From: a virus
Direction: 5' to 3' (one strand)
IMG/VR virus record: IMGVR_UViG_3300048914_000069
Span: 1-50,010 of that record
DNA: 50,010 nt
Below the pieces are notes generated by a model. It made no database searches. It saw only the letters and a list, made by a program, of their open reading frames with translations, and was not told where the DNA came from. The position numbers and the translations under genes are program-made. Below, in pieces: positions 1 to 50,010 of this stretch (position 1 is its first letter; every line of letters begins with the position of its first letter).

Positions 1-127
1 CGAGCATCACGAGTTTGTAAGTCTGCGGATCGATATATTCCTGAATCGACGGCATGAATCCGATCAAGTCGTTCAAGCTCAGCGTGCCGACGGCAGCCAG
101 AAGCCAGGTACTGTATCGGCGCCAGCA
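1..127. repeat. Left copy of the 127-bp terminal direct repeat
   Basis: Bases 1-127 are identical to 49884-50010. The repeat lies inside a single gene (the holin) that becomes complete only when the two ends are joined. This is what a circular or circularly permuted genome looks like when the assembler leaves a k-mer-sized overlap; 127 is a commonly used maximum k-mer. A true 127-bp terminal repeat on the virion DNA is the less likely alternative. Confidence 0.95.
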
Positions 128-154
128 AGCGCGCCACTGTGGGATTAATTGCAT
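1..154 (-). CDS. Holin, N-terminal part (gene runs across the contig joint)
   Basis: The ATG at 154 has a good ribosome site (GAGGT, 8 nt upstream). The frame stays open to base 1 and continues at 49883 through the terminal repeat, ending at 49816. The complete product is 73 aa: a basic N-terminus (MQLIPQWRACWRRYSTW), one hydrophobic stretch at about 16-36, and a second at about 47-63. It matches the small holins that precede lysozyme in Pseudomonas phages and would open the inner membrane. Its stop overlaps the lysozyme start (ATGA), which supports the lysis role. Confidence 0.72.
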   Translation of the reverse strand, partial: MQLIPQWRACWRRYSTWLLAAVGTLSLNDLIGFMPSIQEYIDPQTYKLVML

Positions 155-207
155 GTGCTGTTACCTCGTGTAGAATGTCAACACCCTCATCATACTGGAA
201 GTTATTC

Positions 208-312
208 ATGAAACCTAAAGTAGCCGACAAGAAGCCATCCAAAGACGCAGGCGGTATGGGACGCAGCAAACCAGCAGCGTCAACCGGCGACAAGAAACCG
301 GTCAAGAAATGA
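208..312 (+). CDS. Lysine-rich 34-aa peptide
   Basis: A short open frame starts at ATG 208 with GGAA upstream and ends in ATGA, overlapping the next start. The product is strongly basic, with repeated KK and KPV-type segments, no cysteines and no hydrophobic stretch. Similar tiny Lys-rich proteins occur next to phage lysis and membrane genes, but no function is known to me. It diverges from the holin gene (start 154), so 155-207 must hold two promoters; I could not identify them with confidence. Confidence 0.5.
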   Translation: MKPKVADKKPSKDAGGMGRSKPAASTGDKKPVKK

Positions 313-779
313 TTATATCCGTGCTGCTGTGCGTGATCGGCATCTTTGCATGGTGTCAACCGTCGGCAGCACGGCGTAGAACCGCGTTCATGTTTGCCAC
401 ACCCACCATTTTGTTCACCCTTGTATCCGGGTTGCTCAGCGACCAATGGTATTACATAGGTGCCGCACTAACTGATTCGCTTACCATCATACTGCTATCA
501 TTTTTCGTTACTATCGATAAACTGGCAGTACGGTTGATGATCCTCAGCGCTGTATCTCTGTCCCTCAATGTTGTCGGGTTGGCGATGTACGAGATGCATC
601 AACCCTCGACAATTTACGACGCGCTGTTCATCGCCCTGTACATCGGGGTAGTCATCGCACTTGCGGATCAGGAATGCTCAAATGTGGGAATACGTAGAGC
701 TGGCAGGTTACGTCCTGGGCATGTTCGCGATGCTGGTGCAAGCCTTCGTATTAGTCATCAGAGCGATCCGAAAGTATGA
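309..779 (+). CDS. Multi-pass membrane protein
   Basis: A 156-aa frame overlaps the previous stop (ATGA). Residues 1-120 form four to five hydrophobic segments (about 1-18, 27-44, 48-68, 72-94 and 102-120), typical of small phage inner-membrane proteins near lysis genes. The last 35 residues are Arg/Gly-rich and look like non-functional reading of a region that codes for a membrane helix in another frame (682-870). Its stop overlaps the start of the holin-like gene at 776. The function is unknown; it may be an accessory lysis or superinfection protein. Confidence 0.6.
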   Translation: MIISVLLCVIGIFAWCQPSAARRRTAFMFATPTILFTLVSGLLSDQWYYIGAALTDSLTIILLSFFVTIDKLAVRLMILSAVSLSLNVVGLAMYEMHQPSTIYDALFIALYIGVVIALADQECSNVGIRRAGRLRPGHVRDAGASLRISHQSDPKV

Positions 780-870
780 ATATTCTCGACTCTCACGGCC
801 CAAGCTACGTGGTATCGGCAAGCACGACAGTGACAGGTCTATCGACGTGGTTAAATCTGATCCCGAGTGA
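682..870 (+). CDS. Small single-pass membrane protein overlapping its neighbours
   Basis: The ATG at 682 has AGGAA at suitable spacing. The 62-aa product starts with WEYVELAGYVLGMFAMLVQA, a clean membrane helix to about residue 28, followed by a basic, charged tail. It overlaps 309-779 for 98 bp in another frame and 776-1051 for 95 bp. The clean helix-plus-charge pattern argues that this frame is translated, while the upstream frame is poor here. It could be an anti-holin-like or unknown membrane protein. Confidence 0.45.
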   Translation: MWEYVELAGYVLGMFAMLVQAFVLVIRAIRKYEYSRLSRPKLRGIGKHDSDRSIDVVKSDPE

Positions 871-1051
871 GATCGGTAAACTCGCCACCGTCGTCGGTAT
901 CATCCTGTCGATCACCCTCATCGTCATGCATGTACGCAAAATGCGCCAGGAAGCGCGAGAGTCTGCATTACGTGAAGAGATTCTGCGTGAACAACTCAGA
1001 CGTGAAAAAGCCTCGAACAGTGCCGAGGCTACGTTGCGCAGCGTGGGTTAA
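776..1051 (+). CDS. Class II-type holin-like protein
   Basis: The 91-aa product has a mildly hydrophobic N-terminal segment (about 15-30), a strong membrane helix at about 36-53 (LATVVGIILSITLIVMHV), and a long charged coiled-coil tail (55-84, rich in R, E and K). This topology fits the P21/HP1-type holins. It lies on the opposite strand from the main lysis cassette, so it may be a second holin or an antiholin. Its stop is interlocked with the stop of the convergent gene 1048-1380 through a shared TTAA. Its 3' end also carries the terminator of the opposing operon (1005-1030). Confidence 0.6.
   Translation: MNILDSHGPSYVVSASTTVTGLSTWLNLIPSEIGKLATVVGIILSITLIVMHVRKMRQEARESALREEILREQLRREKASNSAEATLRSVG
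1005..1030 (-). terminator. Intrinsic terminator of the leftward replication operon, inside a convergent gene
   Basis: The perfect 7-bp stem AGCCTCG/CGAGGCT has an 8-nt loop and, read leftward, is followed directly by TTTTT. It lies after the stop of 1048-1380 on the minus strand and within the coding 3' end of 776-1051 on the plus strand. It would stop transcripts from the polymerase operon. Confidence 0.75.
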
Positions 1052-1380
1052 GCGTCAGGCCAAGCGTCGATAATATTGTTTGGAATAACTTCACGGGCTT
1101 TTTCGTATACCCAGCGCAGAGCGGTCGCCTGATCGATCAGGCCTTGAGGTGAACAGTAGTGTGCATAGTTTCCACTGTCGTACAGGATATTTGCACACCC
1201 GTCCCATTTGATATCTCCGTGAATCACCTCTTCCAGTCCGACGATCTCGTTACTGTCAACGTATCGACCTTCGATTTGATGAACTTTGAAAGACAAACGA
1301 TAATCCATTGCCTCCCACTCGATTACAAACCCGTGGTCACCGCATATCTCATCACGACCAGTTATCAGTATTTCGGTCAT
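1048..1380 (-). CDS. Conserved-looking protein of unknown function after the polymerase gene
   Basis: The start at 1380 (MTEILITG) is chosen because AGGGG lies 9 nt upstream; a longer frame exists but lacks a site. The 110-aa product is acidic and soluble, with no signal peptide and no recognisable catalytic motif; cysteines are scattered and do not form a clear zinc ribbon. It is the last gene of the leftward operon, just after DNA polymerase. I do not recognise the family; a replication accessory role is only suggested by position. Confidence 0.6.
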   Translation of the reverse strand: MTEILITGRDEICGDHGFVIEWEAMDYRLSFKVHQIEGRYVDSNEIVGLEEVIHGDIKWDGCANILYDSGNYAHYCSPQGLIDQATALRWVYEKAREVIPNNIIDAWPDA

Positions 1381-1415
1381 TTGATTCATCCCCTGTTGTG
1401 TGCGACCAGTATCAC

Positions 1416-3560
1416 CTAGCATGACGAACTCGTCAACAACGGATTCACCAGTTTCTCTGTTTCTTGTATATACCAACGATAGTCGACATCGCTCCAGTCG
1501 AAGTGACGCGCATCGGCGCACTCTGTGACGCGCCAGCCGCTGCATATACCAGTTTCGCGGGTGTCATGCTTGCTGCGATTGCCCGTGTGGATTCGTGCGT
1601 CCCACGGCGTACCAGCGCTGTCGAGGTCACCGGGTTGACCCGCGATCTCACGCATCACGGCGTTGAAGTTCGAGTCGGTCAGCTTCGCTTTACGCTTCCA
1701 CGTCCCAGGCTCGCCCGTCGGCGGTGCGACCTTCACGAGCGTTCCACCGTTGCGACTGACGAAGTAACGGGTTGTCCCCTGCAACTGTTGATCGATGCCC
1801 CAATCCTTGAAACGCAAGTGTAGCGAGTTCGATCTTGGCACCTTGGCGCGGCACATGAAGTCGAACGGGTCACGGTGATTGGTGATGAACGCACGTACCG
1901 ATTCGCCGCGCACCAACGCCGCTTCAGCCGCCCGGGCGACCACCTGTGCCGACGGGTCTTGATGCCACAGGGTGTTGTATTCGTACGCGCCTTTGCGCTT
2001 GAGCTTACCACCCTCGTACTCCGCGATGTACGAATTGACGTCTCTGATAATCATTCGCGAATAGAGCGCGTATTCGAGGTTCAGTTGCGTCACACTCTCC
2101 CACCACTTGCACACGCTGTAGAAATGCGCCTCAAACGACCGTGGAATACGCACTGTGAGGCCGTCGGTGTTGCACTGAATCATCGTCATGTCGGGGATTT
2201 TGACGAGTTGTTCAGCGAGCATGCACAGCGACAGTTGACCATTGATAGTGGTCGCCATCGTGTAATACGGATCGAACAGACAGCTGAATTTGTTGTTTGA
2301 GTTGCCGTATGACGCGTTTAGCGATTCCTTGAGTGCAGCGTTTTCGGGTGTTCCCTTCGCGAAGGTTGCACGCTGAAGGAATACGCCGTTGTAACTGTCG
2401 CAATACGCTTCCCCCAGGTGCGCTGGGTACAGTCGATTGACGATAGCCATTTTCGGATAGAACGACGTCACATCGGCATCGATGATCATGTATTCGTCAT
2501 CGGACCTCACGATCTGCGAAACGACAGACCCGTGGATTCCCCCAAGACCGAACACATAGTCAAACCCGTCGATGGTCGCCTCGATGTTGGCGAATGCACC
2601 TTTCGTCTTGACCTCTTCACCCATGTCGGTTCGACGTAGCGTTTTCGCTTTGAACTGCTCAACGACTTGAATGAATTCGGGACGTTCGAACTTGACATAT
2701 GGAAAGATCACGTCCCCGAGGTTGATACTATCGCGGTACGTTTGGCGGGGATGCTTACCCCCTGGTCCTCGGTCAAAACACACAATGCCGGACGCTTCCA
2801 TCTCTTTGACGAGAATCGTTGCGCCGATTTTGGTGTTACTCATGTTCATCATGCGAGTTTCGTAACGCTTCGACAGCGCCTCGCGCAGATGCACCTCGGG
2901 GAGAATCCGAACGTAGAACTTCAGAGTTTCTCGGACGTCGTGTTTGTTGTACGCGATCAATTCGTCGATCTGATCATCGCGCAGCGGGATACCGACGGGG
3001 AATGGGAGGTCGATCACGTTACGCGAGCGCATGACGATCTCAAGCGCCTTGAGGCTGGTGCGCTTGTTGTTGTTATCGAAGTGACAGATTTTCATTGGGT
3101 CGAGTTGTTCGAATACGTGGTCGCTCTCCCAGATAGTCATACCGAACCGGTCGGCGTCACTCGCCTTGAGGATTTTCATCGCATGGACGTAGATCTGCGC
3201 CGCCGTGGCGTTAGGGTTCGCGACGAGCCAATGAATGATCGGATAGTCGAATCCCAGGTTGTTGTAACCGATACCACGTGCTTTGCTGCGACCCAGGCCC
3301 AGTACGAACTCGATCAGCTCGACAACTTGATTGCGACGGTCGGAAATCTCGAACACAACCTCAAGCCCGGTCGCTGCGTGAATAAACGACGCTGTGATCA
3401 CATTGGGGTAAGTTTCCAAATCCCACCCCCAATCCCGTGGGTCGAGCGGCGCAGCAACGCTGAACGCTTCAGGGGTGCCACAGTGGGGGCATTTGTCGAG
3501 GTCGGCGGGGTATGTCTTGCCGCAACCGTTGATAGGTTCGCAGCGGGATAAAAGGCGCAT
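1416..3560 (-). CDS. Family B DNA polymerase with N-terminal zinc ribbon
   Basis: The 714-aa start (MRLLSRCEP) has GGGAG 6-8 nt upstream; an in-frame extension to 3701 lacks a site and crosses a terminator. Zinc ribbon: C7, C13, C24, C27. The 3'-5' exonuclease motifs are DLET (D47, E49), YNNLGFD (to D105) and YNKHD (D208). Polymerase motif A is DADVTSFYP (361-369), motif B is KESLNASYGN (411-420), and motif C is CNTDG (463-467), where the usual first Asp of DTD is Asn. The C-terminus holds a PWDARIH peptide (652-658) that also occurs in the protein at 6825-7784. It replicates phage DNA together with the SSB-like, exonuclease and helicase products nearby. Confidence 0.93.
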   Translation of the reverse strand: MRLLSRCEPINGCGKTYPADLDKCPHCGTPEAFSVAAPLDPRDWGWDLETYPNVITASFIHAATGLEVVFEISDRRNQVVELIEFVLGLGRSKARGIGYNNLGFDYPIIHWLVANPNATAAQIYVHAMKILKASDADRFGMTIWESDHVFEQLDPMKICHFDNNNKRTSLKALEIVMRSRNVIDLPFPVGIPLRDDQIDELIAYNKHDVRETLKFYVRILPEVHLREALSKRYETRMMNMSNTKIGATILVKEMEASGIVCFDRGPGGKHPRQTYRDSINLGDVIFPYVKFERPEFIQVVEQFKAKTLRRTDMGEEVKTKGAFANIEATIDGFDYVFGLGGIHGSVVSQIVRSDDEYMIIDADVTSFYPKMAIVNRLYPAHLGEAYCDSYNGVFLQRATFAKGTPENAALKESLNASYGNSNNKFSCLFDPYYTMATTINGQLSLCMLAEQLVKIPDMTMIQCNTDGLTVRIPRSFEAHFYSVCKWWESVTQLNLEYALYSRMIIRDVNSYIAEYEGGKLKRKGAYEYNTLWHQDPSAQVVARAAEAALVRGESVRAFITNHRDPFDFMCRAKVPRSNSLHLRFKDWGIDQQLQGTTRYFVSRNGGTLVKVAPPTGEPGTWKRKAKLTDSNFNAVMREIAGQPGDLDSAGTPWDARIHTGNRSKHDTRETGICSGWRVTECADARHFDWSDVDYRWYIQETEKLVNPLLTSSSC

Positions 3561-3577
3561 ATCGTTCTCCCTGTGTG

Positions 3578-3602
3578 AAAAAGCCCGGTCTGTGCCGGGC
3601 TT
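3578..3602 (-). terminator. Rho-independent terminator between the Acb2-like and polymerase genes
   Basis: The perfect 8-bp stem AAGCCCGG/CCGGGCTT has a 6-nt loop and, read leftward, continues into TTTTT (stem T's included). It lies in the 62-bp gap just before the polymerase ribosome site, inside what otherwise reads as one operon, so it should lower or gate polymerase expression unless antiterminated. Confidence 0.78.
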
Positions 3603-3622
3603 CGCGTAGTGTGACAGATTGG

Positions 3623-3961
3623 TCAGTCTACAGGTTGAGCGACGGCTCGAACAAGCGCCATGACGCCAGTCTGGATATCGGTTTTCGCGATAGCTGCCCA
3701 ACGATGTGGTTCTGCAATCGCGAAACGAGCGGTGATTTCAGGGTCGACCGGGTCGCGAGGTATCATATACGAACCACCCATCGCGTTATGCGCTGCCGCA
3801 CGTCGGGCATGAGTTGATCCGTCAGTCTCGCCAAGTTTGGCGGCAACCTCTCGTTGTAGTTCAAGTAAGGCGTTTCCTGCCATTTTGATACGATTCATCA
3901 GGTCGATATCTTCCTGAGTCAGTTCGCGGTATCCAACAATTTGACGATGCTGATTATCCAT
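3623..3961 (-). CDS. Acb2/Tad1 hairpin-domain protein (putative anti-CBASS cyclic-nucleotide sponge)
   Basis: The 112-aa product starts with [20 protein letters not shown] and ends with [20 protein letters not shown], the two helices that mark the phage Acb2/Tad1 hairpin-domain family as I remember it. Acb2 proteins bind cyclic di- and trinucleotides and protect phages from CBASS immunity. The loop between the helices (about 45-80) is longer and His/Arg-rich. It sits in the early leftward operon, overlapping the exonuclease gene end by one base, which suits an immediate counter-defence role. The family call is from recalled patterns, not a search; binding is inferred. Confidence 0.62.
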
Positions 3962-4485
3962 TACAGTGTCACCCCGTAAGTTTTACAGATGTCGATCAGA
4001 TGCACCGCCTGACTCTCGGCGTCATCGACCGCGTTGTGGTGTGTACCGGTCCGGACGAGCTTGACCGACGGGTACATCGATTTGATCGTGCGATAGCAGC
4101 GGTCGTGCCAGAACTTCCAGGGTTGATCAATGCCGGTGAGGCGATAGGCGTTCGACATGATCACGTTGTCGAAGGTCGCGCCATTGCCCCACATGCCGGA
4201 CACTTGGTTTTCCATGCAGAACCACGAGAACAGTCGCAATGCTTCCTCCAGCGGGTCGGCTGACTCGTTACCCTTGAACGCTGCACGGGCTTGTTCGGAC
4301 TGTTGCAACCACCACAGGATGGTCGAGGTGTCCATCACGAGCCCGGCTTTCACGGATGATTCGAGACTGCATTGCGCGTAAAACTTGGCGTGTACGCCAT
4401 TAAGATCGAAAGCCACGGCGCCGATGGCGATGATTGCCGCTTGCGAACCGTTACCCATTGTCTCGATGTCGAGCATGACCTGCAT
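3961..4485 (-). CDS. DnaQ-like 3'-5' exonuclease (Rv2179c/DexA type)
   Basis: The 174-aa RNase H-fold exonuclease has motif I MLDIETMG (D6, E8), motif [13 protein letters not shown], and motif [15 protein letters not shown]. These match the DEDDh exonucleases of the Rv2179c-like and T4 DexA group. It probably trims 3' ends of DNA or RNA during replication or host nucleic-acid degradation. It lies between the SSB-like and Acb2-like genes in the leftward operon and starts just after a hairpin at 4508-4528. Confidence 0.87.
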
Positions 4486-4507
4486 GTGAATTCCCTGATC
4501 GTGGTTG

Positions 4508-4528
4508 AAAGGCCCGTGTCACCGGGCC
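4508..4528 (-). terminator. Hairpin/weak terminator between the SSB-like and exonuclease genes
   Basis: The perfect 6-bp GGCCCG/CGGGCC stem has a 6-nt loop and, read leftward, is followed by TTTC. It is a short, probably partial terminator or mRNA-stability hairpin in the 53-bp gap after the SSB-like gene. Confidence 0.5.
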
Positions 4529-4538
4529 AATCGGATGG

Positions 4539-5375
4539 TTACGCGACGAGTTTGCAGTGTGAGGCGACCAGCGCTTCGTCCCAACCCGGCATTGCGAGCC
4601 ATTCAGCTTTGGTCAACACGTTGCCGTTGTACTCGTACTTCTCGACGACCGGGACCACTACAGGTGGTGGGGTTACCAGATCGTGAGCCGGTGGCGGCGG
4701 TGTAACAGCGGCGGCGACTACAGGTGGCGGGGTGTGCACCACTGGTGGCTTCGCTGCGACCGGTGCACCTTCCTGGCTGGTACCACCGTTTTCGACCAAC
4801 CCACCTTGGATACCGGCAAACTCGACGTCGGCGTTGAACGCGCCCTCGCTGACGATCTCGGGACCACGCTCAGCGAACATCATACCTTCGATGTTCTGAT
4901 ACATCCCGGCGTTGGTCTTGACGGTGGCCGCACCGTTGAATTTGGTCGACGCACCGATCCAGAAGTAATCGCCCTTTCTGATGGCGTTTTTGTTCGTGAT
5001 CGGTTGTTTGTTACCGTCGATCAACGTGACCGGACCCATGTTCTTGTAACGAGTGAACTTGATGAGCATGTGACCGGCTGGACGCGAATCGGTACCCAGG
5101 TTCTTTGGGTTTTCAGGTGCGTCACAGTCTTCAGTTTTCCAGTTGAAACCGGGTTGGCCGCACAGTGCAGCGGTGCACGCTGGATCAGCAGCAGCGTCGT
5201 TGTACATGGTCGCCCACAGCTTGTCCCACTCAGGACCTTTCGGTACGGCAAACGCCATAAACCAGTTGTGTTTCGATTCGTCAGGTTGAGGCTTACCCTC
5301 GTGGTCGGTGGTCTTCAGTTCGAACGGGGAGCCCATAACCAGACGTGCTTTAAACGGGGTGTACTTGGTAGCCAT
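4539..5375 (-). CDS. DUF2815-like single-stranded DNA-binding protein
   Basis: The 278-aa start MATKYTPFKARL is chosen because AAGGG is 8 nt upstream; an ATG 6 bp earlier is too close. The first ~190 residues follow the DUF2815 pattern (FMAFAVPKG, then Pro/Gly-rich loops, AGHMLIKF, and IRKGDYFWIGASTKFNG), a phage OB-fold SSB family. A Pro/Val/Ala-rich linker (about 205-245) and a short C-terminal domain follow. The nuclease gene ends just upstream, as is usual for DUF2800/DUF2815 pairs. A TTGACG promoter inside the preceding gene (5459-5487) could give it extra, independent transcription, as expected for an SSB needed in quantity. Confidence 0.8.
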   Translation of the reverse strand: MATKYTPFKARLVMGSPFELKTTDHEGKPQPDESKHNWFMAFAVPKGPEWDKLWATMYNDAAADPACTAALCGQPGFNWKTEDCDAPENPKNLGTDSRPAGHMLIKFTRYKNMGPVTLIDGNKQPITNKNAIRKGDYFWIGASTKFNGAATVKTNAGMYQNIEGMMFAERGPEIVSEGAFNADVEFAGIQGGLVENGGTSQEGAPVAAKPPVVHTPPPVVAAAVTPPPPAHDLVTPPPVVVPVVEKYEYNGNVLTKAEWLAMPGWDEALVASHCKLVA

Positions 5376-5380
5376 GCTCA

Positions 5381-6547
5381 TTACCCTTGTGTGTTGAATA
5401 TCTGACGGATCTTGGCACCGTCAACCTCGACCAGCTTCAGTGCGGTCATTGGTGTCTCACTGTATTCAGCTATGACGGATTCGTCAATGCCTTTTTTACG
5501 AACTTGTGCAGGTGTATCCATCTCGACAGGTTTGCGAATATCCACACCCAGCAAGTCACCCATCATGATCACTTCGGCGTGTGGTACGTCTTTCTTCCAA
5601 CGCTCACGACCCTTACCGCGCTCGGTGCTGAAATACGACACCAGCCCTCCATTGCTTAGCTCATGAATCGCCTGTTCCTCCAGGCCGCTGAGACGGTACT
5701 CGATAGCTTTCTGTGCACGACGTAACAGCTTCAAGTCCACACCGAGGTTGTGGCCCGTCAACGTGTGGGTTTGGAGCGATCCGGCGAAGTCTATACCCTC
5801 GTAAGCAACCCGACTCAGCGTGTCGCAGTTGGCACGGGCGGAACAGTTTTTACACTGCGTCCCGAACTTGGTCGGCGGTGATTCACCGGTTACGACTGGT
5901 AACGCTGCGTGTAACTGCGCCCAGTATTTACCAACCCCGTCGCCACCGGCGGTAACAAACCATTTGCGAATCGTACCCTGACTGGTGAACCCGCGAGGTT
6001 GCACAACGCGTAAGTCCAGCTTGACCGCCTGACGCACCGGTTCGGTGATGTCGAGCGCCTGAATGATCCCGAACGCACCGATGAGCAATTGCCAGTTTTC
6101 GAAAACATCAACGATGCTGTGACCGAACTTCGCATCCCACACGGTGAGTACGTTACTCGACACGTCGTACACGTAGGCGTCGGGGATGCAGTACCAGCCT
6201 GGAAGCCAGCGGCTCAGGTCGACACGTTGTTCAACGCGCACCTCTTTGGTGAGGAAGTTGAAGTCGCAAAATTTCGCTACGTCGTTGACGTACTCATACG
6301 CCGCGTCGAACAATTCTTGCGTGATCACGATGCCGTCTTTGCTGAGGCTCCCGACGATGCCGGAAAAGTCCAGCACGCCACCCTTGCGCCAGCGTTCGAG
6401 CAGTTGCTGACTGGCCTCGTGACAGGCGCGACCCTCAAGCTTCGACTCGGATGGTTCAGACGGTACGCCCGGGTAGGCGGCTCGGGCTTGCGCCGCCCCC
6501 AGGCAGCGCATCCAGTCGTTACTGTCGTGTACGAGTGGGAGGATCAT
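5381..6547 (-). CDS. DUF2800-like PD-(D/E)XK nuclease (RecB/Cas4-type)
   Basis: The 388-aa product has an early EGRACHEAS motif (active-site His region), the PD-(D/E)XK core PDAYVYD and VWDAKFGH, a QLLIGAFG helix, and a Cys cluster CKNCSARANC that would hold an iron-sulfur cluster or zinc, as in Cas4/RecB-family exonucleases. It pairs with the SSB-like gene next door, a typical phage recombination/replication module. It overlaps the upstream gene by 4 bp. Its 3' end contains an operator-promoter (5459-5487). Confidence 0.82.
   Translation of the reverse strand: MILPLVHDSNDWMRCLGAAQARAAYPGVPSEPSESKLEGRACHEASQQLLERWRKGGVLDFSGIVGSLSKDGIVITQELFDAAYEYVNDVAKFCDFNFLTKEVRVEQRVDLSRWLPGWYCIPDAYVYDVSSNVLTVWDAKFGHSIVDVFENWQLLIGAFGIIQALDITEPVRQAVKLDLRVVQPRGFTSQGTIRKWFVTAGGDGVGKYWAQLHAALPVVTGESPPTKFGTQCKNCSARANCDTLSRVAYEGIDFAGSLQTHTLTGHNLGVDLKLLRRAQKAIEYRLSGLEEQAIHELSNGGLVSYFSTERGKGRERWKKDVPHAEVIMMGDLLGVDIRKPVEMDTPAQVRKKGIDESVIAEYSETPMTALKLVEVDGAKIRQIFNTQG
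5459..5487 (-). promoter_or_regulatory. Internal promoter with TGACG-N4-CGTCA operator
   Basis: Read leftward: -35 TTGACG, 17-bp spacer, -10 TACAGT. The palindrome TGACGGATTCGTCA covers 5473-5486. It lies inside the 3' end of the nuclease gene, where it encodes IDESVI, and points at the SSB-like gene about 85 bp downstream. It is the only exact copy far from an intergenic region. Confidence 0.65.
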
Positions 6548-6819
6548 TGGTCACCTCGGGCTTTAGCGATTGCAGCAGCTGCCGCACAATACTGAGGTAA
6601 CTCAATACATCCTTCGTCGCTCTCGTAAAGCTCAAGAAACTCTGATAAAGCCTCAAGCAAGTCAGGTGCGGCAGCAATCAAAAAAGCATTTGCACGACCC
6701 TCAGCACGACGATTCGGATCTGAAGTTCTGAGGTAACTAATCTGAATACCTGCGTCATCTTGATTACATATCACGACGCGTTTGGAATTGTCCCACGGCC
6801 CCGGTGTGTACTGACCCAT
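6544..6819 (-). CDS. Phage protein of the YTPGPW / ANAFLIAAAPDLLEAL type
   Basis: The 91-aa product carries YTPGPW near the N-terminus and RANAFLIAAAPDLLEAL in the middle, with an AIAKARG end. This layout is very common in phage hypothetical proteins of enteric and Pseudomonas phages. Its biochemical role is unknown. It is the second gene of the leftward operon, 5 bp after the first gene and overlapping the nuclease by 4 bp, so co-expression with recombination functions is clear. Confidence 0.7.
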   Translation of the reverse strand: MGQYTPGPWDNSKRVVICNQDDAGIQISYLRTSDPNRRAEGRANAFLIAAAPDLLEALSEFLELYESDEGCIELPQYCAAAAAIAKARGDQ

Positions 6820-6824
6820 AACCC

Positions 6825-7784
6825 TTACTCCCCAAACGCGGCTTGGAATTGCACCAGAACCTGTGGGATCAGATCCACACGTTGACCCAGTTGTTGCAGA
6901 GTGGTCAGGCCGTTCGCCGCCAGGATCTCGTTAACCTTGACCACCATCGCTGGTTTCGCCGCTTCGTCTTTCGGGGTGCGACTGGTGAGCCAGGACATGA
7001 GTTGGGCGAAGGTCTCGATTGCTGGTTTGTCGACAGTGATCGGCGGCGCCACAGCGGTAACCGGTGGGACGACTACAGGTGGTGCGATGGTTACTGGGGG
7101 TGCTACAAACACCGTCTCGGCGCTTACCAGTTCACCGTGTTGATCGATCTCACCCGTAACGCCATGGACTATATCCACAAACGCATCGACTTCAGCGTCA
7201 GTCAACACCTGCGCTTCCTCAGCCGCCGCGTCAGCTACAGGAATCGCCATCAAATCGGTCAGCTCAGCGGTCACACGGGCCAGTGTGGCGTCCCAGTCGG
7301 CTTCCTCGACACCTTTAGGGCGACGACGCACACGCCACGACCCGTCGGTGTTGCGCTCACGGCTGCCAGCGTGGATACGTGCGTCCCATGGTAGACCGTT
7401 GACGTCGAGGTTCGTGTCGGCGGATGGTGATGGGGTGATGATTACGGTTCCCGCATCGATGCACGATTGGAAATGTTCCGCATCGGTCATATCAGCCGGG
7501 GCACGTACGGGTTCGTCCACCGTTACAGTCATCGGAGGTACGTCTTCAACCTTCACGCCGGTACGGTCGATCAGATCGGCGAGCGCTTCAACAGCCGACG
7601 TGGCGTCGGTCGTGTCGATGTCAAGCTTTACCGACAGTTCACCGACGGTCTCTGTGCGAGATGCCGTGCTACGACAGGCTTCGGCTGGGGCTTCATAACC
7701 ACGCTCGGCGGCGATACGTTGAAGCGCTACGGCGATGTGGTGCATTTCCATCGGGTTGGTTTCGTTGTCGATACTGATGTGCAT
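6825..7784 (-). CDS. First protein of the leftward replication operon, with WDARIH module
   Basis: The 319-aa product has three parts: an N-terminal helical and acidic region (1-120), a short basic module at 130-155 (GLPWDARIHAGSRERN, then SWRVRRR), and a Pro/Val-rich linker (about 225-250) leading to a helical C-terminus (255-319). The WDARIH module also ends the DNA polymerase of this phage and is familiar from other phage proteins, so a replisome or DNA-binding role is inferred. It is transcribed from the strong promoter at 7818-7846. No enzyme motif is visible. Confidence 0.7.
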   Translation of the reverse strand: MHISIDNETNPMEMHHIAVALQRIAAERGYEAPAEACRSTASRTETVGELSVKLDIDTTDATSAVEALADLIDRTGVKVEDVPPMTVTVDEPVRAPADMTDAEHFQSCIDAGTVIITPSPSADTNLDVNGLPWDARIHAGSRERNTDGSWRVRRRPKGVEEADWDATLARVTAELTDLMAIPVADAAAEEAQVLTDAEVDAFVDIVHGVTGEIDQHGELVSAETVFVAPPVTIAPPVVVPPVTAVAPPITVDKPAIETFAQLMSWLTSRTPKDEAAKPAMVVKVNEILAANGLTTLQQLGQRVDLIPQVLVQFQAAFGE

Positions 7785-7817
7785 GTTTATTTCTCTGCGT
7801 TGGTTGAATGTGGGGCA

Positions 7818-7846
7818 ATCCTATGCGAACATGACGACGTCGTCAA
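7818..7846 (-). promoter_or_regulatory. Main leftward promoter with TGACG-N4-CGTCA operator
   Basis: Read leftward: -35 TTGACG, 17 bp, -10 TAGGAT, with the start about 25 bp before the 7784 gene. The palindrome TGACGACGTCGTCA (7832-7845) covers the -35 box. It lies in the 80-bp gap between the leftward and rightward early operons, so a protein bound here could control both. Confidence 0.75.
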
Positions 7847-7864
7847 CACATCAGGGGAATAAAA

Positions 7865-8164
7865 ATGGGAATGCGTGAAGAGTTTGAAGCGTGGGTGGTG
7901 AGTCGCAAGGTTGTGACACGTCACGGCGCTGGGTTGAATCAAAATAGCGACGGTACATACTCTGATTATCGAATCAACGACCGTTGGCTAGCATGGCAAG
8001 CGTCCCGCGCTGCACTGGTGATTGAACTACCACCTCGCGACTACTACACCGAGTCGGACGACCCAAGGGATTTGCTCGACTATATAACCGCCGAGCTGAC
8101 TGATGGTGGTGTCACCCTCAAAACTATTAACACGACCACCATTAACGGGAGCGACCCATCGTGA
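7865..8164 (+). CDS. Small phage protein with the FEAW...WLAWQASRAAL signature
   Basis: The 99-aa product has GGGGAA 7 nt before the ATG. The pattern EEFEAWVV, then Y.D..INDRWLAWQASRAAL, is a recurrent module in phage hypothetical proteins, often fused to other domains. The remaining C-terminus is acidic. No function is known to me. It is the first gene of the rightward early operon and ends overlapping a GTG start. Confidence 0.65.
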   Translation: MGMREEFEAWVVSRKVVTRHGAGLNQNSDGTYSDYRINDRWLAWQASRAALVIELPPRDYYTESDDPRDLLDYITAELTDGGVTLKTINTTTINGSDPS

Positions 8165-8328
8165 TCATCCAATACACCGGCCCACGCGCCACACCCTGGA
8201 CGACCGTACTGGAACGCCTGATGGGTGAACTGTCTGGCGGGTATAACTTCGGGACGCCACGTGTCGTTTCTCGCTCGGATGAGTCGATTACGGTCACAGT
8301 CGATGCGGTTAAGCGGGGTGAGTCATGA
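8161..8328 (+). CDS. 55-aa protein, GTG start
   Basis: The GTG at 8161 overlaps the previous stop (GTGA), and the frame ends with TGA at 8328, overlapping the next ATG. The product (MIIQYTGPRATPWTTVLERL...) is soluble, with a beta-rich C-terminal half. It is not recognised. Tight coupling on both sides supports translation. Confidence 0.5.
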   Translation: MIIQYTGPRATPWTTVLERLMGELSGGYNFGTPRVVSRSDESITVTVDAVKRGES

Positions 8329-8459
8329 TCACATTGGCGGCGTATTTCATTCTGCGATTCGCATTCAGTGACGATTGGTCTGGTTGGTTGCTTGTCCTCC
8401 CCGTGCTATTCGACATCGTAGCTATCGAGCGATTCAACACGATCCGGGTGGCTAAATGA
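8325..8459 (+). CDS. 44-aa membrane peptide
   Basis: ATG 8325 overlaps the previous stop, and its own stop overlaps the helicase start (ATGA). The product has hydrophobic stretches (MITLAAYFILRFAF, and WLLVLPVLFDIVAI) around a short acidic-aromatic turn, so it is probably membrane-inserted. The function is unknown. Confidence 0.5.
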   Translation: MITLAAYFILRFAFSDDWSGWLLVLPVLFDIVAIERFNTIRVAK

Positions 8460-10201
8460 CCGTCGCCCTCCACCGAACGTTACTGGCTGATGCGGTTGCA
8501 CGGATCACGCTGCGCCCGTATCAGCAGAAACTACGCGACGATGTGGAATCAGCGTGGGCGATGGGTGCCCAAAACGTTCTCGCTGTGTTGCCTACGGGTG
8601 GCGGTAAGACTGCTCTGTTCTCCACGATCATGGCGGACGAAACCCACGCATCCTGTGCCGTCGCTCACCGTCAGGAACTGGTCAGTCAGATCAGTTTAGC
8701 GCTCGCCCGCAACCGTGTGCGTCACCGGATCATCGGACCACAGTCAGTCGTCAAGATGATCGTACGCCTGCACATGGAAGAGGTCGGCGCGTCCTATTAC
8801 GACCCGTCTAGCAAATGCGCAGTCGCAGGGATCGATACGTTGGTGCGTCGTGGTGATCAGCTTGCGTCGTGGCTGCCGACTGTCAAGCTGTGGGTGATGG
8901 ACGAGGCTCACCATGTCCTGAAGGACAATAAATGGGGTAAGGGTACGTCGATGTTCCCGAACGCTCGCGGCCTGGGCGTGACTGCCTGGACACACCGCGC
9001 CGACGGTATGGGTCTCGGGCGTCACGCTGATGGGGTGATGGATGCACTGGCGGTTGGTCCGACTCAGCGTGAACTCATCAACATGGGTCACCTGACCGAT
9101 TACAAACTGTTCGCGCCAAAGTCAGACTTCGACCGGTCTAGCCTCACGAAAGCTGTCAGTAAGACCACGGGTGAAATCTCGGCGCACGCATCGGCCCAAG
9201 CAGTCGCCACGTCGTCGTTGGTCGCCCACGTCGAGAAGGGTCAACTAACTGGTGACCTCGTACGCACCTATCGGAAATTGCTAGATGGTCTGCTGACGAT
9301 CACTTTCGCCCCGGACATCGTAACGGCGACCCAGTTCGAGACCGAATACAACGCGGCTGGCATCCCGGCGAAAATGGTACATGGTGGGTCGGGTGACGAG
9401 GAACGTTATCAGGCGTTGCGCAAGTTTCGTGCCCGGGGTTATCTCGTACTGGTAAACGTGGGACTTTTCGGGGAAGGCTTCGACTTGCCCGCCATTGAGG
9501 CCGTACAGGACGCGGCTGCCACGGAGTCGTCGCAGGCGTTCGTGCAGCGCGCCGGTCGGATGCTGCGCCCGCTCCCCGGTAAGAAGTGGGGTATTTACGT
9601 CGATCACGTGGGGAACATCGCCCGCCACGCCACCGTCGTGCATTACCCGGACGGTTCGCGGGTCGAGATCGCTCATGGCGAACCATCGCTCGACCGTCGG
9701 GAACGTCGCAGCGCGGGCAAGTCGGAAGTGAGCGACACCCGAACGTGTAACACTTGCACCGGTACGTTCCCCCGCTTCCTCGACGCGTGTCCTTACTGTG
9801 GTGAGCCGATCCCGGCACCTGCGCAACGGTCGTCTGTCGAGTGGGTCGACGGTGACCTGTACGAACTGGACGCAGCCACACTCGCGACGATGCGCGCAGC
9901 AATCGCCCGTGTGGATACGGCACCCGAGGATTACCGTAACCAGTTGGTCGCGCAAGGGTGTCCACAACTGGGGGTACTGGGTAACGTGAAACGCCTCGTG
10001 GCGACACAGGAAGTCGTGGCGCAGTTGCGTGAGGCTGAGGCGGTGTGGGCGGGTTACGAGCGCGCAGCCGGACTCAGTGACCGGGAGATCATGCGCAAGT
10101 TTTTTGGGATGTTTTCCGTAGACCTTTGGTCGGCGCAAACTTTAAAGGTGAGCGAGATGGAAGCATTAATCGAACGAATCAACGGGAGTATTAGACGATG
10201 A
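8456..10201 (+). CDS. SF2 DEAD/DEAH-box DNA helicase
   Basis: The 581-aa product has Walker A LPTGGGKT (45-52), motif II DEAH (149-152), a GVTAWTHRADGMGLGRH block where relatives usually read TATP, and motif VI QRAGRMLRP. A zinc ribbon CNTC...CPYC follows the helicase core near residue 430, and a helical C-terminus follows that. This is the ERCC3/UvsW-like type common in phages that carry a VRR-NUC nuclease next door. It likely remodels forks or recombination intermediates. The altered motif III region is worth noting; the rest is intact. Confidence 0.92.
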   Translation: MTVALHRTLLADAVARITLRPYQQKLRDDVESAWAMGAQNVLAVLPTGGGKTALFSTIMADETHASCAVAHRQELVSQISLALARNRVRHRIIGPQSVVKMIVRLHMEEVGASYYDPSSKCAVAGIDTLVRRGDQLASWLPTVKLWVMDEAHHVLKDNKWGKGTSMFPNARGLGVTAWTHRADGMGLGRHADGVMDALAVGPTQRELINMGHLTDYKLFAPKSDFDRSSLTKAVSKTTGEISAHASAQAVATSSLVAHVEKGQLTGDLVRTYRKLLDGLLTITFAPDIVTATQFETEYNAAGIPAKMVHGGSGDEERYQALRKFRARGYLVLVNVGLFGEGFDLPAIEAVQDAAATESSQAFVQRAGRMLRPLPGKKWGIYVDHVGNIARHATVVHYPDGSRVEIAHGEPSLDRRERRSAGKSEVSDTRTCNTCTGTFPRFLDACPYCGEPIPAPAQRSSVEWVDGDLYELDAATLATMRAAIARVDTAPEDYRNQLVAQGCPQLGVLGNVKRLVATQEVVAQLREAEAVWAGYERAAGLSDREIMRKFFGMFSVDLWSAQTLKVSEMEALIERINGSIRR

Positions 10202-10485
10202 TCAACCACAAGAACAAGCACGAACTGAATCCTTGTCCTTTCTGCGGCAGTAAGGATCTCGATGTAACGCAATGGATCGAATGTAACGGTTGTGGAGCAT
10301 TTGGGCCGACTCCGGGGGATGACGGGGACTTGTCAGCGTGGAATCAATTACGAGGTGTGGTAGTCACATTACCTCCGGAATTCCCGTTGCGCGCATTCCC
10401 GCGAGCTGCCCCAACACGTGGTGAAACACTACGCGAGTGCAGTGATGCAGTAGAATCGGCTGGCGCAACGGCGGTTCGCTCATGA
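10198..10485 (+). CDS. Lar-like zinc-ribbon protein (restriction alleviation family)
   Basis: The 95-aa N-terminal half reads NPCPFCGSKDL, then IECNGCGAFGPT and SAWNQLRG. This is the Cys4 ribbon and terminal WN signature of the Lar/restriction-alleviation family. Classic Lar (Rac prophage) modulates type I restriction; many phage relatives are untested. The C-terminal ~45 residues are Ala/Arg-rich and unlike Lar. It overlaps the helicase and VRR-NUC genes by 4 bp on each side. Confidence 0.72.
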   Translation: MINHKNKHELNPCPFCGSKDLDVTQWIECNGCGAFGPTPGDDGDLSAWNQLRGVVVTLPPEFPLRAFPRAAPTRGETLRECSDAVESAGATAVRS

Positions 10486-10967
10486 CACTTATCCAATGGG
10501 CCATCCGTAACGGTGTCTCTCATGCAGCGCTCGCCGAGCTGTACGATATGTGGGGGGTCGGTGAGTCGCATGAATCCACATCGGCTAAACCGAAGTCTGA
10601 GGCGGCGGTACAGAATGCCGTGCGACAGGAATGGTCGGAACTCGGCGGGCGTGGGTGGCGCAATAACAACGGGGCTTACGATGCCAAACATCCACCGTCG
10701 CCCGGTACGCGCTGGGGGCTGTGTAACGACTCGGCGGCGATGAACAAGAAGGTCAAGTCGAGCGATCTCATCGGACCACTGCCGCGCCTCATCACGCCTG
10801 AGATGGTTGGTACTACCATTGCACAATTCGCCGCCCGTGAGTGCAAGCCCGAGGGGTGGGTTTACTCGGGAACGGAACGGGAAGTTGCACAGCTTCGGTT
10901 CGGGCAGATCGTCACGATGCTCGGTGGCGACTTTAAATTTGTAACCGGACCGGGGTCATTCGATTGA
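10482..10967 (+). CDS. VRR-NUC domain nuclease
   Basis: The 161-aa product has E40 in KSEAAVQNAVRQEW, WRNNNGAYD, WGLCNDSAAMN, SSDLIG with the catalytic Asp, and the typical RECKPEGWVYSGTEREVAQL segment and a GGDFKFVTG end. VRR-NUC proteins are PD-(D/E)XK structure-specific nucleases, often beside an SF2 helicase as here, and probably process replication or recombination junctions. The N-terminal 35 residues are an extra helical extension. Confidence 0.88.
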   Translation: MTLIQWAIRNGVSHAALAELYDMWGVGESHESTSAKPKSEAAVQNAVRQEWSELGGRGWRNNNGAYDAKHPPSPGTRWGLCNDSAAMNKKVKSSDLIGPLPRLITPEMVGTTIAQFAARECKPEGWVYSGTEREVAQLRFGQIVTMLGGDFKFVTGPGSFD

Positions 10968-10992
10968 CGATGTCGTCATACGTCGTCACAAT
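10964..10992 (+). promoter_or_regulatory. Promoter with TGACG-N4-CGTCA operator before the methyltransferase
   Basis: -35 TTGACG overlaps the VRR-NUC stop, then 17 bp and -10 CACAAT. The palindrome TGACGATGTCGTCA occupies 10965-10978, with another CGTCGTCA half-site immediately after. The predicted start lies about 20 bp before the methyltransferase ATG. Confidence 0.65.
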
Positions 10993-11022
10993 GGCGTCAC
11001 GCACCAATCACGAGTGACATTC

Positions 11023-11772
11023 ATGGCTGCTTATTACAATGAAATCGATCCGTTCTCGGCCCAATGGTTACGGAATCTGATCGCCGCCGGACACATCACA
11101 CCAGGGGAAGTAGATGAACGTAGTATCGAAGATGTCAGACCCGACGACTTGCGAGAATTCACTCAGTGCCATTTCTTCGCCGGAATTGGCGTGTGGTCAT
11201 ACGCACTACGACAAGCTGGGTGGCCTGACGATAGACCAGTATGGACAGGCTCTTGCCCCTGCCAACCTTTCAGCCAGGCAGGCGAGGGAGTGGGGTTTGC
11301 TGACGAGCGGCACCTCTGGCCCTCCTTCGAATGGCTCATCCTCCAGCGCCGCCCTCCAGTCATCTTTGGAGAGCAGGTTGCGAGTAAGGCTGTCGGACCT
11401 TGGATCGACCTTGTACACGCTGACGTGGAAGCTATGGGTTACGCCTTCGGGGCAGTCGCGTTCCCGTCTGCGGGCGTCGGTGCGCCGCACATCCGAGACC
11501 GATTGTTCTGGGTGGCCGACGCCGACGACGAGAGACTGGAAGGATGGGAAATCAGCGTCGGCAAACGTACCGATAAACTCACTGCTTGGTCGGACTGTGT
11601 GGTTATACGGGGACGGGACGGCAGCCGGAGGCCAATTGAACCCGGAACACTCCCGTTGGCTGATGGGTCTCCCGGGCGAGTGGGGGCAATCCGCGCCTAC
11701 GGGAATGCCATCTGTGCCCCGGCGGCAAAAGAGTTTATAGCGGCGTACATTGACGCGCCTGTCAGCGGGTGA
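11023..11772 (+). CDS. DNA (cytosine-5) methyltransferase
   Basis: The 249-aa product, counted from ATG 11023 (an in-frame GTG at 11014 is also possible), has motif I FFAGIG (51-56), catalytic Cys80 in [15 protein letters not shown] (E117) in place of ENV, motif [14 protein letters not shown] (from 155), and motif [14 protein letters not shown] near the end. It is short but complete. It modifies phage DNA, probably against host restriction. A second conserved protein is encoded in another frame through most of the gene (11114-11740), which constrains its sequence. Its last codons include an operator variant (11751-11764). Confidence 0.9.
11114..11740 (+). CDS. Conserved protein nested out of frame inside the methyltransferase gene
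   Basis: A 208-aa frame lies wholly within 11023-11772. The ATG at 11114 has a near-ideal site (AGGGGA, 5-6 nt spacing). The product carries family features: [54 protein letters not shown] and [13 protein letters not shown], which I recognise from proteins often annotated as a phage methyltransferase companion. Where this frame reads [12 protein letters not shown], the other reads [12 protein letters not shown], itself a common phage methyltransferase stretch, so both frames look conserved. The function is unknown; it could be a second subunit or a specificity factor. Confidence 0.72.
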
Positions 11773-11798
11773 CACACTGGCACCAATGCCAATATATT
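11750..11798 (+). promoter_or_regulatory. Tandem promoters and two different palindromes before the TetR-like gene
   Basis: P1: TTGACG (11750-11755), 17 bp, CACACT, with operator variant TGACGCGCCTGTCA (11751-11764) on the -35. P2: GTGACA (11769-11774), 18 bp, TATATT (11793-11798), with a second palindrome TGGCACCAATGCCA (11778-11791) in its spacer. Both palindromes have 5-bp arms and a 4-bp centre. The P1 operator is almost identical to the one before terminase (21361). Confidence 0.65.
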
Positions 11799-11815
11799 AA
11801 GAGTGGGACACACAT

Positions 11816-12100
11816 ATGAGTCATTTGAAAGACAAGATCCTCGACGCAGCGTTCACCCTGGCGTGCGAGTGTGGGTATCGCGGTATCAGACGGGATGCGA
11901 TTGCAGAGCGTGCGGGTGTGGCGGGTGGTACTGTGAACCTCCACTATGGAAAGATGGATGATCTCAAGACCGCAATCATGAAACGCGCCATTGAATCGGA
12001 ACAGCTTGACATCTTGGCGGCGGGAATGGCCGAAGGTGATTCGACGGCGATGAAAGCCCCGAAAGCTCTCAGGGTTCGAGCATTGCAAACCTTGCTTTGA
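11816..12100 (+). CDS. TetR-type DNA-binding domain protein, candidate phage regulator
   Basis: The 94-aa product is essentially only the TetR N-terminal domain: KILDAAFTLACECGYRGI, then RRDAIAERAGVAGGTVNLHY (helix-turn-helix) and KMDDLKTAIM. The ~100-residue ligand/dimer domain of normal TetR proteins is absent; a short 35-residue tail follows. It sits behind two promoters that contain two palindromes, the layout of an autoregulated repressor. It is the only obvious sequence-specific regulator in the early region and so the first candidate to read the genome-wide palindromes. That assignment is inference. Confidence 0.78.
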   Translation: MSHLKDKILDAAFTLACECGYRGIRRDAIAERAGVAGGTVNLHYGKMDDLKTAIMKRAIESEQLDILAAGMAEGDSTAMKAPKALRVRALQTLL

Positions 12101-12132
12101 TGTATCGCCACGCTTAGCAGGGGCTAAATAGC

Positions 12133-13050
12133 ATGGTTAAGAAAATCTCGACATCGGATCGGGCGGTGCAGTTGTCTGCCGCTGCTTTAGCTGATGGGTA
12201 CAAGTTTGTAGGTTTTGTCGACGAATACAAGAATAGTAAAAGTCGCGCAATATTTAACTGCGTGAAACATGGTGACTGGACGTCGTCGGTCGGCGGCTTC
12301 TACCACAAGGGAGCTCGTTGCCGTTCGTGCGCCTGCGAGGTGAGGGGTGTTCAGACTCGGATGCCTCGTGATGTTTGCGAATCAAAAATTACAGCATTGA
12401 TGTCGCAAACCAACCTTATTTTTATAGGTTGGGGCGGCGAATATTCTGGCATGTTCAGTAAAATGACTATCAGGTGTTCGAGACATGGTGACTGGCTAAC
12501 CACGCCGAACAACTTCATCAATAAGGGTCGACGGTGCCCAGACTGCGGTGATAAAAAATTATCCCGTGACGAACGGGAGGCACAATTAACTACCATTGCG
12601 TTACTCGACGGTTACAAATTTATCGGGTGGATCGGTGAATATGTTGATTCCCGCAGTCGAGCGATCATGAGCTGCGACATACATGGTGAGTGGCAAGTAG
12701 GTATATGCGGTTTCGTTCGTGAAAGTAACAGGTGTCCAAGTTGCGCAACCAGCGGATATAACCCATCGAATCCGGGGACATTGTATGCGTTGATTTCCCA
12801 TGACGAGAAAATGATTAAGATTGGGATCAGCAATAGCCCCACCAAACGCCAAATGACACTTAGGCGAAATACCCCATTTAAATTCTCAGTCCACCGTGAA
12901 ATTCACTGTGATGATGGGTCGATCCCTCCGTCATTAGAAAAACTATTTCATTCGCAATTCCCATCCGCCGGGCTGAAGGGTTTCGACGGTGCAACGGAGT
13001 GGCGGCAAATGAATCCTGATATCACCACATGGTTGGAACTTCTGGCATGA
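12133..13050 (+). CDS. GIY-YIG (T5orf172-type) homing endonuclease with three zinc repeats
   Basis: The 305-aa product holds three tandem ~45-residue repeats, at 22-66, 95-138 and 160-204. Each has the order GYKFVGF-type strand, C-x2-H-G-D/E-W, and a distal CxxC (C43/H46/C63/C66; C115/H118/C135/C138; C181/H184/C201/C204). The C-terminus has GTLYALISH and IKIGISNS, the two strands of a GIY-YIG/T5orf172 nuclease. Free-standing genes of this type are mobile. It is inserted directly before the primase-helicase gene, overlapping its start by 4 bp. Confidence 0.8.
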   Translation: MVKKISTSDRAVQLSAAALADGYKFVGFVDEYKNSKSRAIFNCVKHGDWTSSVGGFYHKGARCRSCACEVRGVQTRMPRDVCESKITALMSQTNLIFIGWGGEYSGMFSKMTIRCSRHGDWLTTPNNFINKGRRCPDCGDKKLSRDEREAQLTTIALLDGYKFIGWIGEYVDSRSRAIMSCDIHGEWQVGICGFVRESNRCPSCATSGYNPSNPGTLYALISHDEKMIKIGISNSPTKRQMTLRRNTPFKFSVHREIHCDDGSIPPSLEKLFHSQFPSAGLKGFDGATEWRQMNPDITTWLELLA

Positions 13051-15368
13051 ATAATTTCATCATCTGCAAAACTATCCCGTCGACCAATCGTCCGGGTAAA
13101 ACTGAAAAAATGCCGTGCGACCTATCAGGTAAAGTTGTCAGCCTTCACGTCGCCGACCGTATGTCGCACGCTGACGCGATTGATCGCGCCGCACTACTGG
13201 GCGCCGAATATCGCCCCGCCACGATTCTCAATGGTGACGGTAGGTTCTGCATTGACTTGGATGCGTGCCTTCTACCTGATCAAACTTGGTCCCCTCTTGC
13301 GATTGAGTTATGTACTCGATTCGCCGGATGCATGACCGAAACGTCCAACAGTGGCACAGGTCTCCACATCTTCGGCGTGGTGGTTGGTGACATGCCTGAC
13401 CACGGGTGCAAAAATATCCCGCTCAACATCGAGTGTTATACCGACGATCGTTTCATCTGCCTGGGAACGGGTGCATCTGGCGATATGATGCACCCGAGTG
13501 ACACCCCCTTTAACCAGACCGTGGCGCAATACTTCCCCGCTGAAATCGCTGTCAATCCGACCACATGGACGACTGTACCCCATCCCGACAGCTGTCCAAT
13601 CCAGGACGATGCGCGACTCATTGAAAAGGCCCTGGCAAGTGAATCAATCGCGTCCATCTTCGGAGGCGGTAAAGCGTCATTTCGGGATTTGTGGGAAAAG
13701 AACGTCGAAGCACTGACCGAATCATGGCCTGCCGAAGACGGTGGGTACGATGGATCGTCAGCCGATGCCAGCTTGGCACAGCGTTTGGCATTCTGGACGG
13801 GCGGCCAATGTGACCGCATTGATCGTCTAATGCGTATGAGCGCGATGGTTCGCCCGAAGTGGGACAAGCATAAGTCTTACATGCATCGCACTATCTGCGG
13901 TGCCGTTGCACGCCAAACATCGTGGTATAGCGTCGGTAAACCTATCGAAATGACCCCCGTGGCGTCGGTGGTCGATCCGGTCATTCGCGCCGGGTTCCAA
14001 TTCTTACCAATCACCCAAGTCGTTGATCACTTTCGTGGGTGCGTGTACGTGGCGGATGCGCACCGTGTATTCATGCCAAACGGTACAATGCTGAAATCGG
14101 AGCAATTCAACGCCTTGATGGGGGGGTTCACTTTTAGTCTGGATGATACAGGGGAGAAAACGACAAAGAAGGCATTCGAGGCATTCACTGAGAACCAGGG
14201 TGTAACATTCCCGAAAGTTGACGGCTCTGTGTTTGACCCGCGACATCCGTCCGGAGCAATCATCGAAGAAGAAGGTCGCAGGATGGTAAACACGTATGTA
14301 CCGGTGAATGTGCGCAAGGTTCCGGGGGACGTGACGCGGTTTATGACTCACCTTGCTAAATTACTACCGAACGAGCGTGATCGACAAATCGCTCTGAGTT
14401 ACGCTGCTGCCATCGTTCAGTATCCAGGGCATAAGTTTCAATGGGCACCACTGTTTCAGGGTTGTGAGGGCAATGGTAAAACTCTCATTACCCGCTGTGT
14501 GGCATACGCTGTCGGTCAGCGTTATACCCATATGCCGCCAGCAAGTGAAATCAGTGAAAAATTCAACTCGTGGCTGTTTAATACGATATTCGTGGGGGTT
14601 GAGGATATTCACGTACCGGATAGTAAAGCTGAAGTGTTGGAAATCCTGAAGCCCATGATCACGGGGGACCGGTTGGCGAAGCGCGCCATGCAGCAAGATC
14701 AGGTCATGATGGCGAACTGCGCAAACTTCATATTTAACAGTAACCATCGCAACGCCATCAAGAAGACTCTCAACGACCGACGGTTTTGCGTGTTCTTCAC
14801 CGCACAACAGCAGGTCGAGGACATCGCCCGAGACGGAATGAGTGGTAACTACTTCCCGGACCTGTACGACTGGCTGCGTGGCGACGGTTATGCCCACGTG
14901 GCGCATTTTCTCAGCACCTACGCGATCCCCGTAGAGTTCAACCCCACGTTAGGTTGTCAGCGTGCCCCGTACACCAGTACCACCGGTGAAGCAGTCGAGG
15001 CGAGCCTGGGCGCGGTGGAACAAGAGGTGCTCGAGTGCATCGAGGAAGGTCGTCAAGGGTTCGCGGGCGGTTGGGTCTCGAGCATGGCACTTGATGCACT
15101 GATTGAACGGCTGCGTATGGGTCGCGCCATAGCCCCACGCAAACGTCGCGACCTGATGAAATCCATCGGCTACGACTGGCATCCGGCGTTGAAGGATGGT
15201 CGCGTAAATAACCACATCCTCATGGATAACGGTAAACCGCGCCTGTACATCCGCCAGGGTCATATCCACGCCAATCTGGTCGGGGGTGCTGAGGTGGTAC
15301 GCCATTACGAGGCGGCGCAGGGTGACCCCGTGGCGATTGCGGCGTTGAGTCAGGCGGTGGTAGGATAG
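13047..15368 (+). CDS. Primase-polymerase / SF3-type replicative helicase
   Basis: The 773-aa product starts at ATG 13047, overlapping the homing-endonuclease stop; a GTG 18 bp earlier is less likely. The N-terminal primase-polymerase domain has FCIDLD (D70, D72) and SNSGTGLHIF (His107), as in NrS-1-type and related PrimPols. A middle linker is followed near residue 470 by Walker A GCEGNGKT and an SF3/D5-like helicase core (VGVEDIHVPD, a Walker B-like segment, then FNSNHRNAIKK). It should prime and unwind at the phage origin. Plasmid- and satellite-like replicons with such proteins use iteron origins, which is why the two TACCCCG elements matter. Confidence 0.88.
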   Translation: MNNFIICKTIPSTNRPGKTEKMPCDLSGKVVSLHVADRMSHADAIDRAALLGAEYRPATILNGDGRFCIDLDACLLPDQTWSPLAIELCTRFAGCMTETSNSGTGLHIFGVVVGDMPDHGCKNIPLNIECYTDDRFICLGTGASGDMMHPSDTPFNQTVAQYFPAEIAVNPTTWTTVPHPDSCPIQDDARLIEKALASESIASIFGGGKASFRDLWEKNVEALTESWPAEDGGYDGSSADASLAQRLAFWTGGQCDRIDRLMRMSAMVRPKWDKHKSYMHRTICGAVARQTSWYSVGKPIEMTPVASVVDPVIRAGFQFLPITQVVDHFRGCVYVADAHRVFMPNGTMLKSEQFNALMGGFTFSLDDTGEKTTKKAFEAFTENQGVTFPKVDGSVFDPRHPSGAIIEEEGRRMVNTYVPVNVRKVPGDVTRFMTHLAKLLPNERDRQIALSYAAAIVQYPGHKFQWAPLFQGCEGNGKTLITRCVAYAVGQRYTHMPPASEISEKFNSWLFNTIFVGVEDIHVPDSKAEVLEILKPMITGDRLAKRAMQQDQVMMANCANFIFNSNHRNAIKKTLNDRRFCVFFTAQQQVEDIARDGMSGNYFPDLYDWLRGDGYAHVAHFLSTYAIPVEFNPTLGCQRAPYTSTTGEAVEASLGAVEQEVLECIEEGRQGFAGGWVSSMALDALIERLRMGRAIAPRKRRDLMKSIGYDWHPALKDGRVNNHILMDNGKPRLYIRQGHIHANLVGGAEVVRHYEAAQGDPVAIAALSQAVVG

Positions 15369-15489
15369 CGCGGTGTGAATGCGTAGGTTGATACGCGACG
15401 CCATAGTTCAAAGTGGTCGGCAATCGAGCAATCGAAATGACCGAGCGGCTAGAGTTGAATAAACCGGAGATCAGCACCGGTCACACACC
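15369..15489 (+). other. Non-coding, structured stretch after the primase-helicase
   Basis: No convincing gene. The sequence has a 6-bp inverted repeat TGACCG (15438-15443)/CGGTCA (15478-15483) followed by CACACACCA, giving a vaguely tRNA-like end but no D- or T-arm. It may be a leader, a small RNA, or decayed DNA. Confidence 0.35.
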
Positions 15490-15546
15490 AAAGCCCCATT
15501 GATGTCAGGCAGCCTCAGAGGCCGAGCGACAGATACGGGGCTTTTT
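15490..15546 (+). terminator. Terminator of the rightward replication operon
   Basis: The outer stem AAAGCCCC/GGGGCTTT (8 bp) encloses a second stem TGTC/GACA with GGC/GCC inside and ends in a T run. The next promoter starts 13 bp later. Confidence 0.75.
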
Positions 15547-15558
15547 ATTCCTGAGGTA

Positions 15559-15587
15559 TTGACGGACTCGTCAGGATGGCTAATACT
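15559..15587 (+). promoter_or_regulatory. Promoter with TGACG-N4-CGTCA operator (accessory block 1)
   Basis: -35 TTGACG, 17 bp, -10 AATACT. Palindrome TGACGGACTCGTCA at 15560-15573. It follows a terminator and starts the accessory gene run at 15626. Confidence 0.75.
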
Positions 15588-15625
15588 GGTCATGACATCA
15601 ATTAACACACGTGGGAGCGGGGCTG

Positions 15626-15820
15626 ATGCGACAGGTAAAACAAGATGAGTTCGACGCGTTTATCCGGGCAATCTCGGAAGACGATTTGGTTGTGGGACGT
15701 GACGTTGGTCGGACCCACGGGATCGCGTGCTATTACTCCGACGGCAAACACGTTGCGACCGAACGTTGGGTAATGGGTGACACCGCTCGCCAGTTCACGT
15801 ACGAGGTATCTGCACCATGA
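15626..15820 (+). CDS. Small acidic protein, first gene of the accessory block
   Basis: The ATG at 15626 is preceded by a GGAGCGGGG site. The 64-aa product (MRQVKQDEFDAFIRAI...) has an acidic helix, then a beta-rich part with GRDVGRTHGIACYYSDGKHV and a TYEVSAP end. It is probably soluble. I do not recognise the family. It overlaps the next start (ATGA). Confidence 0.6.
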   Translation: MRQVKQDEFDAFIRAISEDDLVVGRDVGRTHGIACYYSDGKHVATERWVMGDTARQFTYEVSAP

Positions 15821-15960
15821 AACAGCTCACAGCGATTTGGTACAACCGGGCACGGGCGGCTGAGACCACCGTGGACATCCTCCAGGCTCGACTCAACGTG
15901 ATGCGCGGCGTTGCGCTCGTCGGATGGGTTGGGTTCGTTCTCGTACTGATGGGAGTGTGA
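15817..15960 (+). CDS. 47-aa single-pass membrane peptide
   Basis: ATG 15817 overlaps the previous stop. An amphipathic N-terminal half is followed by a membrane helix (VALVGWVGFVLVLMGV) at the C-terminus. It is tail-anchored in appearance; the function is unknown. Confidence 0.5.
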   Translation: MKQLTAIWYNRARAAETTVDILQARLNVMRGVALVGWVGFVLVLMGV

Positions 15961-15963
15961 CAG

Positions 15964-16218
15964 ATGAAACCCGTAGCGTTTATTTACACGTGTTGCAACC
16001 CGGGTCAGGTGGCGCTGCTGTGGAATCACCAACCGCCACCATTCGGTCACGGTTGGATCGACGTTAAGCGCGTGGGACTCGTGCGAGAGGATGAGGTCGA
16101 GGCGTTGGCAGAAGAGGTGTGGAGACATGCATTTGAGACGGTCGGTGAAGATGGATATTTGACAAATCAAGAACTCAGAAAACAAATGACTGCACGTATA
16201 CGGGAGCTACTCAAATGA
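15964..16218 (+). CDS. 84-aa hypothetical protein
   Basis: It begins MKPVAFIYTCCNPGQVALLW and has an acidic helical C-terminus (EDEVEALAEEVWRHAF...). There is one CC pair but no zinc-ribbon pattern. It overlaps the next gene by 4 bp. Not recognised. Confidence 0.6.
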   Translation: MKPVAFIYTCCNPGQVALLWNHQPPPFGHGWIDVKRVGLVREDEVEALAEEVWRHAFETVGEDGYLTNQELRKQMTARIRELLK

Positions 16219-16490
16219 TCCAAGACCATACAATCGATCAAACACTTATCGAACTGGCTCGCACGATGAAAGCGCTCAAGGCGTTGCGGGCGGCCCGTAA
16301 AGGGCCGGTACAGTGCCTGCGTGGCTCGTGTGCGATGCTGTTTATCCGCGTAGAGCATGACCGGCGTAAATGCTCTGAATGCAATGACCCACTGTACGAG
16401 ATGTCGGGCGCCCAACGTGAGCACGCCGCTGCTACCCGGGCGAGCATGGATCTCACTCGTAAACTGGCTGACTTGAGGCAGGGGCGATGA
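16215..16490 (+). CDS. 91-aa protein with a probable zinc finger
   Basis: A basic helical N-terminus (1-30) is followed by VQCLRGSCAML and DRRKCSECNDPLYE, giving a C-x4-C/C-x2-C arrangement that could bind zinc, and then a helical tail. It is the first of a run of Cys-rich small proteins. The function is unknown; DNA or RNA contact is only inferred. Confidence 0.6.
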   Translation: MIQDHTIDQTLIELARTMKALKALRAARKGPVQCLRGSCAMLFIRVEHDRRKCSECNDPLYEMSGAQREHAAATRASMDLTRKLADLRQGR

Positions 16491-16675
16491 CTACCACACT
16501 GCTTGAAACCGTAACCGACTGGATGAAATTTCAGGCTCGTAAGCACGAATTGGGCGATCCTGATCGATACGCCGAGCGTCTGATTAACGAGATGAGTCAG
16601 TACGATTTTCTGGTTGCGATTAGCGAAGCACTTGAAATAATGTCACCGCCGCCGATTATTCCACCGCCGGCATGA
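16487..16675 (+). CDS. 62-aa helical protein with Pro-rich tail
   Basis: It overlaps both neighbours by 4 bp. Helical, acidic body (TDWMKFQARKHELGDPDRYA) and a short PPPIIPPPA tail. No cysteines. Not recognised. Confidence 0.55.
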   Translation: MTTTLLETVTDWMKFQARKHELGDPDRYAERLINEMSQYDFLVAISEALEIMSPPPIIPPPA

Positions 16676-16890
16676 GCACCCACACCGGATGTCGCAAGTG
16701 TGACGCCCGTAAAGCCCTGGCGCGGTGGCCGACGTCTCGTCGTTGCAAATGTGGCGGCGAGTATCGACTCGATGCATGGATGAACTCACGTGTGGCCTGT
16801 CACTGTGATGGTTACTGGTTCATCCACCGTCAGGGCTCGGGACAATGTAACTACAACCCCAACAGGAAGGATTGGCGCGATAATGAATAA
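16672..16890 (+). CDS. 72-aa Cys-rich zinc-ribbon-like protein
   Basis: Two CxxC/CxC pairs at the N-terminus (TGCRKCDA, RRCKCGGEY) and a later ACHCDGYWFIHRQGSGQC suggest one or two zinc sites. The HRxGSGxC ending is a pattern I have seen in other phage small proteins. It overlaps the next gene by 8 bp. Confidence 0.6.
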   Translation: MSTHTGCRKCDARKALARWPTSRRCKCGGEYRLDAWMNSRVACHCDGYWFIHRQGSGQCNYNPNRKDWRDNE

Positions 16891-17089
16891 TCATACTCTG
16901 TACAAATGCCCCGATGGCTGCAACGGATGTCAGTTTTGTGAGGGTGGCCTTGCGTCGTGTACCACATGTAAAGGTGGTGAGGGTTCGTTACCCACTGTGT
17001 GTCCGGGTCGCACAATGACCGAGCAGGAACAGGACGAGGTTTACGCCGGGACTCTCGATTTCATCGGCGGCATGTGGAGGCGTCAGTGA
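16883..17089 (+). CDS. 68-aa Cys-rich protein with TEQEQDEVYAGTLDF motif
   Basis: Start ATG 16883 (MNNHTLYK). CPDGCNGCQFC and SCTTCKGG form a dense CxxC array, followed by VCPGRTMTEQEQDEVYAGTL and DFIGGMW. The second half is a common phage small-protein signature. The role is unknown, and zinc binding is likely from the spacing. The stop overlaps the next GTG. Confidence 0.65.
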   Translation: MNNHTLYKCPDGCNGCQFCEGGLASCTTCKGGEGSLPTVCPGRTMTEQEQDEVYAGTLDFIGGMWRRQ

Positions 17090-17283
17090 ACGCTCACACG
17101 TCGTGTCCGCAGTGCGGGTGTACCGATCTGATACGGTATAGCTCGCTGAATATGAAGCAATGTCCCGACTGTAAAACCGAGATCCCCTGGCATTTATCGG
17201 ACGGGCAATTACCGTTGGTCGGGTCGAATCGTCAGGACCGTAAATTAAATATTGACGAGTCCGTCATTTCGCGAGATGATTAA
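17086..17283 (+). CDS. 65-aa zinc ribbon, GTG start
   Basis: GTG 17086 overlaps the previous stop. TSCPQCGCTDL and MKQCPDCKTEIPW form a classical four-Cys ribbon. The last codons (IDESVIS) encode, and overlap, the operator-promoter at 17252-17280. Probably DNA- or protein-binding; not assigned. Confidence 0.65.
   Translation: MNAHTSCPQCGCTDLIRYSSLNMKQCPDCKTEIPWHLSDGQLPLVGSNRQDRKLNIDESVISRDD
17252..17280 (+). promoter_or_regulatory. Promoter with TGACG-N4-CGTCA operator (cassette A)
   Basis: -35 TTGACG, 17 bp, -10 GATGAT; palindrome TGACGAGTCCGTCA at 17253-17266, inside the end of the preceding gene. The predicted start (about 17287) coincides with the beginning of a leader shared with cassette B at 33.58 kb. 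Confidence 0.68.
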
Positions 17284-17289
17284 CCCATC

Positions 17290-17318
17290 GAAACGAACAA
17301 CGGAGTAAGACGAGATGA
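17290..17318 (+). repeat. 29-nt leader shared with cassette B (copy A)
   Basis: GAAACGAACAACGGAG, then YAAGAYGAGATGA, is shared at 27 of 29 positions with 33580-33552 on the minus strand. It runs from the predicted transcript start through the ribosome site (GGAG) into the start codon. Confidence 0.8.
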
Positions 17319-17449
17319 GTGATAACGCCCGAACCCTAGCCTACTTTGTTATGTGCCTGAACGAAGGCTGCAACGACACTGAAGAACAAGCGTATTGCCT
17401 GAAGGCTGCGCGCCGCTGGGCAGCATGGATCATTGCAGGCGAAGCCTAA
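17315..17449 (+). CDS. 44-aa protein of cassette A
   Basis: ATG 17315 with GGAG in the shared leader. The helical product (MSDNARTLAYFVMCLNEGCN...AARRWAAWIIAGEA) has two Cys in CLNEGC and a hydrophobic C-terminus. Not recognised. It lies between a promoter-leader and a 38-nt RNA-like motif that occur together again at 33.4-33.6 kb with a different gene. Confidence 0.6.
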   Translation: MSDNARTLAYFVMCLNEGCNDTEEQAYCLKAARRWAAWIIAGEA

Positions 17450-17458
17450 CCAACCACT

Positions 17459-17496
17459 CCCACATCAAGCCCCTTAACTGGGGCTGAGTCAGTACC
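17459..17496 (+). ncRNA. 38-nt repeated hairpin motif (copy A)
   Basis: It matches 33386-33423 (minus strand) at 35 of 38 positions. The core is stem AGCCCC/GGGGCT with loop TTAACT, then a conserved tail RAGTCAGTRCC. The loop ACU can pair with AGU in the tail, so a small pseudoknot is possible. There is no T run, so it is not a simple terminator. It sits just before the next gene's start. Confidence 0.6.
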
Positions 17497-17516
17497 AACT
17501 ACCGAGGGTGATGACC

Positions 17517-17945
17517 ATGTGTAAGGCGCGCCGGTATGGCGATCAGTACCACTGCCACGCGTGTGGCTATCAATGGGATGTAGACGACGAGGATCGACCA
17601 ATGTGTAAGACAGGTAATGCAGTACGCGGTGTGGTGTTCGCACTGGCTCTCTGTGTGACAGGTGCTGCTGGTGCCACGGACTGTGACGGTACTCGCGTCG
17701 GGGAACTCACACGGCAAACTGTGGCGATTGCTGAGGTGTGTCTCGTGACGGTGCAACAGGTCGGTATGAACGTCGGTGGACAGACTGTCGAGTGTCAGGC
17801 GGCACGTGACACGTCGTTACTCCAGAACGCCGAGGTGCAGCGTATGGCTGGTGCCGGGTGTACGACCTATTACAACGGCCCGAGTAAGGCTGACGTTCGT
17901 CGCCTGGGTGAGCTGGCGATACAGTTTGAAACCGCCCGTCGCTAA
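17517..17945 (+). CDS. Zinc-ribbon fused to a secreted Cys-containing domain
   Basis: ATG 17517 has GAGGG 8 nt upstream. Residues 1-29 (YHCHACGYQWDVDDEDRPMC) are a common phage mini-protein. Residues from M29 (MCKTGNAVRGVVFALALCV) read as a signal peptide with a likely cut after GAAGA, followed by a periplasmic domain with four cysteines. The internal ATG 17601 has its own GAGG site, so a separate 114-aa exported protein may be made. The result is either a two-start gene or a recent fusion. The function is unknown. Confidence 0.6.
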   Translation: MCKARRYGDQYHCHACGYQWDVDDEDRPMCKTGNAVRGVVFALALCVTGAAGATDCDGTRVGELTRQTVAIAEVCLVTVQQVGMNVGGQTVECQAARDTSLLQNAEVQRMAGAGCTTYYNGPSKADVRRLGELAIQFETARR

Positions 17946-17956
17946 CGGCGGTTTTT
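17931..17956 (+). terminator. Rho-independent terminator overlapping a stop codon
   Basis: Stem ACCGCC/GGCGGT, 10-nt loop containing the TAA of the preceding gene, then TTTTATTT. A new promoter begins 14 bp later. Confidence 0.8.
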
Positions 17957-17969
17957 ATTTGCCCGCGTA

Positions 17970-17998
17970 TTGACGGTCTCGTCATTATGGATAATAAT
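17970..17998 (+). promoter_or_regulatory. Promoter with TGACG-N4-CGTCA operator (accessory block 2)
   Basis: -35 TTGACG, 17 bp, -10 AATAAT, the best -10 of the set. Palindrome TGACGGTCTCGTCA at 17971-17984. It drives 18026 onward. Confidence 0.78.
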
Positions 17999-18025
17999 TA
18001 TCACGTCAACCATTGGAGCGACACC

Positions 18026-18247
18026 ATGGACCGCCGTCAGAATACCTGTTCAGTCAACGACCCGGCTCACCTGACTATCGCACAATCGATCCGTCGGTCA
18101 CGCGACCCACACCGGGCAGCCGTGACATCGTTCTCGCGTCGTGACGTCCCTCATGGGTCGAAACACCACGTGTACTACTTCGAGGATGGTTCGTTCCTGA
18201 CGTTTGAGGTCAGCTATGTGGCAGTGGAAGACGGGTGTCGGTCATGA
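18026..18247 (+). CDS. 73-aa basic protein
   Basis: ATG 18026 follows GGAG and lies downstream of the predicted start; an upstream in-frame ATG (17987) lies within the promoter. It is Arg/His-rich, with a beta-like end (HHVYYFEDGSFLTFEVSY). Not recognised. Confidence 0.6.
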   Translation: MDRRQNTCSVNDPAHLTIAQSIRRSRDPHRAAVTSFSRRDVPHGSKHHVYYFEDGSFLTFEVSYVAVEDGCRS

Positions 18248-18336
18248 ACCCCGAATATTACATCGCCCTCCTGGCGATCCTACTAAACACGGGCCTGCCC
18301 GACATGATTTTGGAGATTTGCAGATGGATGATGTGA
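18244..18336 (+). CDS. 30-aa membrane peptide
   Basis: ATG 18244 overlaps the previous stop and the frame ends inside the next gene start. The product is one hydrophobic helix (YYIALLAILLNTGLPDMILE). Tiny membrane peptides are common in phages; translation is not certain. Confidence 0.4.
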   Translation: MNPEYYIALLAILLNTGLPDMILEICRWMM

Positions 18337-18782
18337 AGCGATTCAACTTCTTTATTGGCGGCTTGGGTCAAGAAGGCCGGAATGCTGATTTTATTCTTGC
18401 CTCCGAATTCGACGTCGCCAAATCCGAACTGGCTGCGCTGCGGGAAGAGTCGGATGGATATAAGGCTACCTTGAGGTTTAACGAGGGAAAGAATTACGAA
18501 CTGCAACAGCGCCTGACAGCCGCCGAGCAGCGGAATGCGGAGCTGGAGGCCGAAGTCGAACGACTGAATCGAGCGAAGTTGTCGCTTAAGGAATTGGCAG
18601 AAAGCCGTGCTGACAACTGCTCGGTCTATCGACAACACCTGAACCAGGGGCTAACGATGGCGGAAAAAGTCAGGGACGCAAGCCCTGGCATGAAGCGCAA
18701 ATACCTTAGCGATCTGATCGTTCACCTGTACCAGAACAGTGGCGCCGCCCTCAAACTCACCGAACTGGGAGCAAGCGAATGA
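18324..18782 (+). CDS. Coiled-coil phage protein, 152 aa
   Basis: ATG 18324 has GGAG at good spacing. The middle (about 30-105) is a long heptad-rich coiled coil with E/L/R repeats, flanked by a short N-terminal domain and a helical C-terminal domain (LSDLIVHLYQNSGAALKL). It resembles the Ea22-like accessory proteins of other phages in layout, but no motif proves it. It overlaps the next gene by 4 bp. Confidence 0.6.
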   Translation: MDDVKRFNFFIGGLGQEGRNADFILASEFDVAKSELAALREESDGYKATLRFNEGKNYELQQRLTAAEQRNAELEAEVERLNRAKLSLKELAESRADNCSVYRQHLNQGLTMAEKVRDASPGMKRKYLSDLIVHLYQNSGAALKLTELGASE

Positions 18783-18940
18783 AAAAGTTCTTCTGGATAC
18801 TCCGCGCCTATTTTTACATGCATAAACGTGCCGGATGGGCCCGCTGGGATATGTGCGAGTCGCTGTATGAAACCTACGCAATCGAGTGGGAGATGTCGCC
18901 ACAAAATGGCGTTGACGAAGACATGAGCTACTGGGATTAA
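18779..18940 (+). CDS. 53-aa aromatic-rich protein
   Basis: ATG 18779 overlaps the previous stop. A basic aromatic N-terminus (MKKFFWILRAYFYMHKRAGW) may associate with the membrane; the C-terminus is acidic. Not recognised. Confidence 0.5.
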   Translation: MKKFFWILRAYFYMHKRAGWARWDMCESLYETYAIEWEMSPQNGVDEDMSYWD

Positions 18941-18951
18941 GGATCAAGCGA

Positions 18952-19260
18952 ATGAGCAACATCATCGAAGTTCAGCAAAATCCGGATGGCTCATGGACCG
19001 CTAGCGGCAGGTCAAGCATCACGGTCGTCAAAGTTACATGCCTCACGCGCCACAAAGCTGTTACCAACCTAGATGCTGCACTGTCTGCAATAACTGGCCT
19101 ATCACAGAAAATAGACGCGGCTCGGGAATCGCTGAAAACGGAGAATCAGCGCACCACTCCGGCACGCTTCAAGTGCTTGGCCTGCGGTGATTACCACGCA
19201 GGTGGCGGAAGCCTACCGTGCCCAAATTTTGTACCGCTGGCGGGAGCAACAAGCGAATGA
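18952..19260 (+). CDS. 102-aa hypothetical protein with C-terminal zinc knuckle
   Basis: The N-terminal beta-like region has an NPDGSWTASG loop, a helical middle, and FKCLACGDYHAGGGSLPCPN, a Cys3His cluster likely to bind metal. It overlaps the next gene by 4 bp. The function is unknown. Confidence 0.6.
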   Translation: MSNIIEVQQNPDGSWTASGRSSITVVKVTCLTRHKAVTNLDAALSAITGLSQKIDAARESLKTENQRTTPARFKCLACGDYHAGGGSLPCPNFVPLAGATSE

Positions 19261-19439
19261 GCAATGACCTGTTGATCATCAAAGCGCTCGCAGACCGTAT
19301 CGAAGACGATCCAAAGAACGCCGCATGGTTCCTGGTCTGTGCTTACAAACTCGGCAAAGGCTGCCAGGTTAACGAGGCTTTGGAAATGCCGCCAGCAGAA
19401 ACGAAGCCAACTTTGAGGGTGGTTAAGAATGAGCAGTAA
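19257..19439 (+). CDS. 60-aa hypothetical protein
   Basis: ATG 19257 overlaps the previous stop. Helical, soluble (LLIIKALADRIEDDPKNAAW). It overlaps the following gene by 11 bp. Not recognised. Confidence 0.5.
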   Translation: MSNDLLIIKALADRIEDDPKNAAWFLVCAYKLGKGCQVNEALEMPPAETKPTLRVVKNEQ

Positions 19440-20094
19440 AATTGAAGTATCGCGGGAGTTGCTGGAGCGCATCCTGCGCGCTGGCATGTGGCCCAAAGAG
19501 GCTGAAGAGCTGCGCACCCTACTCGCCGCCCCTGTCGTCGAGCGCCAGCCTATGCCGATTTATCAAGTCCGTTATTTGGGCGATGGTGGTGCAGGCTGGT
19601 CGGATGTTGAAAAAGACGAGCTAGACCCGCTCAAGTCCCGCAAGGACTACCACACAAGAACGGTATTCGACGCCCCGCCCGAACTCGCCGAACTGCAAGC
19701 CACCATCGCACGGCTGACGGCGGAGAATGAGCGGCTGAAAGAGGCGCATGAGCAGGTCTGCACGAACTACAACAAGGTCAGCTATGCGTCAGAAGAGCGC
19801 GGAAAGGAAATCGAGCGACTGAGGGGTGGGCAGGGTGATCCGGTGGCAACAGTGCGCGGAGTTATCGAGCGTAGAATCTCCGCTTTCGATATCGTGATTC
19901 ACGACAGTGGAGCGTTGCATATCGGCACGAAGCTGTACACCTCGCAGCCCGCGCCGGTGTCGGAGGGCTACAAGCTTGTACCACTCAGGCCGACCCCAGC
20001 GATGGTAGAGGCTGGAATCAATACGCTATGTGGCGATGACGAGCATCAGGACTACCGTGACGTTTACGCGGCGATGATTGGAGCGGCACCATGA
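19429..20094 (+). CDS. Modular accessory phage protein, 221 aa
   Basis: The N-terminal helical segment has EVSRELLERILR, then a beta part, a coiled coil (about 88-135), and a C-terminal module LYTSQPAPVSEGYKLVPLRP followed by TPAMVEAG and YAAMIGAAP. The last module is very common in Pseudomonas and enteric phage accessory proteins, usually at the end of unrelated proteins. No enzymatic role is known. It overlaps the next gene by 4 bp. Confidence 0.65.
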   Translation: MSSKIEVSRELLERILRAGMWPKEAEELRTLLAAPVVERQPMPIYQVRYLGDGGAGWSDVEKDELDPLKSRKDYHTRTVFDAPPELAELQATIARLTAENERLKEAHEQVCTNYNKVSYASEERGKEIERLRGGQGDPVATVRGVIERRISAFDIVIHDSGALHIGTKLYTSQPAPVSEGYKLVPLRPTPAMVEAGINTLCGDDEHQDYRDVYAAMIGAAP

Positions 20095-20384
20095 GCATAG
20101 ACACCGACCGGGCTATCGATTTACGCAACTCTGGGCTCCCCTGGCACACTGTGGCGACTCGTTGCGGAAGTACGGTGCATCTTGTACGTCGCGCACTTGC
20201 AGCAGCCGGTTACAAACGCGACAAGCGTTATCAGTCACCATTGCGTAAGTCCACGGGGTTGTTGACGTCGTATGAACTTGCACGCATGAAACGACTTAAA
20301 GCCGCTGGTGCAACTTGGAAAGAGTTGGGTCGTATAACCGGTATCGACTTCAGGAAGTTGGAACGCTATGTTAAACGCCACTGA
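20091..20384 (+). CDS. Helix-turn-helix DNA-binding protein, 97 aa
   Basis: It contains two helix-turn-helix-like segments: RAIDLRNSGLPWHTVATRCG (about 7-37) and MKRLKAAGATWKELGRITGI (about 66-90), plus a very basic middle. Such double-HTH proteins near terminase are candidate late regulators or terminase accessory factors; this is inference from position. It overlaps the next gene by 17 bp. Confidence 0.6.
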   Translation: MSIDTDRAIDLRNSGLPWHTVATRCGSTVHLVRRALAAAGYKRDKRYQSPLRKSTGLLTSYELARMKRLKAAGATWKELGRITGIDFRKLERYVKRH

Positions 20385-20859
20385 AACCAAGCGAAGTTGG
20401 ACACGTGTACGAGTTGCTGAACGCTGGGGTATTCCATTCTGGCGACTCGTACACGATATACACCATCAGGGGTTCACACGCGCTGATGCGTCCCGAATTA
20501 TCGGTATGGAACGTAATGCCTTTACAGCGTTACTGAGAGCTAACCAAGACAACAACCCGTGGGGTAGTTCCAATGTGGTCGCCAACTATGTACGCGATAC
20601 AGGTGAGCCGTTCAGAGACGCTCTGTTGAGAATGCAGCGAGAGGGCTATAGCTTGAATCAGGTGAACAGGGCGATTGGATTCTGTGGCGCCAGTCAGAAC
20701 TCGGGCATCCGATACGCCATGAAAGTACGTGGAATCGACATCAAATTCGAATGGGTTCCACCCGTCAAGGTGAAGCGCAAAAAGGTCGACAGGGGTCCAA
20801 ATGTGACCAAAGGATGGCCGACCTGGGAACAGGTTTACGTGATGCAACGACCCGCTTAG
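20368..20859 (+). CDS. DNA-binding-like protein upstream of the terminase region
   Basis: The 163-aa product has repeated helix-turn-helix-like units (VAERWGIPFWRLVHDIHHQG; LLRMQREGYSLNQVNRAIGF) and a basic C-terminus (VKVKRKKVDRG). It is the last gene before the AT-rich non-coding element and the terminase genes, so it could act on that DNA. No family assigned. It ends inside the terminator at 20851. Confidence 0.6.
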   Translation: MLNATETKRSWTRVRVAERWGIPFWRLVHDIHHQGFTRADASRIIGMERNAFTALLRANQDNNPWGSSNVVANYVRDTGEPFRDALLRMQREGYSLNQVNRAIGFCGASQNSGIRYAMKVRGIDIKFEWVPPVKVKRKKVDRGPNVTKGWPTWEQVYVMQRPA

Positions 20860-20870
20860 GCGGGTTTTTT
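20851..20870 (+). terminator. Terminator of the accessory block
   Basis: Stem CCCGC/GCGGG, loop TTAG (which contains the stop codon), then TTTTTT. Confidence 0.85.
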
Positions 20871-21067
20871 AATTTCAGTAATTTATCGCTGTCGACTTTT
20901 GATCATTTTTGGTTGACATCTGGTTAAAAATTGATCGATTTATAATTATCTCGACGTTAGTTAATTTTCAGTAATTTATTTTTAATTTAATTTGGTTACT
21001 TTTTGACCAGAAAATAATCATTTTTAATTTAACTGGTGTCGAGATAATTTATTTTCGCTCAAAACCG
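20871..21067. other. AT-rich non-coding region with a 12-bp inverted repeat
   Basis: No gene. It is strongly AT-rich, with two copies of TTTCAGTAATTTAT and a perfect 12-bp inverted repeat AATTATCTCGAC (20944-20955)/GTCGAGATAATT (21038-21049). TTGACA and TATAAT occur but 22 bp apart, too far for a normal promoter. The region could be a DNA-unwinding element next to the TACCCCG iterons. Confidence 0.55.
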
Positions 21068-21346
21068 TACCCCGGTATACCCCGTACCCCGGAACTCGCA
21101 AACTATCCGGGGTAGCCTGGAAGCCACGGATTACGTGGCTTGTAGCGGGTTTACCCGAATACCCCGTATCGCTCTCACTCTCCAGCCATACGATATAATA
21201 TATAATGATATGTATTCTCATATACATTACTACTCTACTACTAATATTATTTATTCGGGGTATCGGGGTATAAAATATATATTAGTAGTAAATACAAGGA
21301 CTTACGACATACCCCGATAAATACCCCGAATCAGTTTTACGGGGTA
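21068..21346. repeat. TACCCCG-iteron non-coding element, copy 1
   Basis: It holds ten exact TACCCCG/CGGGGTA heptamers, at 21068, 21078, 21085, 21108(-), 21160, 21256(-), 21264(-), 21310, 21322 and 21340(-). A hairpin TACCCCGG/CCGGGGTA (21085-21092/21107-21114) has a 14-nt loop containing ACTCGCAAACTAT, identical in copy 2. The middle is very AT-rich (ATATAATATATAATGATAT). The order of blocks is the same as in 33784-34044. Candidate replication origin, partition or late-operon control element. Confidence 0.75.
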
Positions 21347-21360
21347 TGGACCTGTCGGGA

Positions 21361-21389
21361 TTGACTCGCCTGTCAGCGACGGCGACAAT
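21361..21389 (+). promoter_or_regulatory. Late promoter before terminase, with operator variant
   Basis: -35 TTGACT, 17 bp, -10 GACAAT. Variant palindrome TGACTCGCCTGTCA at 21362-21375. ATTGAC-K-CGCCTGTCAGCG is shared with the TetR-like gene promoter (11749), differing at one base in 19. Confidence 0.65.
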
Positions 21390-21419
21390 CGTGTGACCTC
21401 AACCGCAAGGCTTTCCGCA

Positions 21420-21965
21420 ATGCTGATCACCATCGACAATCGCACCATCGAACTGAGCGACGAACAGGTCTCGGCATTCCACGCCCTGACTCGTTTGCAG
21501 CAAGGCGTGGTGATCGGGACACTCGAAGGGTTGACTCAACGTGCTGCGTATCGTCGTGCCGGTGGTAAGGCGAAGACGGATGCTGGTGCCGACATGAGCG
21601 CCAGTCAGATCATGGGAAATCAAAAGGTTGCCGAGTTCGTCAGTTCGTTAAAGTCCAATCAAACTAATCGGCTTGCCGACGCGATTATGTCCCGTGACGA
21701 TATGGCGCTGTTGTTAAATGATATGGCGTTAACGAAAGTTACAGTCGCAGACTTAAATAACCCCGACAAACTTGCCGATGTTGCGGAAGTTATTATTGAT
21801 CCGGAAGGCGGCGTTAGATACAAACTTACAAGTCCGGCAGACCGTCGAGCAGCGATGAAACAACTTGCCGAACTTATGGGTTATAACAAACCAACCGAGA
21901 TTAAACTTTCCGGTGAAGTAACTACCCGCGCAAGGCTTGACGATTTCTATGGGTCCAACTCTTAA
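21420..21965 (+). CDS. Terminase small subunit
   Basis: The 181-aa start at ATG 21420 lies downstream of the predicted transcript start; the in-frame GTG 21393 lies too close to the promoter. LSDEQVSAFHALTRLQQGVV and GLTQRAAYRRAGGKAK form the helix-turn-helix DNA-recognition part of Terminase_2-type small subunits, followed by an oligomerisation region and a C-terminal end that meets the large subunit. It overlaps the large terminase by 17 bp. It would recognise the packaging site, which may lie in the adjacent non-coding element. Confidence 0.85.
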   Translation: MLITIDNRTIELSDEQVSAFHALTRLQQGVVIGTLEGLTQRAAYRRAGGKAKTDAGADMSASQIMGNQKVAEFVSSLKSNQTNRLADAIMSRDDMALLLNDMALTKVTVADLNNPDKLADVAEVIIDPEGGVRYKLTSPADRRAAMKQLAELMGYNKPTEIKLSGEVTTRARLDDFYGSNS

Positions 21966-23340
21966 TCCCGCACTCCGTGATTTCTGGACAACCCGTGAGA
22001 CGCCTGAAGGCGACCCGGTGCGGTTCAGGGTGTTACACGGTGGCCGGATGTCCTCCAAGTCCCACGACATGGCCGGTGTGGCCATAGCCCGGGCAAACTT
22101 CAGCACCGAACGCTTCCTGTGCCTGCGGATGTTCCAGAACCGTATCGCCGACTCGGTGTACACGTTGTTGAAGGACAAGATCAGCTATTTCGAGCTGGAC
22201 AAGAATTTCAAGATTTACGCCGACGCCATTGAGCACAAGACCAACGGGTCGCTGTTCCGGTTCTACGGTGTGGCGCGCAACGTCGACGAGATCAAATCGT
22301 TTGAAGGTGCAACGGTGTCATGGTGGGAGGAAGCCCACCTGATGACTGAATCAGCGTTCAACACGGTGCGCCCGACGGTCATGCGTAACGATGGCGCCGA
22401 GATGTGGTTCTCGTTCAACGCCCGATTCGCTACCGACTTCGCCTGGAAGCGTCTCGTTATCTCGCCGCCACGCGGTACGCTGATCCGTCAAATCAATTAC
22501 GACGAAAACCCGTTCCTCTCCCCTTCCGCCTTGGCTGATATCGAGTCGGCGTTTGAGGAAGACTACGACCTCGCGATCCACACGTACAAAGGCGTTCCGT
22601 TCGACAGCGACGACAGTGTCGTTATCAAACGTGCGTGGCTCCAAGCCGCTGTAGACGCGCACAAGATCGTTAAACCGCTGTCGGGTACATGGACCGGGGG
22701 CAAGACCGTTGGTTACGACGTGGCGGACGATGGGGACGACAAGAACGCCACCACTACAATGGATGGGATGGTCTGCATCGACCTCGACGAGTGGAAAGGC
22801 GGACAGGATGAGTTACGAGAGTCGGCAGCCCGTGTGAAAATGACCGCCGAACGTCTCCAGGCGTCGCAGATCGGTTACGACAGCATCGGGGTAGGCGCTG
22901 GTACAGGGTCTCACCTGAACTCGTTGCTGTGGCGCCGTCACTACCGTTTCAACGCTGGCGGCAAGGTGAGCGACCCGAAACGTCACTACGGCGACACCAA
23001 GATCACCAACGAGGACTTTTTCGCAAATCTGAAAGCCCAAGCATGGTGGCTCGCAGCGGATCGCTTCCGTAACACGTATCTGGCCGTGACAAAGGGTCGA
23101 CAGTTCCCCGCTGATCAGATGATCAGCCTGTCGAGTGAGTGTGACGCGAAGTTGTTGAACAAGCTGATTGATGAGCTGTCGACGCCCATGCGTGACTTCG
23201 ACAACGCGGGGAAGGTCAAGGTGGAGAGCAAGAAGGATCTGGCTAAGCGCGAGATCGTATCCCCCAACATCGCAGACTCGTTCATCATCGCTGCGTGCCG
23301 GGGGATGTTGGCGAAAGTGCCGATTGGGTCGATGTTATGA
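21949..23340 (+). CDS. Terminase large subunit
   Basis: The 463-aa ATP-driven packaging motor/nuclease starts at ATG 21949. ATPase: HGGRMSSKS (Walker A variant) and VSWWEEAH (Walker B with catalytic Glu). Nuclease: GYDVADDGDDKNA, IGYDSIGVGAGTG and SPNIADSFII supply the acidic residues. The order and length match Terminase_3/PBSX-type large subunits. Its end overlaps the stop of the convergent leftward gene by 6 bp. Confidence 0.93.
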   Translation: MGPTLNPALRDFWTTRETPEGDPVRFRVLHGGRMSSKSHDMAGVAIARANFSTERFLCLRMFQNRIADSVYTLLKDKISYFELDKNFKIYADAIEHKTNGSLFRFYGVARNVDEIKSFEGATVSWWEEAHLMTESAFNTVRPTVMRNDGAEMWFSFNARFATDFAWKRLVISPPRGTLIRQINYDENPFLSPSALADIESAFEEDYDLAIHTYKGVPFDSDDSVVIKRAWLQAAVDAHKIVKPLSGTWTGGKTVGYDVADDGDDKNATTTMDGMVCIDLDEWKGGQDELRESAARVKMTAERLQASQIGYDSIGVGAGTGSHLNSLLWRRHYRFNAGGKVSDPKRHYGDTKITNEDFFANLKAQAWWLAADRFRNTYLAVTKGRQFPADQMISLSSECDAKLLNKLIDELSTPMRDFDNAGKVKVESKKDLAKREIVSPNIADSFIIAACRGMLAKVPIGSML

Positions 23341-23694
23341 CGCTACGAATGCTTCGGCCTCACACCACAGCGTGATGGCTGTATCACAGGTCATTTTAAG
23401 CGGTAATTCGTCATCGTCTAGATCTACGCTCACAACGATGTATTCCCGACCAATAGTGAAATACCCGTCGTGACGATCAGGAATCGCTACACATTTCAAC
23501 ACCTGACCGACGGTGAACCCGTCAGGTAACGAAGCGTAGAGTTCCGATAAACACTTGTTGGTCCGATCCGTAGCATCCTCGAACAGTTCGACACCGTCTT
23601 CACGGCTACCCTGTTCAAGCATTGCGTCTTTGATAGCTGATCGCACCGCATCGAACAGATCACGCTTGTCAAGTGTTACGTTGTTGTCACCCAT
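23335..23694 (-). CDS. Leftward accessory gene between terminase and portal
   Basis: The 119-aa start MGDNNVTL has GAGGGG at good spacing; upstream in-frame ATGs lie at the promoter. An acidic helical N-terminus, then a beta-rich domain (GFTVGQVLKCVAIPDRHDGY...REYIVVSVD) suggests a small SH3/OB-like fold. It is a moron-like cassette with its own operator-promoter (23732-23760), inserted against the late operon. Not recognised. Confidence 0.65.
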   Translation of the reverse strand: MGDNNVTLDKRDLFDAVRSAIKDAMLEQGSREDGVELFEDATDRTNKCLSELYASLPDGFTVGQVLKCVAIPDRHDGYFTIGREYIVVSVDLDDDELPLKMTCDTAITLWCEAEAFVAS

Positions 23695-23731
23695 GATGTT
23701 TCCCCTCTGTGCCACGTTTAAGATACACTGG

Positions 23732-23760
23732 AGCATATGACACTATGACGGGTTCGTCAA
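23732..23760 (-). promoter_or_regulatory. Leftward promoter with TGACG-N4-CGTCA operator
   Basis: -35 TTGACG, 17 bp, -10 TATGCT, read leftward; palindrome TGACGGGTTCGTCA at 23746-23759. Its right edge is 2 bp from the portal start codon, leaving the portal gene without a visible Shine-Dalgarno. Confidence 0.72.
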
Positions 23761-23761
23761 C

Positions 23762-25150
23762 ATGACTTTACCAGCCACTACCGACGGACTTGTTAACGTC
23801 GCTTCCGGTCTCGGCACCTCGAAGGCTAAGCGGTCTCACAACCAGTTCTGCTACTCAGTCCTTAACAACTGGGCGAGCTGGGACGCGGCCTATACTACCA
23901 GTTGGCTAGCCCGCCAGATCGTCGATATTCCCGCTGAGGACATGACGCGTGAGTGGCGTACGATCAAGTGTGACGGTGCTGACGAGATCCGCGCCGAAGA
24001 GGATCGCCTCCACATCCCGATGGACTGCAACGAGGCGCTGAGCTGGGCACGTCTGTACGGTGGTGGCGGCATTCTCATGATTACCGGTCAAGATTTGACC
24101 AAACCGCTCAACCTGAACGCGGTGCGCAAGGGTGACTTGCAACGTGTGATCGTGTTCGACCGCTTCGATATGCAAGCGATGACGCTCAACACCTGGAACG
24201 TCCTGGCAGCGAATTACCTCGAACCGGAGTTCTACACCATCAACGGTGGTGGACAACAGGTTCATTGGTCACACTTTGCGCGGTTCATGGGCGCTAAGCT
24301 GCCACGTCGTCAACGTGCACAGACGCAAGGTTGGGGCGACTCGGAACTGCGCAAGTGTCTCGAAGACATTATGGACATCGTCGCGAGTAAGGACGGTATC
24401 GCTGAGCTGATGCAGGAAGCGAACGTCGATGTGATCACCCGTGTGGGGTTGAGCGACGAATTGGCGAGTGATCAGGACTCGGCGATCATCGACCGTTACA
24501 CCCTGTTCAGTCAGATGAAGTCGCTCGTGCAGATGGCGTTGCTCGACGGTGAAGAGACGTACGACCGTAAGACCCTGGACCTCGCCGGGGTTGCCCCGGT
24601 GCTTGAAACGTTGATGACGTGGATCAGTGGTGCCGCCGACATTCCTGTCACTCGACTGTTCGGTACGTCTGCCAAAGGGCTCAACGCCACCGGTGAGGGT
24701 GACAACACCAACTACAAGAATTCGATCCGCTCGAAACAACTGACGCAGCTCGACCCGGGCCTACGCTCACTCGATCAGGTGTTGGTACGTTCAGCGCTGG
24801 GGTACTGGCCGGAGGATTACAACTACGTCTGGAACCCACTCGATCAGCCCGACACTGTGGCGATGGCGACAGCCGCGAAGCTGCGTGCTGATACGGATAT
24901 CGCGTATCTCGACGCGAGTGTGGTTCAAGTGAGTCAGATTCAGCGCCGTCTCCAGGCTGAAGAGGCGTATCAGTTCAACGACGAGGACATCGAGGAACTT
25001 GAAGGGTTGGAGGAACCGAACATGCCTGCTGAACCGGTTGTTGAAGAGAAAGCGCCAGCGTTATCGACTGACGCGTTCATGAGTGCGTACACCGCCCTGA
25101 CCCGCGACGGTGTATCACACGATTCGGCTATGGCTGTGTTGATGGGGTGA
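23762..25150 (+). CDS. Portal protein (DUF1073 family)
   Basis: The 462-aa product follows the DUF1073 portal pattern: SYTTSWLARQIVDIPAEDMT-like start region (here TTSWLARQIVDIPAEDMTRE), ARLYGGGGILMI, GWGDSELRKCLEDI, ASKDGIAELMQEANVDV, and IPVTRLFGTSAKGLNATGEG. It forms the dodecameric portal vertex. The last ~50 residues are acidic and Pro-rich. The start codon abuts an operator and has no clear ribosome site. Confidence 0.9.
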   Translation: MTLPATTDGLVNVASGLGTSKAKRSHNQFCYSVLNNWASWDAAYTTSWLARQIVDIPAEDMTREWRTIKCDGADEIRAEEDRLHIPMDCNEALSWARLYGGGGILMITGQDLTKPLNLNAVRKGDLQRVIVFDRFDMQAMTLNTWNVLAANYLEPEFYTINGGGQQVHWSHFARFMGAKLPRRQRAQTQGWGDSELRKCLEDIMDIVASKDGIAELMQEANVDVITRVGLSDELASDQDSAIIDRYTLFSQMKSLVQMALLDGEETYDRKTLDLAGVAPVLETLMTWISGAADIPVTRLFGTSAKGLNATGEGDNTNYKNSIRSKQLTQLDPGLRSLDQVLVRSALGYWPEDYNYVWNPLDQPDTVAMATAAKLRADTDIAYLDASVVQVSQIQRRLQAEEAYQFNDEDIEELEGLEEPNMPAEPVVEEKAPALSTDAFMSAYTALTRDGVSHDSAMAVLMG

Positions 25151-25493
25151 GACGGTAGGCGACGATATAATCGTCCCGCTCGTGACCCCACCCCCAGTTA
25201 TTGGCGCTATATCCGAATTTCTCGTCACCGTCACGTAAACGGACATCGACGATTTGAAGAGGGTGTACAGGTCGTTTACCACCGTTCCACTCGATCCACC
25301 CGTCGCTGTCATCCAGCGTCACAACCGGCTCACCACGTGGCGCACCCCAACCGAGTTCAGCGAGTCGCACAACGATCTCACCGTGACATTGACCGGCGTG
25401 TTCAAACAGTGCGTCGGCTTCAGCCTGTGCCGCCTTGGCACGTGCTTCAAGGTCGCGCCACTCAGCCAGCATCGTTTCGAGTGTTGGGGTCAT
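25128..25493 (-). CDS. Leftward accessory protein with phage GWGHERDDYIVAYRL ending
   Basis: ATG 25493 has GGGAG 8 nt upstream and overlaps the upstream stop. The 121-aa product has an N-terminal helix rich in Glu/Ala (12-45) and a C-terminal domain ending DVRLRDGDEKFGYSANNWGW and DDYIVAYRL, a small domain I know as common in phage accessory proteins. Its function is unknown. Its end overlaps the portal gene end by 23 bp, convergently. Confidence 0.65.
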   Translation of the reverse strand: MTPTLETMLAEWRDLEARAKAAQAEADALFEHAGQCHGEIVVRLAELGWGAPRGEPVVTLDDSDGWIEWNGGKRPVHPLQIVDVRLRDGDEKFGYSANNWGWGHERDDYIVAYRLTPSTQP

Positions 25494-25714
25494 TGCACGT
25501 GCTCCCATTTGGCCCGGGCGACAAGTTCGAACGTCGAGATGTACAGATCCTCACCATCGTCCATTGCCAATTTCACGTTCTGGCACGTATCGTCATCCTC
25601 GATTTTTACGACAATGCCGATCTCACCGATGCGATATGCGAGTTCATGGGGATGACGCGTGTTTACACAAACAACTTTGACTTTGTCGCCGATTACCAGT
25701 TCGTTGTGATGCAT
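25490..25714 (-). CDS. Small KOW/SH3-like accessory protein
   Basis: The 74-aa beta-rich product (LVIGDKVKVVCVNTRHPHEL, IGEIGIVVKIEDDDTC) has the look of a small barrel. It is the first gene of a two-gene leftward cassette driven by the promoter at 25747-25775. Not recognised. Confidence 0.6.
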   Translation of the reverse strand: MHHNELVIGDKVKVVCVNTRHPHELAYRIGEIGIVVKIEDDDTCQNVKLAMDDGEDLYISTFELVARAKWEHVQ

Positions 25715-25746
25715 GGGTGTCGCTCCGTTGTGTTAATGTGAACCGA

Positions 25747-25775
25747 ACTGTAACCCCTTCTGACGGACTCGTCAA
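25747..25775 (-). promoter_or_regulatory. Leftward promoter with TGACG-N4-CGTCA operator
   Basis: -35 TTGACG, 17 bp, -10 TACAGT, read leftward; palindrome TGACGGACTCGTCA at 25761-25774, ending 4 bp before the start codon of the next head gene. Confidence 0.72.
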
Positions 25776-25778
25776 CAC

Positions 25779-26558
25779 ATGGTTCGATATAACGCAGCAC
25801 TTCAGCGAATCGCCCGGGCGGTGAGGAAAGACATCGACGAGGTGATCGTTCCGCTCGTGAAACAGTACGCGCCTGAATACGTTCAGGACTCGACGCCGAC
25901 ACTGGACGGCTGGGCCGACACCATCGCCAGGGCGTTACAATTCCTGCTCGGTAAGTGGCTCTCCCCTCCCGCACGTCAAGCAGCCGAATCAATCGCGTCG
26001 GAGTTCGTAAAGTCACAGATGCGTGTGAATTCACGTGGGCGACAGTCGTTCGGTATCGACGTGTTTAGCAACTCGCAACAGGCGCGCAACTATCTCGACG
26101 CAGCGACCTATCAGAACGCCACGCTCATCACGTCGATTCCTGCGCAGTACCTGGAACAAGTGTCGAACATCGTCATGGCGAATATGCGCGCCGGTATGCG
26201 ACCGTCGTTCATCGAGAAGGCGTTGAGCGAGCAATTCGGCGTTACGGCGCGTCGGGCGAAAATGATTGCACGCGATCAACATGCCAAAGTGCAAGGCGAG
26301 TTGAATAAGCGTAAACAGACCGCTGCAGGATTTTCGTACTTCCGCTGGGTCGACAGTCATGACCAACGCGTGCGCCATCGCCACCGTGAAATCGCGGACA
26401 AGGTGACGGAATTCGGCAAGGGCGTATACGCCTGGAGCGATTTGCCGCTCAGCGACAAGGGTGAACCAATTCAGCCGGGTAGCGATTATCAATGCAGGTG
26501 CATCGCAATCGCTGTCCCGGACTCGAAGGTTAAGGCGTTTCAGGAGGGTAAGGGTTGA
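25779..26558 (+). CDS. Mu gpF-like head morphogenesis protein
   Basis: The 259-aa C-terminal half carries the gpF signature: ARRAKMIARDQHAKVQGELN, then FRWVDSHDQRVRHRHREI, and PGSDYQCRCIAI. These minor head proteins are packaged or act with portal in head assembly. It follows the portal gene, interrupted by the leftward cassette. No clear Shine-Dalgarno is seen because the operator abuts the start. Confidence 0.9.
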   Translation: MVRYNAALQRIARAVRKDIDEVIVPLVKQYAPEYVQDSTPTLDGWADTIARALQFLLGKWLSPPARQAAESIASEFVKSQMRVNSRGRQSFGIDVFSNSQQARNYLDAATYQNATLITSIPAQYLEQVSNIVMANMRAGMRPSFIEKALSEQFGVTARRAKMIARDQHAKVQGELNKRKQTAAGFSYFRWVDSHDQRVRHRHREIADKVTEFGKGVYAWSDLPLSDKGEPIQPGSDYQCRCIAIAVPDSKVKAFQEGKG

Positions 26559-26829
26559 GTTGCAGCTCCAACAGGAACGCCACACAGCACATCGCGTGCG
26601 CAAGGTGAGGGAGACCGGTCTCACTGTCCAGAAGCTCGCCCCGTCGATGTGAGTTCACGTGGCGCATGAGCGCGTCCAAGTAACGTTGGTCACCATTCGC
26701 AACTTTGCGCCAGTTGTCGGGACCATACTTCGTCGCACCAAACGTCAAAACCTCAGCCATTGCCGTTTCTGCTCTCGCCGGGATGAGGCTCATCAGCGGT
26801 TTCCCGCTATCAAATTTCATACCTTCCAT
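26530..26829 (-). CDS. dATP/dGTP diphosphohydrolase-like protein
   Basis: The 99-aa start MEGMKFDSGKP has AGGTG 7 nt upstream. KFDSGKPLMSLIPARAETAM, VLTFGATKYGPDNWRK, ALMRHVNSHRRGELLD and GLPHLAHAMCCVAFL are the hallmarks of the phage dATP/dGTP diphosphohydrolase (DUF5664-type, MazG-like all-alpha) family. It would adjust nucleotide pools. It lies leftward between head genes, overlaps gpF by 29 bp, and has a palindrome over its predicted start region. Confidence 0.82.
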   Translation of the reverse strand: MEGMKFDSGKPLMSLIPARAETAMAEVLTFGATKYGPDNWRKVANGDQRYLDALMRHVNSHRRGELLDSETGLPHLAHAMCCVAFLLELQLNPYPPETP

Positions 26830-26846
26830 CGTTGATGTCACCTCAT

Positions 26847-26888
26847 TGACGTTTTCGTCATATTGTCAGTCGATACAAGTTGCGTCAA
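26847..26888 (-). promoter_or_regulatory. Leftward promoter with the operator over -10/+1
   Basis: Read leftward: TTGACG (26888-26883), 17 bp, CAATAT (26865-26860). Exact palindrome TGACGTTTTCGTCA lies at 26847-26860, overlapping the -10 end and the start site rather than the -35. This different geometry argues the palindrome is a protein site and not merely a by-product of a -35 box. Confidence 0.5.
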
Positions 26889-26935
26889 CCCTTCGCACAC
26901 GTTATTGTTTGGTAAATATTGCGAGGGCGGGATCA

Positions 26936-27760
26936 ATGACAAAGACGTGCGTGAAATGCGGTATCGAAAAACCGTTGACGGAATTCCACAGAAACAAGAA
27001 GTGTGGACGCGGGGTTGATAATCGCTGTAAGTCGTGTAAAAACCAGATCAAGCGCGAGTACGATGCACTCAACGAAACAAAACAAATGGGTGTCGAGTAT
27101 CGCAAAGGCGAAGTCTACAAAGCCGGACGTGCAAGACAAGCCCAGGCACGAGCCGACAGGCGTAAAGATAAAGCCGAACAAAATCGTATCGCGGTGGGTG
27201 AGTTATTCGTCTCGCGAGTTGATGCACTCGCCCAGAGTCTAACCCGTTACAACGAAGGTGTGCTGTGCAAGCGGGGTCATAGGGGTGAGCGATCTACGGC
27301 GAATAACCAGTGCCTCGACTGCATGACATTGAAGCGGTTATGCCCAGATTACAAAGCGATGAAGGCCGATTACCACCAGACGAATCGTTCTCACATGATC
27401 GCGAAGAATGTTGAAAACCAACGTCGGCGTTACGCAACTGACCCGGGATACAAAGCCGCGACAGCAGCTCGCAATATGCTCAAACGAGTACTGGCGGCGG
27501 GTCAGAATCGGAAGGTTGGTCGATCAAGCACACTACTCGGCTACACCGGTATCGAATTAATGGATTACATGACATCCCTTTTCACCGGCGGGATGAGTTG
27601 GTCGAACTACGGTGATTGGCACATCGACCACATCCGACCCGTATCGCTTTTTGTTGCTGAAGGTGTCACCGATCCAGCCATCGTGAACGCATTATCCAAC
27701 CTTCAACCGTTATGGGCTGAAGACAATTTTGCGAAACGCAACAAGTTTGATAATCCGTAA
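26936..27760 (+). CDS. HNH homing endonuclease
   Basis: The 274-aa product has N-terminal zinc ribbon CVKCG...CKSCK (residues 5-36), a long basic helical middle, a second ribbon around LCKRGH and QCLDCM, and a C-terminal HNH: DWHIDHIRPVSLF, NALSNLQPLW and AEDNFAKRNK. It is a free-standing mobile endonuclease inserted between gpF and the protease gene. It probably shares the divergent region with the nucleotide hydrolase gene. Confidence 0.87.
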   Translation: MTKTCVKCGIEKPLTEFHRNKKCGRGVDNRCKSCKNQIKREYDALNETKQMGVEYRKGEVYKAGRARQAQARADRRKDKAEQNRIAVGELFVSRVDALAQSLTRYNEGVLCKRGHRGERSTANNQCLDCMTLKRLCPDYKAMKADYHQTNRSHMIAKNVENQRRRYATDPGYKAATAARNMLKRVLAAGQNRKVGRSSTLLGYTGIELMDYMTSLFTGGMSWSNYGDWHIDHIRPVSLFVAEGVTDPAIVNALSNLQPLWAEDNFAKRNKFDNP

Positions 27761-27774
27761 CGTCGTGATAGTAT
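27747..27774 (+). promoter_or_regulatory. Possible promoter before the prohead protease
   Basis: TTGATA, 16 bp, TAGTAT, ending 29 bp before the GTG start of the protease gene. It lacks the palindrome. Confidence 0.35.
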
Positions 27775-27803
27775 GCGTGCAGTCACATTCATAGGCTGAC
27801 ACC

Positions 27804-28946
27804 GTGCTACTGACCATCAATGATCGCGCAAGCCATAAAATCACCCATCGTGAGTATACTGACGAGGGTTTCTTGCGCGTTCCAGGCCGTGTCGCCCGCA
27901 CCGGTATTCAAGAATATCTCGCACGCGAACTGGGTTTGCCCGGTGACCCGAATCGGGTTGTCCGTGTGTATCGCCCACCTTCCGAGGTGTTTAAAAGCGA
28001 ATCCCTATCGTCGTTTGACGGTGCGGTAATCACCATTGACCACCCTGCGGGCCTTGTTAATAGCACCAATTACAAGAAGGTCGCCGTCGGCGTCGTCCGT
28101 GGTGTCGGTGTGCAGGATGGCGATTTCGTTAAATGCGATCTGATTTTTCAGGATGCTGACGCGATCAACGCGATCAACGCGGGCAAGTGCGAACTATCAT
28201 CTGGCTATACCGCCGTTTACGATGACACTCCGGGTATCACACCCGAGGGTGAGCCCTACGATTACACTCAAACCGACATTAAGATCAACCATGTCGCGGC
28301 TGTGTATAATGCTAGAGCGGGCTCTCAAGCCCGTGTGTTCGACCATACCCACTCTGGAGGCAACACAATGCCTGTACTCATTACCACTGATAGCGGGCGC
28401 AGCGTTGATGTTGCTGATCCTGCAAATGCTCAGGTAGTCGCCGACGCGTTCGACCGACTCACCCTGCGCGCAACCACTGCTGAAGCTGCCGCCGAGAAAG
28501 CTCAAGCGACTGCCGACGGTAACGCCGAGAAATTGTCCGCCGCTCTGGCGCTGGGCAGCGACGACGCGATCAAGTCCCGTGTGGCCGCCCTGGGTGCGCT
28601 GAACACCACCGCTCGTAAAGTGGCTGGCGATGCGTTCACCTGCGACAGCGTCGACCCGACCGAAGTGATGCGCGCCGCTCTGCTGGTCAAGCGTCCATCC
28701 GTTGACTGGGCTGCGAAGTCCCCGGCGTACATTCAGGCATCGTTCGACATGGCTGCTGAAGCCGAGCCGACCGGAACTGATGTCACGACAACTGTTACCG
28801 GTGACACCGCGACCGTGCTGAGTCAGTTGTTGGCTCTGGCCAAGGACGCGTCGGGCAAGTCTACCGCTGACAGCGTACCGGTCGCCGACGCGTACACCAC
28901 CTACAAAGAATCTCAGGCCAACGCCTGGAAAGGAGCGCAGCAATGA
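27804..28946 (+). CDS. DUF2213-type prohead protease with C-terminal scaffold
   Basis: GTG start, 380 aa. The N-terminal domain (1-182) is DUF2213-like: EYTDEGFLRVPGRVARTGIQ, FDGAVITIDHP with His80, VGVVRGV, and GKCELSSGYTAVYD with the candidate nucleophile Ser132/133. The C-terminal half is Ala/Glu/Lys-rich and helical, like a scaffold. An internal ATG (codon 189) with a perfect GGAGG site can make the scaffold alone. Catalytic residues are inferred from their placement. Confidence 0.85.
   Translation: MLLTINDRASHKITHREYTDEGFLRVPGRVARTGIQEYLARELGLPGDPNRVVRVYRPPSEVFKSESLSSFDGAVITIDHPAGLVNSTNYKKVAVGVVRGVGVQDGDFVKCDLIFQDADAINAINAGKCELSSGYTAVYDDTPGITPEGEPYDYTQTDIKINHVAAVYNARAGSQARVFDHTHSGGNTMPVLITTDSGRSVDVADPANAQVVADAFDRLTLRATTAEAAAEKAQATADGNAEKLSAALALGSDDAIKSRVAALGALNTTARKVAGDAFTCDSVDPTEVMRAALLVKRPSVDWAAKSPAYIQASFDMAAEAEPTGTDVTTTVTGDTATVLSQLLALAKDASGKSTADSVPVADAYTTYKESQANAWKGAQQ
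28368..28946 (+). CDS. Nested scaffold protein from an internal start
   Basis: ATG 28368 is in frame with the protease gene and has TGGAGG exactly 7 nt upstream, the best ribosome site in this region. The 192-aa product starts MPVLITTDSGRSVDV, then a helical stretch (AEAAAEKAQATADGNAEKLS) and an acidic/Thr-rich linker, ending in a helix. This copies the lambda C/Nu3 arrangement, where scaffold is made from inside the protease gene. A TATAAT box also lies upstream (28307 area), without a good -35. Confidence 0.65.
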   Translation: MPVLITTDSGRSVDVADPANAQVVADAFDRLTLRATTAEAAAEKAQATADGNAEKLSAALALGSDDAIKSRVAALGALNTTARKVAGDAFTCDSVDPTEVMRAALLVKRPSVDWAAKSPAYIQASFDMAAEAEPTGTDVTTTVTGDTATVLSQLLALAKDASGKSTADSVPVADAYTTYKESQANAWKGAQQ

Positions 28947-29440
28947 GCGTACAAGGCGGCAATGCGATTAACCACGGCGTCGCGTATGCGGGCATGGTCT
29001 CCACCGGGTTCCAACTGCTGAACAGCGTATCGAAGCTCAACAAGGGTACGGTGAACCTTGCGTTCGGCCTAGGCGTAGTGACCGATGGTGATGACGGTGC
29101 GAAATTACCCGTATCGACCTCGACCGCTGCGAACTTCATCGGCGTGATCAAGCGTGAACTGAATCGCGCTTACACAGCTACCGATGTGGTAGGCGCCACC
29201 GCTAAGCGCGACATGACCGTTGTTACCAGCGGCGAGATATGGGTAACTGCCCGTGTGGCCGTAACCAAAGACGACCCGGTATGGGTGGTCATCGGCGATG
29301 GTACTGGTACTAACCAGGGTCAGTTCTCGAACGTTGTCGGCGCTGCTGCGACCCTGGCCGTTCAAGTGCCGGACGCCAAATGGACCAGTTCGGCAGGTGC
29401 CGGTGCGCTGGCTAAAATCACTCTGAACATTGGGGGCTGA
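28943..29440 (+). CDS. Head decoration / structural cement protein
   Basis: The 165-aa beta-rich product starts MSVQGGNAINHGVAYAGMVS, followed by a FGLGVVTDGDDGAKLP loop and RDMTVVTSGEIWVTARVAV. This agrees with the structural cement (Gp24-like) proteins that sit before DUF2184 capsid genes. It would stabilise the expanded shell. It overlaps the protease end by 4 bp. Confidence 0.75.
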   Translation: MSVQGGNAINHGVAYAGMVSTGFQLLNSVSKLNKGTVNLAFGLGVVTDGDDGAKLPVSTSTAANFIGVIKRELNRAYTATDVVGATAKRDMTVVTSGEIWVTARVAVTKDDPVWVVIGDGTGTNQGQFSNVVGAAATLAVQVPDAKWTSSAGAGALAKITLNIGG

Positions 29441-29442
29441 TC

Positions 29443-30474
29443 ATGACTCAGCGCACTAAGATTTCTGTAGCCGTAGCTGACGCATACGCTGAGCGCAACG
29501 GTCTGCCAAAAGGTCACCAGATTACGTTCACTGACGGTCTCCCGACCGTGGACGATGGTCTGGCGTTCTACATTTCGCAACTGGCGAATCTTGAAGCTAA
29601 GATTTATCAGTCGAAATACACCGCGATCAGCTTTGCTGAACTGGTACCAATCAACACGAACGTTCCTGAATGGGCCGATTCGTGGGATTACATCTCGTAC
29701 GACGCGGTCACCATTGGTAAATTCATCGGTTCTAGCGCCGATGACCTGCCGAACGTTGCCATCGCTGCAAACAAGTCCTCGGTGCCAATCGGCTACGCTG
29801 GTAACAGCTACGATTACAGCCTGGACGAGCTGCGTAAGTCCCAGCAACTGCGTATCCCGCTGGACACCACCAAGGCTCAGGCGGCATTCCGTGGTTCGCA
29901 GGAACACACCCAGCGCGTGGCTTACTTCGGTGACGCCTCTCGCCAGATGACCGGTCTGTTCAATAACGCCAACTTGGCACTCGATTCGTCGACTGTCGAC
30001 TGGTACAACGCCGCCACCACTGGTAACCAGATCGTTCAGGACATGAACACCCTGCTGACTAAGGTATGGATCAACTCGGCCAACGTGCACGTTCCGAACG
30101 TTCTGGTCATGGACTCGGCGCGTTACTCGTTCATCTCCACCAAACGTATGGAAACCGGTACTGACACCACCGTGCTGGAGTTCTTCCTGCGCAACAACCT
30201 GTACACCAACCTCACCGGTCAGGCGCTGCGCGTGGTTCCACGCCTGCAACTGTCCGCCGCTCAACTCGCCATCGGTGGCGTGTCGAACGGCTCGAAGGAT
30301 CGTATGCTGGCGTACGAACTGAACGACGAAAACCTGGGCATGGTGAACCCGATCCCATGGCGCGCACTGGCTCCACAAATGCGCGGCCTGAACGTGTTCA
30401 TCCCTGCCGAGTACAAGCTGTCCGGCGTGGAGTTCCGCTACCCGTTCAGCGCGGCTTACCGTGACTCGATCTAA
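29443..30474 (+). CDS. Major capsid protein (DUF2184 family)
   Basis: The 343-aa HK97-fold capsid has the family blocks DGLAFYISQLANLEAKIYQS, DSWDYISYDAVTIGKFIG, YDYSLDELRKSQQL, and the end PAEYKLSGVEFRYPFSAAYR. Codon use is strongly biased to the highly expressed set, as expected for the most abundant virion protein. A terminator follows at once (30488). Confidence 0.92.
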   Translation: MTQRTKISVAVADAYAERNGLPKGHQITFTDGLPTVDDGLAFYISQLANLEAKIYQSKYTAISFAELVPINTNVPEWADSWDYISYDAVTIGKFIGSSADDLPNVAIAANKSSVPIGYAGNSYDYSLDELRKSQQLRIPLDTTKAQAAFRGSQEHTQRVAYFGDASRQMTGLFNNANLALDSSTVDWYNAATTGNQIVQDMNTLLTKVWINSANVHVPNVLVMDSARYSFISTKRMETGTDTTVLEFFLRNNLYTNLTGQALRVVPRLQLSAAQLAIGGVSNGSKDRMLAYELNDENLGMVNPIPWRALAPQMRGLNVFIPAEYKLSGVEFRYPFSAAYRDSI

Positions 30475-30487
30475 GGTGTAATGATTG

Positions 30488-30507
30488 ACCCGCTTCGGCG
30501 GGTTTTT
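30488..30507 (+). terminator. Terminator after the major capsid gene
   Basis: Stem ACCCGC/GCGGGT, stable TTCG loop, then TTTT. Confidence 0.88.
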
Positions 30508-30519
30508 CATGCTCGGGTA

Positions 30520-30548
30520 TTGACGGACTCGTCACAGTGGTGCAGGAT
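30520..30548 (+). promoter_or_regulatory. Promoter with TGACG-N4-CGTCA operator (moron at 30.6 kb)
   Basis: -35 TTGACG, 17 bp, -10 CAGGAT. Palindrome TGACGGACTCGTCA at 30521-30534. Terminator, promoter and one gene form a classic moron unit. Confidence 0.72.
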
Positions 30549-30583
30549 TACCCGACACATAACAGTTTGGGAGGGTTGCGGAT

Positions 30584-31165
30584 ATGAAACTGATTGATAT
30601 TTTGGCGCGAGAGCTGAAGGAGTGGCCGGAAGGTGTTGAGCAGCTGACTCAATCGCAGGTTGATAACGAGCTGTACCAAAGCTTTCCTGAAGATCATCCG
30701 ATGGGGGCGCATTCGCTTGCGCCAAAAGTTGACCTTGAAACTCATCACTCTGAGCGTGACCCGTACCCGGTCGTCACCCGCGCCGAATGGCAGGTCGCAG
30801 TTGATGCGGTGAATGAGCCGAAGGTTACCGAATGGAACGGCGAAGAACTGCCGCCGGTTGGGACGGTGTGTGAGTTTATGAAACACAGTTCACCGCCGTC
30901 ACCGGAAGGACAATGGGCGGTTGGTGATATTCGCTACGTTAGCGACTGCACTGTAATCATCGGTGGTGATAAATGTGAACACGTTCATCATCCGCGAAAC
31001 TGTTCTTTCCGCCCAATCCGAACGCCTGAGCAGATCGCGGCGGAAGAGCGCCTGAAAGCAATCGACGAAATGGCAGCGGTCTACAAGTCGAACTATGAAG
31101 GCCACGTCAAGGATGGCTGCCAAGCACTCTACGACGCCGGTTACCGCAAAACTGATGTACAATAA
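30584..31165 (+). CDS. Moron-encoded accessory protein, 193 aa
   Basis: The C-terminal part FRPIRTPEQIAAEERLKAID and GCQALYDAGYRK is a module common in enteric and Pseudomonas phage accessory proteins. The middle (WNGEELPPVGTVCEFMKHSS to DCTVIIG) is a small beta domain found in the same proteins. Soluble, function unknown. It is flanked by a terminator and its own operator-promoter between capsid and head-completion genes. Confidence 0.72.
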   Translation: MKLIDILARELKEWPEGVEQLTQSQVDNELYQSFPEDHPMGAHSLAPKVDLETHHSERDPYPVVTRAEWQVAVDAVNEPKVTEWNGEELPPVGTVCEFMKHSSPPSPEGQWAVGDIRYVSDCTVIIGGDKCEHVHHPRNCSFRPIRTPEQIAAEERLKAIDEMAAVYKSNYEGHVKDGCQALYDAGYRKTDVQ

Positions 31166-31193
31166 TTCCCAACCTGAAACGAGGTAACACCAC

Positions 31194-31505
31194 ATGCTGC
31201 TGCGAAACAATTCGAGCCGACTGATCACCATCAACGCCCCGATGACCGACGGTGGTTACACCACATTCTTCGACATCAAGCCCGGTGAAAACCCAGCGGT
31301 CGAAGTACCGGATGAGCTGTGCAAATCCGACTTCGTGAAAAACCTGCTCAATACTGGCGACCTGACCCGCATGACCCCGGCTGATACCGACGGCGACGAT
31401 AATCTCGAAGCGCTGCGTAACGAAGCGCTGCTGCTCGGTATCGACGTCAAGAAAACCTGGAACGCCGACAAGATCCGCACCGAGATTGACAAAGTCAACG
31501 TGTGA
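31194..31505 (+). CDS. Small head-region protein, 103 aa
   Basis: It starts after an AGGT site. A beta-rich N-terminus (RLITINAPMTDGGYTTFFDI) is followed by a helical C-terminal SAP-like end (LEALRNEALLLGIDVKKTWN, ...KIRTEIDKV). The position between capsid and DUF4054 genes suggests a head-completion or decoration role. A variant palindrome (31503-31516) overlaps its stop. Confidence 0.6.
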   Translation: MLLRNNSSRLITINAPMTDGGYTTFFDIKPGENPAVEVPDELCKSDFVKNLLNTGDLTRMTPADTDGDDNLEALRNEALLLGIDVKKTWNADKIRTEIDKVNV

Positions 31506-31516
31506 CGGTAATGTCA
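31503..31516. promoter_or_regulatory. Operator variant TGACGGTAATGTCA without a clear promoter
   Basis: It has the TGACG-N4-TGTCA form seen at 11751, 32721 and 44667, but I see no -10 at the right distance. The following ~150 bp hold no gene, so this may be the remnant of a lost cassette. Confidence 0.4.
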
Positions 31517-31653
31517 ATTGCATCAACCAGCGCCAGCAATGCCGTTACGGCTCGGAATGCATCACAGGTTTAGCGGTCGTCCTTCTTCGCGACCAGATCA
31601 TCGCGCCAACGTGGATCAAAGCGCCTGAGATGTTTGAGTAAACCGTAACCCCT

Positions 31654-31690
31654 ACCCCAGCCACTTTAACCGGTGCGACTGGGGTTTTTA
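31654..31690 (+). terminator. Terminator before the DUF4054 gene
   Basis: Stem ACCCCAG/CTGGGGT around an 18-nt loop, then TTTTT. It closes the short non-coding stretch 31506-31690. Confidence 0.75.
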
Positions 31691-31739
31691 CCGTCTGTCA
31701 TGCTATTCTGTAGCGCAACGACACATAGGAGTGGCCACC

Positions 31740-32153
31740 GTGGTCATCACCCAGGCAATGATCGACAGCTTCCGGGCTGAATTCTTCGCGTTCTCCGACG
31801 TTACCAAATGGCCCGACGCGCTGATCAGTTGTGCATTGTGCGAGGCTGACGCCGAGACGGGTTCGAGTCGCTGGGGTGCGTACGAGGACGAGTGCCACAA
31901 CTTCAAGCGGCGTGGAATGTTCTACTTCGCTGCGCACTGGCTCGCGACGAACTACGGCACAACCGGTGTGACCGCTGATCCCAACTCTGAGGCGCGGTTG
32001 AACGTCGCCAGCAAGTCAGTAGGTGATGAGGCTATCGCGTATCGGGTACCTAAGATGATGGACGTGGGCGACGACTGGTTGACCTTCACAGTGTACGGTC
32101 AGCAGTTCTATCGCCTGCGTCGTCGCGCTGGCATGGGCGCTATTGCGGTTTAA
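31740..32153 (+). CDS. DUF4054-type head completion/connector protein
   Basis: The 137-aa GTG start at 31740 is chosen because AGGAG lies 8 nt upstream. [20 protein letters not shown], then [26 protein letters not shown] and [12 protein letters not shown] match the DUF4054 connector family that follows DUF2184 capsids. It would form the ring between portal and neck. Its end overlaps the convergent 32140-32331 by 14 bp. Confidence 0.83.
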
Positions 32154-32331
32154 CAGCCGCTGCGTCCTTAATCGTACGACGTGGGTTCTGCACAACGAAA
32201 CTCTCGTTCTGATGTGCGTCGTTGTAGAACATGTCGCTGCACACGAACCCGGCAGCCTGGAGCGCGTCACGTGCGATCTTTGACAGCGTCGCACGACTGG
32301 CACCCTTGAACGTTATGGTCGCGTTAGTCAT
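32140..32331 (-). CDS. 63-aa leftward accessory protein
   Basis: [20 protein letters not shown] suggests an alpha/beta ferredoxin-like mini-domain; a basic end ([15 protein letters not shown]). It is the last gene of a three-gene leftward cassette and overlaps the previous stop. Not recognised. Confidence 0.55.
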
Positions 32332-32462
32332 AAACCCCTCACGTATGCGGATGCTGGATAACCTGGGACTTCGTCAGGCCACGTCTGGTGATACACAGGC
32401 TTGGGTTTGGTCGACTTGTTCTCGCGCAGGACGAAGAACCTTAGTGCCAGTAGCGCGATCAT
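32328..32462 (-). CDS. 44-aa leftward membrane-associated peptide
   Basis: ATG at 32462 overlaps the upstream stop and its TGA overlaps the downstream ATG. A hydrophobic N-terminus (MIALLALRFFVLR) is followed by a Pro/Tyr-rich tail. Unknown. Confidence 0.5.
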   Translation of the reverse strand: MIALLALRFFVLRENKSTKPKPVYHQTWPDEVPGYPASAYVRGL

Positions 32463-32671
32463 ACCGACCGCCCCGCTTCGTCTTTCAGTCGCTGACATTC
32501 TTCGACGCTTGGTTTGTTGACGCGACCGTCTTCCCAGCTCCGGCGTGGCGCTTCACCCTTCAACCGACGGAACACGTTGCCGACTTTGCGACGGATCAGA
32601 CGCTGCGTGAAACTTTGACCGGTGACGATCTCGTAAACAGTGCCAGCGATGTCAGACAGGAAGTATTTCAT
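32459..32671 (-). CDS. 70-aa basic leftward protein
   Basis: The GGAG site lies within a 12-bp inverted repeat just upstream. The product is very basic (TQRLIRRKVGNVFRRLKGEAP), possibly nucleic-acid-binding. Not recognised. It is the first gene of the three-gene cassette. Confidence 0.55.
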   Translation of the reverse strand: MKYFLSDIAGTVYEIVTGQSFTQRLIRRKVGNVFRRLKGEAPRRSWEDGRVNKPSVEECQRLKDEAGRSV

Positions 32672-32675
32672 GGTT

Positions 32676-32708
32676 GTGACTCCATCGGTTGGGGTTCGAT
32701 GGAGTCAC
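32676..32708 (-). promoter_or_regulatory. Perfect 12-bp inverted repeat at a leftward start site
   Basis: GTGACTCCATCG/CGATGGAGTCAC with a 9-bp centre. It covers the predicted transcript start and the ribosome site of 32459-32671 and partly overlaps the -10. It could be a DNA operator, or an mRNA hairpin if transcription starts further upstream. Confidence 0.6.
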
Positions 32709-32735
32709 TGTGGATCATAATGACGAGCCTGTCAA
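32707..32735 (-). promoter_or_regulatory. Leftward promoter with operator variant
   Basis: -35 TTGACA, 17 bp, -10 CACAGT, read leftward; variant palindrome TGACGAGCCTGTCA at 32721-32734. Confidence 0.55.
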
Positions 32736-32746
32736 TATAATTATTA

Positions 32747-33313
32747 TCACGCCGCCGCAGGGACCAGTGTGAGCTCAGGTGGTGCGAATCGAAGGAACCG
32801 CTGCATAACCATGCGTACTTCGCGTTCCATCTCTTGCTGATGATCGGTGGGGATCTTCTCAGCGAGTAGCATCGCATCATGCCACAAGGCGCCTATGAGG
32901 CTGTCGGGACCTTTGACGTCCACACCTTCCATCTCAGGGCGCGACGGCGCTGGCGGCTCGGCAAGCTTGCGCTGGTGCGAGGCTGCGCGTATCTCACGGA
33001 TGGTCGTACGCATCGCCCCGACCGTCTCAAAGCTGAGTACGTCAAGACCCAGGCGGTAAGCGGCTCGGAAGGTTGACACGTAGAGTTTCACTGCGTCGGG
33101 TGCTGGCTTCTCTTTCGAGCCTGCCACGGGGCGACCCGCTGTCTGACTCCACCCGTTGATTTTGAAGGCGTCCCGAACCACCTCGTTGAAGTGACCCAGG
33201 TCGGCAACGTCCTCAGCCTTCAAGGTCGAGAACATCCCGTTTGCGGCGCTTTCCACGCCTTTGGCTTTGCGTGCGATGTTGGTGAAGTCCACTGCTAATG
33301 TTTGAGCGTTCAT
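32747..33313 (-). CDS. Leftward accessory protein, 188 aa
   Basis: The mostly helical, soluble protein MNAQTLAVDFTNIARKAKGV... has a basic middle (IREIRAASHQRKLAEPP) and a Pro-rich loop before a helical end. No motif is recognised. It is the second gene of cassette B, about 80 bp after the 38-nt RNA motif. It might belong to phage DNA-associated proteins, but this is a guess. Confidence 0.6.
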   Translation of the reverse strand: MNAQTLAVDFTNIARKAKGVESAANGMFSTLKAEDVADLGHFNEVVRDAFKINGWSQTAGRPVAGSKEKPAPDAVKLYVSTFRAAYRLGLDVLSFETVGAMRTTIREIRAASHQRKLAEPPAPSRPEMEGVDVKGPDSLIGALWHDAMLLAEKIPTDHQQEMEREVRMVMQRFLRFAPPELTLVPAAA

Positions 33314-33385
33314 GGTGCACTACCTCAAGTGTTTAGGTTGGGTAGCGTCCGTGCATGTGTAGCACCGTCGTTGTCATGTCTGTGC

Positions 33386-33423
33386 GGCACTGACTTAGCC
33401 CCAGTTAAGGGGCTTGAGGTGGG
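33386..33423 (-). ncRNA. 38-nt repeated hairpin motif (copy B)
   Basis: 35 of 38 positions match 17459-17496 in the sense of transcription. The stem and loop are identical; the three changes lie outside the stem. As in copy A it follows a short gene behind an operator-promoter and precedes another gene. Confidence 0.6.
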
Positions 33424-33432
33424 TAGGGCTGA

Positions 33433-33555
33433 TCAGGTCCGGGGGCGCTGTACCCATTGACCGTCCAGGGGCCCACCCTTCATTCGAACCCACTGCATAC
33501 CTCTTGCTGGGCGTTTAGAAGGTCTTGGGTCGTTTACACCGATTACGTATTTCAT
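33433..33555 (-). CDS. 40-aa basic protein of cassette B
   Basis: ATG 33555 is set by the GGAG of the shared leader. The product MKYVIGVNDPRPSKRPARGM... ends with a MKGGPLDGQWVQRP stretch; the GGPLDG motif recurs in small phage proteins. Function unknown. Confidence 0.6.
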   Translation of the reverse strand: MKYVIGVNDPRPSKRPARGMQWVRMKGGPLDGQWVQRPRT

Positions 33556-33580
33556 CTCATCTTGCTCCGTTGTTCGTTTC
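33552..33580 (-). repeat. 29-nt leader shared with cassette A (copy B)
   Basis: 27 of 29 positions match 17290-17318. It begins at the predicted transcript start of the promoter at 33590-33618. Confidence 0.8.
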
Positions 33581-33589
33581 AGTAGGGTC

Positions 33590-33618
33590 AGTATTATCCA
33601 GAATGACGGGTTCGTCAA
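33590..33618 (-). promoter_or_regulatory. Leftward promoter with TGACG-N4-CGTCA operator (cassette B)
   Basis: -35 TTGACG, 17 bp, -10 AATACT, read leftward; palindrome TGACGGGTTCGTCA at 33604-33617. Confidence 0.75.
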
Positions 33619-33783
33619 TACCGTTGGTCAGGTACTCAGTGACCAGATCATGTCAAATAGTCACAGAACGTCCACTGTAATTTTCCAGTCACGGAAATGA
33701 AGACGACCCAGTAGTCACAGAGTGACCAGTAACGACTATCTAGTCATGAAATGTCTTTTCTAGGGTCACCGGTGCTGAAACCA
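33619..33783. other. Non-coding stretch with repeated AGTCAC/GTGAC motifs
   Basis: No gene. AGTCAC occurs at least three times (about 33659, 33690 and 33714) with GTGACC in the other sense nearby. It directly precedes the TACCCCG element and may be part of it. Confidence 0.45.
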
Positions 33784-34044
33784 TACCCCGTACCCCGAAA
33801 CTCGCAAACTATCCGGGGTACGATTCTAGCGCTCTAGCACGCGGGTTTGAGGGGTGTTAACCGAATACCCCGCATCGATCTCACTCTCACGCCGCTGGCT
33901 ATATACGTTACTGTATTACATACATACCATCCCTATTCTAATATTATTTATTAAGGGTATCGGGGTATAGAATAAAAGGAGGTGTCTATCCCGGTACTCT
34001 CAGCGATACCCCGAATGTCTACCCCGTATAGAATTACCGGGGTA
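33784..34044. repeat. TACCCCG-iteron non-coding element, copy 2
   Basis: Eight exact TACCCCG/CGGGGTA heptamers: 33784, 33791, 33824(-), 33866, 33961(-), 34007, 34020 and 34038(-). Blocks shared with copy 1 in the same order: ACTCGCAAACTATCCGGGGT, CGAATACCCCG-Y-ATCG, and CTAATATTATTTATT then GGGTATCGGGGTATA. The short stems between them differ in sequence, which could be compensatory. It ends just before a neck gene. Confidence 0.75.
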
Positions 34045-34048
34045 AGGA

Positions 34049-34075
34049 TTGTCACGACAACCATTGTGGTATTAT
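34049..34075 (+). promoter_or_regulatory. Possible promoter for the neck/tail operon
   Basis: TTGTCA, 15 bp, TATTAT, ending only 7 bp before ATG 34083, so the mRNA would be leaderless or nearly so; no Shine-Dalgarno is seen. The spacing is short, so the call is weak. Confidence 0.35.
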
Positions 34076-34082
34076 TCGACCC

Positions 34083-34568
34083 ATGGCTATCTCCCTGAAA
34101 ACCGTTGACTTCCAACGGGCCGTCGACAAACTGAAAACGGAACTGAAAACGTTTCGCGGGGGCAAGTACGCGCTCGTCGGAATTCATGAGGATGCCGGAA
34201 AAGTCGAAGGTGAGCAGATGACCGAGGCTGAACTCGGCGCGCTTCAGCACTTCGGTACTGATGGACCCCCTAAGATTCCAGCACGCCCCTGGCTCGACGT
34301 CGGCGTGCAGTCAGGTACGGTTGATGTGATCGATTACGTTCGCGACCAGATCGGCAAAGGTGCAAACCTTGACACGGTCATCGAGGGTGTCGGCATCTTG
34401 GCGGCTGGGGCGACTCAGCAGTACATCACGGACCTGAAGACACCACCCAACGCACCGTATACAATCGCCAAGAAGGGATCGGATAACCCCCTTATCGACA
34501 CGGGGCGCATGCGCGCCTCTGTCACATCCACAGTCACCGACGAAAAACCGACAGAGGGCCTTGTATGA
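34083..34568 (+). CDS. HK97 gp10-like / neck morphogenesis protein
   Basis: 161 aa. GGKYALVGIHEDAGKVEG, AELGALQHFGTDG, IPARPWLDVGVQSG and PLIDTGRMRASVT are the signature blocks of the virion morphogenesis/gp10-like neck proteins. It links the head connector to the tail. It is the first gene after the second TACCCCG element. Confidence 0.83.
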   Translation: MAISLKTVDFQRAVDKLKTELKTFRGGKYALVGIHEDAGKVEGEQMTEAELGALQHFGTDGPPKIPARPWLDVGVQSGTVDVIDYVRDQIGKGANLDTVIEGVGILAAGATQQYITDLKTPPNAPYTIAKKGSDNPLIDTGRMRASVTSTVTDEKPTEGLV

Positions 34569-34921
34569 GTTTGCTGATGACCGGACATATCGACGCGGTA
34601 TTCGTCTCGGTCCCTGCAACCCGTACCGCGATGACTGGCGGCGGCTACGTCGACGGGATATTCGTACCCGGCTCGACGACCACATCCGATTACATCGTGA
34701 ATATCCAGCCGGTGAGTGAGCGCGAACTCGACTTCTTGTCACAAGGCGGGGAGCGTATCGTCGACCCACGCCGGATCTACATCAACGACGGCAACATGCA
34801 ACTGATCGACCAGACCGGTACGTGGACGTTCCTCGGTCAGACATGGAAGGCGCATCGGTGCGATAATCGATACTGGCGTGACTACTGCAAGTGCATCGTA
34901 TCGAGGATCGACGACCAGTGA
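34565..34921 (+). CDS. Head-tail joining protein, 118 aa
   Basis: A beta-rich protein with DYIVNIQPVSERELDFLSQG, then RRIYINDG and TWTFLGQTWKAHRC. The size and position between gp10-like and terminator-like genes fit a head-tail adaptor in DUF3383 myophages. It overlaps both neighbours by 4 bp. Confidence 0.7.
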   Translation: MSLLMTGHIDAVFVSVPATRTAMTGGGYVDGIFVPGSTTTSDYIVNIQPVSERELDFLSQGGERIVDPRRIYINDGNMQLIDQTGTWTFLGQTWKAHRCDNRYWRDYCKCIVSRIDDQ

Positions 34922-35523
34922 CCAACGAACAGCTTTTCGCCATCCTACGACCGATCATCATGCGCGTGACGGGCGTTCCTGAGTGCATCCTTGCAGACCA
35001 GAACGCCAAGTCGCCCACAGGTGAATACGCATCGATTCGACCACGTCAGAGCATCGACCAGCGTGGACAAGCTCACATCTACTCGCTCGACAAGATCGGC
35101 GACCTCGTAACCGTTGACGTGCGCGCCCAGGTTATCGCCACAGCAAGTGTGAATTTCTACCGGGGTGACGCAATGGCACGGGTTGAACGCCTCAAGGAGT
35201 GCAACAAGCGCCCAGACGTGTCGATGGATCTATTTCGCGCCAAGGTACGGTGGTTGGGTACGTCAGCCGCCAACAACCTCACAGCGTTACAGTCGGTCAA
35301 TTGGGAGCAGCGTGCGCAGATCTCGATTCGTCTCGGTTACGAGGTGTCGAATATCAACGACGTGAACAATATCCTCAGCGCCAGCGTGATCGTCGAGAAC
35401 GAAGACGGTGATGTGTTGCAGACGATCGATGTGGCCCCGATTCAGCCGGTATTTCGGTCGACGATGAGCGAGAGTATTCGCACCACTATGGGTGGCGCGT
35501 TTCGAATCGGGGTGATGGTATGA
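34918..35523 (+). CDS. Neck/tail terminator protein (gp12-like)
   Basis: GTG start overlapping the previous stop; 201 aa. ECILADQNAKSPTGEYASIR and a later strand-rich part fit the phage neck terminator group (LIC_12616/gp12-like). Its end (FRSTMSESIRTTMGGAFR) is repeated in degenerate form in the next small frame, a duplication scar. Confidence 0.72.
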   Translation: MTNEQLFAILRPIIMRVTGVPECILADQNAKSPTGEYASIRPRQSIDQRGQAHIYSLDKIGDLVTVDVRAQVIATASVNFYRGDAMARVERLKECNKRPDVSMDLFRAKVRWLGTSAANNLTALQSVNWEQRAQISIRLGYEVSNINDVNNILSASVIVENEDGDVLQTIDVAPIQPVFRSTMSESIRTTMGGAFRIGVMV

Positions 35524-35675
35524 GTTATCCGGTGACCAATTTCATACGAATTAATACTTTCACACGGGGGTCGAGGGTCGCGCCGATCCCGGAAGAACCT
35601 GACCCCGTGATTCGGTCAACGATGGGTGATAAGATTCGTACCACTATGAGCGGCGCGTCCCGTTCAATCAAATGA
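35520..35675 (+). pseudogene. 51-aa chimeric remnant of a gene-junction duplication
   Basis: The frame overlaps the upstream stop (ATGA). Its N-terminus MSYPVTNFIRINTFTR resembles the sheath start MSYPATNVIQINTRI (37970), and its C-terminus VIRSTMGDKIRTTMSGA resembles the end of the upstream gene. So an old neck-end/sheath-start junction was duplicated and the tailspike gene now lies between the copies. It may still be translated. Confidence 0.7.
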
Positions 35676-35685
35676 GGATGTGACT

Positions 35686-37905
35686 ATGGAAACCGCAACA
35701 CTACTGGATTTAGCGCCATCCCCAGGCGTCCTTGCAGGTTCTGAGGTGCTTGAGACAGTTGTGGGCGGTGCGAGTGTCACGATCACAGCCCAGCAGGTCG
35801 CTACCATCGCCACAACGGCTTCAGCGCTGGACGCCCAGGCACGTGTTGATGCATTGAATGGTGGCGCGCCTACCGACTTGAATCGACTGGTTGAGATTGC
35901 AGCGGCGATCAACAACGACCCGGCGTACCACACGACGGTCGATAATGCGTTGGCGACTAAGGTTAATGTTGCGGATTTAGCGAATATATCTGATTTGAGC
36001 AAGGGTGCCGGATCGGTAGGTAATGGCGCCATAGCCGTGAGTACCGTTGCAAATATGATTGGTCTGACCGGGATGACTACCGGGCAACGTGTTAGTACCT
36101 TCGAGTATTCCGCCGGATCAGGGGGTGGTGGTACGTACTTGTTTACTGTGTCCGGTAGCCCACCAGCCAATAACAGCGTCACTATTTTTCGATCTACTGA
36201 TGGGACTGGTTACTGGTCACTGATCCATAACGGAACGATTGACGTTAAGCAGGCCGGTGCGGCGGCTGGAATTGATTGTTCTGCGGTATTCGCCGCCGTT
36301 GTGGCCGCCGTTGTGGCCAGTAATGGCGCAATCTCACGTGTGATATTCTCAGCGGTGACTGGTGGTCAATACACGGTTGCCAGTCAGGTTCTGTTCAATT
36401 GCAGCCAGATTGTCTATGAGTTCCAGGCAGATGTGGTGAATACCTCGACGACCTATGCAACCCCATTAATTTTCGCTCACGATCTGAATGCCCAGCCAAC
36501 CGCAGCACTGCTCAACGTAACGATCATCGGCAACGGTCATAAGTGGGATGGTAACGGTGCTGCCATCTTGGCAGGTATGGGACTTGGTCCCGGTGTGTTA
36601 CCTTCAACTTTCCCAGCGCCGATGTTCAACTACATCGATAATCTGAATATCCACGAGACTGATTTTGCCAATGGCGTTTATGACAGTCTGAATCTGCGTC
36701 AGTGCCGAAACCACAAAATCACCAACTGCATCTTTCGCGACGCCACGCAGTATCTGGCCAACGGCCTGAATATTACGACCAACTGGGCTACGTACGTGCG
36801 CGGCGATTACAGCACCTATAGTCACGGTGTTGTCGAAGACTGTTTGGCCTATAACAACTCGTCCATGGGGATGACCTACTACCATTGCTGCGGCGGCACG
36901 TTCCGGCGGTGCATTGCGCACAACAACGGATTAAACAATGGCTCTGGCGGCTCCGGGAGTGGATTCAGCTATGAGATGCCATCCGGGGCGTTCTCGATCA
37001 AATACGCAGACGGGCTATTTGACGACTGCCACGCCAACAACAACGGTATCAATGGATACTATATCAACACGCCAGGAGTTCTGGTTAATGCTGCATGCAC
37101 CTCTTTCGGAAACGGTGTTCTTGGACTTGCAAACGATGTAAGCGGATTGCAGATGTGCGGAGTCTGCGTTTCTGGCGCGGATCAAGTAACGGTGCTTGGG
37201 AAACATCAGTTCAACGCTCGACACGGTGTTTCCTTCCTCGGTGCGTCAGGACTGCAACCCACGTGGAACTGCGCGGGAGAATATGGCGACAACGCGGGTA
37301 GCGGCATCAATATCCAAGGTATATATCGTGGCGGGGTTGCACCCGGTACCAAACTGTTCCGCAACGGTCGCACGTTGATCGGTGGGCAAAACCTGACGGC
37401 GCTCAACGTATCGAACTCTACATATAACAATGCGGCAGGGGAGTTCATTGCCGTAGGTCTTGAGTTCGACAGCAATGGCGGCAGGGATATCAACATAGGG
37501 AACGTTCGAACGGTCCGGATAGCAGGTAATAACTGCGTCAATAGTAACGACATGCGAGGCTCAAGCGGGGGTACCGGGTTTGGGTTTGGTGCCATCGCCA
37601 ATCTGTTTCTCAACACCAACTTTATGGATGTGGTGGGTAACGGTTGGACCACTAACGCCTATGTAATCGGCAACGATGTAACGAACGTCTACCAGTTTGC
37701 AAATAAATCAAACCAAGCCACCGGTAACGTCATGACGAACAGCGGCAGTACTAAGTTCGGCATTTCCAGCGCCGCACGCATCACGACCGGTACGCATACC
37801 ACATTGACCGCTCTACCGGCTACCGGTACAGCCACCCTGACGGATGTTTCGAATGTGCTTGCCACCCTCATCGAATCGCAGAAAGATGGGTTGATGCAGG
37901 GTTGA
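35686..37905 (+). CDS. Tailspike with beta-helix (candidate depolymerase/receptor-binding protein)
   Basis: 739 aa from ATG 35686 (GAGG site). The N-terminal ~115 residues have tail-attachment repeats (ALDAQARVDALNGGAPTDLN, RLVEIAAAINNDPAYHTTVD). The central 230-640 region is rich in short N/G/V-repeating strands (HNNGLNNGSGGSG, ANNNGINGYYINTPG), typical of right-handed beta-helix pectate-lyase-like spikes. A small C-terminal domain follows. No catalytic motif can be read safely. Its place between neck and sheath genes is unusual and marked by a duplication scar, so it is probably acquired. Confidence 0.78.
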   Translation: METATLLDLAPSPGVLAGSEVLETVVGGASVTITAQQVATIATTASALDAQARVDALNGGAPTDLNRLVEIAAAINNDPAYHTTVDNALATKVNVADLANISDLSKGAGSVGNGAIAVSTVANMIGLTGMTTGQRVSTFEYSAGSGGGGTYLFTVSGSPPANNSVTIFRSTDGTGYWSLIHNGTIDVKQAGAAAGIDCSAVFAAVVAAVVASNGAISRVIFSAVTGGQYTVASQVLFNCSQIVYEFQADVVNTSTTYATPLIFAHDLNAQPTAALLNVTIIGNGHKWDGNGAAILAGMGLGPGVLPSTFPAPMFNYIDNLNIHETDFANGVYDSLNLRQCRNHKITNCIFRDATQYLANGLNITTNWATYVRGDYSTYSHGVVEDCLAYNNSSMGMTYYHCCGGTFRRCIAHNNGLNNGSGGSGSGFSYEMPSGAFSIKYADGLFDDCHANNNGINGYYINTPGVLVNAACTSFGNGVLGLANDVSGLQMCGVCVSGADQVTVLGKHQFNARHGVSFLGASGLQPTWNCAGEYGDNAGSGINIQGIYRGGVAPGTKLFRNGRTLIGGQNLTALNVSNSTYNNAAGEFIAVGLEFDSNGGRDINIGNVRTVRIAGNNCVNSNDMRGSSGGTGFGFGAIANLFLNTNFMDVVGNGWTTNAYVIGNDVTNVYQFANKSNQATGNVMTNSGSTKFGISSAARITTGTHTTLTALPATGTATLTDVSNVLATLIESQKDGLMQG

Positions 37906-37969
37906 TAGTCACACCATCGAATCCCGTGATAGACTCTCGCGGGATTACACACCTTCTCGGAGTTAGCAA

Positions 37970-39109
37970 ATGAGCTACCCAGCAACGAATGTCATTCAGA
38001 TCAACACGAGAATTCGACCTGCGGGCCTCGGGACAGCTAACTTCGCAAGCGCGATGTTGTTCGCCCCGAATGGCGAGCTTCCTGTCGGGTTCACCGCTGA
38101 CACTTACCGTACCTATTTCACGCTGACCGCTCTAGCGGTTGACTTCCCGGACACCACCGAGACGTACAAGGCTGCCCAGCGTTGGCTTGGTGGTACCCCG
38201 GCAACACGTGAACTCAAAGTGTGGGCAACCGCCGTTGCCGATGCGACCTTCACCGCTACACTGAACAAAGCGCGTAACGTCGTCTGGTGGTACTGGACGC
38301 TCATCACCGCCCCGATTCTGGCAGTTGAAGCGACCGCTACACTGATCGCCCAATGGTGTGAAGATAACGGTTCGATGTTCATCAACAACCAGACCGGTAC
38401 GTCGGCTGGGCTGATCCGTGCGAACACGGCGGGCAACATCGCGATTGATTTCACGACTGCCGGGTTCCGCCACGTGTTCACCCCTGTGCATGCGACCGAT
38501 GCATACGCTGGTAACGCGTTGGCGAAACACTTCGCCGCTGTGAACTATTCAGCGGACCTGTCGACCATCACTGGAGAGTTCAAGAAATCCCCAAGTGTGA
38601 CCGCCGAGGATCTGACTGATACCGCTTACTCGAACATGATGCTCGACACCGTCAAGGCTGTGTTCTACACGGTCGTGGACAATCAGGGTTCGACCGATGC
38701 GGGACGCTGGATCAATACCAGAACCCACAGTGCATACGGTGAGTTTATCGATGACGTCGTGAATCTCGACGCGTTCATCAACTTCTTGACCACCGCACTG
38801 TACAACTCGCTGGCGAACGTACCAACCAAATTGCAACAAACGCCAGTCGGTCAAGCTGTGTTGCTGGGTACGGCTCGTCAGATCGGTCAACAGTTCATTT
38901 CGAACGGTTACCTGGGTCCGCGCAACTACATCAACCCAGACGATGGTCTCGAAGCGTACACCCTCGGCTTTGAAATCCTGACCGTACCCGAGGACATTCT
39001 CGACCTGTCGGAAGCTGATCGTAACGCCCGTAAATCTGCGCCGATCCGTATGCGTCTGTTCCGCGCCGGGGCAATCCATTCGGCCATCGTCGACCTCGAC
39101 GTCTACTAA
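37970..39109 (+). CDS. Contractile tail sheath protein (DUF3383 family)
   Basis: 379 aa. MSYPATNVIQINTRI, LAVDFPDTTETYKAAQRWLG, TRELKVWATA, GTSAGLIRANT and LGTARQIGQQFISNGYLGP match the DUF3383 sheath family. It proves a myovirus morphology. GGAG site 8-9 nt upstream. A hairpin AATCCCG/CGGGATT precedes it (37920-37946) without a T run. Confidence 0.9.
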   Translation: MSYPATNVIQINTRIRPAGLGTANFASAMLFAPNGELPVGFTADTYRTYFTLTALAVDFPDTTETYKAAQRWLGGTPATRELKVWATAVADATFTATLNKARNVVWWYWTLITAPILAVEATATLIAQWCEDNGSMFINNQTGTSAGLIRANTAGNIAIDFTTAGFRHVFTPVHATDAYAGNALAKHFAAVNYSADLSTITGEFKKSPSVTAEDLTDTAYSNMMLDTVKAVFYTVVDNQGSTDAGRWINTRTHSAYGEFIDDVVNLDAFINFLTTALYNSLANVPTKLQQTPVGQAVLLGTARQIGQQFISNGYLGPRNYINPDDGLEAYTLGFEILTVPEDILDLSEADRNARKSAPIRMRLFRAGAIHSAIVDLDVY

Positions 39110-39120
39110 GGGGAACATCT

Positions 39121-39528
39121 GTGAGCCTATCGAACTTCTCTACGGACCTCTGTGTCGTCACTGTCAACGGTCGTCAGATCAAAGACTGGGGCGAGACTGC
39201 CACACCGTACACCGACGCCCCAATCGATCCGAAGGCGGCGCTTCGGCGCGGCCAGGGCGGTAACGCCATTCGCCTCAACCGGATCAACCCGGGGCGTGCG
39301 GTGAGCCTGTACCTGAATCCAGGTTCGCCCGACTCGGCGTACTTGCAAGGTCTCCACACGTCGAACGCCAACATCACGCTGACTTACACTCAGATTGGAA
39401 CGCTCGAGACTGCTCTCGGCGTCGAAGGTGTGATGGTGAACGACGGCGAGCGTGGTCGCGGTGGTATGACCATCAACGACGATCAGTTCATGTTCGAGTT
39501 CAACAATTGGACGGCGACCCGGGGTTAA
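39121..39528 (+). CDS. Tail tube protein (DUF3277-like)
   Basis: GTG start with AGGGGA upstream; 135 aa. LCVVTVNGRQIKDWGETATP and a beta-sandwich pattern ending DDQFMFEFNNWTATRG agree with the tube proteins that follow DUF3383 sheaths. Confidence 0.8.
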   Translation: MSLSNFSTDLCVVTVNGRQIKDWGETATPYTDAPIDPKAALRRGQGGNAIRLNRINPGRAVSLYLNPGSPDSAYLQGLHTSNANITLTYTQIGTLETALGVEGVMVNDGERGRGGMTINDDQFMFEFNNWTATRG

Positions 39529-39531
39529 TCG

Positions 39532-39939
39532 ATGAGCCAAGTTAAAGCATTCACCGTCGGCGCCAAGACGTACAACGCGGCAATGGCCTCAGCGGTGAAG
39601 CAGGACGAACTGTTGAGCATGCTTACCGCTGATCTGATCGGTCGTGCAATGGTTGCCGCGAAAATCGGCAAGACCATTGATGATCACATTGTCACGACCA
39701 TGATGATGGGCATGCAGTATGCAACCAAGACGAAAATTGCCGAAATAATCATGAACCAAGTATTCATCGCCGGGACCACGATTCCCGTGACGGTTGATGA
39801 TTTCTCAGGTCGTATGGTCGAATACAATCAGCTACTCGCGAAACTGTTGGTGTTCAACCTCGGGGATTTTTCCTCATGGCTGCAAAGCGCCATCGACGAC
39901 GCAATGCAGCCCCCAGCCTCGGTAAACGCGACAGCATAG
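39532..39939 (+). CDS. Tail assembly chaperone
   Basis: The 135-aa helical protein between tube and tape measure has the size and place of lambda G/P2 E-type chaperones. GRAMVAAKIGKTIDDHIVTT and a C-terminal LLVFNLGDFSSWLQSAIDDA are visible. Its 3' end is overlapped for 64 bp by a second frame (39876-40112) in -1, with GATTTTTCC just before the overlap start, so a -1 frameshift fusion is possible. Confidence 0.75.
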   Translation: MSQVKAFTVGAKTYNAAMASAVKQDELLSMLTADLIGRAMVAAKIGKTIDDHIVTTMMMGMQYATKTKIAEIIMNQVFIAGTTIPVTVDDFSGRMVEYNQLLAKLLVFNLGDFSSWLQSAIDDAMQPPASVNATA

Positions 39940-40112
39940 TCAACTGGTATCTGATGCGACCATGCACGGGGGTGGACGGTGTATGCCCTCCCCTGTGCAC
40001 CTGGGCGCAGTTGAACGACGGAACTTACAGCCTCGCTGACGTGGAACGCTTCAACGTCACAATTCAGGAACTTGTCGCCGTCAGGGTGGCGCAGATGACC
40101 ACGGTGAAATAG
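39876..40112 (+). CDS. Second chaperone-region protein (possible -1 frameshift product)
   Basis: 78 aa. A basic N-terminus (MAAKRHRRRNAAPSLGKRD) is followed by IVNWYLMRPC and LNDGTYSLADVERFNVTIQE, the latter like DUF6889-type phage proteins. GGGGA 9 nt upstream can serve as an independent ribosome site, so both a separate protein and a frameshift fusion with 39532-39939 are open. Confidence 0.7.
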   Translation: MAAKRHRRRNAAPSLGKRDSIVNWYLMRPCTGVDGVCPPLCTWAQLNDGTYSLADVERFNVTIQELVAVRVAQMTTVK

Positions 40113-41456
40113 ATGGCGAACGTTCTTACCAGCTTCCTCGTGGGTATCGGCTGGGATACCACTGACTTCGATAAAGGTTCTAGAAATATTGACCGAGGTC
40201 TCCAATCGGTTAAAACGTCCGCTCTCGGCATCAGCGCTGCTATCCTCGGGGTTTTCGCTGGGGTAGCGGGTGCTGCTGTCAACACCGCCCAACGCGTCGA
40301 TCAGCTCTCCCTCGCCACGCAGAACCTGAACACAAATAAGCAGTTCGTATCGAACCTGGGCGGCGCTATGAAGCTCATGGGCGGCGATGCGGCTGCTGCC
40401 CTGACCGAAGTACGTGGAATCGAGGAAGCACTCACAAACCTGCAATTGAAAAAAGAAATGGGACCGTTTACGGATCTTGCGTATGCGGGGGTGGACATCA
40501 CCCATTTGACGAACAAGTCGACCGCCGAAGGATTTCTGTCAGAACTTTCCGATCAACTCCCCAAGCTGAATAATAACCAGCGGCAAATCGTTCAGAAGTC
40601 ACTCGGTCTGTCCGACGCCACGATGAAGGCGATTAGCAACGGTAGTCAGCAGTTCGAAGCGTTGGTACAGCGCTCTCAGGACTTGACAGGGACGATCACA
40701 CAGCTCACCGATAATTCGCGAAAATTGAGTGACCAGATGGCCGAGTTCGGCCTACGCATGATCGGTATTACAAATGAGCTGACTGAGAAAACCCTCCCCG
40801 GACTCGTGAGCCTATCGACTTGGGCGAACCAGTTTGTTGAGAAACATCGCGATGATATCTCGGGCGTGATCGATACAGTCGCTGAGAACCCAGGTTCGAC
40901 AGTCGCGCTCGGCGGTGGTGCATTGGCGACGGCGCTCGGCGCGTTGACCTCGAAGCTCGGTCTGACCAGCCTCGGGGGTGCAGCGTCCAAGGTCGGTACA
41001 GCAGGTATGATCGTCGGAGGTGCAACACTGGCTACCGATGTGACATTCGATACCCTCGAAACACATTTCCCAGGTCTGAAATCATTTGAACAAAATATGG
41101 ACCAAGGCGCCCGTAACATGGGTCTCGGTAAACTCGTCGATTTTTCCGATTGGTTGTTCAATACCGAAACGTCACCATCGAATACCCCATCGTGGTACGA
41201 CAAGCAGCAATTACCCGACCAGTCGAACTACACACCCGATGCAATGCCGACACCGTATAAAGACGTCACACCCGCGTCTGACGAAGCGAATGATGCATTG
41301 GTGAAAGCGATCCAGGCGGCGAAGGTGAACGTCTCCAACAATGTGAACTTGAACGTCACACTTGATGGTCAGGCCATCGACGCCAAAATCACCGAAGTTA
41401 CAGAGCGTGCCAATTACAGTACAATCGACGACGTCCGCTCTTCGACGTCGAGGTAA
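40113..41456 (+). CDS. Tape measure protein
   Basis: 447 aa. Start LTSFLVGIGWDTTDFDKGSR is the usual tape-measure opening, followed by a hydrophobic helix (ALGISAAILGVFAGVAGAA), long helical repeats, and a Gly/Ala-rich membrane-like stretch near 265-305. At about 0.15 nm per residue it predicts a short tail near 65 nm, an estimate from the general rule. Confidence 0.85.
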   Translation: MANVLTSFLVGIGWDTTDFDKGSRNIDRGLQSVKTSALGISAAILGVFAGVAGAAVNTAQRVDQLSLATQNLNTNKQFVSNLGGAMKLMGGDAAAALTEVRGIEEALTNLQLKKEMGPFTDLAYAGVDITHLTNKSTAEGFLSELSDQLPKLNNNQRQIVQKSLGLSDATMKAISNGSQQFEALVQRSQDLTGTITQLTDNSRKLSDQMAEFGLRMIGITNELTEKTLPGLVSLSTWANQFVEKHRDDISGVIDTVAENPGSTVALGGGALATALGALTSKLGLTSLGGAASKVGTAGMIVGGATLATDVTFDTLETHFPGLKSFEQNMDQGARNMGLGKLVDFSDWLFNTETSPSNTPSWYDKQQLPDQSNYTPDAMPTPYKDVTPASDEANDALVKAIQAAKVNVSNNVNLNVTLDGQAIDAKITEVTERANYSTIDDVRSSTSR

Positions 41457-41459
41457 CCC

Positions 41460-42116
41460 GTGAGCATTGTTCAACTCTTCACCAAACAGGCGCCGACCAT
41501 CGCGGGTTACTCATTCGACGCGGTGCTGGAAGACACGTTCGAAGCCACGGTGGAAGTGACGACTTATCCGATTGAGTCGGGTGTGCGTGTGGCGGATCAT
41601 CGGATCCTGCAACCGTTTAAATGGTCGCTCGTCGGAGCGGTGAGCAATAATCCTCTCAAGGTACAACTGACCGACTTCCTCGGCGGTGCGTTATCGAACC
41701 TGACGAATAACCCACTTGTGTCGACTGTTGCGGGTTTGTCAGCGGGTTTCCTGGCGGGCAGTGATGAGACACGTGCCAGCACCACGTTACAGTTTCTGAT
41801 CGTTCTCATGCAATCGGGCGATCCCTTCACCATTGATGCTGGTGACATCACGTTGAATAATATGGTGATCACTCGTCTGTCGCGCACGAAAGACCCAAGC
41901 AACGAGAACGGTTTGATATTCGTTGCGGATCTTCAAGAGCTGATCACCCTGGAACGTATTTCGTTCGTCGGTCCGCCTGCACCCGATCAACTGCGTGACG
42001 GCGATCAATCGAAGTCGGCGACCACCCGGGCGATCAATCGCGGTCAGAAAATGGTCGCTGATGCGAAGGCTGCTGTTACGAAACAGGTCGATTCGGTCCT
42101 TGAGAGTATTTTCTAA
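41460..42116 (+). CDS. Baseplate/tail protein, 218 aa
   Basis: GTG start. A beta-rich body (AVLEDTFEATVEVTTYPIES, VRVADHRILQPFKWSLVGAV) is typical of the DUF6046/Dit-like baseplate proteins after the tape measure; a helical C-terminus follows. It overlaps the next gene by one base. Confidence 0.7.
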   Translation: MSIVQLFTKQAPTIAGYSFDAVLEDTFEATVEVTTYPIESGVRVADHRILQPFKWSLVGAVSNNPLKVQLTDFLGGALSNLTNNPLVSTVAGLSAGFLAGSDETRASTTLQFLIVLMQSGDPFTIDAGDITLNNMVITRLSRTKDPSNENGLIFVADLQELITLERISFVGPPAPDQLRDGDQSKSATTRAINRGQKMVADAKAAVTKQVDSVLESIF

Positions 42117-42412
42117 TGGTTGAAATTCCACTTCTCAGCGGGTCGACGAATGCCCATCAGCGCTTCTCAGTCCAACTCGGTTCGAACTTGATCAACTTCG
42201 AAATCGACTACATATCGTATCTCGACAACCCGGCATGGTCGATGAACCTGTTTCGCGATGGCTCGCCGCTCGTGCGTGGTGCGATGCTCGAGCCAGGGTG
42301 CGATGTAATCGCGAATTACCGCGCCAAGATCGGCCTACTCGTCTTCGTTGGTGACCCAGTGACGCTAGATAACCTCGGTATCGCCAACCATCTGGTATGG
42401 GTGACCGAATGA
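42116..42412 (+). CDS. Baseplate plug protein (Pam3 gp18-like)
   Basis: The 98-aa beta-barrel-like protein has INFEIDYISYLDNPAWSMNL and DGSPLVRGAMLEPGCDV. The length and pattern fit the small plug proteins of simple myophage baseplates. It overlaps the hub gene by 4 bp. Confidence 0.7.
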   Translation: MVEIPLLSGSTNAHQRFSVQLGSNLINFEIDYISYLDNPAWSMNLFRDGSPLVRGAMLEPGCDVIANYRAKIGLLVFVGDPVTLDNLGIANHLVWVTE

Positions 42413-43830
42413 ACGGTCGTACATGGTCGATGGATATCAACGGCGAACCGTACATCGAACCACAGTTCGGATTACGGATGTTCCGCGTGGTGTTCGATAT
42501 CCAGATCAGCCCGGGCGATGCGTTATCACTCGCCGACATCCGAATTTATAACCTGCTCAAGACGACGGCGATTCAACAGGGTTCGTCGATTGTGTTCCGT
42601 GGTGGGTTTGAGGACGCGAGCGATACGCTATTCATCGGATACGTGACCAACGTCCTGCGCGAGCGAGACCCCGGATCTGCCGAGATCGTGACGCGCCTGA
42701 TATGCAAATCAGGTGACCCCGTCAAGGATCGCGGGTCTGCGCAGGGTTCATACGGTAAGGGTACGAAGATCGTCGACGTCCTGCGCGATCTGGCGCGCTC
42801 GTGGCCCATCCAGCTCGACGTGGACGAGGGGCAGTTTGCCGACTCACCGCTGCTGGTGAGCGGTTACAACACGAATGGTGACATCCCGACGATCCTGTTC
42901 GACCTCGGGTACGCGTACGGTTTCGACTGGGTGCAGGAACGTGGTCGACTGGTCGTCACTCGCCGTAACTTCCCCCGCACTGTGACCCCGACACTGGTCA
43001 ATCAATTCACCGGTATGCAAGGTATTCCCGAAGTTACGGGAGGTCCCAACGGACTGGGTGTGTTCGTAAGCGTCAGGATGAATCCGTATTTTAGGGTTAA
43101 CGGTAGGATCACTCTACAAAGTGAGTTTGCGACGTACAACACCGGTAACTTATATGTTGTTGAGCTCGCAGGTGACGCGACAGCAAACGGAGACTGGAAT
43201 ATTTTCGCTCTGCGCCAACGTGGCGACAGTCACGGTAACCTGTGGACGACTGAGATCGACGGGATTCGTGCCGGTGCGGTAGCGCCTGCACCGGGGTCTA
43301 TACCGAACTCTGTCGACGCCACGGGTGTGCTGGTATGGGGTGCCCGGGTAGCTCAGGACTTCCGTGTACGCGTGCGTCAGATGGGTGATAACCTGAATAT
43401 TAACCCCGACTGGTTGATGGCGGTGATGGGGTTCGAAACGGGTTACACGTTCGACCCGACCACCAGTAATCCGGGCAGTTCAGCGACTGGTCTGATCCAG
43501 TTCCTCGAAACCACAGCGCGCGGGCTTGGGACGACGACGACTGCACTGCGCCGCATGACTGCCGTTCAGCAGTTGGACTACGTCGAGAAGTATTTTGCGC
43601 AGTATGCGAGTCGGATCACGAACCTAGGGGATTGCTATATGGCGGTACTGTGGCCAGTGGCGATGGGTCGTCCGGACTCATACGTGATGTGGACGAAGGT
43701 TGGTACGTATGCTGCTCAGTACGCTGCGAACGCAGGATTGGACGTGAACCGGGATGACCAGATTACACGGGGTGAAGCAGTTGCCCGCGTGAATACATCG
43801 CTGATGCGCGGGCAACAGTTTGCACGGTGA
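42409..43830 (+). CDS. Baseplate hub fused to a transglycosylase with EF-hand-like loop
   Basis: 473 aa. Residues 1-320 form a hub (gp27/gp44-like; KGTKIVDVLRDLARSWPIQL, DIPTILFDLGYAYGFDW). Residues 330-473 read NINPDWLMAVMGFETGYTFD with candidate catalytic Glu343, then SATGLIQFLETTARGL, as in lytic transglycosylases, and near the end DVNRDDQITRGE, an EF-hand-like loop. It would let the tail cut the cell wall during infection. Hub and wall-cutting domain in one chain is a less usual arrangement. Confidence 0.82.
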   Translation: MNGRTWSMDINGEPYIEPQFGLRMFRVVFDIQISPGDALSLADIRIYNLLKTTAIQQGSSIVFRGGFEDASDTLFIGYVTNVLRERDPGSAEIVTRLICKSGDPVKDRGSAQGSYGKGTKIVDVLRDLARSWPIQLDVDEGQFADSPLLVSGYNTNGDIPTILFDLGYAYGFDWVQERGRLVVTRRNFPRTVTPTLVNQFTGMQGIPEVTGGPNGLGVFVSVRMNPYFRVNGRITLQSEFATYNTGNLYVVELAGDATANGDWNIFALRQRGDSHGNLWTTEIDGIRAGAVAPAPGSIPNSVDATGVLVWGARVAQDFRVRVRQMGDNLNINPDWLMAVMGFETGYTFDPTTSNPGSSATGLIQFLETTARGLGTTTTALRRMTAVQQLDYVEKYFAQYASRITNLGDCYMAVLWPVAMGRPDSYVMWTKVGTYAAQYAANAGLDVNRDDQITRGEAVARVNTSLMRGQQFAR

Positions 43831-44064
43831 TTACTGATCCGGGTCGATACTAAAATCGCCCGGACGACCGTAACCGAATTCATCACCGAATTGCCAGACG
43901 GCAGCGACTCGACCGGCGACAAACGTGTGAGCGACAATTCGGACGTCGCAACAATATTCCCGCGAATCCAAAATACAAATGCAGTCGACCGGTGGGAGTC
44001 CAACACCGTCAAAGGTAGTACGAACTCGGGTGCGTAACTTTTGTTTGATCTCTTCCGCGTCCAC
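43831..44064 (-). CDS. 77-aa leftward accessory protein
   Basis: It ends one base after the hub stop, convergently. DCICILDSREYCCDVRIVAH is a hydrophobic beta pair with several Cys, then an acidic tail. Last of four leftward genes. Not recognised. Confidence 0.55.
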   Translation of the reverse strand: MDAEEIKQKLRTRVRTTFDGVGLPPVDCICILDSREYCCDVRIVAHTFVAGRVAAVWQFGDEFGYGRPGDFSIDPDQ

Positions 44065-44066
44065 AC

Positions 44067-44204
44067 CTAACCCCTCCCCGCTTGATTCACCGGCACGAAC
44101 GTATAGTAGCCCATGCCGTGGTGATGAACGTACCAGTAGTCACTGTCGAGACGGTTCATCAGTTCCTGAAACGTGTAGATCCGCGTAGCGTACGTGCGTT
44201 TCAT
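44067..44204 (-). CDS. 45-aa leftward protein
   Basis: ATG 44204 has GGAGAG 8 nt upstream and overlaps the upstream stop. MKRTYATRIYTFQELMNRLD, then YWYVHHHGMGYYTFVPV: aromatic and His-rich. Unknown. Confidence 0.55.
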   Translation of the reverse strand: MKRTYATRIYTFQELMNRLDSDYWYVHHHGMGYYTFVPVNQAGRG

Positions 44205-44338
44205 TTGCGATCTCTCCGTGCCCGAGTCCATCCGTTGATCCAATTGTTCGCCGACCACGGGGTTGCATCACCGAATGGATTAGCGTCCTTCGGCTTGCCA
44301 GCCAGGAATGCTGCGTAACCTTGCTCGAATGGTGTCAT
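44201..44338 (-). CDS. RMF/CrpP-like small protein
   Basis: The 45-aa product MTPFEQGYAAFLAGKPKDAN, then PWSANNWINGWTRARR, has the G-Y-x-A-F...NP...W..GW.RA pattern of ribosome modulation factor and of the phage/plasmid Rmf/CrpP family. Overlaps both neighbours by 4 bp. It could act on ribosomes, or be a small protein of unknown role like most phage relatives. From recalled pattern only. Confidence 0.65.
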   Translation of the reverse strand: MTPFEQGYAAFLAGKPKDANPFGDATPWSANNWINGWTRARRDRK

Positions 44339-44532
44339 TGCACCACCTCCACTTCTGACATCGGTAATCCGCAGAGCATACGAACTGGGACATTATAGGT
44401 ACATGCAACCGAACGCATGAGTCGCTGGACATGGATTTCCATACGACGCGTTTGTTCTTCTTTCGGGAGTTGATTCCATAGGCGGAGTGATATTAACCGT
44501 TGGATGTGTTTGCGCTTACCCTTACTGATCAT
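44335..44532 (-). CDS. 65-aa basic leftward protein
   Basis: ATG 44532 lies after GGGAG and after the predicted transcript start; an upstream ATG is too close to the promoter. MISKGKRKHIQRLISLRLWN is strongly basic and helical. First gene of the four-gene leftward cassette. Not recognised. Confidence 0.55.
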   Translation of the reverse strand: MISKGKRKHIQRLISLRLWNQLPKEEQTRRMEIHVQRLMRSVACTYNVPVRMLCGLPMSEVEVVQ

Positions 44533-44563
44533 TCTCGTATCACTCCCGTGCTGATGTACCGAC

Positions 44564-44591
44564 ACTGTATCACCCGTGACGAATCCGTCAA
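44564..44591 (-). promoter_or_regulatory. Leftward promoter with TGACG-N4-CGTCA operator
   Basis: -35 TTGACG, 16 bp, -10 TACAGT, read leftward; palindrome TGACGAATCCGTCA at 44577-44590. A leftward terminator lies directly upstream. Confidence 0.7.
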
Positions 44592-44601
44592 TCCCTACCC
44601 G

Positions 44602-44624
44602 TTAAAAAGCCCGGCGAACCGGGC
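44602..44624 (-). terminator. Leftward terminator upstream of the 44.5-kb cassette
   Basis: Stem GCCCGG/CCGGGC with a TTCG loop, then TTTTTAA in the leftward sense. No leftward gene lies between it and 49025, so it would block antisense or read-through transcription from the lysis side. Confidence 0.75.
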
Positions 44625-44666
44625 AACACATCAACACAAGCAGGGAGGTTGTACAGTCGCATTTAA

Positions 44667-44699
44667 TGACGTGACTGTCAAGCGTCGTCAATGTATTAT
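44667..44699 (+). promoter_or_regulatory. Promoter with operator variant before the spike gene
   Basis: GTGACT, 17 bp, TATTAT, ending 27 bp before ATG 44727. Variant palindrome TGACGTGACTGTCA at 44667-44680 overlaps the -35, and another TTGACG lies on the opposite strand. Confidence 0.5.
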
Positions 44700-44726
44700 C
44701 ATGTCCATATTTAATGGGGTTGACAC

Positions 44727-45443
44727 ATGGCGCATACGCGGGCACAACAGCCACAGATGCTACGGGAAGCGTTCCGGGAGATGATGAAAGGTGTTGCCAC
44801 ATCGTCACCCGGGCACATCCTCGCGTTCGACCCCGTGACCCAGCTCGCCCAAGTCCAGATCGGTATAACCCGTGTGGACTTGAACGGCGCGACATTTGAG
44901 CCGCCGACGATTATCGAAACTCCCGTGTATTTCCCGGGCGGCGATTATCATATCGAATACCAGATCGACCCAGGCTGTGAAGGTGACATCCTGTTCAGTC
45001 AGCGTTGCGTTGACGGGTGGATACAGACGGGCGGTGTGGCTGCAAACCCCATCGGTCGTTTCCACGATCCACAAGATGCATTCTTTCTCCCGGGCTTCCG
45101 TTCGCTACCGAATAAACTACCCGCGTTCCAGAACAACGGTATCAGGATCAGCAACAAAGCCGGTACACAGTTCGCGTGGTTAAAGAACGACAATACGATC
45201 ACCATGGACAACGGTGTGGCGAACTTCAACCTGATGCCCGATGGTTCCGCATCGATGCAAAACGGCTCGGGGTTCATTCGTATCGGTGCCGACGGCATCG
45301 TTAACATCAACGGTGTCACTATCAATCCGGCGTCCCTTGTAACCACACCGAACGACGTGAAAGCTGGTACGATATTCCTTAAGACTCACCGTCATACTGG
45401 TGTCACCGCTGGTACGGCAACATCCGGGACGCCTACACCATGA
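44727..45443 (+). CDS. Membrane-piercing spike (Gp138/gpV-like)
   Basis: 238 aa. The N-terminal part GHILAFDPVTQLAQVQIGIT is the OB-fold of Gp138/gpV spikes, then an IDPGCEGDILFSQRCVDGW strand pair, a beta-helical repeat region (180-220), and near the end KTHRHTGVTAG, a HxH-type metal site at the tip. It forms the trimeric needle under the hub. Confidence 0.85.
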   Translation: MAHTRAQQPQMLREAFREMMKGVATSSPGHILAFDPVTQLAQVQIGITRVDLNGATFEPPTIIETPVYFPGGDYHIEYQIDPGCEGDILFSQRCVDGWIQTGGVAANPIGRFHDPQDAFFLPGFRSLPNKLPAFQNNGIRISNKAGTQFAWLKNDNTITMDNGVANFNLMPDGSASMQNGSGFIRIGADGIVNINGVTINPASLVTTPNDVKAGTIFLKTHRHTGVTAGTATSGTPTP

Positions 45444-45790
45444 CAGTTCGACGCCTCGACGACGAAACCGGCGACATCGTGACCAGCGGTCAACAGTTCC
45501 TGACGGGCCGGGAAGAGATCGCGCAGACGGTGAAAACTCGTCTCGCGCTGTTCCTGGGTGAGTACTTCCGGAACATTACCGACGGTACGCCGTGGTACGA
45601 ACAGATCCTCGGCAAGTTCACGAGCTTGGACGTCGCCGAGTCGGTGCTGCGTGTGCGGATCGCCACGACCCCCGGCGTTGTCCGGTTGACCAGTTTTGAC
45701 ACAGATTTCGATATTGATTCCCGCAAGTACAGCGTGACTGCCGGGATACTTACCATTTACGGCGTCGACGAGGTAACTTTTAATGGCTGA
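45440..45790 (+). CDS. Baseplate wedge protein (gp25-like)
   Basis: 116 aa. LTGREEIAQTVKTRLALFLG, EYFRNITDGTPWYEQILGK and the FTSLDVAESVLRVRIATTPG pattern match gp25/GPW-type lysozyme-like wedge proteins that join sheath to baseplate. It overlaps spike and J-like genes. Confidence 0.82.
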   Translation: MTVRRLDDETGDIVTSGQQFLTGREEIAQTVKTRLALFLGEYFRNITDGTPWYEQILGKFTSLDVAESVLRVRIATTPGVVRLTSFDTDFDIDSRKYSVTAGILTIYGVDEVTFNG

Positions 45791-46997
45791 AGTCACGGCG
45801 CAGGGGTACGCCCTCAAGACCCAAAACGATTGGTTCGACGAGGAACGTCAGCTCTATCTCGACATTGACCCCGCGTGGAACCTGGACCCCTCGACACCAG
45901 ACGGACTGAAACTCGCTCACGATGCAGAAGTATTCGGTGTGTTGGATGAGACGCTGCAACAGGCGTACAACTCCAAAGACCCGAACAAAGCCGTGGGTGT
46001 CGATCTTAATGTGATCTGCGCGCTGACTGGCACCACCCGCTCCGAGGGTACGCCGTCGAACGTCGCCGTGACGCTCATGGGTACTGACGGAACAATCGTG
46101 CCAGCCGGTAAGCGTATCGAGTCGTCCACCAACGGTTCGCGCTGGACAATCGACGAGACGGTGACGCTCACAGCCGGTACGGCAACCACTACGGCAACCT
46201 GCACCGTTACCGGCCCCACTCAGGCGGACATCGCCACGCTCACCAATATCGTCGACGTGGTAGGCGGCTGGACGGGCGTCAACAACCCCAGCGTGGCCAC
46301 CCCCGGCACCGATGAACAACTCGATTCATCACTGCGAATCGAGCGGGCAACGGCGGTCGGACGCCCAGGCAATAACCAGATCGATTCGATGTATGGCGAA
46401 CTGTACGCGGTGAGTGGTGTACGTCATGTCAAGATTTACGAGAACGATACGAATAGCGCAGCATTTGACGCAGTGAATAACCCGTACAGTCTCCCAGCGC
46501 ATTCGATCTCGATCATCGTCGACGGCGGTGCAATTGCAGATGTAGGTATGGCGATCTACGTCAAGAAAAACCCTGGCGTACTGCTGAACCAGTCGGGCAC
46601 CCCTGTCAGTACCACGGTCATATCGCCAAAGTACCCAACTAATTCCAAGTTGGTGCGATGGGCCACACCATTGTATCTGGACATGATCGTTGCGGTCACC
46701 GTGAAGAATGACGGGACGCTGCCGACGAACATTGCGGATCTCATCGACGAGGCGTTCCTCGAGTTCACAGTGGGTACGCTCGTACCTGCGGGTGATGGGT
46801 TCAAGCAGACAGGTTTTGACATCGGTGAGAGCGTTCCATATCTGACACTGACCACACCCATCAACAAGGTACTCGGTGAATTCGGTAACAGTTATATCCA
46901 ATCGTTCACCGTCAATGGCGGTACATCCAATGTGGCGATAGCGTTTAACCAGCTCTCACGCTGGACGGCTGTCAACATCAGTACGACGGTGGTGTGA
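45783..46997 (+). CDS. Baseplate J-like protein (gp6-like)
   Basis: 404 aa. GLKLAHDAEVFGVLDETLQQ, the NVICALTGTTRSEGTPSNVA loop, SSLRIERATAVGRPGNNQID, and VRHVKIYENDT are the standard blocks of baseplate J/gp6 proteins. It forms the wedge ring. The stop overlaps the next start. Confidence 0.9.
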   Translation: MAEVTAQGYALKTQNDWFDEERQLYLDIDPAWNLDPSTPDGLKLAHDAEVFGVLDETLQQAYNSKDPNKAVGVDLNVICALTGTTRSEGTPSNVAVTLMGTDGTIVPAGKRIESSTNGSRWTIDETVTLTAGTATTTATCTVTGPTQADIATLTNIVDVVGGWTGVNNPSVATPGTDEQLDSSLRIERATAVGRPGNNQIDSMYGELYAVSGVRHVKIYENDTNSAAFDAVNNPYSLPAHSISIIVDGGAIADVGMAIYVKKNPGVLLNQSGTPVSTTVISPKYPTNSKLVRWATPLYLDMIVAVTVKNDGTLPTNIADLIDEAFLEFTVGTLVPAGDGFKQTGFDIGESVPYLTLTTPINKVLGEFGNSYIQSFTVNGGTSNVAIAFNQLSRWTAVNISTTVV

Positions 46998-47635
46998 TGA
47001 ATATCCCTGACCGGATCTACGCCCAGTACCGGAACAAACCCAAGGCCGTAGCGTGGTACGCGATCACGCGTGAACTTGCCGCTGAGATCGACACGGCTGC
47101 GCAGGCGGTGCGAGGATCGTATGACATCGATAACAACGTCGGCGCACAGCTTGACGTTATCGGTCGAATCGTCGTTGCTGATCGTAACTTTCTTGCCAAT
47201 ACCCCGTTGGTCGTGACCCAGTTCGGCGATGTCGATGCCGAATTCGGCGATCTTGACGCGGTGTTCAGCGCTCTGAGTATCAGCACGGATTCGGAAATGT
47301 CGGATGAGTTCTTTCGACTGGTCATTCGTGCAAAAATCATCAAGAACAACAGTGACGCCACAATCGAATCGATCCTTGACGGGGTTACGTTCCTCATCCC
47401 CGGTGCGAATGTCATCCGTGTTATCGACGGTGAGGATATGTCGTTCGGTATCGAGTTCAATGGTAATCTTACTGACCTCCAGCGATGGGCGTTACTGAAC
47501 GCAAAATTAATACCAAAACCGCAAGGTGTCCATTTCAATGGGTTCCTTGATAGTTACATCCCTTCGGAATTTGGTGACACTGACGCTGAATTTGGTGACC
47601 TCGACGCACAATTCCACGGTTATGTAGGAGTTTGA
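46997..47635 (+). CDS. Baseplate wedge protein (DUF2612-type)
   Basis: 212 aa from ATG 46997. The opening MNIPDRIYAQYRNKPKAVAW, then DIDNNVGAQLDVIGRIVVAD, and RLVIRAKIIKNNSDATIES fit the DUF2612/P2 I-like wedge proteins. Two copies of a FGD-V/T-DAEFGDLDA repeat (about residues 76-90 and near the C-terminus, 193-207) are odd; they may be an attachment signal for fibre proteins. Confidence 0.83.
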   Translation: MNIPDRIYAQYRNKPKAVAWYAITRELAAEIDTAAQAVRGSYDIDNNVGAQLDVIGRIVVADRNFLANTPLVVTQFGDVDAEFGDLDAVFSALSISTDSEMSDEFFRLVIRAKIIKNNSDATIESILDGVTFLIPGANVIRVIDGEDMSFGIEFNGNLTDLQRWALLNAKLIPKPQGVHFNGFLDSYIPSEFGDTDAEFGDLDAQFHGYVGV

Positions 47636-47638
47636 CGC

Positions 47639-48532
47639 ATGGCTTTACAACGTGACACGCGGTATCCGGGTCGCTGGACGACCGGTAACTCGGCGCACCC
47701 CCAAGGTGCGTTTAAAAACCGCTCCGCCCCCGGTGCGCTTGACGGTTCATATATTGAACAGGATTGGGCGAACGACTGGGATGGATTTTTCGCTGCGTTG
47801 CTGGGCGCAGCAAGCATTACCCCAAACGGTATCGTGGACACAGCGACATCGTCTCAATATTTCACGGCGTTGCAGGCTGCCGTGCCTGGACGGTTACTCG
47901 GTGCACCTCGGATATTCAGTACTCCGGGGACTTTCACGTATGCGCCAACAGCAGGTACGAAATTCGTAATCGTTGAGGTTCAGGCGCCTGGCGGTGCTGG
48001 TGGCGGTGCAGTAGCAACAGGCGCGGGTCAGAGTTCGCTTGGTGCGCCCGGTGGTGGCGGCTCGTACGCAAAGAGCCTTCTGACATCAGGCTTCTCAGGT
48101 GCGTCTGTTGTGGTTGGCCTTGGTGGCGCTGGCGTATCTGGCGCAGCAGGTAACAACGGAGGCACATCATCATTTGGCGCAGTCATTAGTTGCCCTGGTG
48201 GTCGAGGAGGAGCGGTTACAACTGCAGGCTCTGGAGCAGCATTTGAGATTGGAACGCTAAATAGCTCAGCCCCAACAGGCGGCAATATATCATCCAACGT
48301 AGGCAGTGGTAGCACTAGAATAATCTCACTCACCTCGATAACTATTGTGGCAGGTAATGCGGGCAGTACAATATTTGGTCCGGGCGGTCAGTACCTTAGC
48401 TCCGGATCGAATGGCACAGCATCTACATCTTTTGGTGCTGGTGGTGGGGCTACCGGCAATATTCCAAGCTCGTCCGCTCTCACAGGTGGCGCAGGCGCGC
48501 CTGGTGTCGTAATCATTTGGGAATATGCATAA
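47639..48532 (+). CDS. Tail fibre/adhesin with glycine-rich tip
   Basis: 297 aa. N-terminal attachment domain RYPGRWTTGNSAHPQGAFKN and EQDWANDWDGFFAALLGAA, then a Gly-rich C-terminal domain from about residue 115 (QAPGGAGGGAVATGAG, GAPGGGGSYAKSL, FGAGGGATGNI). Gly-rich sandwiches of this type occur in T-even gp38 adhesins and related fibre tips. It probably binds the host surface, beside the separate tailspike at 35686. Confidence 0.8.
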   Translation: MALQRDTRYPGRWTTGNSAHPQGAFKNRSAPGALDGSYIEQDWANDWDGFFAALLGAASITPNGIVDTATSSQYFTALQAAVPGRLLGAPRIFSTPGTFTYAPTAGTKFVIVEVQAPGGAGGGAVATGAGQSSLGAPGGGGSYAKSLLTSGFSGASVVVGLGGAGVSGAAGNNGGTSSFGAVISCPGGRGGAVTTAGSGAAFEIGTLNSSAPTGGNISSNVGSGSTRIISLTSITIVAGNAGSTIFGPGGQYLSSGSNGTASTSFGAGGGATGNIPSSSALTGGAGAPGVVIIWEYA

Positions 48533-49051
48533 ATGAAAACTTACGCACTGATTGTAGATGATAAAGTTTTTGAGATCATACCCCCATATATAAATCCGGA
48601 TGGTGTCGATGTCCCAATAGAGGACAGATACACACCCGAATTCGTGACCATGTGCGCGGTTATACCGGAAGGTATCACTGTCAACCAGGGTGATTCATAT
48701 GTGGACGGTGTTTTTGGACCACCAATTGTGATTCCACCAACACCTGCTGAGATTTTGACAAGTCAGAGCATCAAGCTCCAGGGATTTACGCAGCTTGCAG
48801 CGGCGCAGAAGGTTGCACTGACGAATCGAATCGGCACGATTAACGATGCTATCGAACTTGAAATGGTAACCCCTGCTGAGGAAGCGGAATTACCGGTTCG
48901 CACACTTCAGCTCAAAGCTTGGAAGACTTACGCGGTTTTGCTGGGACGTATCACCAGTCAAAGCGGATGGCCACCCGAGGTGGAATGGCCAGTACAACCG
49001 TCAACCGGGATGGATTTGACGGTGTCAGCCGCTGCACCTGAGATCGTATAA
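48533..49051 (+). CDS. Tail fibre assembly protein
   Basis: 172 aa, directly after the fibre gene. TPAEILTSQSIKLQGFTQLA, AIELEMVTPAEEAELPVR and LQLKAWKTYAVLLGRITSQS, then W-P-P-EVEWP. This is the standard C-terminal pattern of caudoviral fibre assembly chaperones. Its end overlaps the convergent o-spanin by 27 bp. Confidence 0.85.
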   Translation: MKTYALIVDDKVFEIIPPYINPDGVDVPIEDRYTPEFVTMCAVIPEGITVNQGDSYVDGVFGPPIVIPPTPAEILTSQSIKLQGFTQLAAAQKVALTNRIGTINDAIELEMVTPAEEAELPVRTLQLKAWKTYAVLLGRITSQSGWPPEVEWPVQPSTGMDLTVSAAAPEIV

Positions 49052-49225
49052 ATCGTTATGAGCCGCCACTTGTTCCTTGAGCTGGCGGCTCATAACTTTT
49101 CGATCCCCCGCCGACGTGGTGATCGGCTTCACCCAGCTACATGCCGTATCAATCGGGACGGTCGTGCTTTGACAGCCTTGCGTCAAGCTCAGCATCAGAA
49201 TCAGCAACCACTGTGACTTCAACAT
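49025..49225 (-). CDS. o-spanin (Rz1-like lipoprotein)
   Basis: 66 aa from ATG 49225. LLILMLSLTQGC is a signal with a lipobox Cys18; the mature part ends QLKEQVAAHNDLYDLRC, the usual Rz1 tail. Its start lies inside the i-spanin gene in another frame and it extends past that stop. Its 3' coding part forms the terminator hairpin of the opposing late operon (49055-49100). Confidence 0.82.
   Translation of the reverse strand: MLKSQWLLILMLSLTQGCQSTTVPIDTACSWVKPITTSAGDRKVMSRQLKEQVAAHNDLYDLRCSG
49055..49100 (+). terminator. Strong terminator of the late operon, inside the o-spanin coding sequence
   Basis: A perfect 14-bp stem GTTATGAGCCGCCA/TGGCGGCTCATAAC (49055-49068/49083-49096) with a 14-nt loop, then TTTT in the rightward sense, 4 bp after the fibre-assembly stop. 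Confidence 0.85.
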
Positions 49226-49403
49226 GTGCACGTTCCTTGACGGCCTGTACCGTCGCTTTAGCCTGTTCGACTTGTTGGGTTTGTGACGCCTGTTCGACGC
49301 CCTGGGTGATACCACTCGATTTACCGATGCGGTGACCGGCAAGTGCCCCGAGAATTGCGCCCACGACGCCGATGATAATACCGATAATCGCTGTCAGACT
49401 CAT
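49149..49403 (-). CDS. i-spanin (Rz-like)
   Basis: 84 aa. N-terminal membrane helix (LTAIIGIIIGVVGAILGALA) and a charged helical periplasmic part rich in Q/E/A, ending SKHDRPD. It pairs with the overlapping o-spanin to disrupt the outer membrane. Overlaps the lysozyme gene by 4 bp. Confidence 0.8.
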   Translation of the reverse strand: MSLTAIIGIIIGVVGAILGALAGHRIGKSSGITQGVEQASQTQQVEQAKATVQAVKERAHVEVTVVADSDAELDARLSKHDRPD

Positions 49404-49819
49404 TGGAGTCGCCCCTCCCGCATCGCGTAGACAAGTCGTACAGCACGGTCACCTGTTTGCGTATACCATGATGAATTCTTCATCTCATCGGCGGCATTCT
49501 GAAAGTCCAGGCGCGCCAGCGCCGCGATGAAACGTTTGAAACCGCCGAGTCGCACGATACCCATGTTGAACGCCATGTTGACGACAACTTCCTGACGTAC
49601 ATCGTCGAGTTTATCGAAATTCGATACCAGTGCACGAGCGATACCGACAGCCTCATTGATGTCGTTGGATAGCATCAGGTCAATCTCATCATCACGTAAC
49701 CCACGGTCATCGATATTGCGACCCACGCCAATCGTGAGCTTCCCCACTGTGTCGCGGTATAGTCGACGTTTACGACCCTCATCGACTGCGAGCTGTGCGG
49801 CCAGCCGCGTGCGGTTCAT
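49400..49819 (-). CDS. Endolysin, T4-type lysozyme (GH24)
   Basis: 139 aa. VDEGRKRRLYRDTVGKLTIG carries the T4 lysozyme triad: Glu14, Asp23, Thr29 with the standard spacing; later NMAFNMG and W-YTQTGDRAVRLVYAMREG. No signal peptide, so it needs the holin. Overlaps holin and i-spanin by 4 bp each. Confidence 0.92.
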   Translation of the reverse strand: MNRTRLAAQLAVDEGRKRRLYRDTVGKLTIGVGRNIDDRGLRDDEIDLMLSNDINEAVGIARALVSNFDKLDDVRQEVVVNMAFNMGIVRLGGFKRFIAALARLDFQNAADEMKNSSWYTQTGDRAVRLVYAMREGRLQ

Positions 49820-50010
49820 ACCTTCGGCCCTGATACAGATGGTTGATGAATTTGAAGCGCAACAAACGTTGCCACGGATAGGCCGAGCATCACGAGTTTG
49901 TAAGTCTGCGGATCGATATATTCCTGAATCGACGGCATGAATCCGATCAAGTCGTTCAAGCTCAGCGTGCCGACGGCAGCCAGAAGCCAGGTACTGTATC
50001 GGCGCCAGCA
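49816..50010 (-). CDS. Holin, C-terminal part and repeat copy
   Basis: Continuation of the gene that starts at 154: the frame runs in from the contig end through the 127-bp repeat and stops at 49816. The second hydrophobic segment (LVMLGLSVATFVALQI) lies here. Read together with 1-154 the gene codes for 73 aa, first in the leftward lysis cassette. Confidence 0.72.
   Translation of the reverse strand, partial: CWRRYSTWLLAAVGTLSLNDLIGFMPSIQEYIDPQTYKLVMLGLSVATFVALQIHQPSVSGPKV
49884..50010. repeat. Right copy of the 127-bp terminal direct repeat
   Basis: Identical to bases 1-127; see the left copy. Remove one copy to obtain the circular map. Confidence 0.95.

Follow-up and report, generated by a model that had tools for sequence, protein, structure and literature searches.

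A DNA element of ~270 bp built on TACCCCG/CGGGGTA iterons was found twice in the window (the whole 50,010-nucleotide stretch of phage DNA that was analysed), and we consider, at a probability of about 0.6, that each copy controls a late operon under the direction of a replication-module protein and is probably also an origin of replication. The element tracks the replication module, since it is present with the primase across phages of several virion types and absent from primase-less contigs with a Neck1 gene, and its copy number tracks the late operons.

The contig (49.9 kb) was called circular because of its 127-bp terminal repeat, and its virion genes are of the contractile-tailed phage type (sheath, baseplate). 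The closest matches of its primase and terminase were Klebsiella jedunaviruses, and Pectobacterium PEAT2, Edwardsiella MSW-3 and Pantoea AAM22 are also related; most of the relatives are metagenomic contigs. Genes are termed late here on the basis of their virion function, and the features under discussion are listed in Table 1.

Table 1. Position and supporting evidence of the features of the window related to the duplicated element.
Feature	Position	Strand	Evidence or remark
94-aa TetR-type HTH protein, candidate iteron binder	11816..12100	+	PF00440 (TetR_N), E=7.5e-8, 32.5 bits (cut-off 24)
Primase-helicase, NrS-1 HBD + DUF5906, strongly conserved C-terminal ~100 residues	13029..15368	+	
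Terminator-like hairpin and T-run, end of the early operon upstream of copy 1	20849..20866	+	1 found vs 0.8 expected in shuffles, weak alone
Element copy 1, before terS, ten TACCCCG/CGGGGTA iterons	21068..21346	+	Profile E=9e-42 (window in training set)
Copy 1 inverted repeat TACTACTAATAT (21236-21247) / ATATTAGTAGTA (21279-21290), AT-rich core	21236..21290	+	
terS promoter TTGACT-17-GACAAT, after copy 1	21361..21389	+	Conserved in six relatives
Terminase small subunit (terS)	21420..21965	+	phrog_51, E=2.5e-11
Element copy 2, before Neck1, eight TACCCCG/CGGGGTA iterons	33784..34044	+	Profile E=8e-36 (window in training set)
Copy 2 inverted repeat TATTCTA (33934-33940) / TAGAATA (33968-33974) around AGGGTATCGGGGTA	33934..33974	+	
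Extended -10 promoter TGTGGTATTAT, after copy 2	34065..34075	+	Sole TGTGG[CT]A[TCA][TA]AT match in the window
Neck1/tail completion protein, first gene of the second late operon	34083..34568	+	phrog_222, E=6.8e-34

The duplication, the ten and eight heptamers and the identical order of blocks given in the preliminary description were all recovered; the copies lie 12,697-12,706 bp apart and align in blocks of 38 nt at 97%, 55 nt at 78% and 37 nt at 92% identity. The pair is the largest internal direct repeat of the window, the 127-bp terminal repeat aside, in agreement with the claim that nothing else of this size is duplicated there. Altogether 23 heptamers were counted in the window against 4.9 ± 2.2 expected from dinucleotide shuffles, a number reached in none of the 100 shuffles. 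The earlier list of blocks was right in its order and needed amendment in its content, as it omitted the promoters and as the block CTAATATTATTTATT belongs, as its left arm, to an inverted repeat flanking a tandem GGGGTA pair. The arms of this repeat differ between copies 1 and 2, yet they are complementary within each copy; in copy 1 they enclose tandem CGGGGTA heptamers at 21256-21262 and 21264-21270. The supposed hairpin with loop ACTCGCAAACTAT was reinterpreted as an inverted iteron pair, with invariant arms and a loop kept among close relatives only. A covariation analysis across relatives detected no compensatory changes in this hairpin or in the second stem, leaving the folded stems without covariation support.

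The preliminary description had linked the element to the replication module and had named beforehand what would speak against it, namely relatives with the primase lacking the element while unrelated phages have it; the link withstood the comparison. Using a DNA profile built from 55 elements, with presence defined as E < 1e-4, the element was detected in 34 of the 37 fully read genomes carrying the primase, many of which were in the training set, and matches were also obtained outside that set (G027, G028, L142, L160 and L161). Three primase genomes (G025, G026 and G029) showed no clear element, although the HTH gene was present in them. All the primase-less contigs with a Neck1 homologue (n = 20; 23-88 kb) were negative for the element, and all those examined for the HTH gene (n = 19) lacked it. 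The module formed by the HTH and primase genes was also found in phages with unrelated virion genes, which have one element each, before the first late gene. A pattern scan for elements without a primase returned two contigs of >20 kb (G066 and G067), rejected as chance matches in terminators; the other primase-less matches were two short fragments of 15.1 and 13.7 kb.

Two copies, one before terS and the other before the Neck1 gene, were present in all the fully read jedunavirus-like genomes (n = 19), and self-comparison of JD001, PEAT2, MSW-3 and AAM22 revealed a duplicated intergenic element at both places. A single copy was found in 15 primase genomes of another plan, including the end-repeat-complete G007 and G031; in G002, G005 and G010 the gene that follows it is a phrog_4688 minor tail gene, and in G004 and G030 it is terS. 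Wherever the next gene was identified it was terS, Neck1 or the phrog_4688 minor tail gene, and the element lay on the strand of the primase at all 52 primase loci with a match (0 opposite). The lysis genes of JD001, located on the opposite strand, have no element. In G034, whose contig is not closed, the copy-2/late block has the polymerase module on one side and the helicase-primase module on the other, indicating that element and late block stay together when the gene order differs. Within the window group, similarity is 84-96% between copies occupying the same position in different phages and 73-76% between the two copies within a phage, indicating that the duplication is old and that each copy has been kept separately. 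Concerted evolution of the copies was rejected, near-identical copies (99%) being found in JD001 only.

Control of late transcription, mentioned in the preliminary description as an alternative, has stronger direct evidence than the two-part ori/crr arrangement put forward there: the copies head late operons, lie on the same strand as these and are followed by a phased promoter. Across the elements a sigma70-type promoter was found just after the last iteron, mostly with an extended -10 such as that of copy 2; a -35 is absent in most elements, and the terS promoter of the window group has one (TTGACT). Of 42 de-duplicated elements, 33 had a strong -10-type match, with 6.4 expected (maximum 13 in 200 shuffles), and the distances from the last GGGGT to the -10 clustered at ~20, 31-33 and 41-43 nt (Rayleigh p ~5e-6, de-duplicated), although these statistics are inflated even after de-duplication, because the elements are related sequences, and the promoter cut-offs were set in this analysis. 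In the window group the terminal GGGGT is 32 or 43 nt from the -10 of the terS promoter, so that the distance for the same promoter differs by exactly 11 nt between close relatives. At copy 2 the -10 hexamer follows the terminal GGGGT at 31 nt, and at this distance a heptamer is centred near -41, the usual position of an activator contacting RNA polymerase. The Neck1 ATG follows so closely after the -10 that a leaderless message is likely, and terS probably starts at the ATG at 21420, given that a GTG at 21393 is too near the -10. Judged from the sequence, the phased promoter supports a role of the element in transcription, by activation or repression alike; at the terS promoter of the window activation may not be needed, since the -35 is present.

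By association, the protein most likely to bind the iterons is the 94-aa TetR-type HTH protein. Its predicted model (pLDDT 94.7; the PDB sequence matches were TetR regulators) has only three short helices beyond the DNA-binding part and its following helix, and the full TetR ligand-binding/dimerisation C-terminal domain is absent. At 67 of 73 loci the gene precedes the primase, mostly lying a few hundred nucleotides from the primase match; of the six loci where it was missed, three are on contigs that begin inside or at the primase gene. Some single-copy phages encode a longer HTH protein, whose extra N-terminal region resembles a second HTH domain. The product of the primase gene, earlier labelled a primase-polymerase/SF3 helicase, is now more exactly described by its matches to the NrS-1 HBD domain and to DUF5906. 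Its last ~100 residues are strongly conserved even across phages with differing helicase domains and, again by association, may contact the HTH protein or DNA; a fold search with this C-terminal domain gave weak, non-significant matches only, several of them winged-helix.

Clustered iterons beside the AT-richest DNA, co-inherited with the replication module, make up an anatomy like that of iteron origins, and the element is probably a replication origin. In most genomes the 60-bp stretch ranking first or second in AT content lies in at least one copy of the element, among them nine genomes of 56-63% GC in which it ranks first; the best 60 bp of copy 1 are 83% AT, and a single region of the genome is richer in AT. 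The block that varies least is the tandem GGGGTA pair, within AT-rich, partly palindromic DNA. The IHF consensus WATCAANNNNTTR was matched 26 times in 62 elements against 1.7 expected, a signal that might also reflect another protein because the middle bases of these sites are biased as well. In some genomes with two copies the core of the Neck1 copy is GC-rich (in MSW-3 the maximum 60-bp AT in the core is 0.50). GC skew at four-fold sites showed no sign change at either copy and was strongest in early genes, on both arms, a pattern in which transcription bias could mask an origin. As for alternative origins, the genomes scanned showed no further ACCCC-type cluster of similar strength. The primase had no close plasmid match, and its matches among bacterial or archaeal genome contigs numbered only four.

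We propose that the TACCCCG iterons would be bound as an array by a DNA-binding protein made early, for which the 94-aa TetR-type HTH protein is the likeliest candidate, with host IHF probably assisting. The protein bound at the last iteron, whose distance to the -10 changes in steps of about one helical turn, would recruit RNA polymerase to a promoter mostly devoid of a -35, copy 1 switching on the genes from terS to the capsid and copy 2 those from the neck to the tail. The same complex would probably open the AT-rich inverted repeat and load the primase-helicase, making one or both copies an origin, and late transcription would thereby be tied in cis to replication. A more general proposal, which we put forward tentatively and at somewhat less than even odds, is a widely shared fusion of origin and promoter, in which an initiator complex with a minimal TetR-type protein would open the origin and fire the adjacent late promoter in phase, with a copy of the element placed at every late operon requiring this signal.

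The phased promoter, the strict placement before late operons and the agreement between copy number and late operons would also be explained if the element were only an array for an activator or repressor encoded near the primase, with no role in the start of replication; the lack of an origin signal in the GC skew and the AT-poor core of some copies fit this account too. We nevertheless judge it rather unlikely, as the element is far longer than a promoter control site needs, contains the AT-richest stretch of the genome even in GC-rich phages and has its candidate binder encoded next to the primase instead of in a regulatory operon, and no comparable ACCCC-type cluster was found elsewhere that could serve as origin. 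The iterons, the AT-rich region, the primase-helicase and the presence of two copies are all expected of a two-part origin of the P4 ori/crr kind, with both copies needed jointly and their position at late genes incidental. This requirement, taken from the preliminary description, is improbable because a single copy suffices in many relatives with the same primase (the 15 genomes mentioned above); moreover, the second copy and late block of G034 are ordered differently relative to the early module, and promoter phasing would be left unexplained.

The position of copy 1 immediately before terS is what a packaging (pac/cos) site for the terminase would show, the other alternative raised earlier, but copy 2 is 12.7 kb away before the neck gene, two cut sites would split the genome, and single-copy phages with another terminase family (phrog_15) carry the element before the minor tail gene. 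The element is thus neither a single site nor tied to a terminase type, and we regard packaging as very improbable. Least credible is a function at the RNA level within the late transcript (antitermination, put-like), even though iterons in opposite orientation can pair and each copy is located at the start of an operon: since the promoter comes after the element, the element would be missing from the late transcript, a terminator-like site precedes copy 1, and compensatory changes are lacking in the stems.

The late promoters dependent on P2 Ogr and Mu C have a weak or missing -35 and a phage activator bound just upstream. The promoters described here resemble them in preceding late operons on the same strand and in having upstream sites in helical phase with the -10, but differ in their candidate activator, a TetR-type protein of the replication operon, and in the ~270-bp upstream array with its AT-rich inverted repeat. 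The satellite phage P4 has the ori and crr iteron regions and the alpha primase-helicase. Iterons flanking AT-rich DNA, two regions per genome and a primase-helicase of the replicon's own are shared with P4, whereas the heptamer TACCCCG, the sufficiency of one copy in many relatives, the late operon with phased promoter behind each copy and a separate TetR-type HTH protein as likely binder are not. Iteron-type plasmid and phage origins (PMC4980987, PMC5043065) likewise have an iteron array, a stretch resembling an AT-rich unwinding element and IHF-consensus sites; the element described here differs in the phage late promoter built onto it in helical phase. In plasmid pRN1, the orf56 DNA-binding protein accompanies the orf904 primase-polymerase, the small protein being described as a transcriptional repressor (PMC4234260); both have a gene for a small DNA-binding protein ahead of that for the primase-helicase, and a short cis region, although pRN1 is an archaeal plasmid without an iteron-late-promoter element. 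The HBD family of the window primase is that of the NrS-1 primase-polymerase, with weak similarity (24% over 63%); the accessible portions of the reports on NrS-1 Pol state that it recognises TTTGGTTA or GTG on the template, and describe no comparable paired element (PMC8718748, PMC7102993).

The element is undescribed in the open literature searched, closed journals being outside that scope. It is common to a large group of phages of several virion types, including the Klebsiella jedunaviruses studied for therapy, and the ~270-bp DNA element together with the 94-aa protein offers a small, concrete target for the start of replication and the switch to virion production. If both functions reside in one element, it would be a simple means of making late expression depend on replication.

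A block of sequence, GTATTGACGG(A/T)CTCGTCA, stands at three places in the window, each time ahead of early or accessory genes, with a -10-like hexamer 3' and often a terminator-like sequence 5' of it. It resembles a sigma70 promoter overlapped by a palindromic operator, and pattern counts also found the palindrome TTGACGN4CGTCAA in the related phages JD001 (n = 5) and PEAT2 (n = 7) and in G016 (n = 7). Very little space separates the predicted -10 from the start codon at window 34070-34083, and likewise at loci L124, L133 and L138, so the first message of the late genes probably has no leader in all four.

Coordinates of the repeated blocks, inverted repeats and probably inserted gene in the window
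Feature	Position	Remarks
GTATTGACGG(A/T)CTCGTCA	15539-15573	
GTATTGACGG(A/T)CTCGTCA	17950-17984	
GTATTGACGG(A/T)CTCGTCA	30500-30534	
Inverted repeat pair	17445-17496 / 33386-33437	52 nt, 83%; joins accessory regions
Inverted repeat pair	17250-17318 / 33552-33620	69 nt, 75%; joins accessory regions
Protein with CapR repeats and MUG113/T5orf172 (GIY-YIG-type) domain	12133-13050	immediately 5' of primase

The CapR-repeat protein is a putative homing-type endonuclease, its gene probably inserted between those of the TetR-type HTH protein and the primase-helicase. In L124, L154 and L163 the HTH protein reaches ~166 aa, with an N-terminal extension similar to a second TetR-type HTH. The helicase domain of the primase (alignment A2, columns ~410-650) diverges strongly between the window, JD001 and PEAT2 on one side and phages MSW-3 and AAM22 on the other, whereas the N- and C-terminal parts are more similar across both groups, which suggests that the helicase domain was swapped through recombination.
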